Positions 1 through 64,000 of a stretch of 64,000 nucleotides of DNA are shown piece by piece. This stretch comes from Flavobacteriaceae bacterium LSUCC0859 (GTDB lineage: Bacteria; Bacteroidota; Bacteroidia; Flavobacteriales; Flavobacteriaceae), in assembly GCA_022239325.1 (NCBI GenBank), contig JAKOGP010000001.1:62001-126000 (forward strand), read 5' to 3'. The first letter of the stretch is position 1. Every line of letters begins with the position of its first letter. The position numbers and the translations under genes are program-made. A model generated the notes under the pieces. The model was given only the letters and a program-made list of their open reading frames with translations, was not told where the DNA came from and did not search any database.

Positions 1-272
1 TTGCAACTTTAGAAGAACTAAAATTAACCAGTTCGTTCTCTAAAAACACTTTAACTCTCAAAGAGGCATGTGCATACACTGGCATCTCCCAAAGCTACAT
101 GTACAAATTAACTGCTTCTTGTAAGATTCCTTATCACAATCCTTTTGGTAAAAAATTGTATTTCAACAAAAACGAGTTGGACAGGTGGCTTACATCCAAT
201 TCCGAAAATGAATCAATTAGAATTAATGAATCTGACCTTTGGGCAGTTAAAACCTTACAAAATGATATATAA
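1..272 (+). CDS. Excisionase-family HTH protein, 5' truncated
   Basis: An open frame runs in from the window edge (codon phase starts at base 3) and stops with TAA at 270-272. It contains a complete winged-helix segment of the excisionase/MerR-like HTH_17 type: LTLKEACAYTGIS, then SYMYKL, then a wing and KNELDRWL. Proteins of this family select insertion or excision sites, or regulate integrase genes, in phages, integrative elements and phage satellites. It lies just upstream of an unknown gene and a primase-helicase, which fits an int-xis-replication module. Only the C-terminal 89 residues are visible. The N-terminal part and any integrase lie outside the window. Confidence 0.7.
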   Translation, partial: ATLEELKLTSSFSKNTLTLKEACAYTGISQSYMYKLTASCKIPYHNPFGKKLYFNKNELDRWLTSNSENESIRINESDLWAVKTLQNDI

Positions 273-340
273 ATTAAGCCTTTACATAAAATATCGCAGT
301 AAATACTTTGATACTATTTCTAACCTTAATAAAAGATAAT

Positions 341-769
341 ATGCAAGAATTAGGAGTTGGAAAGTCAAGCGAGAAACATATACTAAACATGTTGGAGATT
401 ATTACTTCCTCACAGAAGGGTTGGTATAAAAAGGGATTCGAAAGTGTTGGAGGTCTTTCTAAGCGTATAGGCATAAGTGAAGACACAATATACTGCGTAT
501 TTATTGAGTTAATTAAGGTCGCTATACCACCAGAAATTAGTCTATCGGATATTGAAGAAGTGCTTAGACATATGATACAGGAGCATACTCATCCTTCAAA
601 GAAGCTAGAAACACCACAAGAACTTAGTGATCGTTTAAGGCTTACTATGGAGGCCATAGATCATATATCTTTTGGTGTATGGAGAATACTTTATGGCCTT
701 TTGTCAAATTCAGGTTGTGGAGTTTGGGAACCTAACCTAGATGCGTTTACAAACAATGACAAGGCGTAG
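341..769 (+). CDS. Hypothetical protein of mobile element
   Basis: This encodes 142 residues from the ATG at 341. An earlier start at 308 would add an 11-residue hydrophobic lead, but the bases before 341 (AAAAGATA) look more like a ribosome-binding region. No family is recognised. The segment GGLSKRIGISEDTIY could be a helix-turn-helix, which would suit a small regulator or replication accessory protein. Its stop codon (TAG, 767-769) directly abuts the ATG of the primase-helicase gene, so the two are probably translationally coupled. The gene belongs to the integrated element; its function is unknown. Confidence 0.6.
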   Translation: MQELGVGKSSEKHILNMLEIITSSQKGWYKKGFESVGGLSKRIGISEDTIYCVFIELIKVAIPPEISLSDIEEVLRHMIQEHTHPSKKLETPQELSDRLRLTMEAIDHISFGVWRILYGLLSNSGCGVWEPNLDAFTNNDKA

Positions 770-3700
770 ATGAACCATTTAGAGATTAAGTCCAGGTTCC
801 ATAACAAGATTGTTGTGGAGTCAGGCCCTCTTTTGGAGGCAGTAGACTATAATGAGAAGGTGTTGACTAAGATTAACCGTTGGTGGTCTGACGAAAACCC
901 TGGGGATGATCCAGACTTTGGTGTGATAGAATATCTATCCATGAATGAGGCTGTTACCTTAATTAATAATTTGGAAGGCCCCCTAACAAAAGATCAAGCA
1001 CCCGCTCTCCTTAAAGGCTTATATAAAGGAGGTACAGGAGGGGCTTTTCTATACAAAGCAGCAGCTTACCTGCCATGGGATGTAGATATAAAAAATACCG
1101 CTGAGAAGAAGGAGAATCTACCATTGTTAGATGGAAAAAATAACTCAGACGTATTTGATTACTTAAAAGGCATATCAGTATTTGCTGCTAGGTCTAATAG
1201 TGGATTAGGAATGTTTGGATACGTGAGAGTAGAAGGCATAGAAAACTTATTAGTTGGAGAAAAGAAACTGCATCACGAGATAGGAAAAGCTATTACAAGT
1301 AAAATGTCAGAGATGTGCTTTGAGGCCACGGGAATACTAGTGGACTTTGACCCAACTCAGTCAGTATTTAGAGTCATAAGAAATTTCCCCCCTCAAGAAA
1401 ATGAAGTTGTTATAAATGACAGACACTTGAATTTTAAAGTTACTGTCACTAAGGAAAAAATAGTTACATCCTTAGGAGTTCCCGCTCTCACTTACACAGG
1501 AAACTACTCAGGTCATCCGGGTACAATCAGGTATAAGTTCAATGAACAAAACAAAATAGAAGATATACTGCCAAAGCATGGATTTACGCATGCTAGCGGA
1601 AACAGGTGGGTTCACTTTACCTCTACCTCAGATTCAACAGGTCAAGTTAATGATAATAATACCTTTTGGAGCTATTCAAGCACGTTTGGTGAGGGACTTT
1701 ACTCACCTTTTGACTTAGTTAAAAAAGCAGAAGGACTTAGTTATAACGAATTAATTCGGCGATGCAAACAAGAAGGGTATGAAGACACTCCAATAGAGCC
1801 CTCTGAGATTGATTTAGCGGTTGAGAGACTTCACTTTGGTTACTCTGCTCCTCCAAGTGTTTTTAGCGTGTGTGACCCGCTTAAAAGACTTCCAGAGAAG
1901 GATAAGTATGAGATGCTAGATAGGTTGAACATCAGAAAGGAGGTTTTGTTGCTTGTATGCACATATCTAGAAGTTGTACCTCTTGAAATTCCATATGATC
2001 ACAGGCTTGAAATTGAAAACTACCTTGGGGATTCTTTTAAAGAGATAGAAGAGATTATATCTAGAGAACAAATGGTTTTGATATCAGCTGGTACAGGGAT
2101 AGGCAAGACAACGGCAGTAGTTGATTTTCTATTAAAACAAACGGACAAGAGAGGGATTTTCTTAGCGCCTTTACAAGTCATTGTGGAGCAAGTTTCAGAA
2201 GAAAACAATCTACCAGCGTTAATTGGAAATAGTTCTCCAAGTCTTCATTCAGAAGCCAAGAATGCCCCGTTAATTGTAGCAACGTATGAGCAAGCTATAA
2301 AGTACTTAGCCGATGACAAACAGCACTTTGACTATATAGTAATAGATGAAATTCATAACCTCGCACTCAGCCAGAGCTACAAACAAGAAATCCTAAGACC
2401 TCTCTATCATTTGATAAAAAAGACAACTGCCAAAGTAATTGGTCTTTCTGGCACAGTATCAAATGGCTTAGCCGTGTTAGGTTTCACTATCATAAATGTT
2501 ATTAAGAAGGATCAAAAGATGACATTAGTTAAGAGGCGGACTGCTAATAGATCTGGACACAATACAGCCATAAACCACATTAGGGAGTTCAAAGGCAAGA
2601 GATGTATTATTCGTTTAAACAACACTAATGATTTAGATTCCATAAAAGCTCAACTAGTAGATGAGGAGTTATTTAAGCCTGATGAAATATTAATACTCAA
2701 GTCTACCAAGCAAATAAAAGAGGGTAAAGAATTCAGAGATCTTGTAGAAAAAGGACGAATTGACAAAAAATTAAAGATAGTTCTTACCACCAGTTTGATA
2801 GACGAGGGTCTTAGCATAAGAGATGCACACTTTGATCATGTCGTTTTTATTGAGTGTAACAGCTTTACTCCCAGACCAGAACCAATTGCTCAAAACTTTG
2901 CTCGGGTGCGGAATCCTGGGCCTGATGTAGAGTATTTTTTATATACCAAGACTAACTCAAAGGGAGAATACTACGATGAAGTTGACAGCTTTAACTCTGC
3001 GCTAGCATTACTTGAGGAAAATAAACCAGAATCTAGAGGTCCGTATAAAAAGCATATACTCAGTAACAGTGATTACTACCTAATAGATAAATCAATCAAC
3101 AAGCCAAGATTGGCGTACGATATATCTCAAAATGCGTTTGGAAAGTTTTCCCCTTTCATGTTAGATAGGTATCTAAGGAATTATAACCTTAACGTTGTAT
3201 TCGATGACTCTTTTACCGAGATAAATTCTGATTCTGCGTTCAAAAAGGCTTATGACAAGTCTCGCTTACAAGCTCTATACCACGTATGGACAAATGAGTG
3301 GCCTACCATAGCTTTTGTAATAAATAGTTCCTCTCAGGATCCTGACCTTAGGTGTGAAGAGGATTATGAACCAACGGGGTATAATGAGGAATGCGTGAGC
3401 TTTGTCTATCAAAATATTTCCATATTTGAGAAGTATTTTAAAATACAAATAAAGCTAAGGCTTTTGGGGGTTAATCCAGACCGCTATATTGTTAAGGACA
3501 ATAGGCTTGCTACTATCAAGCAACTAAATAACGATATATTCGCTTTAGAAACCAAGGCAGTTATAGAGAACCCCAAGTCAAAGGAAGACTATAAAGCAAA
3601 GGGAAAACTTGAAGCAGCTATAAGTTGTTTAATAGATCTGGAGACGTGTACAAAAGAAGAAGTCTTAAGAGCGTTTGACGACGGTGTGGTGCTAAATAAA

Positions 3701-3826
3701 CCTAGTATTGATGTTGCTGTAAAAGTTCTTAAGGAGTACACAGACGTAACTTACAACAAAAGAGCAAAACGTTTTAAGGTTAAGAAAAAAATGAAAGACC
3801 CTGATGAAATAAATCTAATATTCTAA
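770..3826 (+). CDS. Primase-helicase replication protein of mobile element
   Basis: This 1018-aa protein appears to join two activities. Residues about 90-210 resemble the BT4734-like/VirE_N domain related to archaeo-eukaryotic primases: D104-V-D106, the SNSG loop near 142-145, then VDFD at 191-194 and R201. Residues about 425-730 form a superfamily 2 helicase core with Walker A GTGIGKTT (441-448), Walker B DEIH (526-529), a GLSGT motif III and a motif VI-like QNFARVR near 710. The last 280 residues are unassigned. Such fusions start replication of plasmids, phages and phage satellites. The gene is coupled to the upstream small gene and is followed by iteron-like repeats, which suggests a self-contained rep-ori unit. 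The helicase call is firm. The primase call rests on motif resemblance only. Confidence 0.75.
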   Translation: MNHLEIKSRFHNKIVVESGPLLEAVDYNEKVLTKINRWWSDENPGDDPDFGVIEYLSMNEAVTLINNLEGPLTKDQAPALLKGLYKGGTGGAFLYKAAAYLPWDVDIKNTAEKKENLPLLDGKNNSDVFDYLKGISVFAARSNSGLGMFGYVRVEGIENLLVGEKKLHHEIGKAITSKMSEMCFEATGILVDFDPTQSVFRVIRNFPPQENEVVINDRHLNFKVTVTKEKIVTSLGVPALTYTGNYSGHPGTIRYKFNEQNKIEDILPKHGFTHASGNRWVHFTSTSDSTGQVNDNNTFWSYSSTFGEGLYSPFDLVKKAEGLSYNELIRRCKQEGYEDTPIEPSEIDLAVERLHFGYSAPPSVFSVCDPLKRLPEKDKYEMLDRLNIRKEVLLLVCTYLEVVPLEIPYDHRLEIENYLGDSFKEIEEIISREQMVLISAGTGIGKTTAVVDFLLKQTDKRGIFLAPLQVIVEQVSEENNLPALIGNSSPSLHSEAKNAPLIVATYEQAIKYLADDKQHFDYIVIDEIHNLALSQSYKQEILRPLYHLIKKTTAKVIGLSGTVSNGLAVLGFTIINVIKKDQKMTLVKRRTANRSGHNTAINHIREFKGKRCIIRLNNTNDLDSIKAQLVDEELFKPDEILILKSTKQIKEGKEFRDLVEKGRIDKKLKIVLTTSLIDEGLSIRDAHFDHVVFIECNSFTPRPEPIAQNFARVRNPGPDVEYFLYTKTNSKGEYYDEVDSFNSALALLEENKPESRGPYKKHILSNSDYYLIDKSINKPRLAYDISQNAFGKFSPFMLDRYLRNYNLNVVFDDSFTEINSDSAFKKAYDKSRLQALYHVWTNEWPTIAFVINSSSQDPDLRCEEDYEPTGYNEECVSFVYQNISIFEKYFKIQIKLRLLGVNPDRYIVKDNRLATIKQLNNDIFALETKAVIENPKSKEDYKAKGKLEAAISCLIDLETCTKEEVLRAFDDGVVLNKPSIDVAVKVLKEYTDVTYNKRAKRFKVKKKMKDPDEINLIF

Positions 3827-3832
3827 ACATGG

Positions 3833-3872
3833 AAGGATACATTTTGCTCTACGGTAACTTGTATCCTTTTTA
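3833..3872 (+). terminator. Possible terminator after primase-helicase
   Basis: A perfect 9-bp inverted repeat (AAGGATACA at 3833-3841, TGTATCCTT at 3860-3868) is followed by a short T-run, 7 bases past the stop codon. The 18-base loop is large, so termination may be weak. The loop also contains GGTAACTT, the reverse complement of the core of the downstream direct repeats. Confidence 0.35.
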
Positions 3873-3902
3873 GTTGTGCTTTTTCTTTTCTTCTAAGGAT
3901 CT

Positions 3903-3924
3903 AAAAAAACAAAAGTTACCCACT
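3903..3924 (+). repeat. Iteron-like direct repeat, copy 1
   Basis: A seven-A run, then CAAAAGTTACCCACT, matches the copy at 3973-3994 base for base over 22 positions. The distance between copies is exactly 70 bp, close to seven helical turns. It may bind the neighbouring replication protein. Confidence 0.6.
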
Positions 3925-3972
3925 TTTTGTTGAATTCATTGGGTTTCAAGCGTTTTTTAGCTATTTTATTTA

Positions 3973-3994
3973 AAAAAAACAAAAGTTACCCACT
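3973..3994 (+). repeat. Iteron-like direct repeat, copy 2
   Basis: This is the second identical 22-bp copy of the repeat at 3903-3924. A partial third match (AAAAGTTAA) occurs near 4048 and an inverted core (GGTAACTT) at 3853-3860, so the binding array may hold degenerate members. Confidence 0.6.
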
Positions 3995-4272
3995 CTGCTT
4001 TTAGGGTCATACATATTGCTGTTAATTAACACCTTATGTTATTATATAAAAGTTAAGTAGTTTTCTTACTTAGAGCGATGAGATAACCCCTGCCCTAAAC
4101 TTTTGATGCTCTAACAAAGCAGGGACTTATTTAGTATTCAAACAATTATTAGTCAACAACTTAAATCCATTTTTTTAATTGCATAAGTATAAAATAACTG
4201 TTCATTATCTAAGCCTTTAGAATAAATAAGTGCTATTTCTTAAAAAAAGTACTCATTATTACTTTAACTATT

Positions 4273-4302
4273 TTGGCATCTGAGTATTAACTTTTATTTT
4301 TG
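4273..4302 (+). promoter_or_regulatory. Bacteroidota promoter of sprF-adhesin operon
   Basis: A -33 element TTG (4273-4275) and a -7 element TATTTTTG (4295-4302, matching TAnnTTTG) are separated by 19 bases. This is the spacing expected for the Bacteroidota primary sigma factor. The predicted transcript starts roughly 20 bases before the TTG start codon at 4328. Confidence 0.55.
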
Positions 4303-4327
4303 GTAATTATTTCAAATATCCCCAATC

Positions 4328-5263
4328 TTGAAACTACATGTTTCTTTCTTAAGCATTTCAATGCTTTTTCTTTTTCAATTGGTGCAAGCCCAGCAGCAGC
4401 CTAATTTCCTGTTTTTTGAACAGAATATGGGCATTTACAATCCGGCCTTTACTGGAAGTGAAGGGGCTTTTGTAGGCCTAGGATACCGAGCAGCCTGGTC
4501 TGGTATTGAAGACGCACCCAGAGCCACTTCATTGGTGTACAATACCAAAGAAAAAAATAGGGCCTCTTGGGGTTTTAGCTATTTATCAGATAAAGTCTAT
4601 GTAGAAAACCAAGGAATGGTATCTGTAGACTATGGCTATAAACTCCAATTAAGCACTAATACCAATTTACACCTAGGAATAAAAGCGGGGGCTAACTTTA
4701 ATAATATAGACCTGGACAGGCTCAATAGAATCACCCAAGAGAGTAACGAATCACTTGGCAATGTTCAAAACTATCTAAACCCACTATTAGGTATAGGAGC
4801 CTATTTAAAAGCAAAGACCTACTTCTTAGGACTCTCAGTGCCTAATTTTTTAAACACCAAAAGATTTAAAGAAGTCAATGGCATACAAGCTACTGCTACA
4901 GACAAACCCCATTTGTATGCCAGTGGTGGTTTTGCATGGAAGCTAAACAACACCATTTCATTAGAGCCTGCTTTTTTGTACAGAATGGTTAGCGACGCAC
5001 CAAACCAAGTCACAGCTATTGGTAAGATAAACTTCAAGGATCAATTGCAAGTGGGAGTGGGCGTTAGTAATAATGATTATATCAGTGCCATGCTAGCTTT
5101 TAAAGGCATGAAGCTCTTTGACTTTGGCTACGGCTATGAGATGGGACAAAGAACCAGCAGTACAGCCCTTAGAGCCAATACTCATGAAATATTTATGAGA
5201 TTCAAGTTTGGTGGTCAAATAAAGGCTTCTTTAGAACAAAAAAGTAATTCTATGAAATTGTAA
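4328..5263 (+). CDS. PorP/SprF family T9SS outer membrane protein
   Basis: A 311-aa protein with a signal peptide (hydrophobic core about residues 8-18, cleavage after QLVQA). The opening FFEQNMGIYNPAFTGSEG matches the 'NPAxTG' start of the PorP/SprF family. These outer-membrane beta-barrel proteins pair with type IX secretion substrates that carry type B sorting domains, such as SprF with the adhesin SprB, and help place them on the cell surface. The next gene, 8 bp downstream, encodes exactly such a substrate. A TTG start at 4328 is chosen because it gives a complete signal peptide with a Lys-containing n-region; the first in-frame ATG (4361) would remove most of it. The family call is firm; a PorP versus SprF role cannot be told apart. 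Confidence 0.88.
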   Translation: MKLHVSFLSISMLFLFQLVQAQQQPNFLFFEQNMGIYNPAFTGSEGAFVGLGYRAAWSGIEDAPRATSLVYNTKEKNRASWGFSYLSDKVYVENQGMVSVDYGYKLQLSTNTNLHLGIKAGANFNNIDLDRLNRITQESNESLGNVQNYLNPLLGIGAYLKAKTYFLGLSVPNFLNTKRFKEVNGIQATATDKPHLYASGGFAWKLNNTISLEPAFLYRMVSDAPNQVTAIGKINFKDQLQVGVGVSNNDYISAMLAFKGMKLFDFGYGYEMGQRTSSTALRANTHEIFMRFKFGGQIKASLEQKSNSMKL

Positions 5264-5271
5264 TTATTAAG

Positions 5272-8200
5272 ATGAATTATTTTTCAAAAATACTATTAAT
5301 GTTGTTTCTTTTGAAAAGCATTACTATATACTCTCAAAATAAATTGATTTATGGTTATAGTTTTAGCTCGGGCACCACATATAGTAGTAGTTCAATGCAA
5401 TACATAGATTGGGGTAATTTTAGAAACCATTACGACGAATCATATACATATACTAAACTTACTTTTAAAGGTTCAAGAGACGCTTCCGGAGTAATTTTAA
5501 CAAACTCTAGCGAGATTAAATTATTGATGAAAGCCTTGAAAAACAATTCAAGTTATAACAGTGGTTTATGGTATGTTGGAAATTGTGGTTTTGGCCCTGA
5601 GTTAAGTTATAATCAAGTCACCTGTTCTTGTGCAACTCAATATTCCATTAGACCTCAAATAGGGAACACAAATTGGGGGGGGATTAGTGGAGCCACTTGT
5701 TCTGCATCTTCACAGAATCTAATAGTTGAGGTTGAATATAATGGTCCTACTGCGACATATACAAATCTACAATCAGGCGGAACAATTTCATCTTCATCTT
5801 CCGTTTTTTGTACTTCAAGCACAGACCCAGATGCTTTTACATCTACTGCTGCTGCAAATGGTGGCTCTGGTACTTTTACATATCAGTGGCAAAAAAGTAC
5901 AGATGGTACAAACTTCACAAATATTGATGGAGCCACTTCATTAACCTACAATTCTGAAACAATAACACAAACCACCTATTTTAGAAGAAAAGCGACTAAT
6001 TCTCTAACGCTTTATTCTAATGTACTCACTTTAGAGAAATTTGAAATTACTTCTCACCCAAGCACTACAGATCAAAACTTAATTCCAAGTGCTTCGCCAA
6101 CAAACTTAAGTGTTTCAGTAAGCAATATTTCAGGAGCTACTTATCAGTGGTACAAAAATGCGTCTAATAGCAACACGGGCGGTACACTTATTGGTGGAGC
6201 TACCAGTGCCACTTTCACACCACCTACAGATACTGTTTCTAAATGGTATTACTATGTAGAAGCCTCAAAAGGTGGCTGTAGTATTACCTCTAATGTGTCT
6301 GGTCTTGTAAATGTAGGCAATCCAATAAGTGTTATTCCACAAGCAACTGACCCTTGGAAACCACTTATCAAGCTAGCCAATTTTGATCCGAATGATGATC
6401 AGCAAGCAGTGAAAGATACTGACTTGGTTGGAGATGCTACTAACGCCATGCTTGAAACCCAAAAAGCAACTTACAATTTTAGCTCAGGCGCTTCCAATGA
6501 TGAGGTGTATTACTTCAGGGCTCGAATGGGAGCGAGTCATTCTAGAGGTAAACTTGGAACGTACTTTTACTTGGCTCTAGATAAAGACAATGATTATATA
6601 GCCGATGTTTTTGTTGAAGCCAATGTTAAAAATAATACGCCTTATGTAGCTTTTCATATATCTGACCCTGATGCTGCAGGCACAGGACCATCTAATACAG
6701 GCTGGGAGAATAGTCCGAACAATGACAATATTGAAAGAGAGCTTAGCTCCAGAGATGCTTTTATAAAAGCTTACAGCGCTTCTACAGACTTAGATAATGA
6801 TGAGACAGACACTTGGATAGAATTTGCATTCACAGAAGAATCTCTAAAGAGTTTTGTGTCAGATGCACTGGGTGCTTCAATTGATGGAGATAGTATGTTT
6901 GCTATTTATACCTTTACCTCCACCTCTCAAACAGCCAATGGAGATATTGGCGGTATTAATGATAAGACAGCAGATCTTACAAAGACCTGGGAAGAATTAG
7001 GAATTATTATAAATGGCTCTTTAAATGAGATTAGTACTAATGCAATATTAACACCAGTTATAAATACAGGAACTTTTTCTACTACTACCCCAACAATTAC
7101 AGGAACATGGGGAAGTGATAAGGAAGGTACAGATGCTCTAACTGTTGCTTTAAATGGAGTTACTTACACATCTTCTGGATCTGACCTTAGTGTAGATGGT
7201 TATTCATGGTCACTCACTGTTCCATCTGCACTTTCTGCAGGAACTAGCTATACAGTATCTGCCACCACTACAAGAGGCTCAGAGTCTAAAACAGCCACAG
7301 GAACCATTTATATTCAAGACAACGATGCCACTCTAAGCGCTCTTACCCTTAGCGATTTAACTTTATCTCCTTCTTTTTCAAGTGGGACTTATAGTTATTC
7401 TGCAAGCGCATCGAGCACACTTAACAGTACTGATTTAGTGGCTACCTTAAATTCAGTGTCTAGCACTCTTTCAATAGACGGGGTTGTCCAAAGCTCAAGT
7501 GTTAGTGTAACCAATGCTTTAGCGTTTGGGACCAATTCTATTACTATTACTGTTTTAGCTGAAAATGGAGTAAATAGCAATACTTACCAAATAGATATCT
7601 TAAAACAAATAGATCCAATAATAGTGGTTAATGACAATACCACTAGAGAACCTATAGCAGAGATAACAGGAACTATTAGTGCCGCTCCTGCCCAAAGCGG
7701 AAACTTTAACGTATCCTTACCTGAGGCTCCCTTATCTGATGTAGTTATTACTCTTGTGGTTTCGGATAATACAGAAGCTACTATTAGTCCTAGTACATTA
7801 ACCTTTACATCTGGAAACTATAGTACACCACAAACCGTAACTTTAACGGGTATAGATGATACTGAAAATGATTCACTAAGAGATGGTCCACAATCCTTTA
7901 CAGTAACTGGAACAGTGACTTCATCTGATCCAGCATACAACGGTGTTATTATAAGTCCCATTGGCTTTACGAATTTAGATGGAGACCCACCAGGAATTTC
8001 AGTTGAATTAACAGGCCCTACAATAAGTGAGTCTGGTAATAGTATTACAGCAAATTTCTCTTTGCTATCTACATTAACTTCAAATGATACTCAAGTAGAT
8101 TTACCACTTACATTAAATGATGGATCAGAGGCAAGTTTTAGTAATAGTAGTGTGGTGACTAGTGCCACTATAAGCTTCACAAATACTCAAACAACCACAA

Positions 8201-11200
8201 GTATTATAATCTATGGCGTAGATGACTCCCTTTCAGATGGTACGCAGAGCGTGACACTAGTTACTGGAGACCCATCATCTACAGTGGGTACAGCAGATAC
8301 TGGATATGATGCTTTAGATGCTAGTGATGTGGCAGATCTATCATTTAGTGTAACAGACAATGAGTTTGTAAGTGATATTTATACAGATTTTGGAGGATAC
8401 TGGAGCAGTGGTATTTCTTCAATAAGTTCTACTAAGCCAAATAACAATCATGATCTTTTAGGATTTACATTTGGAGGTACTACTTATAGCACAGGAGTAA
8501 ATGATGGCGTTTTAACTACTAACAGTGTTACATTTACTCCTGGTGAGTTTAGAGCATTACCGATAAACTTATTGCCAAATACTTATAAGAAATCCTATTA
8601 CGTTACCCTAGGAAACACCTTAGACGGAAGTGCAGAAACCGTTCAATCCCCTACTAATAACTTTCCAGCCTATCCTTCAAAAACCAAATTGGCTGAATAC
8701 TTAACTGATGGAGTAAATGGGTTAAATCTAGGAACGGGATTTGCTAATATACCTTCTGGTTCTAGATTAGAGTTTAATATAAATGCTATTGAAAACACAA
8801 ACATTGGTGACGGGGAACCAGACTTTTTAGTGACACAAATTGCTGTACCTGGCAATAGTAAATTAGATGAGTTTTGGTTTGAAGATGTCAATGGCAATCA
8901 GGTTGGTAATAAAGTAATCATCAATCTATCTCTTCAAGAAGTTCTAGGCGTTTGGAGAACAGATCGATTTACACTCGATGGCGAGTCTGAATCTAAATTA
9001 ATTGACAGAGATAGAGATATTCGATTTAAAGCTTTTGAGTTAAGTGAGTTTGGTGTCACTAGCTCAAATAGCGCAAGTATTAAGAAATTAGTTTATATAC
9101 TCTCTGGAGCATCAGACCCTGCGTTTATAGCTTATAATGTGCCAACAGTTAGTATGCCAACAAAGCTATCTAAATCTGCAGGCTCTTCAACTTATAAATA
9201 CAACACCGTTTTAACAACACCAATAAGTATTCAAGTAAAAGATGCTTCTGATAATAATGTGACTCAAGCAGGTATTACTATTACCGCTGGGGTTCAATCA
9301 GGAACGGCTACTTTGTCAGGAACTCTCGAAGTGGAGACCGACGCCAACGGAGTAGCAACTTTTACAGATTTAACAATAAACGGAACAGGAGACCAAGAAT
9401 TAAAGTTTACTGCACCAGGTTTAGATACAGTAACCACAACGCTTAGTTTTAGCAGAATCACTACGACTATGTCTGGCTTCCCAGACTTTACGGTAAATAC
9501 GCTTCAAGAGCCTTTTGCACTTACACCGCCAACGACAAATTCTACGGCAGATATTATTTATAGCTCCACTAATACTGCAGTAGCTACGGTAGATGCTTCT
9601 ACAGGCTCTGTAACTGTAGTTGGAGCAGGAACCACCTCTATTACGGCCTCTGTTTTACAAAATGACTATTATACAGTAGGAACTATCACGGCCACTATGA
9701 CGGTTATAAAAGCAGAGCCAACCATTATAGATTTCACCGATATTACCAAAACCTTTGGAGATGATGATTTTACTTTAACAGGAACAAGTAGTAGTACAGG
9801 AGCTATTTCATACACTGTTTCCGATACAACGGTTGCTACAGTGAGTGGAAATACTATTACCATTGTAGGAGCAGGAACGACTTCTATTACCCTTACTCAG
9901 GCTTCGGATGCTAATTACAATTCAGCTACGGCTACTATTACCTTAACGGTCAATAAAGCCACGCCTTCTTATACGGTAACTGATGTCACTAAAACCTATG
10001 ACGATCCAGCCTTTGATATTGACTCTTCAATGCTGGTATCTTCCTCTACAGGAACGCTTACCTTCACGGTATCTAATACTACGGTAGCTACTCTTACGGG
10101 AACCAATACGCTTAACATACAAGGTGCCGGCAGTACGGTGATTACAGCAGTGCAGTCTGCAACTAGCAATTACGAATCAGGCACCACTAGTTTTACCCTT
10201 AGCGTAGATAAGAACAATGCGGTTATTTTAAATAATTCTTCTAGTGCACTGTCAGATGTAACCCTTGTATTTAGTGATCCTTCATTTACTAAAACAGCTA
10301 CTTCTAGTAGCACAGGAGCCTTTACTTTTACAAGTAGTGACACAGATGTTATTGCATTAAGTACTACTGCCACTACTACCACTAGTAAAACGGTGAGTCA
10401 TACCATAGCAGGTGCAGGAACCAGTATTATTACTGTAAGCCAAGCGGCCGATGCTAATTACAATGCAGCTACTGTGAGTTACACGGTAACAGTTACTAAG
10501 GCGAACCCTAATTTATCTGCCTTGTCAGATATTACCAAAACCTATGGCGCTGCAGACGACACGGTGGTAAATACCTTAAGTACCACAACGGCCATTCAGT
10601 ACAACTCTTCTAACCCGTCTGTGGTTCAGATTGCTTCAACTGAGGTAGGCTCAGATACGCAAACAGCTACCCTAAGCTTTACTGGAGCAGGAACAGCTAT
10701 TGTAACGGCTACGCTAAGTGAGACGGCCAATTATGAGTCTGCTACCACAAGCTTTACCGTTACAGTAAATAAAGCTACGCCAACACTCTCTGGCTTTGTA
10801 GATATTACCAAAACCTATGGAGATGCAGACTTTAGTTTAGTTCAACCTACTTCTACCTCAGGGGGAGGGTTTACCTACGACTCTTCTAATACTGCTACGG
10901 CTACTATTTCTGGAGATACGGTAAGTATATCTCACTCAGGAGACGTTATTATAACAGCCACTCAGGCAGCAAATGCTAATTATGAGTCAGGAACCATATC
11001 CCTTACCCTTACGATTAATAAAGCCTCTCAGTCTATTAATGTAGACCCACTACCTAGTACTAAGCCATTAAAAGACTTTACTACTATTCCACTCACTGCA
11101 ACGAGTAGTTCAGGTAACCCTGTGAGCGTCACACTGGCCAGTGGAAGTGCAGCCACCCTCTCAGGGACTAGTATTTTTGGAAATAGCACAGTATCTAATG

Positions 11201-13785
11201 GCGCTACTTGTTTAACTAGTGGGCCTTTATGGTTCACTCCAACTACTTCAGGCTACATTACGCAAATTGAATTAAATGCATTTGGAACTGGGGAAACAGC
11301 TTCATTAGCTATAAAATCAGATTTTTGTGGTACTCCCTCATTACTTGGCACATCCAATAATATTACTATGGTAGATGGCTGGAATATATGGACATTTTCA
11401 AGTCCAGTTCAAGTGACAGCGAACACTACTTATTACATTACATCAGACGATGCAAGTGCATGCTTGGGTGTTAGATGGGCGCAATCTGGTGACGATCCAA
11501 CAATTGGTAAAGTGGATAGAGATACATGTACTAATTATAACTCCGATGTAGCGTCAAAAATCACAGTTGTAAATAGCTTGAATCAATCAGGCAATTATGA
11601 ATTAACCTCCATTGGAACTACTGGAATCATTACAGTAACCTTCTCAGTAGATGCCACTTCAAGGTACAATGCGGCAAGCGTATCGCTTTCAATGGATGTT
11701 GTAAAAACAGCGCAGAGTATAAGCTATGCCCCTGTCTTACCTACTGAGGTGACTTATAGCGACGGACTCACGGTTCCACTAACAGCATTAGCCTCTTCAG
11801 GCTTAGCAGTGAGCTATAATGTAATTAGTGGTCCAGCCATTCTAACAGGTAATAGTCTAACCATTAGCCAAACAGGAGTGGTTGAAGTTGAGGCTACCCA
11901 AGTAGGTAATGCTGCCTTTAATCCAGCGCCTATAGATACTAAATTCATTACAGTAGAACCAGGTACGGTAACACTAAGCAACTTTAGTGTTCCAATGAAG
12001 GTAGACTCTGATCCAGACTTTACCATTACAGCGCCTACAAGCACTGTGCCAGGTACTATTACATATAGCTCTAGTAATTTATCTGTAGCTAATATGAACG
12101 GAAGTACAGTAGAGATTATAGCTGCTGGAACTACGAGTATTACCGCTACCCAACTGGCTATAACAAACAAATACAACAGTGCTAGTATCACCACTAATTT
12201 TGTGGTAGCAGTAGGAGATACTGATGGAGACGGTGTATTAGACCCAGTAGATTTATGTCCTAACACTATAGCAGGCGCTAGCGTAGACGCAAATGGTTGT
12301 GCGCCTTACCAAAAAGATAGTGACTCAGATGGTGTTATGGACGATGTGGATAATTGTGTGACCACTGCCAATGCAGACCAAGCGGACACGGACGGTGACG
12401 GCGTTGGAGATGTGTGTGACAATGCGCCCAACACGCCTAATGCAGATCAGGCAGATACCGATGGAGACGGGACGCCAGATGCAGAGGATGATGATGATGA
12501 CAATGACGGGGTGACAGATTCTAACGATGACTTCCCAACCAATCCAAACGAGACCACAGATACCGATGGTGATGGACAGGGAGACAATGCAGATAATGAT
12601 ATAGATAATGACGGAGTTATAAACACTTTGGATAATTGTATTTACACTCCTAATACAGATCAGTTAGACACCGACGCAGACGGCGCAGGAGACGCTTGTG
12701 ATAGCGATGATGATAACGATGGATACAGTGACCAAGATGAAATAGCTTGTGGCTCTGATCCATTAGATGCTAGTTCTAAGCCATTAGACACCGACGTAGA
12801 TGGCATAGCCGATTGTATCGATACAGATGATGATGGCGATGGATATGAGGATACGAATGATGCCTTCCCATTAGATTCTAACGAGTGGTTAGACACAGAT
12901 GCAGACGGCACTGGAAACAACGCAGACACGGATGATGATAATGATGGTCAAAGCGACGAAGAGGAAGTTTTTTGTGGCACAAATCCATTAGATGCTAAGA
13001 GCTTCTCTGGAGACATTGATAATGATGGTATTACCAACTGTAGAGACCAGGACAATGACAATGATGGGGTGTTAGATATCAGTGACGCCTTCCCATTAGA
13101 TCCAACTGAATGGACAGACACAGACGCAGACGGCATAGGAAACAATGCTGATGAGGACGACGATAATGACGGCTTCACAGACCTAGACGAGCTAGAATGT
13201 AATAGTGATCCGTTAGATTTAGAAGACTTACCAGGAGATTTAGACCAGGATGGTATACCGGATTGTAAGGACACTGACATAGACGGAGATGGATGCATTA
13301 ACACCCAGGACGTCTTCCCAAGAGACCCTAGTGAATGTGAAGATACAGACGGAGATGGACTAGGAGATAATATGGATATTGACTCAGATAATGACGGAGT
13401 GCCAAATAGCTTAGACGCTTTCCCATTAGATCCAAATGAAGCTTATGACATAGATGGAGATGGTATAGGAGACAATGCAGATACAGATAATAATAACGAT
13501 GGCTTTAACGACAGTGACTTATTAGTCTCTGGAGTGCTTACACCTAATTCAAGTGGATTAGAAGCCACCTGGAAGATTATAAACCTAGACAAGTATCCAA
13601 ACGCTAGAGTGACTGTATACAACAAAAACGGACAAGAGGTATTCTCAGCCCAAGGGTATAGAAACGATTGGAGAGGAACCTACAAGAATAGTTCAAACCC
13701 ACTTCCAGCAGCTTCTTACTATTATGTAGTAGAACTAAACACAGGGGAAGAACCTATTACTGGTTGGATGTATATTACGTATTAA
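5272..13785 (+). CDS. Giant T9SS-secreted adhesin with type B sorting domain
   Basis: A 2837-aa surface protein. In order it has: a signal peptide (1-21); a Cys-containing N-terminal region and Ig/PKD-like segments (to about 350); a cadherin-like beta-sandwich domain (about 684-779); Calx-beta-like repeats (about 783-1035); an unassigned region (about 1038-1288); a BIG1-like Ig domain (about 1290-1395); nine tandem MBG/BIG2-like repeats of about 85-100 aa (about 1397-2313), the seventh carrying an inserted Cys-bearing domain; acidic thrombospondin type 3 repeats that probably bind calcium (about 2316-2750); and an 85-residue gliding-motility-type C-terminal domain with GxVTVYNKNGQ-like and YYYVVELNTG elements. 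It is presumably exported by T9SS with help from the adjacent SprF-like protein, and may serve in adhesion or gliding. Confidence 0.9.
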   Translation: MNYFSKILLMLFLLKSITIYSQNKLIYGYSFSSGTTYSSSSMQYIDWGNFRNHYDESYTYTKLTFKGSRDASGVILTNSSEIKLLMKALKNNSSYNSGLWYVGNCGFGPELSYNQVTCSCATQYSIRPQIGNTNWGGISGATCSASSQNLIVEVEYNGPTATYTNLQSGGTISSSSSVFCTSSTDPDAFTSTAAANGGSGTFTYQWQKSTDGTNFTNIDGATSLTYNSETITQTTYFRRKATNSLTLYSNVLTLEKFEITSHPSTTDQNLIPSASPTNLSVSVSNISGATYQWYKNASNSNTGGTLIGGATSATFTPPTDTVSKWYYYVEASKGGCSITSNVSGLVNVGNPISVIPQATDPWKPLIKLANFDPNDDQQAVKDTDLVGDATNAMLETQKATYNFSSGASNDEVYYFRARMGASHSRGKLGTYFYLALDKDNDYIADVFVEANVKNNTPYVAFHISDPDAAGTGPSNTGWENSPNNDNIERELSSRDAFIKAYSASTDLDNDETDTWIEFAFTEESLKSFVSDALGASIDGDSMFAIYTFTSTSQTANGDIGGINDKTADLTKTWEELGIIINGSLNEISTNAILTPVINTGTFSTTTPTITGTWGSDKEGTDALTVALNGVTYTSSGSDLSVDGYSWSLTVPSALSAGTSYTVSATTTRGSESKTATGTIYIQDNDATLSALTLSDLTLSPSFSSGTYSYSASASSTLNSTDLVATLNSVSSTLSIDGVVQSSSVSVTNALAFGTNSITITVLAENGVNSNTYQIDILKQIDPIIVVNDNTTREPIAEITGTISAAPAQSGNFNVSLPEAPLSDVVITLVVSDNTEATISPSTLTFTSGNYSTPQTVTLTGIDDTENDSLRDGPQSFTVTGTVTSSDPAYNGVIISPIGFTNLDGDPPGISVELTGPTISESGNSITANFSLLSTLTSNDTQVDLPLTLNDGSEASFSNSSVVTSATISFTNTQTTTSIIIYGVDDSLSDGTQSVTLVTGDPSSTVGTADTGYDALDASDVADLSFSVTDNEFVSDIYTDFGGYWSSGISSISSTKPNNNHDLLGFTFGGTTYSTGVNDGVLTTNSVTFTPGEFRALPINLLPNTYKKSYYVTLGNTLDGSAETVQSPTNNFPAYPSKTKLAEYLTDGVNGLNLGTGFANIPSGSRLEFNINAIENTNIGDGEPDFLVTQIAVPGNSKLDEFWFEDVNGNQVGNKVIINLSLQEVLGVWRTDRFTLDGESESKLIDRDRDIRFKAFELSEFGVTSSNSASIKKLVYILSGASDPAFIAYNVPTVSMPTKLSKSAGSSTYKYNTVLTTPISIQVKDASDNNVTQAGITITAGVQSGTATLSGTLEVETDANGVATFTDLTINGTGDQELKFTAPGLDTVTTTLSFSRITTTMSGFPDFTVNTLQEPFALTPPTTNSTADIIYSSTNTAVATVDASTGSVTVVGAGTTSITASVLQNDYYTVGTITATMTVIKAEPTIIDFTDITKTFGDDDFTLTGTSSSTGAISYTVSDTTVATVSGNTITIVGAGTTSITLTQASDANYNSATATITLTVNKATPSYTVTDVTKTYDDPAFDIDSSMLVSSSTGTLTFTVSNTTVATLTGTNTLNIQGAGSTVITAVQSATSNYESGTTSFTLSVDKNNAVILNNSSSALSDVTLVFSDPSFTKTATSSSTGAFTFTSSDTDVIALSTTATTTTSKTVSHTIAGAGTSIITVSQAADANYNAATVSYTVTVTKANPNLSALSDITKTYGAADDTVVNTLSTTTAIQYNSSNPSVVQIASTEVGSDTQTATLSFTGAGTAIVTATLSETANYESATTSFTVTVNKATPTLSGFVDITKTYGDADFSLVQPTSTSGGGFTYDSSNTATATISGDTVSISHSGDVIITATQAANANYESGTISLTLTINKASQSINVDPLPSTKPLKDFTTIPLTATSSSGNPVSVTLASGSAATLSGTSIFGNSTVSNGATCLTSGPLWFTPTTSGYITQIELNAFGTGETASLAIKSDFCGTPSLLGTSNNITMVDGWNIWTFSSPVQVTANTTYYITSDDASACLGVRWAQSGDDPTIGKVDRDTCTNYNSDVASKITVVNSLNQSGNYELTSIGTTGIITVTFSVDATSRYNAASVSLSMDVVKTAQSISYAPVLPTEVTYSDGLTVPLTALASSGLAVSYNVISGPAILTGNSLTISQTGVVEVEATQVGNAAFNPAPIDTKFITVEPGTVTLSNFSVPMKVDSDPDFTITAPTSTVPGTITYSSSNLSVANMNGSTVEIIAAGTTSITATQLAITNKYNSASITTNFVVAVGDTDGDGVLDPVDLCPNTIAGASVDANGCAPYQKDSDSDGVMDDVDNCVTTANADQADTDGDGVGDVCDNAPNTPNADQADTDGDGTPDAEDDDDDNDGVTDSNDDFPTNPNETTDTDGDGQGDNADNDIDNDGVINTLDNCIYTPNTDQLDTDADGAGDACDSDDDNDGYSDQDEIACGSDPLDASSKPLDTDVDGIADCIDTDDDGDGYEDTNDAFPLDSNEWLDTDADGTGNNADTDDDNDGQSDEEEVFCGTNPLDAKSFSGDIDNDGITNCRDQDNDNDGVLDISDAFPLDPTEWTDTDADGIGNNADEDDDNDGFTDLDELECNSDPLDLEDLPGDLDQDGIPDCKDTDIDGDGCINTQDVFPRDPSECEDTDGDGLGDNMDIDSDNDGVPNSLDAFPLDPNEAYDIDGDGIGDNADTDNNNDGFNDSDLLVSGVLTPNSSGLEATWKIINLDKYPNARVTVYNKNGQEVFSAQGYRNDWRGTYKNSSNPLPAASYYYVVELNTGEEPITGWMYITY
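9457..12212 (+). repeat. Nine tandem MBG/Ig-like repeat units in adhesin
   Basis: Within the adhesin, units recur with the pattern 'DITKTYGD...F...STGA.TYT.SN..VATV.G....I.GAGTT.IT.TQA..ANY.SAT...TLTVNKA.P'. Nine can be read; units 2-6 are most alike and units 7-9 more diverged. The repeats are also alike at DNA level, so assembly collapse or copy-number change is possible here. Confidence 0.75.
11170..11596 (+). other. Foreign domain inserted in adhesin repeat 7
   Basis: Repeat unit 7 reads normally up to ATLSGTS. It is then interrupted by about 140 residues rich in aromatic residues and with four Cys (CLTSG, FCGTP, ACLGV, TCTNY), and resumes at NYELTSIGTTGIITVTF. The other eight units contain no Cys. 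The insert resembles a beta-sandwich carbohydrate- or surface-binding module, but no specific family is recognised. Confidence 0.5.
12216..13520 (+). repeat. Thrombospondin type 3 calcium-binding repeats
   Basis: The encoded protein repeats D-x-D-x-D-G motifs (DTDGDG, DNDNDG, DIDGDG) interleaved with DxCP/NC elements and 'DAFPLDP.E' linkers, as in thrombospondin type 3 repeats of flavobacterial surface proteins. In these families Asp side chains bind calcium and stiffen a stalk. Here the stalk would lie between the Ig-like repeats and the sorting domain. Confidence 0.8.
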
Positions 13786-13807
13786 GAGAAATGTTATATA
13801 AAACAAG

Positions 13808-13840
13808 AAACCTTCAGCTTAACAGTTGGAGGTTTTTTGT
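13808..13840 (+). terminator. Intrinsic terminator after adhesin gene
   Basis: A 9-bp stem (AAACCTTCA at 13808-13816 with TGGAGGTTT at 13827-13835, one G-T pair) is followed by a T-run. It begins 23 bases after the adhesin stop codon. Confidence 0.7.
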
Positions 13841-14167
13841 TTAAAATAATAGACAACTTTTAAGTAGATAGACTCAGGCTTATATATAGATATCACAACC
13901 AACGTCAAAAAAGAAAACCGTTTCTATAAAACCCACCCCTCACTTTAAATCAAGTGATGCACTGAGACTTTTTGGGATTTTATATAGGCATGGAGAAGCG
14001 ACCTTTAATACAATCCGTTGGCAATATGTCCTACATATGTCCTAAAAAAAAGGTTTTAGTTTCCCTTGATAGGACAAAAACAACACTATTGTAGTACTAT
14101 ATTGATACAATTAGTACTTAAGTAACTGTATATCAACATTTATAAACTTCTGTATTGGAAAGTAGTC
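13841..14167. other. Non-coding region between adhesin and DUF2237 gene
   Basis: No gene is seen in these roughly 330 bases. The region contains two direct copies of ATATGTCCT (14024-14032 and 14035-14043), 11 bp apart, and an inverted AGGACA at 14071-14076, which could be a small operator. Otherwise it is AT-rich without recognisable RNA structure. Confidence 0.4.
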
Positions 14168-14524
14168 TCATAGTTTGTATTCCAACAACATCTCAAAGCT
14201 CACATAATCCAGACACTTTATGTGGCTTGCTTCTAAGACTACCATGGGTGCCATACCCGCCAAATACGCTTGTTTCCATCTAGAAACACACAGGCACCAC
14301 TTATCCCCTGCTTTTAATCCTGGAAACTGATACTCTGGCCTTGGCGTTTGGAGGTCATTACCTACAGATTTGGTATAGGCAAGAAATTCATCTGTCATAA
14401 TAGCGCAAACAGTATGGGTACCTATATCTCTGTGGTCTGTGTTACAACAACCATCTCTGAATGCACCTGTCATTGGTTGGGTGCTGCAAGTTTCTAGAGG
14501 AGTTCCTAATACATTATTAGCCAT
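14168..14524 (-). CDS. DUF2237 family protein
   Basis: A 118-aa protein matching the DUF2237 family across its whole length: NVLGTPLETCSTQPMTGAFRDG near the start, CCNTDHRDIGTHTVCAIMT, EFLAYTKSVGNDLQTPRPEY, FPGLKAGDKWCLCVSRW, and MAPMVVLEASH. The conserved Cys and His residues suggest a metal- or redox-related role, but the family has no established function. The ATG at 14524 is chosen over an upstream one (14569) because family members begin at MA-x-NVLG. It is a monocistronic gene between the adhesin and the lipoprotein pair. Confidence 0.85.
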   Translation of the reverse strand: MANNVLGTPLETCSTQPMTGAFRDGCCNTDHRDIGTHTVCAIMTDEFLAYTKSVGNDLQTPRPEYQFPGLKAGDKWCLCVSRWKQAYLAGMAPMVVLEASHIKCLDYVSFEMLLEYKL

Positions 14525-14696
14525 ATTGTTTTTTTTAAGGTAAAGCAAAGGTACTTTGAATGAAAACAAGAAGAGAAAAAACGCTGAGAAAAAACTTTAA
14601 GTTCATTGAAATTTGAATTTAAAAGAAATATTTAGCCTACATGTTAAAGACCAAGGATGACAAAGTTGTTAGGCTAGGGGAATCAGATTTTTTCAA

Positions 14697-16340
14697 TTAA
14701 TTTTTAAAATAAGAATCTAATTTTGCTTCAACGGAAGCAGGAAGCGTGTATAGTGGCTCACCAGTTTCGGGATTCAAAACATTCGGATTGTTAAAGTTTG
14801 GGTCCCAATAAATCATAAATGCTTCTGCAAAGAATTCTTGTGTATTCTGCATTCCATAATTTGACACAAAAACACCACTATTATATAACGCATTCCATTC
14901 ATTTTGGTCTATTGAGGGAATTCCTATTTGTGATCTAAACTGCCATACGTGACCCATTTCGTGTGTAATTAAATCTCTTGTCTTTTTTCCTGGGTAAAGA
15001 AATTTAATTACACCATTTCCACCTGTAGCTGCGGCAAAATATTCCCTTCCTCCTAGTAAGTATATTTCCTCTAAATATTTAGCAGCGTCTGTCCCTTTCA
15101 TTCCTTTTACCATTTCATCAAATCCCCCTTCACCACCGTTATAAGGATTTAATTGTGAGATTATCTCATCCTCATTTTCATACAAGTTAACTTCATATTT
15201 TATTTTAATATCTTTAAAAATGTCCGTATCTAACTCAATATTATAAACCATTGAATCCATTTTACTATACGCTAAATCTGAAAGACCTTCACCACCATAT
15301 ATTGTATGTCTAAGCTTACCAGATCTCCAAGCTATATCATCGTAGTAGGGAGTCCATAAAGGTTCATCTCCAAATCCAATAATTTTTTGTTTAACAGCTA
15401 TTAATTCTTTTCCTTGAATGTGTTTGGAATAGTCTGCTATGTATTCATATAAGGGTTGGCCGTTTGTAAATGATTCAAAATAATTTAAAATAATACTCGT
15501 ACTTAATCCCGAAGGCGTAATTACTTGTGTTTTAAATACAGGAAGCGATGCGTGAGTAACCACATAATAGTATCCATTATCTAGATAAACGACATTATTT
15601 TCTATATCTAATTCAATAATTTTATAACTATTTGGTTCAGGATTGTATATCTTATGTCTTGAACCTTCAACACTAATAACAGGCACAGTGATTATTGTTG
15701 GAGACTCTGAGAATATGGGAACACCGTATTCGTCTTGACCTATAAGATCATCATAAATATTCAATGTAACTGTTTGAGTTACTGGGTTATAATCTGAAGC
15801 GCTTGTAATTAGAGAAAAAGTCGCAGAAATAGTTTTAGCCTCACTCACTAATATTTGAATTTCTAACTCAGCAGACTCTATTGCTCCTGTCCAGCCTACA
15901 AACTCCCATCCTTCAGAAGGCACTGCAGTTAGTTTAACAGTAGTTCCTGAATCATAATCTGTTGTCCTACCTGAATTAACTATCTCTTCTAACACTTCTC
16001 CTTCTCCTTCAATATTTACTGTTAGAGGATATTTCTTCTTTTCAAAATTTGCTGTTAGAGTTGCGTTTGTGCTCACTGTGATTGTTCTAGTGGCATTAGT
16101 ATTGCCATCAGACCAATTTTTAAACACATATTCTCCTTGTGGAGTTGCTGTAACACTTACTGTCTGACCTAATTCATACTCACCTCCTGTATTAGATACA
16201 ATTCCTCCCTCTCCTGCAGATAAGGTAATAGTGTATTTAGCTATAGGTACAGGTGGGGGGGGGACAGGTGTTGAAGTCTCATCTGAAGAACAGGAGAGCA
16301 CTAAAGAAAAGATAATAAATAGGAATAATAACTTTTTCAT
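14697..16340 (-). CDS. InlB-repeat lipoprotein with zinc metallopeptidase-like domain
   Basis: A 547-aa lipoprotein. The signal peptide ends in a lipobox (LVLSCSS, Cys17). Residues about 34-180 hold two InlB/'bacterial repeat' domains (AGEGG...GQTVSVTATP...FKNWSDG; then EGEGEV...VKLTAVPSEGWEFVGWTG). The C-terminal half contains DLITHEMGHVWQF: H460, E461 and H464 form an HExxH zinc motif, and EFFAEAF supplies a likely third ligand, E506. This layout recalls anthrax lethal factor-like (ATLF) zincins. It is probably an outer-membrane-anchored peptidase. It is second in an operon with a paralogue 23 bp upstream that shares the repeats but has another C-terminal domain. Substrate unknown. Confidence 0.75.
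   Translation of the reverse strand: MKKLLFLFIIFSLVLSCSSDETSTPVPPPPVPIAKYTITLSAGEGGIVSNTGGEYELGQTVSVTATPQGEYVFKNWSDGNTNATRTITVSTNATLTANFEKKKYPLTVNIEGEGEVLEEIVNSGRTTDYDSGTTVKLTAVPSEGWEFVGWTGAIESAELEIQILVSEAKTISATFSLITSASDYNPVTQTVTLNIYDDLIGQDEYGVPIFSESPTIITVPVISVEGSRHKIYNPEPNSYKIIELDIENNVVYLDNGYYYVVTHASLPVFKTQVITPSGLSTSIILNYFESFTNGQPLYEYIADYSKHIQGKELIAVKQKIIGFGDEPLWTPYYDDIAWRSGKLRHTIYGGEGLSDLAYSKMDSMVYNIELDTDIFKDIKIKYEVNLYENEDEIISQLNPYNGGEGGFDEMVKGMKGTDAAKYLEEIYLLGGREYFAAATGGNGVIKFLYPGKKTRDLITHEMGHVWQFRSQIGIPSIDQNEWNALYNSGVFVSNYGMQNTQEFFAEAFMIYWDPNFNNPNVLNPETGEPLYTLPASVEAKLDSYFKN
15813..16240 (-). repeat. InlB-repeat coding block, copy in zincin lipoprotein
   Basis: About 430 bp coding for two InlB-type repeats. 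It closely resembles 17273-17702 in the neighbouring gene, with many stretches identical and substitutions mostly scattered. It marks a partial gene duplication, or recombination that kept the N-terminal half and exchanged the C-terminal half. Confidence 0.75.
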
Positions 16341-16363
16341 AATGTTAAGTTTTGGTTTAAATC

Positions 16364-17800
16364 TTAATCTGGGATATAACCCGATTCTCCCTGGTCATTA
16401 TCTTGAAATATAGTTCTCAGTACTTCCTTACTAGGTTTTGAAATGACTGGTGCAAAGTATTTGTTGTACAATGCATAGCCAAGTGGATTATTAGCTAATA
16501 TGCCTGAAGGCGTTCTTGCATTATCATTCCATTCTGGAGACAAACTGCCTCCATCCCAAAACTCACTAAATTCCCACATTCCATAGGTCAATAAATACTG
16601 GTATTCTTTTAGCATAACTGGCCAAGCATCACGGTTGTTTATATCGCCTCCATAGCCTTCAATACCAAAAACCCCGTTGGTATATGCTTCTTTCATTGCA
16701 AGAAAAATATCTGTATTGGTGATATCCTCCTCTTCTGCCTCTATATTAAGTGCTTCTGTTGAACCTTCAACTCCTCCTCTTACCCCAAAACGGTGTAAAG
16801 TGTGTAAAATATGCTCTAAAATTTCATTAATATCATCATCACCTGTTCCTTTGCTGTCTATATTTTTATACCAGACCATATCATCTAATACTAAAGCATC
16901 TTCAAAGGCTTCTATACCTGGATATGATTGATTACGATTATCATTTAAAAAATTTGGTGAATATTCATTTCCACCTCCTCTTGCAATTCTTTGACCAGCT
17001 TGTCTTCCCTGATGCCACCCAATTTCACCTTTAAGAGTTTTAATCATATTTAATTGAGAATTAGCATCAATATCTTCACCATCTTTATCTATAAGTAATT
17101 TAAACACTCTAGCAGTTTTATATATCCAAAAATTTGGTATAGCTTCTTGACCTCCAATTTCGCCTGCAGCAATTAGCTTTACTCCATTAACATCCAATTT
17201 TCGGTTATAAAAAATAATTGGTTCAATTGGCACTATATCCCCACTTGAGTAATAAATTTCATTTGATTGAACTAGAGAAAAACTCGCTGACACTGTTTTA
17301 GCTCCACTAACTAATAACTGAATTTCTAATTCTGTGGACTCTATTGCTCCAGTCCAACCCACGAATACCCATCCCTCTGCAGGTACAGCAGTCAATTTAA
17401 CGGTAGTGCCTGAATCATATTCAGTTGTTCTTCCTGAATTGATTATCTCCTCTATTACCTCACCCTCTCCTTCAAAGTTTATTGTAAGAGGATACTTCCT
17501 TTTCTCAAAGTTCGCTGTTAGTGTTGTATTTGAGCTAACTGTGATTGTTCTGGTGGCATCTGTATTGCCATCAGACCAATCTTTAAATAAATACTCTCCT
17601 TGTGGAGTAGCTGTAACAGAAACAGTCTGACCTACCTCATATTCGCCTCCTTTAGTTGATACAGTTCCTCCTTCTCCTGCAGTGATACTTAAAGTGTACT
17701 TGACCACCGGTGTTGGTTCGGAAACACTAACGGAATCTGCACTGTCTGAGCTACACGAAATAAAAAAGAATAAAATAAATATGTTAATAAAATTTCTCAT
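16364..17800 (-). CDS. InlB-repeat lipoprotein with unknown C-terminal domain
   Basis: A 478-aa lipoprotein (signal MRNFINIFILFFFISC, lipobox Cys16). Residues about 33-180 are nearly the same two InlB-type repeats as in the downstream paralogue. The C-terminal 300 residues match nothing I recognise. They include GWHQGRQAGQRIARGGG and the His cluster H330-I-L-H333-T-L-H336 followed by RFG, which could bind metal, but no HExxH is present. The start at 17800 gives a proper lipoprotein signal; an upstream ATG at 17833 lies inside a terminator-like hairpin. It is the first gene of a two-gene unit, divergent from a membrane AraC regulator. Function is unknown; a degradative or toxin-like enzyme is a guess. 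Confidence 0.7.
   Translation of the reverse strand: MRNFINIFILFFFISCSSDSADSVSVSEPTPVVKYTLSITAGEGGTVSTKGGEYEVGQTVSVTATPQGEYLFKDWSDGNTDATRTITVSSNTTLTANFEKRKYPLTINFEGEGEVIEEIINSGRTTEYDSGTTVKLTAVPAEGWVFVGWTGAIESTELEIQLLVSGAKTVSASFSLVQSNEIYYSSGDIVPIEPIIFYNRKLDVNGVKLIAAGEIGGQEAIPNFWIYKTARVFKLLIDKDGEDIDANSQLNMIKTLKGEIGWHQGRQAGQRIARGGGNEYSPNFLNDNRNQSYPGIEAFEDALVLDDMVWYKNIDSKGTGDDDINEILEHILHTLHRFGVRGGVEGSTEALNIEAEEEDITNTDIFLAMKEAYTNGVFGIEGYGGDINNRDAWPVMLKEYQYLLTYGMWEFSEFWDGGSLSPEWNDNARTPSGILANNPLGYALYNKYFAPVISKPSKEVLRTIFQDNDQGESGYIPD
17273..17702 (-). repeat. InlB-repeat coding block, copy in upstream lipoprotein
   Basis: This is the partner of the block at 15813-16240. Similarity stops abruptly at the end of the second repeat (TVSASFSL versus TISATFSL), where the two genes diverge completely. 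Confidence 0.75.
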
Positions 17801-17813
17801 GATTTTGAAATAA

Positions 17814-17844
17814 AATTTAAAAAAACCCTCCATTACAGAGGGTT
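17814..17844 (-). terminator. Terminator-like leader hairpin before lipoprotein operon
   Basis: On the minus strand, AACCCTC, a 7-base loop and GAGGGTT (stem arms at 17838-17844 and 17824-17830) are followed by an unbroken T-run. This is the form of an intrinsic terminator. It sits about 25 bases upstream of the lipoprotein ATG (17800), with no gene before it on that strand. It would therefore stop leader transcription rather than end an operon, which points to attenuation. Confidence 0.55.
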
Positions 17845-18070
17845 CGATTTGGAATAGAAAAGATCTTGCTTCATTAACTAAACTTTCAATGAAATCTCTT
17901 TAGCAATGATATAAATAATACAATGTTGTGAAAAATGGTGTAATCGCTTTTCTCGCTTTAAGAATGTTTTTACTTGATTTACGAATCTAATCTTTAGGAG
18001 TTTCATAAGCTCAAATGAAAAATGTATATTTAAATTCGCTATTTATTTTACCCAAATAATACCATCTAAA

Positions 18071-19180
18071 ATGTTATATGCCTTATTGTTGGTCTCAATT
18101 AGTTTTATTGGTTTTTTATTAGCATCTATTTTGTTTTCAAAAAGAAAATTAAATAGCTATTTTAATAAATATGCCGTTACACTCATTTTGATAATTTCAA
18201 TTAGAATTTTTTTAGTAGGTCTAAATTTATCTTTTGAAAATGAAATTTTGGAGATGATTGTATTATATAGTAGACCTTTAGTATTAATATCATTTCCTAT
18301 TATTTATGCATATGTAAAAAGTATTTTAAAAGTATCTAATAATGAAATTTCATATAAATTCTTATTAGCCCCAGTCATTTTATTTGTTTATATTATTTTA
18401 AAAAGTAAAGGGTATGAGAATCAAGATTATCACAACGTAATTTTTGGTAATTATTTTTTAATTCCCATTGCTATGGTGTCCTACGCTTTATGGCACTTAG
18501 TTTTTACACTTAAAAATTATTTAGAATTTGTAAAGAATCAAAGAGGTGCTTTGAAATTTTCTAATGACATTAAAATAATTAAAGTTTGGTCCTCTACAAT
18601 AATTGGTGGAGTTGGATTTTCTCTTATTTCATTAATTATAATGATGTTTAGAGATTATAAATTAATGCCAGCTGCAAATGAATTTCTACTTCTTCTCAAT
18701 GCACTATTTTGGCTATACTGCTTTTTTAGAATGTTTAATGAACCATTACTGCTATATGGCATTTCTGGTTTAGAAAGAATAAGTGAACCAAAGGCAGAAA
18801 TATGGACAAAAACACCCCGTGATATTTCTGGTGAAAAGGACATTTCAATACAAAGAATTATTTACCCTAAAATAGATCTATACAAAACCCAAATAGATGC
18901 ATTTCTTTCAGATACAGATACTTATAAAACAAGCGATTTTAACCTAACAGTCATTTCTCAGAAAACCAATATTCCTGCAAGTCACATTTCATATATGATT
19001 AGAGTGTATTCAAAATACACCATGAATGAATTAAAGAATGTATTGAGAATAAAGGAAGCAGAAACGCTTCTAGCCTTAAATGATTCTAATTTAATGCTTA
19101 AGGAGGTGAGTTTAATGGTGGGCTATAAGTCCTATACCAGCTTTTATGAAGCCTATAAAAAGTTTGGCTCCAATGTTTAA
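18071..19180 (+). CDS. Membrane-anchored AraC family regulator
   Basis: A 369-aa protein. Residues 1 to about 230 hold about seven hydrophobic segments. The C-terminal 100 residues form an AraC-type double HTH: DFNLTVISQKTNIPASHISYMI is the first helix pair and LKEVSLMVGYKSYTSFYEAYKKF the second. Such membrane AraC proteins are common in Bacteroidota and probably sense envelope signals. The protein ends right after KKFGSNV, so the usual trailing 'GxTPxxYR' segment is short or missing. It is divergent from the lipoprotein pair (270-bp gap), which makes that operon a plausible target, and lies 15 bp before the acylase gene, with which it may be cotranscribed. Confidence 0.85.
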   Translation: MLYALLLVSISFIGFLLASILFSKRKLNSYFNKYAVTLILIISIRIFLVGLNLSFENEILEMIVLYSRPLVLISFPIIYAYVKSILKVSNNEISYKFLLAPVILFVYIILKSKGYENQDYHNVIFGNYFLIPIAMVSYALWHLVFTLKNYLEFVKNQRGALKFSNDIKIIKVWSSTIIGGVGFSLISLIIMMFRDYKLMPAANEFLLLLNALFWLYCFFRMFNEPLLLYGISGLERISEPKAEIWTKTPRDISGEKDISIQRIIYPKIDLYKTQIDAFLSDTDTYKTSDFNLTVISQKTNIPASHISYMIRVYSKYTMNELKNVLRIKEAETLLALNDSNLMLKEVSLMVGYKSYTSFYEAYKKFGSNV

Positions 19181-19195
19181 ATTAAAAATAGCCAT

Positions 19196-21265
19196 ATGCG
19201 CATAAAAAATAATATTGTTGTTACTACAAGTCTATTATTATTATTTCTAAATACAACCATTGCACAAGTAAATCCAAAAAATATTGACATTCTAAGAGAC
19301 GCTTATGGGGTGCCACACATCTTTGGAAAAACAGATGCAGAAACAGCTTATGGCTTGGCCTGGGCCAATGCAGAAGACGATTTTGAAACCATGCAATTGG
19401 GATATTTGGCAGGAAATGCCTTGCTCTCCAAGCACTTGGGACTTCAAGGGGCATCTGCAGATTTTGTGACCCAGCTCATTCAAGGTAAAGAATATGTGAA
19501 CGCTCATTATGAGAAGGACATTAGCCCCGCCTATAAAAAAGTGATCAGCGGTTTTTGCGAGGGTTTAAATGCCTATGCAGCCAAACATCCCAAAGAGGTT
19601 TTAGTTAAAAAGTTGTTTCCAATGACGCCAAAAAAACTACTAACCTACACCTATTTACAACTCTTTGTAATGTCTGAATCTGACGCTCTTGTGAGCGCCA
19701 TTGTGGGGAATAAGACAGATGCTTTGAAACCCAAAGAATCTGTTACAGGCTCTAACACCTTTGGGATGAATAGTATACTTACAGAGGATGGAGGTGCTTA
19801 TTTGGCCATTAATCCGCATCAGCCCCTAGAGGGGCCTACCTCATGGTATGAAGCACATTTGCACTCAGAGGAAGGTACCAATATTGTAGGAGCTCTATTT
19901 CCTGGTGCTCCAAGTATTCTTTTAGGGTCTAATGAATATTTAGGCTGGGCCCATACGGTAAACAAACCAGACAAGGCAGATATTTATGTCTTAGAGTTAG
20001 ACCCCAAAAAGAAAGACCATTATATGGTAGACGGAGTTTCTTACCCACTGGAACGCTTCAAAGCGAAGGTGTTTTTGAAGTTTTTAGGTTTGAAAATTGG
20101 AGTGAAAAAAAAGTTTTACAAAAGCATGTTTGGGCCTACTTTGAAGAACAAGCAGGGGGTATTTGCTGTGAGAACCCCATCTCTATTTGAGATTAGAGCC
20201 CTAGAGCAATGGTGGCGAATGAATAAAGCTCAAAATTACAATCAGTTCAGAGAGGCCTTAGATATGTTGGCCATTCCTGGTTTTAATATAGGATATGCAG
20301 ACGTAAATGACACTATTTTTTATGTGTCCAATGCCCTTATCCCCAAGCGAGCACCTGGCTATGATTGGACTAAAATAGTCCCTGGGAACACTAAAAAAAC
20401 ACTTTGGTCTCAATATTATGATTTTGACCAAATGCCTCAGGTTTTACAGCCTGCTTCTGGGTATTTTTACAATACCAATCACAGCCCATTTATCTCTAGT
20501 GCCCTTGCAGACCAGCCCAACCCAAAGGACTTTAATAAAGACATGGGTTTTGAAACTTTTGACAACAACAGAAGTGTTCGCTTTGCAGAACTCATGAAAG
20601 GTCGTGAGTCTTTAAATTTTGAAGACTTTAAACGCATTAAATACGATCGCCAGCTACCTGAGCAATTGTCGTATACGTTTATGAATCTTGACAGTCTTTG
20701 GCTTATGGAACCTAGTAAGACGCCCGCCGTTTCTGGTATTCTCAAGGCGGTACAGCAGTGGGATAAGAAAGCAGACCCAGACTCTTATGGCGCTGGTGCC
20801 TATGCGCTATTTTATTTTCAAGCCAGAAAACATCTGAGCCACCTAGACGCAAGAAAAACTTTTAGTAGAAAGCAATTAGCTGTAATTCTTGCAGAGGCAC
20901 AGGCCTACAGCCAGGAACACTTCAAGGAAGATTTTGTGCCTTTAGGCCGTTTTGTTAAAGTGGTGCGAGGCTCTGAGGAAAGACCTAGCTTTGGTTTGCC
21001 AGACGTCTTGGCAGCCATGCATGGGGTGCCTTATAAGGAAGGTATGCTAAGGGTTACCGCAGGAGAATCTTATATACAATTGGCCCATTTCTCTAGGGAA
21101 GGAGCACGTATTTACTCCGTAGTTCCCTTTGGAAGCTCAAACAGACCCAATAGCCCGCACTACGCAGACCAATTAGATTTATATATGGCAGGAAAAACCA
21201 AAGAAATGCCCTTGAGCAAAGCCTTTTGGTATGAAAATTACAAAGAGAAATACCACCCGGACTAA
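19196..21265 (+). CDS. Penicillin acylase family Ntn-hydrolase
   Basis: A 689-aa periplasmic enzyme with signal peptide (cleavage near TTIAQ). The family start 'ILRDAYGVPHIFGKTDAETAYGL' and the autoprocessing site TG-S186-NTFGMNS are both visible. Ser186 should become the N-terminal nucleophile of the beta chain after precursor cleavage. NPHQPLEGPTSWYEAHL and LGWAHTVNKPDKAD are further conserved parts. Members hydrolyse amides such as penicillin side chains, acyl-homoserine lactones or aculeacin-type lipopeptides; the true substrate cannot be predicted. It follows the AraC regulator by 15 bp and converges on a GNAT gene. Confidence 0.9.
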   Translation: MRIKNNIVVTTSLLLLFLNTTIAQVNPKNIDILRDAYGVPHIFGKTDAETAYGLAWANAEDDFETMQLGYLAGNALLSKHLGLQGASADFVTQLIQGKEYVNAHYEKDISPAYKKVISGFCEGLNAYAAKHPKEVLVKKLFPMTPKKLLTYTYLQLFVMSESDALVSAIVGNKTDALKPKESVTGSNTFGMNSILTEDGGAYLAINPHQPLEGPTSWYEAHLHSEEGTNIVGALFPGAPSILLGSNEYLGWAHTVNKPDKADIYVLELDPKKKDHYMVDGVSYPLERFKAKVFLKFLGLKIGVKKKFYKSMFGPTLKNKQGVFAVRTPSLFEIRALEQWWRMNKAQNYNQFREALDMLAIPGFNIGYADVNDTIFYVSNALIPKRAPGYDWTKIVPGNTKKTLWSQYYDFDQMPQVLQPASGYFYNTNHSPFISSALADQPNPKDFNKDMGFETFDNNRSVRFAELMKGRESLNFEDFKRIKYDRQLPEQLSYTFMNLDSLWLMEPSKTPAVSGILKAVQQWDKKADPDSYGAGAYALFYFQARKHLSHLDARKTFSRKQLAVILAEAQAYSQEHFKEDFVPLGRFVKVVRGSEERPSFGLPDVLAAMHGVPYKEGMLRVTAGESYIQLAHFSREGARIYSVVPFGSSNRPNSPHYADQLDLYMAGKTKEMPLSKAFWYENYKEKYHPD

Positions 21266-21274
21266 ATAAATGAA

Positions 21275-21739
21275 TTAGGGCTGGTAGACCAAAATATGCT
21301 CTTGAAAGACCCCATGGAGACTGTGAAGCGCGTGGCTTTTAAAACCCAATTGGGTGTAAAAAGAAACTAAGTTTTGGTCTTCTATGGCCAACCAAAACCC
21401 TTTGGTTGGGTGGCGTTTAAAAAGCTCTAAAAACCAGGCACTTCCCAGTCTCATGCCTCTGTACTCCGGGCGTACCCAAACAAATCCTATATAGTTTCCT
21501 ATGGTTTTGAAAAGATGGGCTGCATGTGATTTTTCAAAATCGGTAGCAGCCGTTGGCAAGCCTTTGAAAACCATGCCGCCCCCTATCAGTTCCGTTCCAA
21601 TATACAGACCTAATATTTGGCTCTTTTGGTCTAGTCCAATCCCCTCTGCTTTTAGAGGTTCTTGCCAATCTAGAGGCAACAGATGCATAAAATCCAAACG
21701 ATGAGGGACTTGCTTCAAGCAAAATAAGGGGTTTTCCAT
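21275..21739 (-). CDS. GNAT family N-acetyltransferase
   Basis: A 154-aa single-domain GNAT protein. The acetyl-CoA binding part is IGFVWVRPEYRGMRLGSAWF (R/Q-x-x-G-x-G/A type loop), followed by WLAIEDQNLVSFYTQLGF, the usual 'N..a..fYeklGF' ending. The ATG at 21739 is preferred: it starts 8 bp after the stop of the upstream ATP-grasp gene, whereas the longer frame from 21769 would overlap it. The two form a short operon. The acceptor substrate is not predictable. Confidence 0.82.
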   Translation of the reverse strand: MENPLFCLKQVPHRLDFMHLLPLDWQEPLKAEGIGLDQKSQILGLYIGTELIGGGMVFKGLPTAATDFEKSHAAHLFKTIGNYIGFVWVRPEYRGMRLGSAWFLELFKRHPTKGFWLAIEDQNLVSFYTQLGFKSHALHSLHGVFQEHILVYQP

Positions 21740-21747
21740 CTTTGGCT

Positions 21748-23076
21748 TTATAAGAGTTCCCAAGCCCATAACTTATCAAAATCCTCAGCCCAGCGGTCTC
21801 CAATGTCTGTCCTGTAATAGGCATTGTTAATAATTACATTTTGAATGCGATGGTACATGAGCTTTTGTGCGTCTTTCATACTCAGTCCAGTTCCAGTAAC
21901 CAAAATTGCAATCCCGGTGTTTCCTGTGATAAGCCACTCCTCATTTATTTTCTTGAGGTGAATGGGGTGAATGCCTTCTTTCTGGGGTCTTTTAAATACA
22001 ATGACAGAGTCCTTTGAAAAAAGCTTAAAGGTTTTTTTGTCGTCAAAAGGAAAGGGTGGCACCGCCATATATGCCCCTACTTGAAACCCCTTTTTTACCT
22101 GAATTTTAAAAGATTGACCGCTTGCGAGCTTAAAAAAAAGTGCGCCCAAGGGCTCCACAATACCTGCTTTTTGAATGTAGATTTGAGGGTATCCAAAACG
22201 GGCCGTAAACTCCAATGGATAAATACCAGAACCATTGACAATGCAGTTAATGTCTAATTGACCTACAAATGATTCTGCCGCCAGTGTGGTCTCGAATTTT
22301 TTGAGAGTAGCGTCAAAAATAGGAGAGTCTTTGGTCCAAAACATGCTAGACCCCATTTCTCCGGTAGAAACACCCAACTCTTTGGGAAACAATTTTTTGT
22401 GCTCAAAAGTTACATTAATGGGATAGATAAATTCATGCCCATTAAAATAGGCAGACACAGAAATTTCTACCCCCTTTACCTTGCGTTGTAATTGAAAATT
22501 TCCAAATGAATTTCCCCAAGATTTCTCATAGGCTTGCAGCACCCTAATGACGTCTAAACCTTCGTCATCACTACCTACAAACAACAATTGCTTATACTCT
22601 TGGGTGGCTCCTGAGGGTTTTATCACATATGCGTTCGGATGTTTTCTCACATAGTTTATGGCGTCTTGAAAGCTATCAAAGTCTTTATAAGGCAGGGTTT
22701 TTACCTTGTGCTTCTTTAGCTCTTCCTGTCCAAAGTCCCTGTCTAGCTCTAGTTTGTCTGTATAAGGTGTTCCGCCAAAAACAAGTTTGCCCTTGGCCCT
22801 AAGCGACTGACAAATAGCGCCATAACCTGTATAGTCAAAAATAAGGAGGTCTGCCCAATCTTGGTGCTTGTTCCAATCGCTTACTTTAGGAACAAATCCA
22901 TAGCCAATTTCTTTAGAAGCTTTATCCTCAATGTAGAACTTAATTTTGTGGCCCTCCTGTTGCATGGCATAGGCTAGGTCCAAAGTTTCTCCCCAACGAG
23001 ACACAAAGAGAATGTTTTTTGCTAGGGTATTCAAAAGTGGTTTTTTAGCCAACTTTTGAGAATTTTTAGGCTCCAT
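21748..23076 (-). CDS. PurD-like ATP-grasp ligase
   Basis: A 442-aa protein with the fold order of glycinamide ribonucleotide synthetase: an N-terminal Rossmann-like part, an ATP-grasp core (YVIKPSGATQEYKQLLFVG near 150-170, GQLDINCIVNGSGIYPLEFTARFGYPQ near 275-300) and a C-terminal PurD-type domain ending YYRTDIGDRW. The PurD signature GGREHA near the N-terminus is replaced by SRWGETLDLA, and the ribosylamine-site motifs are not evident. It is therefore more likely a paralogue that ligates another amine and carboxylate than the purine enzyme. It is cotranscribed with a GNAT acetyltransferase. Annotation as purD would be risky. Confidence 0.75.
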   Translation of the reverse strand: MEPKNSQKLAKKPLLNTLAKNILFVSRWGETLDLAYAMQQEGHKIKFYIEDKASKEIGYGFVPKVSDWNKHQDWADLLIFDYTGYGAICQSLRAKGKLVFGGTPYTDKLELDRDFGQEELKKHKVKTLPYKDFDSFQDAINYVRKHPNAYVIKPSGATQEYKQLLFVGSDDEGLDVIRVLQAYEKSWGNSFGNFQLQRKVKGVEISVSAYFNGHEFIYPINVTFEHKKLFPKELGVSTGEMGSSMFWTKDSPIFDATLKKFETTLAAESFVGQLDINCIVNGSGIYPLEFTARFGYPQIYIQKAGIVEPLGALFFKLASGQSFKIQVKKGFQVGAYMAVPPFPFDDKKTFKLFSKDSVIVFKRPQKEGIHPIHLKKINEEWLITGNTGIAILVTGTGLSMKDAQKLMYHRIQNVIINNAYYRTDIGDRWAEDFDKLWAWELL

Positions 23077-23204
23077 AACTCAACAGAAGCCTACTAATAA
23101 ATTAAAATAATTCACAGATCACAATTCATAATATAGGGACAAAATTAATACAAAATCAGATAGGTCTACAAAAATTCAAAAGCTGTAAAAACACTAATTT
23201 TCCG

Positions 23205-23212
23205 TACTTTTG
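23205..23212 (+). promoter_or_regulatory. -7 element for epimerase gene
   Basis: TACTTTTG matches TAnnTTTG. No clear -33 TTG is seen at the right distance. A transcript from here would give a short leader and favours the start codon at 23233 over 23224. Confidence 0.35.
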
Positions 23213-23232
23213 ACAAACAAAAAATGGAGTGT

Positions 23233-24261
23233 ATGAACATCCTAGTGACAGGAGCAGCAGGGTTTATTGGTTATCACGTGTGCAAAGAACTGCTCTCACA
23301 AGGGCACAGAGTGGTAGGCATAGATAATTTAAATGACTATTATGAGGTGGGCTTAAAATATGCGCGACTCTCTGAGTTAGGAATAGCGGAAGCTGGGCAA
23401 CTAGAATACGGAAGCACCACCCAAAGTAACAGCCTAAACCATTTTAGCTTTATCAAACTCCATATAGAAGACAGAGAGCTATTGCCTGAGGTGTTTAAAA
23501 AGGAAGCCTTCGAGGTAGTTTGTAACCTAGCGGCACAGGCTGGGGTTCGCTATAGTATTGAAAATCCAGAAACCTACATAGACAGTAATGTAGTAGGGTT
23601 TCTAAATATTTTAGAAAGCTGTAGACACTTTGGTGTAAAACATCTGGTATACGCAAGCTCCTCCTCTGTATACGGGCTTAACGAAGAAATTCCTTTTAGT
23701 ACGAGCCATAAAACAGACACCCCCATAAGCCTGTATGCCGCCTCTAAGAAAAGTAATGAACTTATGGCGCACACCTACAGCCATTTATATGGCTTTTGTA
23801 CTACTGGCCTGCGCTTCTTTACGGTATATGGTCCCTGGGGCAGGCCAGATATGGCTCTATTTCTCTTCACCAAAGCCATCCTTGAGAAAAAACCCATACA
23901 AGTGTTTAACCATGGAAATATGTCTAGAGACTTCACCTATATAGAAGACATTAGCAAGGGGGTGAACAACATTATTCATGAGGACACACATGCTAGGGCT
24001 ACCGCCAAAGAATGGTACAAACTATACAATATTGGTAACAGCAGCCCAGTAGCCCTTAAAGAATTCATTGCTGCTATAGAACAATCTTTAGGGGTAAAAG
24101 CCATACAAGAAATGAAACCTATGCAAGCGGGCGATGTAGCCAGTACATGGGCAGACGTCAGTGGACTCCAAAAGGACTATCACTATACTCCCAATACGCC
24201 CGTAAAAGAGGGGATTGAAAAGTTTATTGCCTGGTATAAAGACTACTACCAGGTTTCCTAA
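23233..24261 (+). CDS. NAD-dependent nucleotide-sugar epimerase (UDP-glucuronate 4-epimerase type)
   Basis: A 342-aa short-chain dehydrogenase-type epimerase. It shows NAD-binding TGAAGFIG at the N-terminus, a Ser-Ser-Ser active-site stretch, and the catalytic Y-x-x-x-K in LYAASKKSNE. The inserts and the LRFFTVYGPWGRPDMALF segment are typical of UDP-glucuronate 4-epimerases that make UDP-galacturonate for surface polysaccharides. The start at 23233 (MNILVTGAAGF) fits the family better than the ATG three codons earlier and has GGAG just upstream. Two UDP-sugar dehydrogenases follow on the same strand, one of which should make its likely substrate, UDP-glucuronate. Confidence 0.87.
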   Translation: MNILVTGAAGFIGYHVCKELLSQGHRVVGIDNLNDYYEVGLKYARLSELGIAEAGQLEYGSTTQSNSLNHFSFIKLHIEDRELLPEVFKKEAFEVVCNLAAQAGVRYSIENPETYIDSNVVGFLNILESCRHFGVKHLVYASSSSVYGLNEEIPFSTSHKTDTPISLYAASKKSNELMAHTYSHLYGFCTTGLRFFTVYGPWGRPDMALFLFTKAILEKKPIQVFNHGNMSRDFTYIEDISKGVNNIIHEDTHARATAKEWYKLYNIGNSSPVALKEFIAAIEQSLGVKAIQEMKPMQAGDVASTWADVSGLQKDYHYTPNTPVKEGIEKFIAWYKDYYQVS

Positions 24262-24335
24262 GTTAAAAGCCCCTTAAAAGAGGGTAAAAAGCAATTGAAA
24301 AGCCCTAAATTTGGGCCTTATTATTTATACCACAG

Positions 24336-25664
24336 ATGAAATTAACAGTTATTGGCACCGGATACGTTGGATTGGTAAGTGGGACTTGTTTTGCAGAAAT
24401 GGGAAACAAAGTGCACTGTGTAGACGTAGACACCCAAAAAATAGAGCGTTTAAAAGAAGGAATTATTCCCATTTATGAACCGGGCTTAGAAGCGATGGTA
24501 AAAAGAAATGTAGAAAACAATTCCCTCCATTTTACTACAGATTTAGCGGCTCAGCTTCCCCATACAGACGTAGCGTTTATAGCCGTTGGTACCCCTATGG
24601 GAGAAGACGGAGCAGCAGACTTGCAATATGTTTTGCAGGTAGCCAAAAGTATTGGAACCCATATGAGCAAGCCACTAATTGTGGTAGACAAGTCTACTGT
24701 TCCCGTTGGCACGGCAGACAAAGTGAGAGAAGCCATAACAGCAGCGCAAAAAGAAAGAGGGGTTCAAATAGATTTCTCTGTAGTGTCTAATCCAGAGTTT
24801 TTAAAAGAGGGAGACGCTATTGCAGACTTTATGAAACCAGATCGCGTTGTGATTGGGGCAGACCATCCAGAGGCCTTTGAAGTCATGAGAAAGCTCTATA
24901 TTCCTTTTTTCAGAAGTAGTATGGACAGGTTAATTACCATGGATGTACGTTCTGCAGAAATGACCAAGTACGTGGCCAATGCCATGCTAGCCACTAAAAT
25001 TTCATTCATGAATGAGGTGGCCAATATTTGTGAATTGGTAGGAGCAGACGTGAACAAGGTTAGAATTGGAATAGGCTCTGACAGCCGTATTGGATATAGT
25101 TTCATATATCCTGGAAGTGGTTACGGAGGCTCTTGTTTTCCAAAAGATGTAAAAGCCCTCAGAAAAACCGCTGCAGAGCAAGGCTATGACGCCAGACTTA
25201 TTGGCGCAGTAGAGGCGGTGAATGAAAGTCAGAAAATGGTGATTGCTAGAAAGGTAGTAGACCGTTTTGGATCTGACCTCAGTGGAAAAACCTTTGCGGT
25301 CTGGGGATTGGCTTTTAAGCCAGAAACAGACGACATGCGAGAGGCACCTGCCATTTATATTATTAAAGATCTAGTAGCTAGAGGCGCGAAGGTACAAGCA
25401 TTTGATCCTAAGGCTATGGAAGAAGCCAAGCATTTTTATCTCAAAGATGTGGCAGGGGTCTCTTATGTAGACAACAAATACAAGGCTTTACACGGCGCTG
25501 CAGCCCTCATTTTACTCACAGAATGGAAAACCTTTAGAGCCCCAGATTTTGAAGCGATTAAAGAGGAGTTAGAGCTGCCTATTGTATTTGATGGTAGAAA
25601 CCAATACAACGACATCGAGATGCAAAAACGAGGCTTTGAGTATTATCAAATTGGCAAGAAATAA
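24336..25664 (+). CDS. ugd: UDP-glucose 6-dehydrogenase
   Basis: A 442-aa enzyme oxidising UDP-glucose to UDP-glucuronate with two NAD+. It shows an N-terminal Rossmann motif [10 protein letters not shown], the [11 protein letters not shown] segment, [12 protein letters not shown], the catalytic Cys267 in [12 protein letters not shown], and a C-terminal [22 protein letters not shown]-binding domain. The length is normal for the family. It sits between the epimerase and a second UDP-sugar dehydrogenase (9-bp gap), consistent with supply of acidic sugars for exopolysaccharide or O-antigen. Confidence 0.95.
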
Positions 25665-25673
25665 GCCTATCCT

Positions 25674-26963
25674 ATGCCGGAAACACCTTCTTATAAAATA
25701 GCGGTCATAGGATTGGGTTACGTAGGCTTGCCATTGGCCAGCCTTTTAGCGCAAAAATACAGCGTAACTGGTTTTGACATAAACCCAGAGCGGGTAGCGC
25801 ATATTTGCGCGGGCCAAGACCCCAATTTAGAGGTAGAAAGCGAAGAGCTTCAAAGCGTTTTAAAGATAAAAAACAACTCCGAAATTGGTTTATTTTGTAG
25901 CGCAAATGATGGAGATATTAAAGGGAATGACTTCTATATTGTCTGTGTACCTACTCCAGTAGACTTTCAGAATGAGCCAGATTTTAGCTTGCTTACTTCT
26001 GCTGCAGAAACCGTGGGTAGGCAGATGGAATCTGGAAGCATTGTAGTTTTTGAGTCTACCGTTTACCCCGGAGCTACCGAAGAAATTTGTATGCCTATTT
26101 TGGAAAAACAGTCCGGACTGAACTATCAAAAGGATTTCTTTTTAGGCTATTCGCCAGAGCGAATAAACCCTGGAGATTCCAGTAGGAAATTGAAAGACAT
26201 TCTAAAAATAACCTCAGGCAGTACGCCAGAGGCCGCCCAAAAAATAGACGCATTATACCGCTCTATTATTACTGCAGGCACCTATGCTGCTCCAAGTATG
26301 GCTGTTGCAGAGGCAGCTAAAGTCATTGAAAATGCACAAAGAGACCTCAATATTGCCTTTGTAAATGAGTTGGCTATGATTTTTTCAAAAATGGGCTTAG
26401 ACACCCAACAGGTACTCCAAGCAGCAGCTACAAAATGGAATTTCCTGCCCTTTAGCCCGGGATTGGTAGGTGGGCACTGTATTGGGGTGGACCCTTATTA
26501 TCTAGCCCATAAAGCAAAGTCTGTTGGGCACCACCCAGAAGTCATTTTAGCTGGCAGAAAACTCAACAGTGAAATGGGCGCATTTGTTGCTTCTCAGGTA
26601 TTACACCTCATGGGCCTTAAAAAAATAACTATGGACCAAGCGCCCGTACTCCTAGTTGGCTTTTCTTTTAAGGAAAATTGTCCAGATGTTCGCAATACCG
26701 GTGTTATGTCTGTTTACAAAAGCTTAGCAGCTTACGGAGCTTCTATAAGTATTTATGACCCTGTTGCAGACGCCAGAGCAGCTAAAGCCCATTACGGCCT
26801 CTCTTTTATTCAAGAACCAAAATTATCGGGCTACCAAGCCGTACTACTCTGCGTAGCTCACCGGGAACTCAAAGATATAGACTGGAATGCCTACACTAGC
26901 ACAAACGGCCTGGTGTATAAAGTAAAGTCTAATTTTAGCTGTGCTGCTGCAGCTAGTTTGTAA
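25674..26963 (+). CDS. UDP-N-acetylhexosamine dehydrogenase (WecC/TviB type)
   Basis: A 429-aa member of the UDP-glucose/GDP-mannose dehydrogenase family, distinct from the preceding gene. It has NAD-binding GLGYVGLPLA, the VFESTVYPGATEE segment, SPERINPGD, and the catalytic Cys in PGLVGGHCIGVDPYYLAHKA, which is typical of enzymes acting on UDP-N-acetylglucosamine, -galactosamine or -mannosamine. The C-terminal domain has LLVGFSFKENCPDVRNTG. It is probably cotranscribed with ugd (9-bp gap). Whether the substrate is UDP-GalNAc/GlcNAc (TviB/WbpA-like) or UDP-ManNAc (WecC) cannot be decided by eye. Confidence 0.87.
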   Translation: MPETPSYKIAVIGLGYVGLPLASLLAQKYSVTGFDINPERVAHICAGQDPNLEVESEELQSVLKIKNNSEIGLFCSANDGDIKGNDFYIVCVPTPVDFQNEPDFSLLTSAAETVGRQMESGSIVVFESTVYPGATEEICMPILEKQSGLNYQKDFFLGYSPERINPGDSSRKLKDILKITSGSTPEAAQKIDALYRSIITAGTYAAPSMAVAEAAKVIENAQRDLNIAFVNELAMIFSKMGLDTQQVLQAAATKWNFLPFSPGLVGGHCIGVDPYYLAHKAKSVGHHPEVILAGRKLNSEMGAFVASQVLHLMGLKKITMDQAPVLLVGFSFKENCPDVRNTGVMSVYKSLAAYGASISIYDPVADARAAKAHYGLSFIQEPKLSGYQAVLLCVAHRELKDIDWNAYTSTNGLVYKVKSNFSCAAAASL

Positions 26964-26985
26964 GCAGCTTTAAAAATTAAAGGAC

Positions 26986-28131
26986 CTATGAGGTACTTAA
27001 ACTATCCCTAGAGGCGTAAGCTTTCTCATAGACCTCCTCGTAAAGAGGAAGAATTTTTAATAGATCAAAATCTTGTGCCATAAGGGCAGCGCGTTTTTTA
27101 AACTGAGATAAAACATGGGGGTCTTTCAGTATGCTAATGGCATTATTAGCCATTTCTTCTACCGCACCTACGGGGCTCAGATAGCCAGTTTCTCCATGAA
27201 TATTAACCTCTGGTATACCTCCGGTGTTGGAAGAAATTACAGGCACCTCATTTACCATGGCTTCCAAGGCGGCCAAACCAAAACTCTCAGACTCTGAGGG
27301 TAAGAGAAACAAATCTGAAAAACAGAGAATCTTATTTATTTCATTGCTATTTCCCAAGAATATAACCTTGTCTGTAATACCTAATTGTTCACATTGTATC
27401 TCTGCTTTTTCTCGCTCAGGTCCCTCTCCTACCATAAGCAATTTAGCCGGCAGCTGCTGTTGTATTTTATAAAACACAGCTATGACGTCTGGAATGCGTT
27501 TTACCTTTCTGAAATTAGAGATATGCGTCACAATGAGTTCTCCATCAGCTGCCATAAGGCTTCTCTGGCAGTCTGTAAAAGAAGGTTTGTACTTGGTGGT
27601 GTCTATGAAATTTGGAATGACCTCAATTTCTTTTTCAATCTCAAACAAAGAGAGGGTGTCTTTTCTCAAACTTTCCGAAACTGCAGTAACTACGTCAGAC
27701 TGGTTAATACTAAAGGTGACCGCTGTTTTGTAAAAAGGGTGTTTCCCCACCAGGGTAATATCTGTCCCGTGCAGGGTGGTAATCATAGGAATATGAATAC
27801 CTTGCGCTGCTAGCATTTGCTTGGCCATATAACCCGCATAGGCATGGGGTATGGCATAGTGCACATGTAGCACTTCTATTCCATACATTTTTACGGTGTC
27901 TACCAATTTACTAGACAAGGCCAATTCATAAGGCTGATACTGAAACAAAGCGTATTCTGGCACATGCACCTCATGAAAATGTATGTTGGCATTTAGAAGA
28001 TCTAAGCGAACCGGTTGCTTGTAGGTCACAAAATGAATTTCATGACCCCTGTTGGCCAGCGCAATTCCTAATTCCGTGGCTACTACCCCACTCCCACCAA
28101 AAGTGGGATAACAAACAATGGCAATCTTCAT
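26986..28131 (-). CDS. bshA: N-acetyl-alpha-D-glucosaminyl L-malate synthase
   Basis: A 381-aa GT4-family glycosyltransferase making the first intermediate of bacillithiol, from UDP-GlcNAc and L-malate. It matches BshA closely: the start IAIVCYPTFGGSGVVATELG, HVHYAIPHAYAGYMAKQ, TTLHGTDITLVG, and the C-terminal nucleotide-sugar site LLPSESESFGLAALEAM. It starts 3 bp after the GH3 gene and is the last gene of the long minus-strand operon. Bacillithiol production fits the redox-rich company (Fe-S proteins upstream). Confidence is high because of the start motif and context. Confidence 0.93.
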   Translation of the reverse strand: MKIAIVCYPTFGGSGVVATELGIALANRGHEIHFVTYKQPVRLDLLNANIHFHEVHVPEYALFQYQPYELALSSKLVDTVKMYGIEVLHVHYAIPHAYAGYMAKQMLAAQGIHIPMITTLHGTDITLVGKHPFYKTAVTFSINQSDVVTAVSESLRKDTLSLFEIEKEIEVIPNFIDTTKYKPSFTDCQRSLMAADGELIVTHISNFRKVKRIPDVIAVFYKIQQQLPAKLLMVGEGPEREKAEIQCEQLGITDKVIFLGNSNEINKILCFSDLFLLPSESESFGLAALEAMVNEVPVISSNTGGIPEVNIHGETGYLSPVGAVEEMANNAISILKDPHVLSQFKKRAALMAQDFDLLKILPLYEEVYEKAYASRDSLSTS

Positions 28132-28134
28132 ATC

Positions 28135-29793
28135 TTATTCTTCTAATTTTGTGAGCGTTACAGGAAGCTGTCCTAAGGCACTAGCCTCTCCAAACAATAC
28201 CTGAACGGCATATTCACCCATTTGAGGTGCATTCTGATAACCAAAAAACACCGCGGGAATTTCATTAAAAAAAGGCAATTCTAATACCGCATAAGGCTTC
28301 GTAAAGACTGCCAAAATAAGGGAGGTTTCCAGACGGCTTAAACGCTTTAATAAGTCTATTTCTCCAGCAGTCATTTTATGTCCTTTATATGCCGTGGCCA
28401 TAGAACGGTGGTGTCCCACCACAATATAATCATAAGCCTCTAGTGCCCTCAGGTCTGCAGACAAATTCGCGAGGTCTATCTTATGAGCCCCACGAGATAT
28501 AAGTCCCTTTTCAAAAGCCTGACCACTGTCGTCTCCAAATTTCAAATAAGCAATTTTAGCATCTCTAGGAATATTCAAAGTAGCGCTGCTGGTCTGAACC
28601 ACGTAAGTAGCAGCTGCTCGGTAGGCTTCATCTATAGTTTGCTGGTATATGGGAGCATTTAAGTCTTCTGTAAGACCCTCCATAGGTATGGGTTGGTACT
28701 CCTGTAGTCCCAAATCGTATTTTGCGGCCAATATCTTTTTTACAGAATGTGCCAATCGCAATTCTGAAAGTTCCCCATTCTCTATGGCTTGTTTCAAATG
28801 TGCTACAGAAAGCTCCAAATTACTGGGAATGACCAGCACATCATTTCCAGCTAAAAAAGCTTTCAGGGCCACGTCACCGTCAGGAGAAAAATCAGAAGCC
28901 CCCTTCATATTTAAGGCGTCTGTAAAAATAAGCCCCTCAAATCCCAATTCTGTTTGTAATACATCTGTCACCACTTTTTTAGACAGGGAGACCGGTAAAC
29001 CAGGATCCTCAGTTAAAACAGGAACATCTAAATGCGCCACCATCACGCCTTGCACCCCCTGTAAAAGCGGTGTTTTATAAGGATATAACTCCACCTCATT
29101 AAGACGGGCCCTACTAAAAGGAAGCACAGGCAAAGCCTTATGAGAGTCTACTTCAGTGTCTCCATGACCCGGAAAGTGCTTAGCGGTAGTCAGGACCCCT
29201 GCAGCATTCATTCCTTGGCTCAGGGCCAGGGCCCTGGCCGATACATTTTTGACTTCCGACCCAAAAGAACGGTTACCAATAATAGGATTCATAGGATTGA
29301 TATTCACATCTGCCACCGGCGCAAAATTCATATGCACCCCCAAACGCTTGGCTTGCATGCCCATATGGTTCCCGAGAGTTCGAATGAGATCCAGATCTTG
29401 AATAGCACCCAAAGTCATGTTCCAGGGGTACTGTGGCACAGAGTCTAAACGCATGGCTACCCCCCACTCTGCGTCCATAGAAATCATTAGGGGAACCTTA
29501 GTAAGCGTCTGATAATGGTTGGTTAATTGCGCTTGTTTATAGGGCGTACCCAAAGAAAAAATAACTCCACCAGGTTGAAAATCCCGCACTTCATTTTCAA
29601 AAGCAACAAGTACCTCTTCAGAAGCTTGGCTTTGAACCATAATCACGAAAAGCTGGCCTATTTTCTCTTCTAAACTCAATTGCTCATAAGTATTTTCTAC
29701 CCATTGTGCTTTGGCAGAACTCTGGGCACTTAGAGACTCAATGCCTAAAAACATCAAAATAAAACAAGGAAGTAATAACTTATATCTGCTCAT
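28135..29793 (-). CDS. Glycoside hydrolase family 3 beta-N-acetylhexosaminidase
   Basis: A 552-aa exported enzyme (signal peptide to about residue 24). It has the GH3 NagZ-type signature KHFPGHGDTEVDSHK, whose Asp-His pair acts as general acid/base, and FTDALNMKGA with the nucleophile Asp. Residues beyond about 370 form an additional alpha/beta domain that classical cytoplasmic NagZ lacks. It probably trims GlcNAc from peptidoglycan fragments or other glycans in the periplasm. The operon also encodes a peptidoglycan amidase. nagZ is a reasonable analogue, but the extra domain and export mean the name is not given. Confidence 0.88.
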   Translation of the reverse strand: MSRYKLLLPCFILMFLGIESLSAQSSAKAQWVENTYEQLSLEEKIGQLFVIMVQSQASEEVLVAFENEVRDFQPGGVIFSLGTPYKQAQLTNHYQTLTKVPLMISMDAEWGVAMRLDSVPQYPWNMTLGAIQDLDLIRTLGNHMGMQAKRLGVHMNFAPVADVNINPMNPIIGNRSFGSEVKNVSARALALSQGMNAAGVLTTAKHFPGHGDTEVDSHKALPVLPFSRARLNEVELYPYKTPLLQGVQGVMVAHLDVPVLTEDPGLPVSLSKKVVTDVLQTELGFEGLIFTDALNMKGASDFSPDGDVALKAFLAGNDVLVIPSNLELSVAHLKQAIENGELSELRLAHSVKKILAAKYDLGLQEYQPIPMEGLTEDLNAPIYQQTIDEAYRAAATYVVQTSSATLNIPRDAKIAYLKFGDDSGQAFEKGLISRGAHKIDLANLSADLRALEAYDYIVVGHHRSMATAYKGHKMTAGEIDLLKRLSRLETSLILAVFTKPYAVLELPFFNEIPAVFFGYQNAPQMGEYAVQVLFGEASALGQLPVTLTKLEE

Positions 29794-29796
29794 TTT

Positions 29797-30282
29797 TTAT
29801 TTCATAAATTGTCCATGCCAGCTATCTGAGGCGGGTACTTCCCATGCCTGCTCAAATTCCGCTTTGGTGTTTACCAAATTGTTAAACACAATGGTATTCT
29901 TATTTACCGCTCGGTCTTTGGCCATCTGCTTAAAGTCCTTTAAGGTTTTATGGGCCACATGTGGGCCTTGCTTATAAGTGACATTCATTTTATCTAAAAG
30001 ATCTACCCCGTATTGGGCTTCAAGGCCTTGAATAAAATGCACAGATGCGTCTATGGAGCAGCCGGACGCGCTGCCTTGCTGCGCGTCTAATCCGAAGATT
30101 ATAAAGCGGTTATAGGGCATAGTTACCCCTGCGTGTAAAGCAGACCCATGGGCCGTCCAGTTCGCTAAGAAATTCTCGCAAGCCGCTTTAACGGCTGCAC
30201 TTTCTGCCTCTGTAAAAGGTCTGTTGCACTGATAAATCCAGATTCTAGAATATTCAGGTAAATCTTCAAAGGGCACTAACAT
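29797..30282 (-). CDS. Conserved Bacteroidota protein of unknown function
   Basis: A 161-aa soluble protein conserved in this operon across flavobacteria. It is often called 'ABC transporter ATPase' in databases, but no Walker motifs are visible. Recognisable parts are VPFEDLPEYSRIWIYQ, NWTAHG, RFIIFGLD and SGCSIDASVHFIQGLE. The start at 30282 (MLVPFEDLP) is preferred; the extra 12 residues of the longer frame are not family-like. It lies between the second Fe-S protein and the GH3 enzyme. Function unknown. Confidence 0.8.
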   Translation of the reverse strand: MLVPFEDLPEYSRIWIYQCNRPFTEAESAAVKAACENFLANWTAHGSALHAGVTMPYNRFIIFGLDAQQGSASGCSIDASVHFIQGLEAQYGVDLLDKMNVTYKQGPHVAHKTLKDFKQMAKDRAVNKNTIVFNNLVNTKAEFEQAWEVPASDSWHGQFMK

Positions 30283-30336
30283 AGGGCAATAAATAGGAGT
30301 TAAACACTGTAAAGCCAATGCTTCACAGCAAAAAAA

Positions 30337-31131
30337 TTATAAATCTGCCGCCTGGGCAATGAGTTCTGCGATGTCCAAAACAGGAATTTCTGCTTCTTTT
30401 TCTTTGTTTTTTATACCATCTGAAAGCATGGTATTACAAAAGGGACAGCCAGCTGCAATTACGTCTGGTGCTACTTCCAAAGCCTCTTCTGTTCTGGCTA
30501 TATTAATTTCTTTATCTCCAGGCTCTGCGTCTTTAAACATCTGCGCCCCACCTGCACCACAGCACAATCCCTTTTGCTTGCAGTTTTTCATTTCTACCAG
30601 TTGGGCGTCTAATTTTTTAATGAGTTCCCTCGGGGCTTCATACACGCCATTGGCCCTTCCTAGGTAACATGGGTCGTGAAAAGTAATTTTCTTTCCTTTG
30701 TATACCCCACCTTGCAAACTGAGTCTTCCTTCTTCTAAAAGGTCTTTTAGCAATTGGGTATGGTGAACCACCTCATAATTACCGCCCAAGGCTGGATATT
30801 CATTTTTTAGGGTATTAAAACAATGGGGACAAGCAGTCACTACTTTCTTAACCCCATAGGAATTAAGCGTAGCAATATTGCCTGCAGCCTGCATTTGAAA
30901 TAAAAATTCATTCCCAGATCGTTTGGCAGGGTCTCCACTACAGCTCTCCTCTGCACCTAAAACTGCGAAGGATACGGAGGCTTTGTTTAAAATCTTGACA
31001 AAGGCCTTAGTGATTTTTTTAGCGCGGTCGTCAAAGCTTCCAGCGCAGCCCACCCAAAATAAGATTTCTGCTTCTTTTCCCTTCGCGGCAACAGAAGCCA
31101 TGGTAGGAACTATAAGTTGATTTTCTGACAT
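30337..31131 (-). CDS. CCG-domain (Fe-S)-binding protein
   Basis: A 264-aa protein with two cysteine-rich CCG domains as in heterodisulfide reductase subunit B and glycolate oxidase/LutA proteins. The motifs are FWVGCAGSFD and VTACPHCFNTLKNEY in the first half, and HDPCYLG, LCCGAGGAQMF and AGCPFCNTML in the second. Such domains bind unusual [4Fe-4S] clusters and exchange electrons with a partner. The partner is almost certainly the membrane ferredoxin-type protein encoded 4 bp upstream. The start at 31131 (MSENQLIVP) avoids overlapping that gene. Confidence 0.9.
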   Translation of the reverse strand: MSENQLIVPTMASVAAKGKEAEILFWVGCAGSFDDRAKKITKAFVKILNKASVSFAVLGAEESCSGDPAKRSGNEFLFQMQAAGNIATLNSYGVKKVVTACPHCFNTLKNEYPALGGNYEVVHHTQLLKDLLEEGRLSLQGGVYKGKKITFHDPCYLGRANGVYEAPRELIKKLDAQLVEMKNCKQKGLCCGAGGAQMFKDAEPGDKEINIARTEEALEVAPDVIAAGCPFCNTMLSDGIKNKEKEAEIPVLDIAELIAQAADL

Positions 31132-31135
31132 AGAT

Positions 31136-32461
31136 TTAATTTTCTTGAGCCCATTGGAGCCTGTCTTGTTGGTTATATGGCCAAGGAGCCCCATTGTTCT
31201 CTATATTCCCCATCATATTATTTAAGGCCGCTGGGGCAGCAGATTGCTCCATAACCAAGTATTGCCTCATGTCCATGATAATAGACAATGGATCTATACT
31301 TACTGGGCAGGCTTCTACACAAGCATTACAAGAGGTACAAGCCCAAAGTTCCTCTGCACTAATATAATCTCCTAACAGCTGCTTTCCGTCTGGCTTAAAC
31401 TCTCCTTTGTTTAGCTTGGTATTTTCACCTACCTCCTGCAAGCGGTCGCGGGTGTCCATCATGATTTTTCTAGGCGATAATTTTTTACCAGTTTGGTTGG
31501 CTGGACATTCTGAGGTACAACGGCCACATTCCGTACAGGTATAGGCATTTAAGAGCTGTATTTGGTTCAGGTCCATGACGTCTGCAGCACCAAAACGCTC
31601 AGGAATTGGAGCATCTGCCGCTGGGGCGGCAAAAGGGTCTGCATTGGGGTCCATCATTAAAGCCACCTCTTTAGCCACTGTCTCATTATGAGCAAACTGG
31701 CCAGATGGGGTGAGTTTTCCTAAATAGGTATTGGGAAAAGCCAACATAATATGTAAATGCTTGGAGTAGTACAGGTAATTTAAAAAACATAAAATACCAA
31801 TGATATGAAGCCACCAAGCGCCACGCTCTAGCATAGTAAGATTATCTACAGACATACCATCTAGTAACGGGCTAATGAAACTACTCACTGGAAAAGCACC
31901 AGCAGAAACGTAGTGATCTGCCCCAAGTTGCTGTAATTGAAGATCTGCTGCGTTCATAATCAGAAAAAGACCCATAAGCACCCATTCTATATACAAAATA
32001 AGGTTGGCGTCTTTTTTGGGCCAGCCTTTCATTTCTGGTTTCCAAAAACGGGATAACTTTAATACGTTTCTTCGCAACCAAAATACAGCCACTGCAACTA
32101 CCACAAGTGCAGCGAGAATTTCAAAGGTGGCAATGAGTACGTTGTATGTAGTCCCTAAGAAAGCAAAAATTCTGTGGGTCCCAAACAGTCCATCAATGAT
32201 AATTTCTAATACCTCTATATTGATGATCAAAAAACCCAAATACACTACTAAATGCAGGATCCCAGAAACGGGCTTGCTCAGCATTTTGCTTTGACCAAAT
32301 GCAATAAGAGCTACATTTTTATAACGCTCTCTTTTAGAGCCTTCTAAAGTCACAGAGCGGCCCAACTTAATGTTTTTTATGAGTTGCCTAATATTTAAAG
32401 TAAAAAAACCAATCCCCGCTAGGAGAACCAGTAAAAAAATAATTTGAGGTAAATAGGCCAT
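31136..32461 (-). CDS. Membrane-bound [4Fe-4S] ferredoxin-type protein
   Basis: A 441-aa protein with about five N-terminal membrane segments (residues 5-25, 70-95, 105-130, 155-175 and 215-235; nitrate-reductase-gamma/HdrE-like). A cytoplasmic ferredoxin domain with two CxxCxxCxxxCP motifs begins at about residues 309 (CTECGRCTSECP) and 375 (CTSCNACVEACP). It probably passes electrons between the quinone pool and the CCG protein encoded next. The natural electron donor is unknown. The pair is conserved in this position in flavobacteria. Confidence 0.88.
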   Translation of the reverse strand: MAYLPQIIFLLVLLAGIGFFTLNIRQLIKNIKLGRSVTLEGSKRERYKNVALIAFGQSKMLSKPVSGILHLVVYLGFLIINIEVLEIIIDGLFGTHRIFAFLGTTYNVLIATFEILAALVVVAVAVFWLRRNVLKLSRFWKPEMKGWPKKDANLILYIEWVLMGLFLIMNAADLQLQQLGADHYVSAGAFPVSSFISPLLDGMSVDNLTMLERGAWWLHIIGILCFLNYLYYSKHLHIMLAFPNTYLGKLTPSGQFAHNETVAKEVALMMDPNADPFAAPAADAPIPERFGAADVMDLNQIQLLNAYTCTECGRCTSECPANQTGKKLSPRKIMMDTRDRLQEVGENTKLNKGEFKPDGKQLLGDYISAEELWACTSCNACVEACPVSIDPLSIIMDMRQYLVMEQSAAPAALNNMMGNIENNGAPWPYNQQDRLQWAQEN

Positions 32462-32465
32462 ATTT

Positions 32466-33437
32466 TTATTGCTTTATCTTGTCTTCTGCCGCTGGATCTT
32501 GCTCTGGAAGCGTATAGGGTTTAGACTTTTTCCCAAAAACAGAGACATTAATATACCGCTTTGGGTTAAGCCTTAAATCTTGAAGTAACAAACTGAGCTC
32601 TCTGGAAGTCTTGGTCAAATACTCATACATTTCTGCGTCTTTAGTCAATTTTCCCAAACTACCTTCTCCTGCCTGTATACCAGCAATAATCTGATCTAAA
32701 GAAGCTGCGGTATTGGACAATTTTTGAAAAGTAGTAGTCAAACCCATCTGACTAATAGAGTCTGTAAGCATTGCCAAATCTTCTGTAATACGGTGTACGT
32801 TTTGAATGCTCCCTTCTAAAGCCGTTTTATTGGTCACAATAAGCTCACTGAGCACCTCTGTTGTTTTTTCTGTGTTGGCAATTAGTTGGTGAAGACGTTC
32901 TATACTTTGCTTGAGATCTTTTTTAGTACGCCCATCCATTACTGTGTTAATATTGACCAGTAGAGAGTCTGCATGGCTTATTACATTTTCTACCTTATTT
33001 TGCAAAGGACTTAATTGCTGTTGTACCAATTCTGTCACACCCGGTTTAATAGAGGACACTAAGGTGTCTCCAGCCTTAGCAATAGGGCCCTGATCAAAGG
33101 CGGGCAAAATCTGTATGCCCTTTCCTCCTATAATTCCAGTGTCATACAACTCTGCTGTAGAATTCTTTGAAAACTCAAAACTATCGTCTACAGAAAAAGT
33201 AACTAACAGATTACCAGATGCGTCATGAAAACCTACTGAATTTACTTTACCTACCGTAAAACCGTTAATAGAAACCGCGGTTCCAGGCTGTAAGCCCCCA
33301 ACGTGGGAATACACCACATATAGGGTTTTGTTATTTTCAAAAAGGGAGGATGACTTTAAATAGCTATACCCTAAAATAAATAGTAATATGCCTCCAATGC
33401 CTATAACAGCTGTTTTAATTTCTCTGGATATTCGCAC
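32466..33437 (-). CDS. MlaD/MCE family protein
   Basis: A 323-aa inner-membrane-anchored protein. It has one transmembrane helix (about 10-28) followed by an MCE domain (LYVVYSHVGGLQPGTAVSINGFTVGKV...) and a long coiled-coil-like C-terminal helix region rich in polar heptads. MCE proteins form rings that carry phospholipids between membranes with an ABC transporter; no transporter genes are in this operon. The start is GTG at 33437. It lies between the amidase gene (51-bp gap) and the Fe-S genes (4-bp gap). Confidence 0.9.
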   Translation of the reverse strand: MRISREIKTAVIGIGGILLFILGYSYLKSSSLFENNKTLYVVYSHVGGLQPGTAVSINGFTVGKVNSVGFHDASGNLLVTFSVDDSFEFSKNSTAELYDTGIIGGKGIQILPAFDQGPIAKAGDTLVSSIKPGVTELVQQQLSPLQNKVENVISHADSLLVNINTVMDGRTKKDLKQSIERLHQLIANTEKTTEVLSELIVTNKTALEGSIQNVHRITEDLAMLTDSISQMGLTTTFQKLSNTAASLDQIIAGIQAGEGSLGKLTKDAEMYEYLTKTSRELSLLLQDLRLNPKRYINVSVFGKKSKPYTLPEQDPAAEDKIKQ

Positions 33438-33488
33438 GCTTTGTGTTTTGGTTCTGTAACAAATTTATGAATTATTAAATCAAACTGG

Positions 33489-34871
33489 CTAAGGAAGCTC
33501 TAGGCTTTTTAAAGCTTGAGATAAAGGCAGCTTTTCTCCATTTTGATAAGCCACAATAAATGCCGTGCTATAGCCTGCTTCAACCGCTTTAAGGAGTAAA
33601 TTTTTGGCGTCTGCGTAATTAGACACCCCGCCGTAAAGATATCTATTTAAGCTCCCTACAGCCTCCATAGAGAGCGGTTTCAAACCATTAAAATTCTCAG
33701 GAGATAGTTCCATTTTTTTGGCCACTGCCATAAGCTGTACTTTAAACTCAATTCCTACGTTCAATTTTTCTGAAATCTCCTTGTTATCCCCTCCCTTGGA
33801 AAGCAATTGCTTTGAAAGAATTTGCTCTTTGGGAACTTCATCTGAAGAAGCTTGCTTTGGAGCGATTTCTTTCTGTGCCAGTTCTTTTCCGGCAATTGGA
33901 GCCTTAGTAACTTCATCTGGTGTCACTTGCTTTGGAATGTTTTGCTTCTGAGTCGCCTCTTTGGCTTTGGGAAGCTGCTCTTCCATTTCTTTAGTGGCTG
34001 GTTCTTTTTTAACTTCCATAGAAGTTTCCTTTTGTTGGTTTGGAGGCAGGGCCTGAGAAACTCCTAAAGGATTAGACACTACAGAGCTGGAGCGAACACT
34101 GTTTTTATACTCCAAAACAGCTTCTGCTATGGCCTTGGCTATTTGCTCCTGTCCCTTTTTTGAATTCAGATAAGCCCCTTCACTAGGATTGGTTAAAAAA
34201 CCTGCTTCTACCAAAACAGAGGGCATAAAAGTTTGATGCAACACAATAAAACCTGCCTGCTTTACCTTTCTGTCATTTCGTTTTAATTGATTGGCAAATC
34301 GGTCTTGCATACTTTTTGCCAATTGAATACTCTGGTCTAAGAACTCTTCTTGCATGATGGTAAAGCCAATCACAGATTCCGGAGAGTTTATGTCATATTG
34401 GGCATAGCGCTGCTCAAAGTTGTCTTCTAAATAAATGGCTGAGTTTTCCTTTTTGGCCACCTCAAAATTACGCTTGTTGGCGTGTAAACCCAACACAAAA
34501 GTGCCTGCGCCATGGGCATTGGAGGTATGGGAATCGCAATGGATAGAAATAAATAAATCTGCTTTGGCCTTATTGGCAATCTCTCCACGTTTAAAAAGAT
34601 CTACAAAATGGTCGCTATCTCTAGTGTATATAACCTTAATGTCTTGGTTTGCTTCTAAGAGGTCTCCTGCTTTAAGTGCGATTTTTAGGGCTATAATTTT
34701 TTCCATATAGCCATTCCCAAGGTTTCCGGGATCTTTTCCTCCATGCCCTGCGTCTAAGACTACCACGAAAGGTTTCACAGGGTCTGGTGTAGACTTATTA
34801 GAAGCGTGGACCATGCTAAAAAGGCCAATGCAGCAGCTAAAAAGACAGAAATACAAGACTGTGGTTTTCAT
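33489..34871 (-). CDS. N-acetylmuramoyl-L-alanine amidase (Amidase_3)
   Basis: A 460-aa exported amidase (signal peptide to about residue 23) that cleaves the bond between MurNAc and the stem peptide. It has zinc ligands in VVLDAGHGGKDPG (His), the Glu of NGYMEK and LFISIHCDS (His), and the catalytic Glu in SVLVEAGFLTNP. After the catalytic domain (about 33-255) comes a low-complexity Lys/Gln/Glu/Pro-rich linker with near-repeats of 'KELAQKEIAPKQAS', then a C-terminal segment resembling a peptidoglycan-binding or SPOR-like module. It is first in the minus-strand operon and divergent from lptD. Confidence 0.92.
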   Translation of the reverse strand: MKTTVLYFCLFSCCIGLFSMVHASNKSTPDPVKPFVVVLDAGHGGKDPGNLGNGYMEKIIALKIALKAGDLLEANQDIKVIYTRDSDHFVDLFKRGEIANKAKADLFISIHCDSHTSNAHGAGTFVLGLHANKRNFEVAKKENSAIYLEDNFEQRYAQYDINSPESVIGFTIMQEEFLDQSIQLAKSMQDRFANQLKRNDRKVKQAGFIVLHQTFMPSVLVEAGFLTNPSEGAYLNSKKGQEQIAKAIAEAVLEYKNSVRSSSVVSNPLGVSQALPPNQQKETSMEVKKEPATKEMEEQLPKAKEATQKQNIPKQVTPDEVTKAPIAGKELAQKEIAPKQASSDEVPKEQILSKQLLSKGGDNKEISEKLNVGIEFKVQLMAVAKKMELSPENFNGLKPLSMEAVGSLNRYLYGGVSNYADAKNLLLKAVEAGYSTAFIVAYQNGEKLPLSQALKSLELP

Positions 34872-34977
34872 ATGAGAATTTATTTGTAGTATCTAATGTC
34901 GTAAAAATACAAAAAAGGAAGACGCTACAAACCCTAAATATATTGTTAAGAGCCCACAAGAAAATAAAAAATATGCG

Positions 34978-34985
34978 TAAGTTTG
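34978..34985 (+). promoter_or_regulatory. -7 element for lptD
   Basis: TAAGTTTG matches TAnnTTTG and lies 45 bases before the proposed TTG start. No well-spaced -33 TTG is visible, so this is tentative. Confidence 0.28.
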
Positions 34986-35029
34986 AGCCCTAAAATAGTG
35001 CCTTTGAGCACTGAAACTGACCACTGCTT

Positions 35030-37750
35030 TTGCTTTTAAAAAGTCCCATATTTTTAATTTTAGGGTGTCTTCTATTTGGAGCTTCTTTACAAGCGCAAGA
35101 GGGAAGTAGCTTATCTTTTGCTCAAGTGAGAAAAGACAGCATAGAGAAATTAGAAAAAAAACGCCTACAGCAAAGAAAAGCCAAGGGCTTAGATAGTGTC
35201 TCCTCAGATTCAATCACAGAAAAGCCTGGTATTTTAGTAGATATTATTCGTTATAAAGCTAAGGCTTATGCTAAAATGAGCAGGATGGATCACCGTATTT
35301 ATCTTTATGACGAAGCAGAACTCTATTACCAAGACACAGAACTCACCTCCGGAAAAATAGACATGGACTACCTGAGCAATGAGGTATATGCAGGAAGAAT
35401 TAAAAATGACAAAGATCAATATACCCAACTACCCAACTTTGTTCAAGCCAACAGCACTGTTAATCCAGACTCTATCCGATTTAATTTTGACAGTAAAAAA
35501 GCCCTCATCTGGAACTCCAGATCTGAGCAACAAGCCGGATTAGGCTCTTTTGGAAGTGAGAGTATGAACGTGCTTGCCTCGCTTACTAAAAAAGAAAATG
35601 ACTCCGTATACTTTCTTAAAGACATGAGGCTTACCTCTTCTCAAACTCCAGAAAATCCGGATTATTACATTAGAATTAGAAAAGCAAAGTTTGTACCCAA
35701 GAAAAAAATAGTTTCAGGTTTGGCCAACCTGTACATTTCAGATGTGCCAACACCTATTGCCCTTCCCTTTGGTTATTTTCCCATGACCTCAGGCCGCTCT
35801 GCTGGACTTATCATGCCTACTTTTGGTAATGACCCAGGTAGGGGATATTTCTTACAAAATGGGGGATATTATTTACCAATAAACGATTATTTTGACCTCA
35901 ACCTTACCGGAGACGTTTACTCCAATGGAAGCTATGGGTTTAGGACCCAGTCTGTGTATACTAAAAAGTATAAATACCGCGGGAATATTAACTTTAGATA
36001 TGAAAACCTCGTAACCTCCCAAAAGGGTTTTGATGACTACGGTAGAAACACCATTTACAACATTCAGATATCTCATTCACAAGACGCAAAAGCCAATCCA
36101 ACGTCTAGACTTTCTGCCTCTGTGAATTTAGGAAGTAGCCAGTATTTTAGGAACTCATTAAACCAAATGAACCTACCCAATACACAAAATAACAACCTCT
36201 CTTCTTCTATATCTTATTCTAAAAATTTCCCAGACTATCCGGCAGTAAATATGTCTGTGACAGCTTCTCACAACCAAAATACCAATACCCAAGCTATAAA
36301 CCTTACTCTACCTACTTTCCAGGCCAGTATGGAGCGTATTTATCCATTTGCCAAAAGAGATGGGATTAAAAAAGGAATTCTACAAAACATCAATTTCACC
36401 TATGCTACCAGGGGAGAAAATAGAATTCAGACTACGGACTCCCTCTTTTTTAAAAAGGAAATGTTTAGAGACGCAAAATTGGGAATGACCCACAGCATAC
36501 CCTTTAACACCAACTTTAAAGTAGCTAAATACTTTTCTGTTTCCATTGGTGGGAATTACGAAGATTCTTGGGTATTTGAAACCTACGGACAAAGTTTAGG
36601 GGAAGACGGTAAGGTGGTTAGAGATACCGTAAAAGGTTTTGATCGCTTTAACAAATACAACCTAAGCGCCAGTATTGGTACTACTGTTTATGGAACCTTT
36701 GCCTTCAAGGAGGGCTCAAAAATACAAGCACTAAGGCACGTCATTAGACCCTCTGTAAGTATTGGATACTTACCTTCTTTTGAGCAGTTTTACGACTCTT
36801 ATCTAAACGCTAAAGGAGAGGTAGTACAATATACCCGCTTTCAAGGATCTATGTACGGGGCCCCGGGCCTACAAAAATCAAGGTCTGTTGGTTTCTCTCT
36901 GCAAAACACTCTAGAAGCAAAATTAGCCCCCAAAGATTCTACTTCCACAGAACCTAGAAAAGTGAGTCTTTTAAACAACTTAAACTTCTCCTCTAGTTAT
37001 AATTTTGAAGCAGACTCACTTAGATTAGCGCCTGTTAGTTTTTCTGGCGGTACCAGCCTGTTTAATTCTAAACTCTCTGTGAACTTTTCTGGTAGCTTAG
37101 ACCCCTATGCTATTGATAATAATGGAACGCGTATTAATACGCTAAACCTCAAAAATGGCGGAGGTCTATTTAGATTAACCAGAGGAAGCGCCAACCTGAG
37201 TTATTCCCTCAATAATGACAGCTTTAAGAAAAATAAAGGTCCTGAGAAAGAGAAATCTGAAGAGGAAAAAAGAAAGGAGGAGGAGCAACAAAACTTCTAT
37301 ATGGCAGCCTCTGGTGGAAGAACAGATGGGCTTTTTGGAAGGGCTGGAGAATTTAGTGACAGTAGAAACTTTGCGAAAGACAACGGCGGCAGCGAGAATG
37401 TAGAGAACCCTATATACGGGACTAAAATTCCATGGAGTCTGAACCTAGCCTACGCCATAACCTATAACAATTCTAACAGACAGCAAGAATTTAGTAACAA
37501 CTCCCTCATGTTTAACGGCAATGTAGACCTCACCCCCATGTGGAAAGTGGGTGTCTCTTCCGGATACGATTTTAAAAACAAAGGGTTTACACTCACTCAG
37601 TTTACAGTAGAGCGAGATCTAAATGACTTTAGGTTAAATTTTGACTGGACCCCCTTTGGAGATTACGAACGATGGTACTTCTTTATTGGTATAAAAAGCT
37701 CCCTACTCTCCGATCTAAAATGGGAGAAAAGAAGCCAGCCTCCTAGATAA
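35030..37750 (+). CDS. lptD: LPS assembly outer membrane protein LptD
   Basis: A 906-aa protein in the Bacteroidota LptD form. It has a signal peptide (cleavage after SLQAQ), an OstA/LptA-like periplasmic domain (about 65-230; YLYDEAELYYQDTELTSGKIDMDY), then a large beta-barrel with alternating aromatic strands. The IALPFGYFPMTSGRSAGLIMPTFG segment is characteristic. It inserts lipopolysaccharide in the outer leaflet. No in-frame ATG exists between an upstream stop (35018) and the signal peptide, so the start must be TTG at 35030 (or CTG at 35024). A Lys/Glu-rich insertion sits near 730-750. ridA follows 14 bp downstream. Confidence 0.9.
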   Translation: MLLKSPIFLILGCLLFGASLQAQEGSSLSFAQVRKDSIEKLEKKRLQQRKAKGLDSVSSDSITEKPGILVDIIRYKAKAYAKMSRMDHRIYLYDEAELYYQDTELTSGKIDMDYLSNEVYAGRIKNDKDQYTQLPNFVQANSTVNPDSIRFNFDSKKALIWNSRSEQQAGLGSFGSESMNVLASLTKKENDSVYFLKDMRLTSSQTPENPDYYIRIRKAKFVPKKKIVSGLANLYISDVPTPIALPFGYFPMTSGRSAGLIMPTFGNDPGRGYFLQNGGYYLPINDYFDLNLTGDVYSNGSYGFRTQSVYTKKYKYRGNINFRYENLVTSQKGFDDYGRNTIYNIQISHSQDAKANPTSRLSASVNLGSSQYFRNSLNQMNLPNTQNNNLSSSISYSKNFPDYPAVNMSVTASHNQNTNTQAINLTLPTFQASMERIYPFAKRDGIKKGILQNINFTYATRGENRIQTTDSLFFKKEMFRDAKLGMTHSIPFNTNFKVAKYFSVSIGGNYEDSWVFETYGQSLGEDGKVVRDTVKGFDRFNKYNLSASIGTTVYGTFAFKEGSKIQALRHVIRPSVSIGYLPSFEQFYDSYLNAKGEVVQYTRFQGSMYGAPGLQKSRSVGFSLQNTLEAKLAPKDSTSTEPRKVSLLNNLNFSSSYNFEADSLRLAPVSFSGGTSLFNSKLSVNFSGSLDPYAIDNNGTRINTLNLKNGGGLFRLTRGSANLSYSLNNDSFKKNKGPEKEKSEEEKRKEEEQQNFYMAASGGRTDGLFGRAGEFSDSRNFAKDNGGSENVENPIYGTKIPWSLNLAYAITYNNSNRQQEFSNNSLMFNGNVDLTPMWKVGVSSGYDFKNKGFTLTQFTVERDLNDFRLNFDWTPFGDYERWYFFIGIKSSLLSDLKWEKRSQPPR

Positions 37751-37764
37751 TTAAAAAATATATT

Positions 37765-38145
37765 ATGAAAAAAATTATTAAAACACCCCTAGCTCCAGCT
37801 CCTATTGGACCCTATAATCAAGCTGTTTTAAGTGGTCAAACGCTCTATATTTCTGGTCAAACTCCTATTAACCCTGCGAACGGAGAATTGGTTTCTGGGA
37901 CCATTGAAGAAGAAACCCATCAGGTGATGAAAAACCTAAAAGCAATTCTAGAGGCTGCAGGTGCTACTTTTGAACAAGTAGTAAAAGCAAGTATCTTTGT
38001 AAAAGACATGCACCAATTCAAAGCCATTAACGAGGTGTACGCCAGCTATTTCTCTGCAGAGACCGCTCCAGCCAGAGAGACCATTGAGGTGGCCAACCTT
38101 CCCATGTTTGTGAATGTAGAAATCTCTATGATAGCTGTTTTATAA
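37765..38145 (+). CDS. ridA: RidA family 2-iminobutanoate/2-iminopropanoate deaminase
   Basis: A 126-aa protein of the YjgF/YER057c/UK114 family. It has IGPYNQAVLSGQTLYISGQ near the start, KASIFVKDM, and the active-site Arg in APARETIEVANLP. It hydrolyses reactive enamine/imine products of pyridoxal-phosphate enzymes. It is full length, 14 bp after lptD, and is followed by a strong terminator. Confidence 0.95.
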   Translation: MKKIIKTPLAPAPIGPYNQAVLSGQTLYISGQTPINPANGELVSGTIEEETHQVMKNLKAILEAAGATFEQVVKASIFVKDMHQFKAINEVYASYFSAETAPARETIEVANLPMFVNVEISMIAVL

Positions 38146-38173
38146 GGCTCCAAAAAAGGATATAAATAAGGAT

Positions 38174-38203
38174 AAAAAAAGGCCCTATGCAGGGCCTTTT
38201 TTA
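38174..38203. terminator. Bidirectional terminator between ridA and kinase gene
   Basis: A-run, GGCCCT, short loop TATGC, AGGGCC and T-run (stem 38181-38196). It works for ridA on the plus strand and for the convergent kinase gene on the minus strand. Confidence 0.85.
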
Positions 38204-38219
38204 TATAAAAGATCAAAGT

Positions 38220-39071
38220 CTAAATATTTTCTTTGTGAAAAATAACCAGGCCGTCTATGGGGCGCTGTCTAATCTCACCTACAATGAGGTCGTTTCTGTC
38301 CATGACCTCTCTGAGTTCATCTTGTAAATAAAAGGCAATACTACCTACAAAATGTACGGGCACCTTGGTGGCCAATTCAAATTGCATAATATAGTTATTC
38401 ACAAACTGCTGCAAGCCTTTTTTAATCACTCCATTGCAATATGGATGCTTTTTGTGGGCCACCACAAATTTGGCAAATTTGGCCAAATAGGTGTTTGGAT
38501 TGGGCTGCTTATACAGGTTTTCTTTAATCACATCTGCTTCCAAGTTAAACTCTTTGGCAAACTGAATTCCTAGGTCTTGGGGCATTTTGTGAAAGTAATA
38601 ATCGCGAATTAATTTTCTGCCAAAGAAATTTCCACTCCCGTCGTCCATTAGGATATACCCAAGAGACTGTACCTTTTGAAACAACTGGTGGCCGTCATAG
38701 TAACTACAATTAGAGCCCGTTCCCAAAATACAGACAATACCGGGGTCTCCGAGTTTTGTTGTGGCATATACCGCCGCATAAGTGTCTTCTCTAACGTCTA
38801 TTTGGGCGTTGGGAAAAACACCTACAAAAATCTCAGATAAAAAACTTTTCATCCTATCTGTACCACAACCAGCACCGTAAAAATACACTTGAGTTACCTC
38901 TGCTGCATTCTTAGATAGTTCAAAATTGTTTGCCAATCTGTCTTCTATAACATCTCTGGTGAGTACCTCTGGAGAAAGTCCCAGAGTTTGGGTGAAAAAC
39001 ATCTGTTTTCCTTGCTTGTCTAAGGCAATCCAATCAGATTTAGTAGCACCACTATCTGCAATTAAAATCAT
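38220..39071 (-). CDS. BadF/BadG/BcrA/BcrD-type ATPase, likely N-acetylglucosamine kinase
   Basis: A 283-aa sugar-kinase-like ATPase. The ASKHA phosphate motifs are visible: LIADSGATKSDW at the N-terminus (phosphate 1), CILGTGSNCSYYD (phosphate 2) and VHFVGSIAFYL (adenosine). Flavobacterial relatives are annotated as N-acetylglucosamine kinases. Its place after pfkA and gapA suggests a role in sugar entry to glycolysis. A terminator-like hairpin separates it from gapA, so it may be partly uncoupled from those genes. Confidence 0.83.
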   Translation of the reverse strand: MILIADSGATKSDWIALDKQGKQMFFTQTLGLSPEVLTRDVIEDRLANNFELSKNAAEVTQVYFYGAGCGTDRMKSFLSEIFVGVFPNAQIDVREDTYAAVYATTKLGDPGIVCILGTGSNCSYYDGHQLFQKVQSLGYILMDDGSGNFFGRKLIRDYYFHKMPQDLGIQFAKEFNLEADVIKENLYKQPNPNTYLAKFAKFVVAHKKHPYCNGVIKKGLQQFVNNYIMQFELATKVPVHFVGSIAFYLQDELREVMDRNDLIVGEIRQRPIDGLVIFHKENI

Positions 39072-39085
39072 AAGAAATTAAGGAA

Positions 39086-39120
39086 TAAAAAGCCCCAAAA
39101 ACAAAAGTAAATGGGGCTTT
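39086..39120 (-). terminator. Terminator after gapA
   Basis: Inverted repeat GGGGCTTT/AAAGCCCC (39113-39120 with 39089-39096) with a 16-base loop and, on the minus strand, a following T-rich run. It is placed between gapA and the kinase gene. Confidence 0.65.
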
Positions 39121-39133
39121 GAAGGGTTTGTTA

Positions 39134-40150
<1,017 letters not shown>

Positions 40151-40158
40151 TTAAATAA

Positions 40159-41145
40159 TTATGTAGACATAATATCGGACACTCTAATGAGTTCCTTGTC
40201 TATTTTAGTATGGCCCTTTATCGCTTTAATTAAAGGGGTAAGCGTTAATTTGTTATCTTGGATACCTACCATGAGGCTGCTCTTGCCTTCCAATAAAGCC
40301 TCTACGGCTTTTACACCCATTCTGCTGGCGAGCACCCTGTCAAAACAGGAAGGGGAACCGCCTCTTTGCATGTGTCCGAGCACAGAAACACGTACATCAT
40401 ACATAGGAATATGTTCTTCTACATACTCTTTTAGTTCAAAGACATTCTTACCTGTTTTGTCCCCTTCTGCAACCACCACAATGCTGGAAGATTTTCCAGA
40501 TTGCTTAGATCTCTTTAAGGATTCCAACAAACGATCTAATCCTAAGTTTTCCTCTGGTATCAGAATTTCTTCTGCACCAGCACCTACTCCGGCATTTAGA
40601 GCAATATGACCTACATCTCTACCCATGACCTCTACAAAAAAGAGTCTGTTATGGGAGCTGGCTGTATCTCTAATTTTATCTATGACTTCTACCACGGTAT
40701 TCAAAGCGGTGTCAAAGCCTAGGGTATAAGTAGTGCCATATATGTCGTTGTCTATGGTGCCGGGGATACCAATCACTGGAAAGTTGTACTCCTGATTGAA
40801 AATCATGGCCCCTGTAAAACTGCCGTCTCCACCTATTACTACAAAGGCGTCTATACCTTCTTTTACCAGATTTTCATGGGCTTTTGCCCTGCCCTCTGGA
40901 GTTCTAAATTCTAGAGACCTAGCAGATTTTAAAATGGTACCTCCTTTGTTAATTATATTGTTTACAGAACGGGCGTCCATGGGTTTAAAATCTCCCTCAA
41001 TCATGCCTTCATATCCCCTGTAAATTCCTACACATTCTATCTGCATGTAGGCACAGGTCCTCACTACAGATCTTATGGCGGCATTCATTCCAGGAGAATC
41101 ACCACCTGAAGTAAAAACCCCTATTTTTTTAATTTTTGAACTCAT
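40159..41145 (-). CDS. pfkA: ATP-dependent 6-phosphofructokinase
   Basis: A 328-aa enzyme phosphorylating fructose-6-phosphate. It shows GVFTSGGDSPGMNAAIRSVV, VIGGDGSFTGA, the catalytic PGTIDNDI, FVEVMGRDVGHIAL and LGHMQRGGSPSCFDR, all as in bacterial PfkA. First gene of the pfkA-gapA unit. Confidence 0.97.
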   Translation of the reverse strand: MSSKIKKIGVFTSGGDSPGMNAAIRSVVRTCAYMQIECVGIYRGYEGMIEGDFKPMDARSVNNIINKGGTILKSARSLEFRTPEGRAKAHENLVKEGIDAFVVIGGDGSFTGAMIFNQEYNFPVIGIPGTIDNDIYGTTYTLGFDTALNTVVEVIDKIRDTASSHNRLFFVEVMGRDVGHIALNAGVGAGAEEILIPEENLGLDRLLESLKRSKQSGKSSSIVVVAEGDKTGKNVFELKEYVEEHIPMYDVRVSVLGHMQRGGSPSCFDRVLASRMGVKAVEALLEGKSSLMVGIQDNKLTLTPLIKAIKGHTKIDKELIRVSDIMST

Positions 41146-41169
41146 ATGCTGTTAAAAAGGTAAAATTAA

Positions 41170-41177
41170 CAAACTTA
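41170..41177 (-). promoter_or_regulatory. -7 element for pfkA-gapA
   Basis: On the minus strand TAAGTTTG matches TAnnTTTG, about 25 bases before the pfkA ATG. No -33 TTG is seen at 17-23 bases, so it is tentative. Confidence 0.33.
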
Positions 41178-41269
41178 TACATATGAGAATGGGATTTTAT
41201 AGATTATTTAAAAGCTACTAAAACTTCAAACGTTTTCGTTAACAAAAAGTGCTTAAAATTATCAAATAA

Positions 41270-44200
41270 TTATTTTGTGACTGATTTTGAACGGTTTGTA
41301 ATTTTCTCTAAAAGCTCCTTAAAGGTGTTAAAATCTACCTGATACGAGAGTCCCACACCCTGAGTGTACCCCTGCCTGTCTGCTAAGAACTGTTGAATTT
41401 CATTTTCTCTATTAAATATCTTGGCACTTAAACTGCCTTGATCGTTTAATATAATTTGAATTTCTGCATTACCTGCTACCACATTTTCTGTAACACCGCC
41501 CACTGGCACCCCTAAACGTCCATTAAACAGAACCCTATCACTAAGTTGGGTGCTCACGCTCACTCCTATTCTAGAGTCTGTTTGAAGGTTAGAGGCATTG
41601 TCTAAAATACCCTGTTCGTAGGACAGTCCAAAATTAAGTTTGTCATTACTACCCTCTAAAATACTGCTAAATAATCCAGAAGCAGACTGCAACAAATTCC
41701 CTGTAACTGCTTGTTGGTTTATCCCAGTGGCGTCATTGACAAAAGTACCTTGAGCTAGCAGAAAAAAAGCATTTCTATCCTGAACGGTTGGGTCTTGCAA
41801 GGCGTATTGCAACTCAGATTTAACCACGGAATTGGTGCCTGGAAATTCAATATCAAAATCTATGTTGGGGTTTTCAATGGCTCCATCTAAACGCACCAAC
41901 ACCTCTGTAGGAATGCGCTGGGTATAGCCTGTGCTTTCTAGTAATGGTGCGGGATTGGCAAAAAGAGAATAGGAGGCTTCCATATTGAGTTGGGCACCCA
42001 TTGGATCTCCATCCCAAACGATATTGCCACCTGGTTTTACTTTAAAGGTCTTATCTATAAAACCTCCAAACTTATAATTATAAGCCCCACTCACCACAAC
42101 AAAATCTCCAAACATAGCAAACTTGCCATTGGTGTTTATCTCCATGAGTAAAATACCCCCTCCTGTTCCTTTTAAAGAAGACCCAGATTTGGGGTCTACT
42201 ACAATCTCTACCTCTGCCTCTGGAGTAACTGCTAAATCAAAATTGAGTTCCAAACCACGGTAATCCTCTGCTGCTTTTTTACTGGCTTCTGGAAGGTCTA
42301 TAGGCTGCTGTTCTTCAAAATTAATAAAAGTGTAATCGCCCAGACTCACAACGTCTTTGAGGGGAATTTTCAATGCAGTTCCAGCTGCTGTTGTTCCCGA
42401 AACATCAATATTAAGTGCTTTGGTAGGCCCGTAAATACTTCCTGTACCATTTAAAAAACCATCTCCGTAGTACAGGGCTTCTGGGTCTTGCTGGGTGTGA
42501 AGGATATTAAAAGGCTCGGATTGGGTGTCTACCGATAGATCCAACTCCCAATTGCTAAATGAACTATGGGCAATGGAACCAGAGAGAATAGCCTTCGTTT
42601 TAAAGGCCTGATCTGTTAGTTCTATGTCTTTGAATAGGTACGACTGATCCTTTAATGCAATTTTAGTGTTGGGAGAAAAATCATAATTAACTCCCAAATA
42701 AGGTACACTAATACCTGCGTTGTTTAGGGTGAGTTCTCCATTAATATTGGGTCTTGATAAAGGACCCGACACCTCTGCATTTCCCCAAAGCCCCCCGCGA
42801 ATATCTCCAATCACATTTTCTCCCAGAGGGCTAAAGGGTCTTAGTTTGAAATTGTCAAAACTGGCCAATAATTTAGTCTGATAGGAGCTGCTGTCTGTCT
42901 TAAACACATTGCCTAACAAGCGTAATCGCTCTGAGCCGGATTCTACCAATTTCGCATTGACAATAAAATCTGTAAGATCTCCATTTCCTAAAAGATCCAG
43001 GTCTAAGTCTCCTAAAATGGCGCCGTTAATTTCAAAATCTTGAATATCTAAATTAGAATTGGGGAAATACACATTATCTTTTTGTAAGATATTGAGTTCT
43101 CCATTTACCTTACCTGCTATCTTTAAACTGTCTATACTAGGAGATATTTTTTGCAATGCTACCTTCGAAAAGGATAGCTGAATGTCTTTGTAAGTACTGT
43201 CTGCCCACTGTCCGTTTAAGACAATGCGCTCTTGCGCTGGTGTACTCAACACCAAGGAAGACACAAAAATACTGTCCAAATTTGCAGACAATGTTACCTT
43301 GTTATTTTTGTTAGCTGCCGGATTTACCAACCAGGGAGAGCCCTTAAAATTAAATTCAGATTTTTTGAGCCCGAGAACAGATTGTTTTTTTTGGTTAAAG
43401 GTGTGGTAAAAATTAAAGCCATACTGGTCTCGCTGCTGTGGCCCTCCTTTGAATTCTGTTCTGAAAAATAAGGTATCCTGCAGGGTGTTGTTTATAAGCC
43501 TGAGGTCTTCAAAGTCATAGTATGGGGTTTTGACGTTTTTAACCGCTAAAAAAGTATTGAAAAGCGGGTTTTGACTGTCTACTTTTAAAGCGACAGAATC
43601 TAATTGATTCCCAAATAAGGAAAAATGAGGCGATTTAAAGTCTAGGGTAAATACTCCAGTGTCGGCCTGCAAGGCCCCACGGATAAAAGTGTTAGGACTA
43701 AACTGAATCTCTGGGTAAAAAATTTCTATTAGGGTGTTGTACAAATTGAACTCAAAACGCATTTCCTGACCTTGAGTAACCAAAAAAGGCTTGTAATTCG
43801 TGTAAATTCCTCCCATGGCATTTTGAAAAAGCTTTCCAAATTCTTGAAGCTTGTAACGGCCGCGAATAGACCCTGTAATAATGTCTGGAGAATTTATAGA
43901 AAGCGTGCGATAGCCGTCTACCAAACTGTCTGCTGCAATGGTGAAGTCTTCAAAATAATAGGTGTCTTTGCTGTTTTCATAGGCGGTATTGCTCACACTT
44001 AAAACTCCTAGTACATTGTCTATGTTGGTGCCTTTGAGATCGATGTCTAACTGACCCTTAAAAAGGGCTGTAGTGTCCTGAACTAGGTTCATTTTATGGA
44101 AATCTGCATAGTCTACCAAAGCTGTAAAATCAAAAGCAGAATTCTTTGCCGTAAAATCTGCCAGCCCACTAAAACTAAACTTACAATTGGGGTCTTCTAA

Positions 44201-45661
44201 GGTAAAAGCTCCCTCAAATCGCTTGTTTTTAAAGAGACCAGACACATTCCCGTCTATATACTTATAGTTGTTGAGTTCCACAGCGTACACCAGGCCTTCT
44301 ACCTCTGTGTTTAGATTGTTTAACAAGAAACCAGAGCCTTTGATATTGGCGTCCATACTTACTTTTTTCAAAGTTGGGATTTGGGTGTAGGCTCCTAAAT
44401 CAAAATCTATTAGCGATATAAATCCCTGGTACACCCCTTGGTCTATGTTTTGTATGTTAGATAAATTAAGATCTGTGTACATAGCCCCCAAGCTGCTAGA
44501 CACATTCATTTTCGCATGCAGCATATCGGAACCAATTTCTGCACTACCCCTCATGGTAAATGGACCAAGACGCTCCAAAGAACTAGGAATATTTCTGCCT
44601 AAAACTTGAGGCATGAGCCTTACCAAACCTCCGTATTGGGCCTCTAAGGCTCTCAATGTGGCTTCTATCTGAAAAGGGAGCTGGGCATGAAATAAATGCT
44701 TCAGTCTAAAATCTCCCCTAAGTGCGGTTGCACTCGCGTTTAAAAGCAATCTTTCTAGTTGTAAATCGTTGAGCGGGCCATCTATCTGAGTAGAAAAATA
44801 AAACACTTCATCGGGGTCAAAAGCTGGGTAAAAGGCATTTATGTCTGAAGCCGCAAGATAACTGTCATCAAAATCTCCATGAAAAAGCACCTTGTTATAA
44901 AAATCTTGAAAGTCTACTCGCTCGTAATCTAAAACCAATTGACCCTGAATTTTTGATTGTTGCGTTTCTATCAACAACTCTGAAAACTTCATCTGTGTGA
45001 GACTGTAACTAAACTGAGTACTTAAATTTTTAACGGCTATTCCACGAGCGCTAGCAAAGGAAAGTCTGTTAATTTGAACAGCCACCTCGGGGCCAAAAAT
45101 ACGTAGGTTTTTCCCTTGTAAACTCAGAGAATTTGCCCCAAATAAAAGCGGATTCTCTCGGTTATAATCTGTGATTTTAAATTCGGAGGTATCTATGGAC
45201 ACCTGAGCTGCTTGAAGCACAAAAGGCTCAATATCTGAAGAAGATTCTGCAGCGGAGGAAGACAGCTTTTCTAAAAACACATCCCAATTGCTCTGGGTCT
45301 GGCCCACATAAGTGGTAATTTTATACTTTAAGCCATGAATACCCACTTTCCCAAGGTTAAAATCACCCTTTCTTAGTGCGTTAAAGTCTAGAATAGGCGC
45401 TTGGATGGTAGAGGCGTAAAAAAGGGTGTCCTGCTGATAATCTTGCGCGTAAACACCTTTTAATTGGACGTCCAACCCCCATAAATTGGCTTGTACAGCC
45501 TGAATGTTCAGCTGAATGGCATAGCGTTTGTTTAGGCGATTGGCTAGGCTGCGTGCCAAAGAAGTTTGTACCACATTTAGAGACAATAATCCTCCTGCCA
45601 CCAAAAAAAGTATGGCAGCGCTTAGGAGCAAACGAATCCCTATTTTTCTATATTTTCTAAT
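41270..45661 (-). CDS. tamB: Translocation and assembly module TamB
   Basis: A protein of about 1460 aa with one N-terminal membrane helix, a very long beta-helical AsmA/TamB-like body and a C-terminal DUF490 (TamB) domain: VVSGAYNYKFGGFIDKTFKVKPGGNIVWDGDPMGA-type strands, then FFLLAQGTFVND. It bridges inner and outer membranes in outer-membrane protein or lipid transport. The start is unclear. TTG at 45631 would begin inside the hydrophobic helix. The frame extends upstream to an ATT at 45659-45661, giving IRKYRKIGIRLLLSAAI, a basic stretch before the helix as expected, so a rare ATT start is possible. Divergent from tsaD. Confidence 0.88.
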   Translation of the reverse strand: MRKYRKIGIRLLLSAAILFLVAGGLLSLNVVQTSLARSLANRLNKRYAIQLNIQAVQANLWGLDVQLKGVYAQDYQQDTLFYASTIQAPILDFNALRKGDFNLGKVGIHGLKYKITTYVGQTQSNWDVFLEKLSSSAAESSSDIEPFVLQAAQVSIDTSEFKITDYNRENPLLFGANSLSLQGKNLRIFGPEVAVQINRLSFASARGIAVKNLSTQFSYSLTQMKFSELLIETQQSKIQGQLVLDYERVDFQDFYNKVLFHGDFDDSYLAASDINAFYPAFDPDEVFYFSTQIDGPLNDLQLERLLLNASATALRGDFRLKHLFHAQLPFQIEATLRALEAQYGGLVRLMPQVLGRNIPSSLERLGPFTMRGSAEIGSDMLHAKMNVSSSLGAMYTDLNLSNIQNIDQGVYQGFISLIDFDLGAYTQIPTLKKVSMDANIKGSGFLLNNLNTEVEGLVYAVELNNYKYIDGNVSGLFKNKRFEGAFTLEDPNCKFSFSGLADFTAKNSAFDFTALVDYADFHKMNLVQDTTALFKGQLDIDLKGTNIDNVLGVLSVSNTAYENSKDTYYFEDFTIAADSLVDGYRTLSINSPDIITGSIRGRYKLQEFGKLFQNAMGGIYTNYKPFLVTQGQEMRFEFNLYNTLIEIFYPEIQFSPNTFIRGALQADTGVFTLDFKSPHFSLFGNQLDSVALKVDSQNPLFNTFLAVKNVKTPYYDFEDLRLINNTLQDTLFFRTEFKGGPQQRDQYGFNFYHTFNQKKQSVLGLKKSEFNFKGSPWLVNPAANKNNKVTLSANLDSIFVSSLVLSTPAQERIVLNGQWADSTYKDIQLSFSKVALQKISPSIDSLKIAGKVNGELNILQKDNVYFPNSNLDIQDFEINGAILGDLDLDLLGNGDLTDFIVNAKLVESGSERLRLLGNVFKTDSSSYQTKLLASFDNFKLRPFSPLGENVIGDIRGGLWGNAEVSGPLSRPNINGELTLNNAGISVPYLGVNYDFSPNTKIALKDQSYLFKDIELTDQAFKTKAILSGSIAHSSFSNWELDLSVDTQSEPFNILHTQQDPEALYYGDGFLNGTGSIYGPTKALNIDVSGTTAAGTALKIPLKDVVSLGDYTFINFEEQQPIDLPEASKKAAEDYRGLELNFDLAVTPEAEVEIVVDPKSGSSLKGTGGGILLMEINTNGKFAMFGDFVVVSGAYNYKFGGFIDKTFKVKPGGNIVWDGDPMGAQLNMEASYSLFANPAPLLESTGYTQRIPTEVLVRLDGAIENPNIDFDIEFPGTNSVVKSELQYALQDPTVQDRNAFFLLAQGTFVNDATGINQQAVTGNLLQSASGLFSSILEGSNDKLNFGLSYEQGILDNASNLQTDSRIGVSVSTQLSDRVLFNGRLGVPVGGVTENVVAGNAEIQIILNDQGSLSAKIFNRENEIQQFLADRQGYTQGVGLSYQVDFNTFKELLEKITNRSKSVTK

Positions 45662-45675
45662 ACCGCTTTATGTTT

Positions 45676-45683
45676 TACCTTTG
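45676..45683 (+). promoter_or_regulatory. -7 element for tsaD
   Basis: TACCTTTG matches TAnnTTTG, 30 bases before the tsaD ATG. The -33 position lacks a clear TTG. Confidence 0.33.
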
Positions 45684-45703
45684 TAGACAATCAAATTTGA
45701 TTC

Positions 45704-45711
45704 CAAAGATA
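45704..45711 (-). promoter_or_regulatory. -7 element for tamB
   Basis: The minus strand reads TATCTTTG, matching TAnnTTTG. It is about 43 bases upstream of the candidate ATT start and overlaps the tsaD leader. Without a -33 element it is tentative. Confidence 0.27.
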
Positions 45712-45712
45712 A

Positions 45713-46747
45713 ATGGAAAAAACCTCAATTCACATTTTAGCCATAGAATCTTCTTGTGATGACACGGCTGCGGCGGTCTTAAAAAATTACCAGCGCTTGA
45801 GCAACGTGGTAGCTACACAAAAAATTCACGAGGCCTATGGTGGGGTTGTTCCAGAGTTGGCCTCTAGGGCCCACCAGCAAAATATTGTGCCTGTGGTAGA
45901 TCAGGCGCTGCAGCAAGCAGGTATTGAGAAGTCAGACATAGACGCCATTGCCTTTACCAGAGGGCCTGGTCTTATGGGGTCTCTATTGGTGGGCACTTCC
46001 TTTGCCAAGTCTTTGGCCATGGGTTTAGACATCCCTCTAATAGAGGTAAATCACATGCAGGGGCACGTCTTAGCTCATTTTATTGAAAGTCCTGAAGTGC
46101 CATCTAAACCTAAGCCCAATTTTCCTTTTATAGCCCTAACCATTAGCGGCGGACACACCCAGCTTATATTAGTTAAAGATTTCTTTGATATGGAGGTCCT
46201 GGGTGAAACCCAGGACGATGCCGTTGGAGAGGCCTTTGATAAATCTGCAAAAATCTTAGGCTTTCCCTACCCCGGGGGGCCATTAATAGACAAGTTTGCA
46301 AAAGAAGGAAACCCGGACGCCTTTGCCTTTCCCATTCCAAAAATGCCAGGGCTACAATTTAGTTTTAGCGGTCTAAAAACCAGTATACTGTATTTTATTC
46401 AGAAAGAAACGGCTGCTAACCCTCACTTTATTGAAGAAAACAAAGCAGACATCTGTGCCTCCATACAGTCGACAATTGTGAAGATTCTCATGCAAAAAGT
46501 TAAAAAAGCAGTACTGCAAACAGGGGTTAAAGAAATTGCTATTGGCGGCGGCGTTTCTGCCAATTCTGGCATTAGAGCTGCCCTGAGCGCCGCCGCAAAA
46601 AAACACCAATGGACTACCCACATCCCTACATTTGAATACTGTACAGACAATGCCGCCATGATAGCTGTGGTAGGCTATTTAAAATACTTAAATTCAGATT
46701 TTACCGATCAAAAAATTGCGGCTAAAGCCAGATACCTCATTAAATAG
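45713..46747 (+). CDS. tsaD: tRNA N6-threonylcarbamoyladenosine transferase TsaD
   Basis: A 344-aa ASKHA-fold protein. The metal-binding HMQGHVLAH motif, the N-terminal ILAIESSCDDTAAAV and C-terminal GGGVSANSGIR are diagnostic. With TsaB and TsaE it attaches threonylcarbamoyl to A37 of ANN-decoding tRNAs. Divergent from tamB, an arrangement common in flavobacteria; rsmE follows after 5 bp. Confidence 0.97.
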   Translation: MEKTSIHILAIESSCDDTAAAVLKNYQRLSNVVATQKIHEAYGGVVPELASRAHQQNIVPVVDQALQQAGIEKSDIDAIAFTRGPGLMGSLLVGTSFAKSLAMGLDIPLIEVNHMQGHVLAHFIESPEVPSKPKPNFPFIALTISGGHTQLILVKDFFDMEVLGETQDDAVGEAFDKSAKILGFPYPGGPLIDKFAKEGNPDAFAFPIPKMPGLQFSFSGLKTSILYFIQKETAANPHFIEENKADICASIQSTIVKILMQKVKKAVLQTGVKEIAIGGGVSANSGIRAALSAAAKKHQWTTHIPTFEYCTDNAAMIAVVGYLKYLNSDFTDQKIAAKARYLIK

Positions 46748-46752
46748 ACACC

Positions 46753-47472
46753 ATGAACCTCTTTTATACGCCCTTGCTTACAGACGCCCATCAAAAAATT
46801 ATGCTGCCTGAAACCGAAAGCAAGCACGCTACCAAGGTACTGAGAAAAAAAATGGGAGATCTCATTCAAATTACCAATGGTAAAGGTATGCGAGCAGAGG
46901 CCCAGATAGGAATTGAGGTAGGCAAAGAAATTGAACTGAGTCTGCTGTCCAAAGAGTTCATGGCAGAGAAAGCGTATGAATTACACCTCTATGTGGCCCC
47001 TACCAAAATGAACGACCGATACGAATGGCTTTTGGAAAAAGCCACAGAAATAGGTTTGGACAGCATCACCCCTATTATTTGCGATCAGTCTGAACGCAAA
47101 GTGATTAAACCTGAACGCTATGAAAAGGTGCTTTTAAGTGCTATGAAACAGTCTTTACAAGGACATTTACCTGTTTTAAAAGAAGCCATACCCCTTACTA
47201 AGTTATTAGACCAAAGCTTTGAGGGAGATCTTTATATAGCACACTGTGAAGCAGACCAAACCAAAGTACCCCTGAGTGCGCAAGATTTAAAAGCCAAACA
47301 GATTCATATTTTAATTGGTCCAGAAGGAGATTTTTCTGGCAAAGAAATACAAAAAGCCTTAGACAAAGGCTTTAAAGCCGTGAGTTTTGGAAACACCAGA
47401 CTCAGAACAGAAACCGCTGCTATTTTCGCCACTGCGGCAGTTGCACTACAAAACGAGACCCATGAACGCTAA
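46753..47472 (+). CDS. rsmE: 16S rRNA (uracil1498-N3)-methyltransferase
   Basis: A 239-aa SPOUT-fold methyltransferase. It has an N-terminal PUA-like segment (HATKVLRKKMGDLIQITNG), KATEIGLDSITPIICDQSER, and the knot LIGPEGDFSGKEI with FGNTRLRTETAA at the C-terminus. It methylates U1498 in the decoding region of 16S rRNA. It is coupled with tsaD and overlaps the next gene by 11 bp. Confidence 0.95.
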   Translation: MNLFYTPLLTDAHQKIMLPETESKHATKVLRKKMGDLIQITNGKGMRAEAQIGIEVGKEIELSLLSKEFMAEKAYELHLYVAPTKMNDRYEWLLEKATEIGLDSITPIICDQSERKVIKPERYEKVLLSAMKQSLQGHLPVLKEAIPLTKLLDQSFEGDLYIAHCEADQTKVPLSAQDLKAKQIHILIGPEGDFSGKEIQKALDKGFKAVSFGNTRLRTETAAIFATAAVALQNETHER

Positions 47473-48550
47473 AACCATCTCCCAAGGTATACTGAGAGCC
47501 ATAGCCATTATAATAGGGATTTTAGGGATCCTATACTTCTTAAAAACCATAAGTACCGTTCTTATTTATATACTCATTGCTGCTGTAGTTTCTCTTATTG
47601 GAAGGCCAGTAGTGCGCTTCCTGCGCAATAAACTCAAGTTTAATCAAAACCTTGCAGCCGTGAGTACCATGGCCCTTTTAATGGCTGTCTTGGGAGTCTT
47701 GATAGCTCTTGTAATCCCGCTCCTGGCACAGCAGGGAGAGAACCTGAGTCTTTTAGATTTAAAAGCATTGCGGGCCAGCGGGGAAAACTTATACCGAGAA
47801 ATGAGCCAATACTTTGGTATAGAAAACGCTGTACTACTTCAAAATTTTAACGAAGGTGAAGTGCTCAGCAGCCTCTCATTAGATCAGGTTCCTGCCTTCT
47901 TTAATACGGTTTTTGGGGTGTTGGGTAATTTTAGTGCTGGTTTATTTTCGGTGATTTTCATTTCATTTTTCTTTTTAAAAGACAGTGTGCTATTTGAAAA
48001 CGGAATTTTAATGTTCATTCCTGCTGCAGAACAAAGCAAAACAAAAGAGGCCTTCTTTAGAATTAAAGAATTACTGTCTAGATACTTTCTAGGTTTGCTG
48101 TTTCAAATTCTTATTTTATTTGTGATTTACAGTACGGTTTTGGCCATTTTTTCTGTACCTAATGCTATGGTGATAGCCTTCCTTTGCGCCCTTCTAAATC
48201 TCATCCCATATGTGGGTCCAATAGTGGGTGGCCTGCTCATGATGTTTTTAACTATGAGTAGTCAATTAGGCGCTTCTTTTAATGAGGTCATTTTACCCAA
48301 AACCACCTATGTAATGATCGGGTTTATTATGGGGCAATTGGTAGACAATTTCTTATCTCAGCCACTCATATTTTCTAAGAGTGTGAAGTCTCATCCCCTA
48401 GAAATTTTCTTGATTATTTTATGTGGTGGCCTGCTTATGGGAGTCACTGGAATGGTGGTGGCTATCCCACTTTACACCGCAATTAAGGTGGTATTAAAGG
48501 TGTTTTTTGCAGAAAATAGCCAGGTAAAATCTTGGACTAAAAACTTATAG
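47462..48550 (+). CDS. AI-2E family (PerM/TqsA-like) membrane transporter
   Basis: A 362-aa membrane protein with seven to eight helices and the family-typical long soluble loop after the third helix (about 85-165). Conserved elements include VIFISFFFLKD, the helix pair around LLNLIPYVGPIVGGLL, and MGQLVDNFLSQPLIFSKSVKSHPLEIFLIIL. The family exports small molecules such as autoinducer-2 or works in Na+/H+ exchange; the cargo is unknown. The ATG at 47462 is chosen, overlapping the end of rsmE by 11 bp, rather than the longer frame that runs far into rsmE. Confidence 0.9.
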   Translation: MNAKTISQGILRAIAIIIGILGILYFLKTISTVLIYILIAAVVSLIGRPVVRFLRNKLKFNQNLAAVSTMALLMAVLGVLIALVIPLLAQQGENLSLLDLKALRASGENLYREMSQYFGIENAVLLQNFNEGEVLSSLSLDQVPAFFNTVFGVLGNFSAGLFSVIFISFFFLKDSVLFENGILMFIPAAEQSKTKEAFFRIKELLSRYFLGLLFQILILFVIYSTVLAIFSVPNAMVIAFLCALLNLIPYVGPIVGGLLMMFLTMSSQLGASFNEVILPKTTYVMIGFIMGQLVDNFLSQPLIFSKSVKSHPLEIFLIILCGGLLMGVTGMVVAIPLYTAIKVVLKVFFAENSQVKSWTKNL

Positions 48551-48557
48551 TTTTACT

Positions 48558-49739
48558 TTGAATAAAAATATATTAAACACTGGTATTCAGAATTTTATAA
48601 ATGAAAAATTAGATACTGACATCCTGTCAGTTTCCCTTTCTAACCCCACTTTTGAAGGTGCTACTGCCAAGGAAGTAGTACTGCAGTTAGAAGCTGCAAA
48701 AAAATGTATAAAAAAACTACCTACTTGGTTTTTAACCCCTGGAATATTTTATCCCCTACCCTTGCAAATTGAACAGACCTCCTCTGAAATTGCAGCGGCC
48801 CATAAAGCCACATTATGTCCTGGAAAAAAAATGGCAGATCTCAGTGGAGGCTTGGGAGTAGATAGCTTTTATTTTGCAAAATATAATGAGAAGGTGTTTC
48901 ATGTAGAAATGAATGAGGAACTCTCCGAGATTGCCGCTCATAATTTTAAAGTTTTAGGTGCTTTAAATGTGCAATGCACAGCCCAAAATGCCGTCCAGTT
49001 TCTAGAAGACAATGACCGATTTGACACCCTTTACGTAGACCCCTCAAGAAGGGACCACATGAAAGGAAAGGTATTCCTTTTAGCAGATTGCAGCCCAAAT
49101 GTGCCAGCGCTATTAGACATCATGTGGACCAAAACCGATCACATCCTTATTAAAACTGCCCCACTACTAGATATAAAAGCCGCATGTAGAGAACTTAATG
49201 GGGTGTATGAGGTTCAGGCAGTTGCCGTAGGCCATGAAGTAAAAGAACTGCTATTGCGGCTTAAAAAAGGATATCAAGGCCCTGTAAAGACCACTGCCGT
49301 AATGCTTTCAGACACTAGAGAAGCCATATACTTTGAAAGTAGCCTAGAACAGGAGAAAGAAAGCCAATCTCAGTACGAAAAACCCCTTAGCTACTTGTAT
49401 GAGCCTCACGCAGCTGTGCTTAAATTAGGTGCATTTAAAAGCTTGGGAGTGGCACTCCAGCTCTATAAACTGCACGAACACAGTCATCTGTATACCTCTA
49501 GAGAACTAATAGATTTCCCTGGCAGACGTTTTTTAATACAAGAAGCGCTTCCCTACTCCAAAAAAACCATGAAAGCCTTCTCCAATACAAAGGCCAATGT
49601 GAGTGTGAGAAATTTTAAAATGAGTGTAGCTGCTATTAGAAAAAAACACAGCCTCCAAGATGGAGGCCATGTATACTTGTTTTTTACCAATGATTTAAAC
49701 AACAAAGCAATGGTAATCGTATGTGAAAAAATTAAGTGA
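48558..49739 (+). CDS. SAM-dependent methyltransferase with THUMP-like C-terminal domain
   Basis: A 393-aa protein. Its class I methyltransferase domain has motif I MADLSGGLGVDSFYFAK (about 94-110) and LYVDPSRR (motif IV-like). The C-terminal part matches the THUMP-like RNA-binding domain found in this Bacteroidota family. It probably modifies RNA. Start codon TTG at 48558, since MNKNILNTGIQNFINEKL is the expected family N-terminus and no in-frame ATG is near. Its 3' end overlaps the convergent gene by 8 bp. Confidence 0.85.
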   Translation: MNKNILNTGIQNFINEKLDTDILSVSLSNPTFEGATAKEVVLQLEAAKKCIKKLPTWFLTPGIFYPLPLQIEQTSSEIAAAHKATLCPGKKMADLSGGLGVDSFYFAKYNEKVFHVEMNEELSEIAAHNFKVLGALNVQCTAQNAVQFLEDNDRFDTLYVDPSRRDHMKGKVFLLADCSPNVPALLDIMWTKTDHILIKTAPLLDIKAACRELNGVYEVQAVAVGHEVKELLLRLKKGYQGPVKTTAVMLSDTREAIYFESSLEQEKESQSQYEKPLSYLYEPHAAVLKLGAFKSLGVALQLYKLHEHSHLYTSRELIDFPGRRFLIQEALPYSKKTMKAFSNTKANVSVRNFKMSVAAIRKKHSLQDGGHVYLFFTNDLNNKAMVIVCEKIK

Positions 49740-50445
49740 GTAGATTGCCGTCTTCGTCCCACTCTGCTTGAGTTCCTCTTGTGCTTTGATCTATACACTT
49801 ATCTAACCACTCTGGCTCGTAAGCCACACCGTGCTGGTCTAAAACTTCCTGAGGCACTCCGTCCCATACATTAGGTATATTGCCTTTGTATCCTAGGTCT
49901 TTAATTCCAGTCTCTGTGGTAAAATATCCGGTAAGGGTGAGGTTTCTCATTAATGAAAAGAAACGCACTTCTAATGGGCGCTCGCTGTCTGGCACATGGA
50001 GATCTGGGTAAGCAATAGCCTCTAAAATCTCATGCTGCTGGCCCTCTTCTAGTTTTTTAAACTCTGCACCAAATAATTTGTTTGCCTGGTGGTCTAACCA
50101 CATGAGCCCCCCTCTAAGTGGGGTTTGAAAAGGCTCGTAATCTTTAGCCATAAATTCAATAAAGTCTACTACTCCTACCTCTGTAGCACTTGGAAAGTCT
50201 TCATTGGCTGGTAAAATAAGAGCACACAAGACACCCAAACTCTCCAAATCGTGTTCCGAAAAAAACTGCTGCGCGTGTAAGGCTGCAATCTGAGCGTCTT
50301 CTTCAGGCGTTCTTCCGTAATTGGTGGCCCCAGTACTCAAGGCCTCCCTTTCTACTGTACTTAACTCTGGTTTACAAGAAGCTAAGGCCAATGAACCTGC
50401 CGCAGCACCTACAAAAAGGGATTTAATACTCTCTCTTCTATCCAT
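49732..50445 (-). CDS. Gluconate 2-dehydrogenase subunit 3 family protein
   Basis: A 237-aa protein with a Tat-like signal (MDRRESIKSLF followed by a hydrophobic run) ending in a lipobox, ALASC, so probably a Tat-exported lipoprotein. The core matches the small subunit of membrane gluconate/sorbitol-type dehydrogenases (LGVLCALILPANEDFPSATEVGVVDFIE). It is coupled to the GMC oxidoreductase gene (3-bp gap) and likely carries that enzyme across the membrane. Its stop overlaps the end of the convergent methyltransferase gene. Confidence 0.88.
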   Translation of the reverse strand: MDRRESIKSLFVGAAAGSLALASCKPELSTVEREALSTGATNYGRTPEEDAQIAALHAQQFFSEHDLESLGVLCALILPANEDFPSATEVGVVDFIEFMAKDYEPFQTPLRGGLMWLDHQANKLFGAEFKKLEEGQQHEILEAIAYPDLHVPDSERPLEVRFFSLMRNLTLTGYFTTETGIKDLGYKGNIPNVWDGVPQEVLDQHGVAYEPEWLDKCIDQSTRGTQAEWDEDGNLLT

Positions 50446-50448
50446 GAC

Positions 50449-52167
50449 TTAAATATTTTGCATTTTTAACTGTTCTACTATATAATCACAGGTTCTCCAA
50501 GACAGAGCTAAAATAGTCCAGGTTGGGTTTTTATCTGCTTGAGAGACAAATGGACCTGCGTCTACTACAAAGACATTTTTGGCGTCGTGTAGCTGCTGAA
50601 ACTCATTTACAACAGAGGTTTTTGGGTCTGTTCCCATTCTAGTGGTTCCCACCTCGTGAATAATTCTACCTGGCGCTTCCAAACCGTATTCTCTGTCTGC
50701 TCCTGGAGCCTCCGACAAGGCTTCCCCACCCATATTGTGAATGAGCTCCTCAAAGGTCTCGTGCATATGTTTGGCCTGTTTTCTCTCAAAGTCTGTCCAT
50801 TTATAATGAAAGCGCAAAACAGGAATTCCGTACTGGTCTACCACAGAGGGGTCTATTTCACAATAGTTATCTCTTTGTGCCACAGACTCTCCCCTACCGC
50901 CAAAACCAACTACAGAACCGTAGTATTTTTTAACGTCTGAGCGCAGGCTATTACCATAACCACCTACTTTAAGGCCAAAGAATTTATTGTACTCATTGGC
51001 ATTGAAACCAAATCCGTAATTAGGCATTCCCATACCGCCCCAAACTTCAATGTGATAGCCTCTAGGGAAATCTAATTTCTTATTGTCTAACCACCAAGGC
51101 GTGTACACATGCATGCCTCCTACCCCGTCTTCATTATATTGCTTTCTATTTACCAAATCTGGTACAAATGCCGCCCTACTAGAGCCGGTTGAGTCATGCA
51201 AATACTTTCCTACGGTGTCTCCACTATTACCCAGTCCGTTGGGGTGCTGTGGAGATTTAGAATTCAATAGAATTCTAGCAGAGCTACAAGCAGAAGCCGC
51301 TAAGACCACTACTTTGGCCCTAAGCGTATACTCTTTGCGGTCTGTTTTATTTATATAAGACACTCCAGTGGCTTTGCCCTCAGCGTTGGTGAGTACCTCC
51401 CTCACCATGGCGTTATTGTACAGGTCTATTTGTCCCCCATTTTTTTGTGCAGGAAAAATAAGACAGCTACCTGCAGAGAAATCTGCATACACAGAACAAG
51501 ACCTATTACATTGGCCACAGTAAAAACAAATCCCTCGCTCTGGATTAATCCTTTTGGTGAGCATAGACATCCTGGAGGGAATCACAGGAATATTAGATTT
51601 TCTAGCCCCTTTAATGTAAAAAAGCTCATGTAACCTAGGTTTTGGAGGGGGCAAGAAAAAACCATCTGGCTCGTTGGGCAAATTCTCCTTACTGCCAAAT
51701 AAACCAATAAGCTTATCTACTTTATCGTAATATGGCTTTACATCTTCGTAACCAATGGGCCAGTTTTCTCCAAGGCCATCTACATCTTTGTGTTTGAAGT
51801 CACGCTCAGAAAAACGCAAAGAAATTCTGCCCCAATGGTTGGTTCTACCACCTAGCATTCTTGCTCTAAACCAGTCAAATTTAGTGCCATCTTTCCTGGT
51901 GTAGGGTTCTCCTGGAATATCCCAGCCCCCGTAAAGAGCGTCAAAATCTCCGAAGGTACGCTGGGTATTGGCCCCGCGTCTTGGAGATTCCCAAGGCCAT
52001 TTCATTTGGGTTTGCTGCTCTGGATTGGCGGGGTCAAAATGAGGTCCTGCCTCTACTACAGCAATATTTAAACCCGCTTCTGATAATATTTTTGTTGCCA
52101 TACCGCCTCCAGCACCGGAGCCTACAATGACAGCGTCATACATTTTTGAGGATTCTTTTATTTGCAT
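50449..52167 (-). CDS. GMC family FAD-dependent oxidoreductase
   Basis: A 572-aa dehydrogenase. It has FAD-binding VGSGAGGGMATKILSEAG at residues about 15-32, RMLGGRTNHWGRISLR, and a C-terminal VGTTRMGTDPKTSVVNEF plus DAGPFVSQADKNPTWTI with the GMC active-site region. A Cys cluster CFYCGQCNRSC at mid-protein may hold a metal or Fe-S centre. It probably oxidises a sugar or polyol in the periplasm, carried out by the Tat signal of the small subunit encoded just downstream. Substrate unknown. The start at 52167 gives MQIKESSKMYDAVIVGSG; a start 8 codons later is also possible. Confidence 0.9.
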   Translation of the reverse strand: MQIKESSKMYDAVIVGSGAGGGMATKILSEAGLNIAVVEAGPHFDPANPEQQTQMKWPWESPRRGANTQRTFGDFDALYGGWDIPGEPYTRKDGTKFDWFRARMLGGRTNHWGRISLRFSERDFKHKDVDGLGENWPIGYEDVKPYYDKVDKLIGLFGSKENLPNEPDGFFLPPPKPRLHELFYIKGARKSNIPVIPSRMSMLTKRINPERGICFYCGQCNRSCSVYADFSAGSCLIFPAQKNGGQIDLYNNAMVREVLTNAEGKATGVSYINKTDRKEYTLRAKVVVLAASACSSARILLNSKSPQHPNGLGNSGDTVGKYLHDSTGSSRAAFVPDLVNRKQYNEDGVGGMHVYTPWWLDNKKLDFPRGYHIEVWGGMGMPNYGFGFNANEYNKFFGLKVGGYGNSLRSDVKKYYGSVVGFGGRGESVAQRDNYCEIDPSVVDQYGIPVLRFHYKWTDFERKQAKHMHETFEELIHNMGGEALSEAPGADREYGLEAPGRIIHEVGTTRMGTDPKTSVVNEFQQLHDAKNVFVVDAGPFVSQADKNPTWTILALSWRTCDYIVEQLKMQNI

Positions 52168-52256
52168 TGCGTATAATTTTACGACAATATATACTAAAAA
52201 GGTCTACTAAAAAAAGCAATGAGACCAATGACAGATGAGAAACTAAAAACAACCCA

Positions 52257-54332
52257 TTAGAAAGGTTTAATAACAGTTTTGGCTTGTATTTGATTAAGGG
52301 CCTCAGACACCGTCTTTACAGGAGCCTTACAACTGTAATTTTCACATACGTACAATAAGGTTTCATTTTCAGAATATCTAAACTCAAATAGAGGGAGATC
52401 ACTGTCAGAAACAGAGGCTGTGAGAAGTACATTGGGCACCCCTTTGGATAAAAATTCTAAAGATTTTTCCAAGGCCTGGTCCCCAATAATAGCCAACTCG
52501 TAATAAGGGTAAGATTGCGTAAGCCAAAGGCTTGCCCATTGGGTGTAATTATTGAGGTCTTTTTTGAGGTAGGCGCTAGAGGCCATAAGGGCATCCATAG
52601 CTTTTTTTGTTCGCTCGGGCTCATATTTTATATGACCCAATAAAAAATTCACCTCTGCAGCCACACTATTATCTGAGGGTATTACCCCGTCAGACATTCT
52701 AGTGACAGCAGTCAAAATATCATCTGCTTCAGAAAAATAGTACAATCCAAGTTCAGGCGCATAGAACAAGGTATCTAAAGCCTCCATAAGTGAATTGGCC
52801 TGAGACAAATAACTGGGCGCTCCTGTTGTAACATAAAGGTCCAAAGCAGACTTTGCTAAAAAGGCATAATCTTCCGAAAAAACAACAGACTGAGTACCTA
52901 AAACATGCGAAATAGCTCCTATACCGTTCTGGGTGAGCAAATCTTGTAAAGCAATAGCTTCCTGCAAATATTGGTCTGTAGCTGTAGCCTGATAAGCAGA
53001 GGTTAAGGCACTTACCAACATGGCGTTCCAGGAAGTAATAATTTTGTCATCCATAGCAGGATTTCCTCGTTTTTCCTGAGCGCCTAACAATAGTTTTTGC
53101 CATTTTTTCTCTTTCTTTAAAACTTCCCCCACAGATAAACCAAACTCACGAGCTATTTGCTGGAGATCTGAAGCCTTTTGAAGCACATAGTACTGTCCTT
53201 CCCAGAGTTGCTGTGAGTCTAACTTAAATACCGCTGCAAACAAGGACCATTCGCTTCCAATTAAAGATTGTAACTCTTGCTTTGTCCAACGATAATAAGC
53301 CCCTTCTTCCCCCTTTAAATCTGCGTCCATCGCAGCCATAAAACCACCCGATTCCCTTTTAAATTCTTGCATTAAAAATTGAATAGTCTGGGAAACAATA
53401 GCTGCGTATTTCTCCTTTTTACTAATTTTATACGCTTTGGCAAAAAGCGCAATAATCTGAGCGTTATCATAGAGCATTTTTTCAAAATGAGGAACCCGCC
53501 ACTCCGGGTCTGTACTGTAGCGAAAAAACCCTCCTGAAAGCTGGTCGTATATTCCAGACTCAGTAATCTTATCCAAACTGTTCCACACATGTGCCATAGC
53601 CTGCTGGTCGCCACTTAATTGAGCGTAATCCAGAAGGAACATCAGCCCGTTAGGGCGAATAAATTTTTGTGCTCCTGTATTCCCCCCATCTTTTACATCC
53701 CAGTTCTTTTTCCAAACACCCAGCCCCTGCTCCAAAACAATGGGGTCTACAGGGCTGTCTTTCTTAAAGTCTAATAATTTATTTTCTTCTAATATGCCCT
53801 TTTGAAGGTCCTCGGCAAAATTTCTGAGCTGCTGCGGTTGACTTTCGTAAAGGGTTTGCATTTTTTGTAGCAACTCTATCCACTGGGCTTTAGAATGATA
53901 GGTTCCAGCATAGACTGGCTTTCCGTTGGGCAGTGCAATTACATTTAATGGCCAGCCACCGTCTGCCCCCATAAGCCTAAGTGCGGTCATATAAGATTGG
54001 TCTACATCTGGCCTTTCTTCCCTGTCTACTTTAATATTAATATAATTCTCATTCATAAAGCGAGCCACCGTGAGATCTTCAAAACTTTCCTCCTCCATCA
54101 CGTGGCACCAGTGGCAAGAAGCATATCCCACACTAATCACCACCAGTCTATCTAATTCTTTGGCCTTTTCAAAAGCCTTAGAACTCCATGTTTTCCAAGC
54201 CACTGGATTCTTGGCATGCTGTAACAAATACGGACTTTTCTCCCTAGAGAGCTCATTTACAGTAGGATACAAATCTTGGGCAACACCCAAATAGGTGCTA
54301 AGCAATAAACATAACAAAAACAAAGGCTTCAT
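52257..54332 (-). CDS. Thioredoxin-domain protein (YyaL/SPATA20 family)
   Basis: A 691-aa protein with an N-terminal signal peptide (MKPLFLLCLLLSTYLGVAQ), a thioredoxin-like domain with CHWCHVM motif (LVVISVGYASCHWCHVMEEESFED), and a long alpha/alpha-barrel region similar to N-acylglucosamine 2-epimerase folds. The family is conserved from bacteria to mammals, but its activity is unsettled. The start at 54332 yields the signal peptide; the longer frame from 54383 is not supported. Divergent from the MscS gene. Confidence 0.88.
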   Translation of the reverse strand: MKPLFLLCLLLSTYLGVAQDLYPTVNELSREKSPYLLQHAKNPVAWKTWSSKAFEKAKELDRLVVISVGYASCHWCHVMEEESFEDLTVARFMNENYINIKVDREERPDVDQSYMTALRLMGADGGWPLNVIALPNGKPVYAGTYHSKAQWIELLQKMQTLYESQPQQLRNFAEDLQKGILEENKLLDFKKDSPVDPIVLEQGLGVWKKNWDVKDGGNTGAQKFIRPNGLMFLLDYAQLSGDQQAMAHVWNSLDKITESGIYDQLSGGFFRYSTDPEWRVPHFEKMLYDNAQIIALFAKAYKISKKEKYAAIVSQTIQFLMQEFKRESGGFMAAMDADLKGEEGAYYRWTKQELQSLIGSEWSLFAAVFKLDSQQLWEGQYYVLQKASDLQQIAREFGLSVGEVLKKEKKWQKLLLGAQEKRGNPAMDDKIITSWNAMLVSALTSAYQATATDQYLQEAIALQDLLTQNGIGAISHVLGTQSVVFSEDYAFLAKSALDLYVTTGAPSYLSQANSLMEALDTLFYAPELGLYYFSEADDILTAVTRMSDGVIPSDNSVAAEVNFLLGHIKYEPERTKKAMDALMASSAYLKKDLNNYTQWASLWLTQSYPYYELAIIGDQALEKSLEFLSKGVPNVLLTASVSDSDLPLFEFRYSENETLLYVCENYSCKAPVKTVSEALNQIQAKTVIKPF

Positions 54333-54433
54333 ATAAAACGCATAAAACACCCAAATTACAAATTTCCGCTCAATAAAAACCAAGCTATTTCTCTTTGAAA
54401 AATACTTACATTTACAGCATTTAAAACCTTCAT

Positions 54434-56308
54434 ATGAAAGCTATTGTTGTCCGTTTTTTATTTGCTATTTCTTTGTTTTCACCTAGCTATTCTCATGCAC
54501 AAGAAGTCCTTTTAAAAGACAGCGCCTCTGTTGGTGTAGATGCAGACAGCCTCCTCCAAGCCCAATACCTCAAAAAAATAAAAGATATTGAAAATCTCAG
54601 GATTCAAGACTCTATAAAAAAGGCAGAGCTACTAGAAGAAATAAGCAATCTAAAAACTACAGACAATCTCAAAAAAGAAGCGCTTCAGCAGCAACTAGAA
54701 GCAATTAGCAATCAGGAAGCCACCCGTTTGGCGGGAAAAACGGCTGCCATTGCCAGGCTCAGAGACAGCAACAAAGGCTTTCCGGTAATGGGTTTTTTTA
54801 AGGACACCCTGCTCACCATTTATAGCAATTTGGGAAGCTTTTCTGCCCAAGAACGGGCCAAAGCGGTGGGTGCTCGCATACAATCGCTTAGTGAAAAAAG
54901 ACCTTTTTACCCAGACAGCTTATTGTCTAGCCCTCAATATGGCAATTTAAACCTCAAATACCAAGACCTCATTATTATGAGCATTTCTGAGGATGACGCG
55001 CTTTGGGCCAACCAAACCAAAGAGGTATTGGCTGCCAACCATATGGCAAACATCCGAGAAGCCCTTGTAAGTTATCAAGAGGAAACCAGCATAGTAACCC
55101 TACTTCAGGAATTTGGTCTGGCCTTAGTCGTGCTCCTAATCACCTATTTCATTTTAAAATACATTGTAAAGCTCTTCAGATGGACTGCCATTAAAATTCA
55201 TGCCCAAGAGAACCAGCGCATTAAAGGGATTAAAATCAGAGACTACACCCTCTTTGACGCCTCCAAACAGGTAACCGTCCTCATAAACCTAAATACCGTG
55301 CTCAAATGGATAGTCATGCTCAGTACAGTGTACATAGCCTTGCCTATCTTATTTGGAATTTTTCCATGGACAAAAAACATGGCACAGACCCTCTTTGGTT
55401 ATATACTAGACCCCCTAAAAGACATCGCTTTAGGGCTTTGGAACTTCTTGCCTAACCTCTTTACTATTGTAGTGATTGTGGTGGTGTTTAGGTACGTGCT
55501 CAAAGGCCTATATTTCTTGAAATCTGAAATTCAGGTAGAAAACCTAAAAATTCCAGGATTTTATCCAGACTGGGCCGCCCCAACTTACCAAATTGTAAAA
55601 GTATTGGTCTTTGCCTTTATGGTAGTGGTAATCTTTCCCTACCTACCAGGCTCAGACTCCCCAATATTCCAAGGGGTTTCTGTATTCTTAGGTTTCCTTT
55701 TTACCTTTGGATCTGCAGGATCACTCTCCAACATCATAGCGGGCCTAGTCCTCACCTATATGCGCTTGTTTAAAATGGGAGACCGAGTGATGATAGGGAA
55801 TATTTCTGGAGATGTGATTGAAAAAAACATGCTAGTCACCCGGGTTCGTACCATTAAAAATGAGATTATTTCTATACCCAACGCAACGGTTATGAATAGC
55901 CATACCATAAATTACAGCAGCGACGCACCAGAAAAAGGACTCATTATGCACAGCACCATAACTATTGGCTATGATGTGCCCTGGCGGAAAATGCATGAGG
56001 TGCTTGTACAAGCCGCCCTAAAAACCCCACTACTTTTAGACGATCCCGCTCCCTTTGTTCTGCAAACCTCTTTGGATGACTTTTATGTGTCCTACCAAAT
56101 AAATGCCTACACCAGAGAACCCAACAAGCAGGCCAAAATTTATTCAGATCTACACCAAAACATACAAGATGGTTGCAATGCAGCAGGCATAGAAATTATG
56201 TCTCCACACTACAGAGCAGCCAGAGACGGCAACCAAAGCACCATTCCCACAGACCAACTCCCCAAAGACTACAAAACCCCAAGCTTTAGGTTTAAAAGGG
56301 AGGAATAG
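54434..56308 (+). CDS. Mechanosensitive ion channel, MscS family
   Basis: A 624-aa membrane protein with a signal peptide, a periplasmic coiled-coil-like segment (about 30-120), about five transmembrane helices and a C-terminal MscS core. The pore-lining helix has GSAGSLSNIIAGLVLTYMR, followed by the beta domain FKMGDRVMIGNISGDVIEKNMLVTRVRTIKNEIISIPN. It opens under membrane tension to relieve osmotic shock. The long N-terminal extension marks it as an MscK-like or large MscS homologue. Confidence 0.9.
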   Translation: MKAIVVRFLFAISLFSPSYSHAQEVLLKDSASVGVDADSLLQAQYLKKIKDIENLRIQDSIKKAELLEEISNLKTTDNLKKEALQQQLEAISNQEATRLAGKTAAIARLRDSNKGFPVMGFFKDTLLTIYSNLGSFSAQERAKAVGARIQSLSEKRPFYPDSLLSSPQYGNLNLKYQDLIIMSISEDDALWANQTKEVLAANHMANIREALVSYQEETSIVTLLQEFGLALVVLLITYFILKYIVKLFRWTAIKIHAQENQRIKGIKIRDYTLFDASKQVTVLINLNTVLKWIVMLSTVYIALPILFGIFPWTKNMAQTLFGYILDPLKDIALGLWNFLPNLFTIVVIVVVFRYVLKGLYFLKSEIQVENLKIPGFYPDWAAPTYQIVKVLVFAFMVVVIFPYLPGSDSPIFQGVSVFLGFLFTFGSAGSLSNIIAGLVLTYMRLFKMGDRVMIGNISGDVIEKNMLVTRVRTIKNEIISIPNATVMNSHTINYSSDAPEKGLIMHSTITIGYDVPWRKMHEVLVQAALKTPLLLDDPAPFVLQTSLDDFYVSYQINAYTREPNKQAKIYSDLHQNIQDGCNAAGIEIMSPHYRAARDGNQSTIPTDQLPKDYKTPSFRFKREE

Positions 56309-56317
56309 CAAAGTCCT

Positions 56318-57202
56318 CTATTGGTTTTGGGTATCTTTTTCTATGGCCAAATAAGTTTTCAGAATAATTAATCCGAATAAAACACTTGAGGCTATTAACA
56401 AAATATTAGTCAAGCCCGAAGTAGAAAAAGACAGCCTAATCAATATGGTACAAATTATAAAGCCAGTATTTCTTATTAACTGACTATAGCGCTCTGTATA
56501 TTGGAATGAGAGCAACAGAATAAAAACATCGGCTAATATTAGTATGGTAAAAAACTCATTATAAAAAACAGCATTAATATCCGGTAAAACAACTGAAGGG
56601 TCTTTAAAGGCTTGAATCAGCTTGAAAAACCAATCAATTAAACTATAGAAAAAAGTGCAAATCAAAACGGGAAGTAAAATCAAGCTTACTGCTCTTTTAG
56701 AGCTGACAAATCTTTTGAGTTTATCATCAAGTTCTTTTTTAACTAACTTATTCTGGGTACTATTAAATAAATAAATTAAAAAATAGAGTAATAGAACTCC
56801 AGACAAATCAAAAATTAAAGCTCTGTTAGCATCGTATTCTAACCAGTTTACGTCTAAATTTATTTTTGGAATATCCCCAAAAATCCTCCTTATTATAATT
56901 AAAGAGATAATCTGAAACTGCTTTGAAACTGCTGTGGTAAAAGACCTGGGCAAATAAACTATGAGTAGATAAATTTCATACACCAAAATAATGGAGAAAG
57001 GTGTGTAAATAGCAGAAATTGGATCTTCTAAAAGATTTGCTTCAAAAAGTGTTTTAAATAATCCAAACTTTTTTAAATAGATTAAAGATAAATGAATGAC
57101 AAAGCCTATTATTGAAAGCCAAAGCGTAACAATTTCTGCCATTTTTTGGTTGGCATCTGAAAAAATACGCTTAAAAAGAGCATCAAAAAAAGACATTTTC
57201 AT
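56318..57202 (-). CDS. Hypothetical membrane protein
   Basis: A 294-aa protein with about six to seven hydrophobic segments (near 25-45, 65-90, 130-145, 175-195, 220-240 and 245-275). Polar loops contain IIRRIFGDIPKINLDVNWLEYD. I do not recognise the family. It lies 11 bp after a DoxX-like gene on the same strand and may be cotranscribed with it. Converges on the MscS gene with a 9-bp gap. Confidence 0.75.
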   Translation of the reverse strand: MKMSFFDALFKRIFSDANQKMAEIVTLWLSIIGFVIHLSLIYLKKFGLFKTLFEANLLEDPISAIYTPFSIILVYEIYLLIVYLPRSFTTAVSKQFQIISLIIIRRIFGDIPKINLDVNWLEYDANRALIFDLSGVLLLYFLIYLFNSTQNKLVKKELDDKLKRFVSSKRAVSLILLPVLICTFFYSLIDWFFKLIQAFKDPSVVLPDINAVFYNEFFTILILADVFILLLSFQYTERYSQLIRNTGFIICTILIRLSFSTSGLTNILLIASSVLFGLIILKTYLAIEKDTQNQ

Positions 57203-57213
57203 TGGTGATTAGC

Positions 57214-57603
57214 TTATAAAGAAAATCGTTGCTGTTGCTTATTCAATAGAATAATTATGAAGCTGAATAAAAACATTAAAGCAGCGGGAAGAAACTTTAT
57301 AGCAGCATCACTTACTTTAAAGTGCATAGTTATGGCACCTAACATTAAAACAGACATTAGTGTGGCAGAAGGTAATATGGTTTTTCTGTAAACAAACCCC
57401 AACAGCAAACCAAAAGCAGCGACAACTTTCATTACACCCACTATGTATACAAGCGTTTCACTAAGCCCATAAACAGCAAATTCTTCTATCATATTTGTTG
57501 CATTTCCACCTCTGTAAATAGTAGGGTTATTAAATCTAAACAACCAGACATTAATCACCACAAAGGACACTGCAGCCATTAAAATATATTTTAAGTATTT
57601 CAT
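57214..57603 (-). CDS. DoxX-like membrane protein
   Basis: A 129-aa protein with four hydrophobic helices and the overall pattern of DoxX-like proteins (GLSETLVYIVGVMKVVAAFGLLLGFVYRK). DoxX relatives act in redox- or quinone-linked stress responses, but the function here is unknown. It is cotranscribed with a related 112-aa protein (2-bp gap). Confidence 0.72.
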   Translation of the reverse strand: MKYLKYILMAAVSFVVINVWLFRFNNPTIYRGGNATNMIEEFAVYGLSETLVYIVGVMKVVAAFGLLLGFVYRKTILPSATLMSVLMLGAITMHFKVSDAAIKFLPAALMFLFSFIIILLNKQQQRFSL

Positions 57604-57605
57604 AA

Positions 57606-57944
57606 TTAAAGTTTTATGCTTTTTATAAAGATATAAGAATTTAACGATAAGTACACCAAAGCAGGTAAGGACTGTACTATATTATCATGAATATTTATCC
57701 TGGTCCCTAAAGCACCTGCCATTAAAACACTTAGCCCTGCCGCACTTATTAAAGAAATTTTATACTTCCCCATACCATACAAAAGACCTGCACCAAAAAT
57801 AAATTGGACTAAGCCAATAAGAATTCTCATCGTGGAGAAACCATATCTAGCAAATTCCTCCATGTAAAAGGGATGAAATAAGGTAAGTAAGCCATAAATT
57901 ATATGTGATATTCCACAAAAAATCCGAATAATAGAAAATGTCAT
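57606..57944 (-). CDS. DoxX-like small membrane protein
   Basis: A 112-aa protein with four hydrophobic segments, similar in layout to its neighbour: MEEFARYGFSTMRILIGLVQFIFGAGLLYGMG is the DoxX-like core. First gene of a three-gene minus-strand unit of membrane proteins. Likely redox or membrane-stress linked by family, otherwise unknown. Confidence 0.7.
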   Translation of the reverse strand: MTFSIIRIFCGISHIIYGLLTLFHPFYMEEFARYGFSTMRILIGLVQFIFGAGLLYGMGKYKISLISAAGLSVLMAGALGTRINIHDNIVQSLPALVYLSLNSYIFIKSIKL

Positions 57945-58071
57945 GGCGCTAAGCTAGACCTTATATTATTAATAAAGTGTTTTTATGAAGAGATATCACC
58001 TATTGTAATCTCATTTATTAAACTGCAAATAACATTTGTTCTTATGCCCTTGCCTTAGAGGGGGAGAATCT

Positions 58072-58108
58072 AAAAAAGCCGCTTGATTTTCTCAAGCGGC
58101 TTTTTTTT
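58072..58108. terminator. Terminator after peroxiredoxin gene
   Basis: A 10-bp perfect stem (AGCCGCTTGA at 58077-58086, TCAAGCGGCT at 58092-58101) with A-run before and T-run after. It lies 24 bp past the peroxiredoxin stop and could act on both strands. Confidence 0.9.
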
Positions 58109-58131
58109 ACAAAATAACAAAACCTTGAAGG

Positions 58132-58797
58132 TTAGATATTTTTCTTTGCCAAATACCAAGTCACTTTCTCAACAGAATGGTCTGCTAACCTGGTATTGAG
58201 ATCATTTAATGATTTGGGCGCGGGACAAATAACTTTATCCCCTTTTTTCCAATCCAATGGCAGAGCCACTTTGTGCTTGTCAGACACCTGGAGCGCTTCC
58301 AGTGCCCTTAAGATTTCATTCATATTTCTACCCACATTTAAGGGATAGTACATAATGAGTCTAATTTTCTTGGAGGGGTCTATAAAAAACACTGCCCTTA
58401 CTGCCGCAGTTTCACTTTCATTTGGCTGTAGCATGCCATATAGCTTAGACACTTTCATATCTATGTCTGCAATAATAGGAAAATCAAAATACACTCCTGT
58501 GGCCTCTCTCACATTCTGCACCCAACCTAAATGGGCATGAATACTATCTATACTTAGACCTAAAAGTTCCGTGTTTAAAGCGTCAAATTCTTCTTTTCGC
58601 TCTGCAAAACCACTCATTTCTGTAGTGCAAACGGGTGTGAAATCTGCAGGATGAGAAAACATTACTGTCCATTTGTCTTTAGCAAATTCAGACATTTTAA
58701 TGGGGCCCTTGGTGGTAATAGCTTCAAAGTCTGGAGCAATATCCCCTATTCTTGGCATTGAATTTAATTCTTGTGGGGTATGAAGTTCTTCATTCAT
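58132..58797 (-). CDS. 1-Cys peroxiredoxin (Prx6 type)
   Basis: A 221-aa thiol peroxidase. It has peroxidatic Cys57 in PADFTPVCTTE and the Prx6-type C-terminal domain (KVALPLDWKKGDKVICPAP). No resolving Cys is seen at the usual 2-Cys position, so it should be reduced by an external thiol, for which bacillithiol (bshA, this window) is a natural candidate. An alternative start 13 residues later (MPRIGDIAPDF) would match many relatives. Confidence 0.92.
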   Translation of the reverse strand: MNEELHTPQELNSMPRIGDIAPDFEAITTKGPIKMSEFAKDKWTVMFSHPADFTPVCTTEMSGFAERKEEFDALNTELLGLSIDSIHAHLGWVQNVREATGVYFDFPIIADIDMKVSKLYGMLQPNESETAAVRAVFFIDPSKKIRLIMYYPLNVGRNMNEILRALEALQVSDKHKVALPLDWKKGDKVICPAPKSLNDLNTRLADHSVEKVTWYLAKKNI

Positions 58798-58895
58798 AAT
58801 AGTAATTATTTATTGTTTTAAAATTTTCAATAAAATTATACTATACGAAAGCATTGGAAAGTAACAAGAGTTACAGAAGGGGTTAAAAATATATA

Positions 58896-58919
58896 ATTAG
58901 CTTCGCTGCGCTCGCTGAT
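58896..58919 (+). repeat. 24-bp direct repeat, copy 1
   Basis: ATTAGCTTCGCTGCGCTCGCTGAT-type 24-mer, identical to 58972-58995. It is GC-richer than its surroundings and contains the quasi-palindrome GCTGCGCTCGC. It lies between peroxiredoxin and the tRNA cluster. Confidence 0.75.
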
Positions 58920-58971
58920 GCTTAAAAAAAGTCTCAGAATAAGCTTCATATCACTTTTCACGAATCTCAGG

Positions 58972-58995
58972 ATTAGCTTCGCTGCGCTCGCTGAT
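58972..58995 (+). repeat. 24-bp direct repeat, copy 2
   Basis: Second identical copy, 76 bp from the first, just before the terminator of the tRNA cluster. It may be an extragenic palindromic-type repeat or a scar of a small element next to tRNA genes. Confidence 0.75.
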
Positions 58996-59023
58996 CCTTC
59001 CAAGCTCCGCTATGAAAATGGCA

Positions 59024-59053
59024 TAAAAAAAGTGCTCAAGTAAACTTGGCACT
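59024..59053. terminator. Terminator of the tRNA cluster
   Basis: Stem AGTGCTCAAG/CTTGGCACT (one bulged T, loop TAAA) flanked by an A-run and a long T-run. On the minus strand it ends the tRNA transcript 23 bases after tRNA-Arg. Confidence 0.8.
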
Positions 59054-59075
59054 TTTTTTTTTTACCATTTGTTCG

Positions 59076-59149
59076 TGATCGCGAAAGGATTCGAACCTTT
59101 GACCGTCTGCTTAGAAGGCAGATGCTCTATCCAGCTGAGCTACGCGACC
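59076..59149 (-). tRNA. tRNA-Arg(TCT)
   Basis: A 74-nt cloverleaf on the minus strand. Acceptor GGTCGCG/CGCGATC with one G-U pair, D-arm GCTCAGCTGGATAGAGC, anticodon loop CTTCTAA (anticodon TCT), T-loop GGTTCGAATCC. CCA is not encoded. Last gene of the three-tRNA minus-strand cluster. Confidence 0.95.
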
Positions 59150-59201
59150 CTTTCCCGAAGGAAAAAAGGATGGAGATGTTGGGATCATCTCTATGTTATT
59201 G

Positions 59202-59276
59202 TCGGGGTGGCAGGATTCGAACCTGCGACCTCCGCGTCCCAAACGCGGCGCGATAACCGGGCTACGCTACACCCCG
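59202..59276 (-). tRNA. tRNA-Pro(TGG)
   Basis: A 75-nt cloverleaf. Acceptor CGGGGTG/CACCCCG, anticodon loop TTTGGGA (anticodon TGG), T-loop GGTTCGAATCC. The C1-G72 pair is typical of bacterial proline tRNA. CCA is not encoded. Confidence 0.95.
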
Positions 59277-59311
59277 AGACCTTATAGTAAGGTTATATTA
59301 ACAATAAACAG

Positions 59312-59395
59312 CGGAGAGACAGGGATTCGAACCCTGGCGACAGTTACCCGTCGACAGATTAGCAATCTGCTCCATTACCACTCTGGCACCTCTCC
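59312..59395 (-). tRNA. tRNA-Ser(GCT)
   Basis: An 84-nt type II tRNA. Acceptor GGAGAGG/TCTCTCC, anticodon loop TTGCTAA (anticodon GCT), long variable arm (GTCGACGGGTAACTGTCGC), T-loop GGTTCGAATCC, discriminator G. First gene of the cluster on the minus strand. Confidence 0.95.
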
Positions 59396-59509
59396 AATTA
59401 CCCGAGGTAATTCACGCCTTAAAAACGCGGTTGCAAATGTAATTTTTTACAAGTTAATATCACAACATTTTCAGGGCTTTTTTTGTGAATATTTTTATTG
59501 CCAACCCAT

Positions 59510-61552
59510 TTATTCCGGATAGGCCACCCTAAGGTGGTAAATATTAGTGAGTTTGCCTTTGAGTACTTTCTTTATCTGCTCAATTTCTTTAAAGGTGATA
59601 TTGGCATTTACATACTGGCTTCCCTTCATTTGACCATCAATAATCTTTTCTACAAAGGCGTCTATTTCTAAATAGGTTGGATTTTTTAGACTTTTAGAGG
59701 CAGCCTCTACTGCGTCTGCCATCATGAGAATGGCGGTTTCTTTAGAGAACGGCAAAGGTCCTGGGTAGGTAAACAGCTCTGCAGACACCTCAGGATCTGT
59801 TTCCTGGGCTTTCTTGTAAAAATAATACACCTGTGTGGTACCGTGGTGTACCCGGATAAAATCTATGAGTCTGTCTGGTAGATTGTATTTCTTGGCAATC
59901 TCTATGCCATCTTTTACATGGTCTAAAATGATTTTAGCACTGTCTATGGGGTCCAACTCGTGGTGTGGATTTACAGAGCTTATTTGATTTTCAGAAAAAT
60001 AGGTAGGATGGTTCATTTTTCCAATGTCGTGATACAGGGCGCCTACCCGCACCAACATGGCATTGGCTCCAATTTCATTGGCTGCTGCCTCTGCTAAATT
60101 GGCTACCTGTAGGGAATGGTGAAAAGTTCCTGGTGCCTTGTTAGAAAGCTCCTTTAGGAGCTTAGAGTTGGTATCTGAAAGCTCTAATAGCGACACCTCA
60201 GACACCAAACCAAACAGCTTTTCATATATGTATATCAGGGGTTGGGCAAACAGAGTGATCATCCCATTGAGGGCAAATAGGCCAAAAAACAACCATTGGA
60301 TGTTTAGCACACTACCTTCTTGTATGACGTGAAAGGCAAAATAACCCACAATATAGACCAAAGTGATCTGGCCAACAGACACAAATAAATTAGCCCTTTT
60401 GTACAATTCATTAACAGATAAAATAGTCACAATACCAGCCATGATTTGCAGGAAAATAAACTCAAAACTATTGGGCACCACGAAGCCTAATACAAGAACG
60501 GTGAGCACATGTACAAAAAGCCCCAACCTGGCGTCAAAGAAAGTTTTTAATATCAGAGGCAAAATACAAAGTGGTACCACAAACACATAGGCATTGTTGT
60601 ATTGAATAACCAGGGTGGTAAGCAGCACCATCAATAGGACGTTGGCCAGAATAAAGGTGAGTTGGGTGTTATCTCTATAAATAAGAGGCCTGTATTTGGC
60701 TAGGAATAAAAACAGCATCAGCATGACCAATGCTACTAATAAAAGATAGCCCAGCAGTACAATATAATAATTTGTGTCTGTCCATAAATCAGATTCATAC
60801 TCTCCTTTTAAAGAGCTTAAAACTTTGTAATTGTCGGGAGCCACAACGGCACCTTTGGCAATAATGAGCTTGCCTTTATCTATAAACCCTCTGGTGGTGG
60901 AGATATTAGATAGAGCAGCATCTGTAGCTTTTTCACTGAGATCTTTGTCGTAAAAAATATCTGGACTCAGGCTGCTGAGAACTATATCTTTAAGGCTACC
61001 ATCCAAGGGCGCTTTTAAACTTCTAGCATATAGGCTATCTAGAAATATAGGCAATTGGCTAATGGTTAAAAAATCAGAAACCTCTGTAAGGATGGCCTCT
61101 CTTTTATATCTTAAATATATCTGATCTGGAACATTTAATTGGAGTGTTTTCTTTAGGAGGCCTTTTTGGTATACGCTATCTAAAAAACTTTGAGCCCATT
61201 TACGGGTAGCTATTGTGTCTATACCCTCCTGCTGCTGAAAATAAGCTGATACTTTTTGGGACAGCAACTCTTTCTGATTTTGCGCTACAGAGGAGTCTTT
61301 GAAGAAGTATGGTATTTGACGTGCTCTGATTAATAATTCTTCCTCTTTTATTTCCTCTGGGGTTTTCTTTACACTAAAATCAAAAGGCGCGTACAGGGTT
61401 TCGTGTTGCCAAGGTTTTCCTTTTTGAAATTCGTATTTGAATTGTCCTCCTTTAGGAAAGAGATAGACAATCACACCCACCACTAAAACATACAAGAGGT
61501 ATTTATAGATCAGGGATTGGTTCTTATACAGGGCATGAAGTCCTTTGGCCAT
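59510..61552 (-). CDS. 7TM-HD family phosphohydrolase (PgpH-like)
   Basis: A 680-aa membrane protein. It has one N-terminal helix (about 18-33), a long extracytoplasmic domain (about 35-255), seven helices (about 260-450) and a cytoplasmic HD domain with LVRVGALYHDIGKMNHPTYF, HH-containing NPHHELDPIDSAKIILDHV, and MMADAVEAASKSL. This is the 7TMR-HDED/7TMR-HD arrangement of PgpH, which hydrolyses cyclic di-AMP. c-di-AMP control of osmolyte and cell-wall balance is the likely role. Divergent from the thiolase gene. Confidence 0.9.
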   Translation of the reverse strand: MAKGLHALYKNQSLIYKYLLYVLVVGVIVYLFPKGGQFKYEFQKGKPWQHETLYAPFDFSVKKTPEEIKEEELLIRARQIPYFFKDSSVAQNQKELLSQKVSAYFQQQEGIDTIATRKWAQSFLDSVYQKGLLKKTLQLNVPDQIYLRYKREAILTEVSDFLTISQLPIFLDSLYARSLKAPLDGSLKDIVLSSLSPDIFYDKDLSEKATDAALSNISTTRGFIDKGKLIIAKGAVVAPDNYKVLSSLKGEYESDLWTDTNYYIVLLGYLLLVALVMLMLFLFLAKYRPLIYRDNTQLTFILANVLLMVLLTTLVIQYNNAYVFVVPLCILPLILKTFFDARLGLFVHVLTVLVLGFVVPNSFEFIFLQIMAGIVTILSVNELYKRANLFVSVGQITLVYIVGYFAFHVIQEGSVLNIQWLFFGLFALNGMITLFAQPLIYIYEKLFGLVSEVSLLELSDTNSKLLKELSNKAPGTFHHSLQVANLAEAAANEIGANAMLVRVGALYHDIGKMNHPTYFSENQISSVNPHHELDPIDSAKIILDHVKDGIEIAKKYNLPDRLIDFIRVHHGTTQVYYFYKKAQETDPEVSAELFTYPGPLPFSKETAILMMADAVEAASKSLKNPTYLEIDAFVEKIIDGQMKGSQYVNANITFKEIEQIKKVLKGKLTNIYHLRVAYPE

Positions 61553-61631
61553 AGAAAAGCTTTGTGTAAAAATAGCAAAATAAAAGGAGATTTTAGTGGG
61601 CGTGAGAATGGGGCTTTGGATCTAATTTTAG

Positions 61632-61639
61632 TATTTTTG
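61632..61639 (+). promoter_or_regulatory. -7 element for thiolase gene
   Basis: TATTTTTG matches TAnnTTTG, 17 bases before the ATG at 61657. The nearest TTTG upstream is only 13 bases away, so the -33 spacing is off. Confidence 0.28.
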
Positions 61640-61656
61640 AGCAAAGATGCGTGTGT

Positions 61657-62841
61657 ATGAAAGAAGTAGTTATTGTCTCTGCAGTGAGAACACCCATAGG
61701 AAGTTTTATGGGAGCCTTATCACAAATATCAGCTCCAAAATTAGGCTCTATTGCCATTCAGGGCGCTCTAGAGGCTATTGGGCTTGCACCTACAGAGGTA
61801 GGAGAAGTTATAATGGGAAATGTCATTCAGGCCGGTACGGGTCAGGCGCCAGCAAGACAGGCAGCCCTCATGTCTGGAATACCCAACACTGTGCCTTGCA
61901 CTACCGTAAATAAAGTCTGTGCCTCTGGCATGAAAACCATCATGCAGGCGGCCCAATCTATTGCCCTGGGAGATCAAGAGGTGGTAGTAGCTGGTGGAAT
62001 GGAAAATATGAGCTTAGCGCCCCATATGGTACACCTCAGACAGGGACAAAAATTTGGACCTACTAGCTTAGAAGACGCCATGCAAAAAGACGGCCTAATG
62101 GACGCTTACGACCAAACTGCTATGGGCGTATTTGCAGACGCCTGTGCTGTGAATTATGGCTGCTCCAGAGAAGATCAAGACGCATTTGCTATTAAGTCCT
62201 ACAAACGCTCTAAGGCAGCTTGGGAGTCTGGTAAATTTAAGGCAGAGGTTGTTCCGGTGTCTATACCACAAAGAAAAGGAGAGCCTGTATTATTTACTCA
62301 AGATGAGGAATTTAGCAATGTATTCTTAGAAAAAATACCCAACCTAAGACCGGCCTTTACCAAAGAGGGAACCGTAACTGCTGCCAACGCCTCTACTATA
62401 AATGATGGTGCCGCTGCCTTAGTGCTTATGAGTGCTCAAAAGGCAGCTGCATTGGGACTAACACCCTTAGCGCGTATAAAAGGGTATGCAGACGCAGCAC
62501 AAGAGCCTAAATGGTTTACTACGGCACCCGCTAAGGCCCTTCCTTTGGCACTGAAAAAAGCAGGCTTAGAACAATCAGATATAGATTTTTTTGAATTTAA
62601 CGAGGCCTTCTCTGTAGTGGGCTTGGCCAATATGAAAATTCTTGGTCTCTCTGACCATCAGGTGAATATTCACGGAGGCGCCGTGTCTCTTGGGCATCCG
62701 TTAGGTTGTTCTGGTGCCAGAATAGTGGTGACCTTGCTTTATATTTTAAAACAAGAGACAGCGCGCTACGGCGCGGCAGCCATTTGCAATGGCGGCGGCG
62801 GCGCCTCTGCCATGATTTTCGAAAATTACACAGACGCCTAA
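61657..62841 (+). CDS. Acetyl-CoA C-acetyltransferase (thiolase)
   Basis: A 394-aa thiolase. It has an N-terminal VVIVSAVRTPIGSFMG, the active-site Cys near 90 in VNKVCASGMKTI, GGMENMS, the NEAF motif (FFEFNEAFSVVGLAN), GHPLGCSG with His, and the C-terminal catalytic Cys in ICNGGGGASA. It joins or splits acetoacetyl-CoA in ketone-body/mevalonate or fatty-acid routes. The ATG at 61657 (MKEVVIVSAVRTP) is preferred to a GTG two codons earlier. The NlpC/P60 gene starts 1 bp after its stop. Confidence 0.95.
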   Translation: MKEVVIVSAVRTPIGSFMGALSQISAPKLGSIAIQGALEAIGLAPTEVGEVIMGNVIQAGTGQAPARQAALMSGIPNTVPCTTVNKVCASGMKTIMQAAQSIALGDQEVVVAGGMENMSLAPHMVHLRQGQKFGPTSLEDAMQKDGLMDAYDQTAMGVFADACAVNYGCSREDQDAFAIKSYKRSKAAWESGKFKAEVVPVSIPQRKGEPVLFTQDEEFSNVFLEKIPNLRPAFTKEGTVTAANASTINDGAAALVLMSAQKAAALGLTPLARIKGYADAAQEPKWFTTAPAKALPLALKKAGLEQSDIDFFEFNEAFSVVGLANMKILGLSDHQVNIHGGAVSLGHPLGCSGARIVVTLLYILKQETARYGAAAICNGGGGASAMIFENYTDA

Positions 62842-62842
62842 T

Positions 62843-63589
62843 ATGCAGTACGGGATTGTGCTTTTAAGTGTTGTGGCACTGAGAAACTCACCAGATTCAC
62901 AGAGTAGCCTTGTTACTATGGCACTTTACGGAGCCTCTTTTAAAATTATAGACCAACGTAAGTTTTGGTTTAAAATCAGATTAGATTTTGACGCCACGGA
63001 GGGCTGGGTAGAAAAAAACCAGTTGTATGAAATATCTGAAGAGCGCTATCTGCACATACAAAATACCCCGCCAAGCTATTGTCAGGAACTCACCGGTTTT
63101 ATAAGCAAAGAAGACGGCACTCTCATGCCTGTATTATTGGGAGCTCATACCAGACAGGCGGCACTTCTAAACCATAGTTTTGAGGGAAATACCAGTGTAG
63201 AAGCCTCTAAATCTGGCGTCATACACACTGCCCTACTCTATTTAAATGCCCCCTATCTTCAGGGCGGAATGAGCCCCTTTGGCATAGACGCTTCAGGGCT
63301 TTGCCAGATGGCGTATAAGCTTAACGGATACAACCTGTACAGGACGGCCCAAGAGCAATCCAAACAAGGGGAACCTTTGAGTTTTATAGAAGAATCTGAG
63401 GCTGGTGATTTGGCTTTCTTTGACAACGCAGAAGGACTCATAGACCATGTTGGTATTATATTGCCAGACAACCACATTATACACTGCCACGGACAGGTTA
63501 GAATAGACCGATTAGACCATACTGGTATATTTAACCCACAAAACAATCAGTACTCTCACAGCCTGAGGGTCATCAAAAAAGTGATATAA
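62843..63589 (+). CDS. NlpC/P60-like protein lacking the catalytic cysteine
   Basis: A 248-aa protein with two SH3-like segments (about 1-65 and 80-120) and a C-terminal NlpC/P60 domain (about 122-248). The family's nucleophile motif 'GIDCSG' reads GIDASG here: residue 150 is Ala (GCT, 63290-63292) and a Cys appears four positions later, at 154. The His motif (DHVGIIL) and the following IIHCHGQVRID remain. Family members cleave D-Glu-mDAP bonds in peptidoglycan; this copy is probably inactive or non-standard. There is no signal peptide. Tightly packed behind the thiolase gene. Two base changes separate GCT from a Cys codon, so one sequencing error does not explain it. Confidence 0.85.
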   Translation: MQYGIVLLSVVALRNSPDSQSSLVTMALYGASFKIIDQRKFWFKIRLDFDATEGWVEKNQLYEISEERYLHIQNTPPSYCQELTGFISKEDGTLMPVLLGAHTRQAALLNHSFEGNTSVEASKSGVIHTALLYLNAPYLQGGMSPFGIDASGLCQMAYKLNGYNLYRTAQEQSKQGEPLSFIEESEAGDLAFFDNAEGLIDHVGIILPDNHIIHCHGQVRIDRLDHTGIFNPQNNQYSHSLRVIKKVI

Positions 63590-63601
63590 AAAAAGAGATA
63601 T

Positions 63602-63638
63602 AAAAAAAGGCTGCCCGTTTGGACAGCCTTTTTTTTAT
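63602..63638. terminator. Bidirectional terminator
   Basis: GGCTGCCC, loop GTTT region, GGACAGCC (one mismatch) flanked by A-run and T-run. It lies between the convergent NlpC/P60 and TPR genes. Confidence 0.85.
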
Positions 63639-63654
63639 GGTATTTCAGAAACAA

Positions 63655-64000
63655 TTATTCCTCCAATAACTTTTTAATTCTCATATAGTTCTCATTGTCT
63701 CCAAGAGCTCCGTATATGTTTTTTAACTGGCCTAAAAGATCTGTATTGCCATCGTTAGCAATTAAACCAGCTTCTAAAGCTTCTGCAGCTTTTTTGAAGA
63801 AATCTTGCTTTTGAGCTTTGAGCTCATCATAGCGAGCAATATCTTTTCTGGAGCTTCCCAAACCATTCATCTCATCTATAAGGGCATTGCCTTCATTCAC
63901 AAAAGAAGTAGAGAGGTTTAAATAAGCGTTAATGTAGCTTGGAGAAAGTTCAATGGCTTTATTGTAAGCAGCACGGGCCTCTTCCATATTTTTCTGCTCC
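63655..64000 (-). CDS. Tetratricopeptide repeat protein, 3' part
   Basis: The frame is open to the window edge, so the gene's 5' part is missing. The visible 114 residues contain a TPR motif (AAYNKAIELSPSYINAYLNLSTSF), then a lysine-rich helix and a second TPR-like pair (AAEALEAGLIANDGNTDLLGQLKNIYGALGDNENY). TPR arrays mediate protein contacts; the role is not predictable from this part. Confidence 0.8.
   Translation of the reverse strand, partial: EQKNMEEARAAYNKAIELSPSYINAYLNLSTSFVNEGNALIDEMNGLGSSRKDIARYDELKAQKQDFFKKAAEALEAGLIANDGNTDLLGQLKNIYGALGDNENYMRIKKLLEE

Follow-up and report, generated by a model that had tools for sequence, protein, structure and literature searches.

The window analysed here is a stretch of 64,000 nt (G000:C4:62001-126000) from a 2.17 Mb genome in 12 contigs; coordinates below 1 are C4 positions minus 62000, and the 54.5 kb upstream of the window were also examined. 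The window begins 21 nt inside an excisionase-like gene, and this gene and its neighbors belong to an integrative element of ~16.1 kb (-1989 to 14161). The element is inserted at the 3' end of the gene upstream of its integrase, a gene identified by its sequence as mnmE (trmE). In order, the element comprises attL, a tyrosine integrase, a gene overlapping the integrase, the HTH_17 gene, a small gene, a probable primase-helicase, an AT-rich gap, the cargo, and attR (Table 1). Most of the element DNA is adhesin cargo (9.5 kb between the att repeats), and all backbone reading frames are intact. No known RNA was found in window positions 1-16500.

Table 1. Features of the element at the mnmE 3' end, in window coordinates
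Feature	Position	Strand	Remarks
attL core AAACTTCTGTATTGGAAA	-1989..-1972		mnmE 3' end (last codons of mnmE)
Left-arm TTGATACAAT copies	-1858 and -1827		upstream of integrase
Tyrosine integrase, 374 aa	-1814..-690		upstream of window; PF00589
Integrase-overlapping gene	-697..-149		overlaps integrase by 8 nt
HTH_17 excisionase/AlpA-like gene, 97 aa	ATG at -21, end 272	+	PF12728, phrog_66
Small gene	341..769 (ATG); ORF 308-769 from TTG	+	between xis and primase; function not assigned by family
Replication protein, 1018 aa	770..3826	+	probable AEP primase (N-terminal) and SF2 helicase (C-terminal)
Hairpin then T run, terminator-like	3833..3873	+	3' of primase-helicase
Two exact 22-nt repeats AAAAAAACAAAAGTTACCCACT	3903-3924, 3973-3994	.	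candidate origin
PorP/SprF-family T9SS partner, 311 aa	4328..5263	+	TIGR03519 2.9e-51, over cut-off; PF11751 3.7e-49
Giant adhesin, 2837 aa	5272..13785	+	TSP3 repeats PF02412; PF13585; TIGR04131 4.6e-12, over cut-off
Right arm, non-coding	13877..14143	+	TTGATACAATTA at 14102-14113; same word in left arm
attR core AAACTTCTGTATTGGAAA	14144..14161	+	exact repeat of mnmE 3' end (attL), 3' of 2837-aa gene

Boundaries and integration genes

The att core measures 18 nt, compared with 16 nt for the longest word shared in 300 Markov-shuffled right regions. The word TTGATACAATTA is present just inside both element ends, and a shared word of that length arose in 7 of 1000 shuffles. The only good att copy lies 3' of the adhesin, with no comparable copy between the primase-helicase and the SprF/adhesin genes. 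Because attL starts at -1989 and attR ends at 14161, the element extends far beyond position 3826; an earlier sequence-only reading, which described 1-3826 and put the integrase side outside the window, gave incomplete rather than wrong coordinates, as the element starts about 2 kb before the window and takes in the whole of the cargo. That reading had expected an integrase and att repeats within about 15 kb upstream if the element was real, and they were found within 2 kb. It would also have been contradicted by a locus fixed in all relatives, which this one is not. The congener G011 has an empty site, where mnmE and the next gene (DUF2237-like) are convergent and about 130 bp apart, with no insert and no adhesin, and the primase-helicase is absent from all 11 other genomes of the genus. 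An integrase adjoining att repeats, together with an unoccupied site in a relative, defines an integrative element, and the locus is almost certainly a site-specific one. The anatomy of the element indicates that its own tyrosine integrase inserted it at mnmE through the 18-nt core and left the gene end intact.

The HTH_17 gene, proposed previously to be excisionase-like, matches PF12728 (3.3e-13), the excisionase family phrog_66 (3e-7) and, weakly, Phage_AlpA. The small gene that follows encodes 153 aa from the TTG at 308 or 142 aa from the likelier ATG at 341, and no recognised family was found for it in Pfam and PHROGs-type scans. The start of the 1018-aa gene abuts the preceding stop (TAG/ATG at 769/770).

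The replication protein and its relatives

The C-terminal half of the 1018-aa protein is an SF2 helicase (PF00270, 1.2e-13; phrog_16 DNA helicase, 2.4e-17), and this part also weakly matches the plasmid protein CyRepA1. The N-terminal half has no Pfam match, and DUF3987 and DUF5906 were absent from the Pfam scans. Three motifs in the N-terminal half (DxD, RSxSGxG...H, and FDxxQxxxR) are invariant among six homologues and are probably those of AEP primases. The AlphaFold model is of modest quality (pLDDT 66), and in BFVD it hits VirE_N-type phage primases (about 1e-4). Its best Foldseek match in the PDB was the NrS-1 primase-polymerase, which was not significant; a second PDB fold comparison gave only middling matches of common arrangements (Z under 6), and a PDB sequence search found no match. 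Of the primase-helicase fusion proposed from the sequence alone, the helicase models therefore bear out the second half, and the first is a probable primase, not a proven one, on the strength of the motifs and the BFVD match.

Downstream of the gene, the 22-nt repeats sit in an AT-rich gap (27.9% GC) and represent a candidate origin by position only. The gap shows no unusual folding (z -0.8), and the repeats are not conserved: none were found 3' of the primase in the related elements of G024 and G389 described below. The proposed order of int, AlpA-like gene, pri-rep, and candidate ori holds in the sequence.

Among 397 genomes searched across the family, six contain a match to the primase-helicase, the element's own genome being one of them; three of the matches are partial. 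The full-length relatives lie in two genomes of the family, G024 and G389, in the same five-gene order. The G024 element consists of an integrase (426 aa), a 241-aa protein, an HTH protein (93 aa), a 126-aa protein, and a primase/helicase (1018 aa), followed by two DUF5681-like genes, and is bounded by a 15-bp repeat on one side and the tmRNA gene (ssrA) on the other. The corresponding G389 proteins are of 431, 164, 90, 129, and 1005 aa, with other cargo, between 30-bp repeats at tRNA-Leu. Both elements have inner repeats near both ends. The two small genes of the backbone share their position, with no detectable sequence likeness across elements. Taken with these two elements, the locus represents a five-gene backbone with varying sites and cargo. 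The DUF5681-like pair of G024 was considered as small terminases and rejected: PHROGs names no terminase, the structural model is a low-confidence helical pair, and a homologue in a named phage does not stand beside a terminase.

An order-wide profile search of 395 genomes produced no further member at 1e-20, and a scan of genome contigs gave helicase-level matches only. Viral scans with the window protein alone or the G024 protein alone found no match. In IMG/VR, two contigs carry a primase-helicase relative among phage-like early genes, and one, L100, carries it beside portal, protease, HK97-type capsid, and connector genes. L100 could be a recombinant phage, a capsid-forming satellite, or a chimeric assembly because its likeness to ordinary phages starts abruptly at 4242. 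Named phages gave partial helicase matches only, as did 72,556 plasmids, among which there was no full-length match.

Adhesin cargo and use of the mnmE site in congeners

In the cargo, the type-B sorting domain of the adhesin (TIGR04131) and the TIGR03519 domain of its neighbor both score over their cut-offs, which identifies the two as a type-B T9SS substrate and partner; the host genome carries gldM. The likeness to SprB-SprF type T9SS pairs is a type-B sorting-domain adhesin adjoining a PorP/SprF protein, whereas this pair is enclosed by the att repeats of an integrative element. Such SprF-adhesin pairs are common elsewhere in the genus, and both families have paralogues elsewhere in the element's own genome, several at contig ends. 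No integrase of this type was seen next to most of these paralogues. Given the paralogues, and with no second integrase of the element's type in the genome, a host pool is the probable source, or exchange partner, of the cargo.

Other elements occupy the same site in congeners. At this site in G008, three copies of the att sequence span 18.8 kb. The element there carries a different integrase (about 30% identical), an adhesin of 795 aa with TSP3 repeats, and a block of metabolic genes, sulfatase genes among them. Over 289 nt, the right end of our element (13877-14164) is 79% identical to that of the G008 element, where the stretch is 270 nt long and closed by the last att copy. A G001 contig carries SprF and a 1050-aa adhesin, and the att copy there is followed by a spacer as in G011; the ends of this element are not joined because the G001 mnmE gene ends another contig. 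The three adhesins at the mnmE site are 61-80% identical in the TSP3 and sorting part, and their N-terminal parts are divergent. In a contig of G003, the genes after mnmE are a related integrase, one that overlaps the integrase by 4 nt, and an xis with 50% identity to that of our element; further along come a different replication module, Septu genes, and type I R-M genes, and an att-like copy stands 24 kb on. G010 has 5.5 kb at the mnmE site, without an integrase or a second att copy.

The mnmE att site is an insertion hotspot; the elements that use it in congeners bear adhesins, sulfatase-type metabolic genes, or phage defence, and it seems that the integration kit, the replication module, and the cargo are swapped independently of one another. 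However it is moved, the element carries a complete T9SS adhesin and SprF unit as integrative-element cargo and represents a direct route by which flavobacteria could exchange surface proteins.

Mode of transfer and comparison with known systems

We consider it fairly likely that the locus is a satellite-like integrative element that is excised, self-replicated, and carried by a helper phage, together with its adhesin cargo. The support is sequence based: att repeats, an integrase beside attL, gene order, a congener with an empty site, the use of this site by further elements, and what the cargo encodes. We infer induction, excision, replication, and helper passage from the one-to-one gene order shared with PICMIs (PMC10803314) and from the PICI order (PMC6092414). 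The HTH_17 protein would be turned on by a signal, for which helper-phage infection is the likeliest candidate, and together with the integrase and probably the product of the integrase-overlapping gene it would excise a circle. The primase-helicase would then copy the circle from a nearby origin, for which the 22-nt repeats are the candidate; that the element replicates after excision is likely. Its DNA would exit in particles supplied by the helper, a step proposed because it has no capsid or relaxase gene of its own. Once in a host, the cargo genes would yield a giant adhesin that the host T9SS exports with the element's own SprF-type partner, and this would affect how the cells attach or glide or how phages reach them. 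Neither an attP circle nor a copy in virions has been observed for the element.

The phage part of this reading is the less secure. The sequence-only reading had suggested a phage-satellite-like element, of which the integrative part is well supported and the phage part less so. No packaging, terminase (including terS), capsid-redirecting, or phage-interference gene was recognised in the element, and there is no capsid, portal, or connector gene between the att repeats. Its proteins include no relaxase family, and no MobI-like gene was recognised among the families that the scans covered. No helper is at hand because the terminase profile matched only PhoH in the element's own genome, and no resident helper was found. 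Since no gene for packaging, for a capsid, or for a relaxase turned up, transport by a helper phage is plausible rather than proven, and we give movement by a phage a little better than an even chance.

Movement by another route, as a plasmid-like replicating island carried by a conjugative helper acting on a cryptic oriT or by generalised transduction, transformation, or vesicles, is possible but doubtful. The trmE-site islands of Gammaproteobacteria ride on IncC plasmids; SGI1 and MGIVchHai6 target the same trmE 3' end, and tandem insertion is common there too (PMC7449626). The CyRepA1 match and the lack of any phage gene besides the backbone are also consistent with such an island. Against it, the genes are ordered as in phage satellites, the primase-helicase has relatives in phage-like contigs and no full-length one among the plasmids, and neither a relaxase nor a MobI-like gene was recognised. 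It is improbable that the element is a decayed prophage reduced to its integration and replication genes: one relative in the phage-like contigs does sit beside head genes, but the likeness of those genes to phages begins abruptly, in a contig of possibly recombinant or chimeric origin; the same compact backbone, free of structural genes, occurs in two independent elements from other genera; and every backbone frame is intact. More improbable still is a small satellite of about 6 kb ending after the primase-helicase beside pre-existing host adhesin genes, for although PICMIs are about that small and SprF-adhesin pairs abound in the genus and in this genome, the good att copy lies 3' of the adhesin, the DNA before attR is common to the G008 element, and the empty site of G011 lacks an adhesin.

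Within the helper-carried satellite reading, we tentatively raise a broader scenario, to which we would not commit: a Bacteroidota satellite lineage that has a primase-helicase of its own and an integration kit open to exchange, and that moves giant T9SS adhesins along with SprF from one flavobacterium to another. If true, phage parasites reshape the surface by which their flavobacterial hosts attach, glide, and are recognised by phages. In open-access text, we found no phage satellite described in flavobacteria (subscription papers and preprints were outside this scope); if it is a satellite, the element is a compact test system in Bacteroidota.

The closest known counterparts are the phage-inducible chromosomal minimalist islands (PICMIs) of Vibrionaceae. 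These have the order int, overlapping or contiguous gene, AlpA (PF05930 or PF12728), and primase, with no capsid-remodelling gene; int, the overlapping gene, and alpA are required for excision, and the primase is required for full replication (PMC10803314). They are about 6 kb long and integrated next to fis, and their primase carries DUF3987 and DUF5906 (PMC10803314). Our element follows this order one to one, with PF00589, an 8-nt overlap, PF12728, a small gene at the position of up1, and a replication protein; it likewise has no capsid-remodelling gene and a tyrosine integrase targeting one gene. It differs in its site (mnmE, not fis), in a primase-helicase of another family, in its phylum, and in its length of 16.1 kb, which includes the adhesin cargo. 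The element is not filed as a PICMI because the fis-site and primase-family tests came out negative.

PICIs have int at one end, an AlpA-like regulator, and pri-rep followed by the origin (PMC6092414). The element resembles Gram-negative PICIs in the order of these genes, with a candidate origin after pri-rep, in its 3' accessory genes, and in its similar size, but it has no recognised terS, cos, or interference gene, and its replication protein is unlike PICI models. It differs from cfPICIs in having no capsid, portal, and connector genes of its own and from ICEs and relaxase-bearing IMEs in having no relaxase. With SGI1 and MGIVchHai6 it shares the trmE 3' end as target, tandem and mixed insertions, and variable cargo; its backbone order and replication protein differ from theirs, and it has no known conjugative helper. 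We do not claim membership of the PICIs or PICMIs; by analogy with both, the element would work like a phage satellite.

Other elements at the mnmE site

In the congener genome G008, one stretch of mnmE-site DNA (L058) carries att copies of the mnmE type that bound a 5.0-kb unit, consisting of an integrase and an adhesin, and a 13.8-kb unit with sulfatase and other metabolic genes that has no integrase, as if the two units were stacked at a single site. Part of the non-coding right end of the element shows 87–90% identity to copies elsewhere in mnmE-site DNA, in G008 and G001. The island on a G003 contig includes phage-defense genes, of the Septu (PtuA/PtuB) and type I restriction-modification systems. 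This contig has a divergent mnmE, the second in the G003 bin, and therefore may derive from an organism other than the rest of the bin.

Positions of the features at the mnmE site, in the G000 genome, and in phage contigs
Feature	Location	Remark
mnmE-type att copies (three)	L058 (G008:C5) 152, 5131, 18929	
Recurring part of the non-coding right end	window 13880-14001; L058 13944-14010; L061 (G001) 357-459	
mnmE-site island, 24 kb	L152/L153 (G003:C18)	integrase and xis related to the element's
Two related lipoproteins and AraC-type regulator	window 14697-19180	between DUF2237-like and acylase-like genes
SprF/TSP3-adhesin paralogues	G000 C4:415, C4:616499, C5:468206, C7:232280-235557, C8:212981, C10:70538-81225, C11:1-1816	
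Palindrome before portal gene	L157, L159, L160, L163-L167, L169-L173, L181, L182, L184-L186, L190; L100 at 4242	IMG/VR contigs

Neighboring DNA and cargo paralogues

The DUF2237-like and acylase-like genes almost touch in G011, which has an empty mnmE site; the lipoprotein and regulator genes between them in the window therefore look like a second insertion adjoining the element. Genes similar to this set adjoin the adhesin in G001.

Paralogues of the element's SprF protein and TSP3 adhesin are numerous in G000. Several of them lie at contig ends, which suggests that these repeats break the assembly and makes it possible that the adhesin genes recombine with one another.

A palindrome ahead of phage portal genes

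An imperfect palindrome of approximately 50 nt (GYTAACACCCGTATAAAAAAACGTTTTAATGTTTTTTATAC..GTTAGCA) occurs once in each of the tabulated IMG/VR contigs, immediately 5′ of the portal gene. The phages that bear it have a capsid akin to that of Cellulophaga phage phi39:1. Conservation is good in the DNA downstream of the palindrome, whereas the upstream DNA differs in many contigs. In L100, which encodes a relative of the primase-helicase, the abrupt junction at which similarity to ordinary phages starts coincides with the last 7 nt of the palindrome. The palindrome may be a cassette-exchange site, and it recalls the attC sites of integrons.
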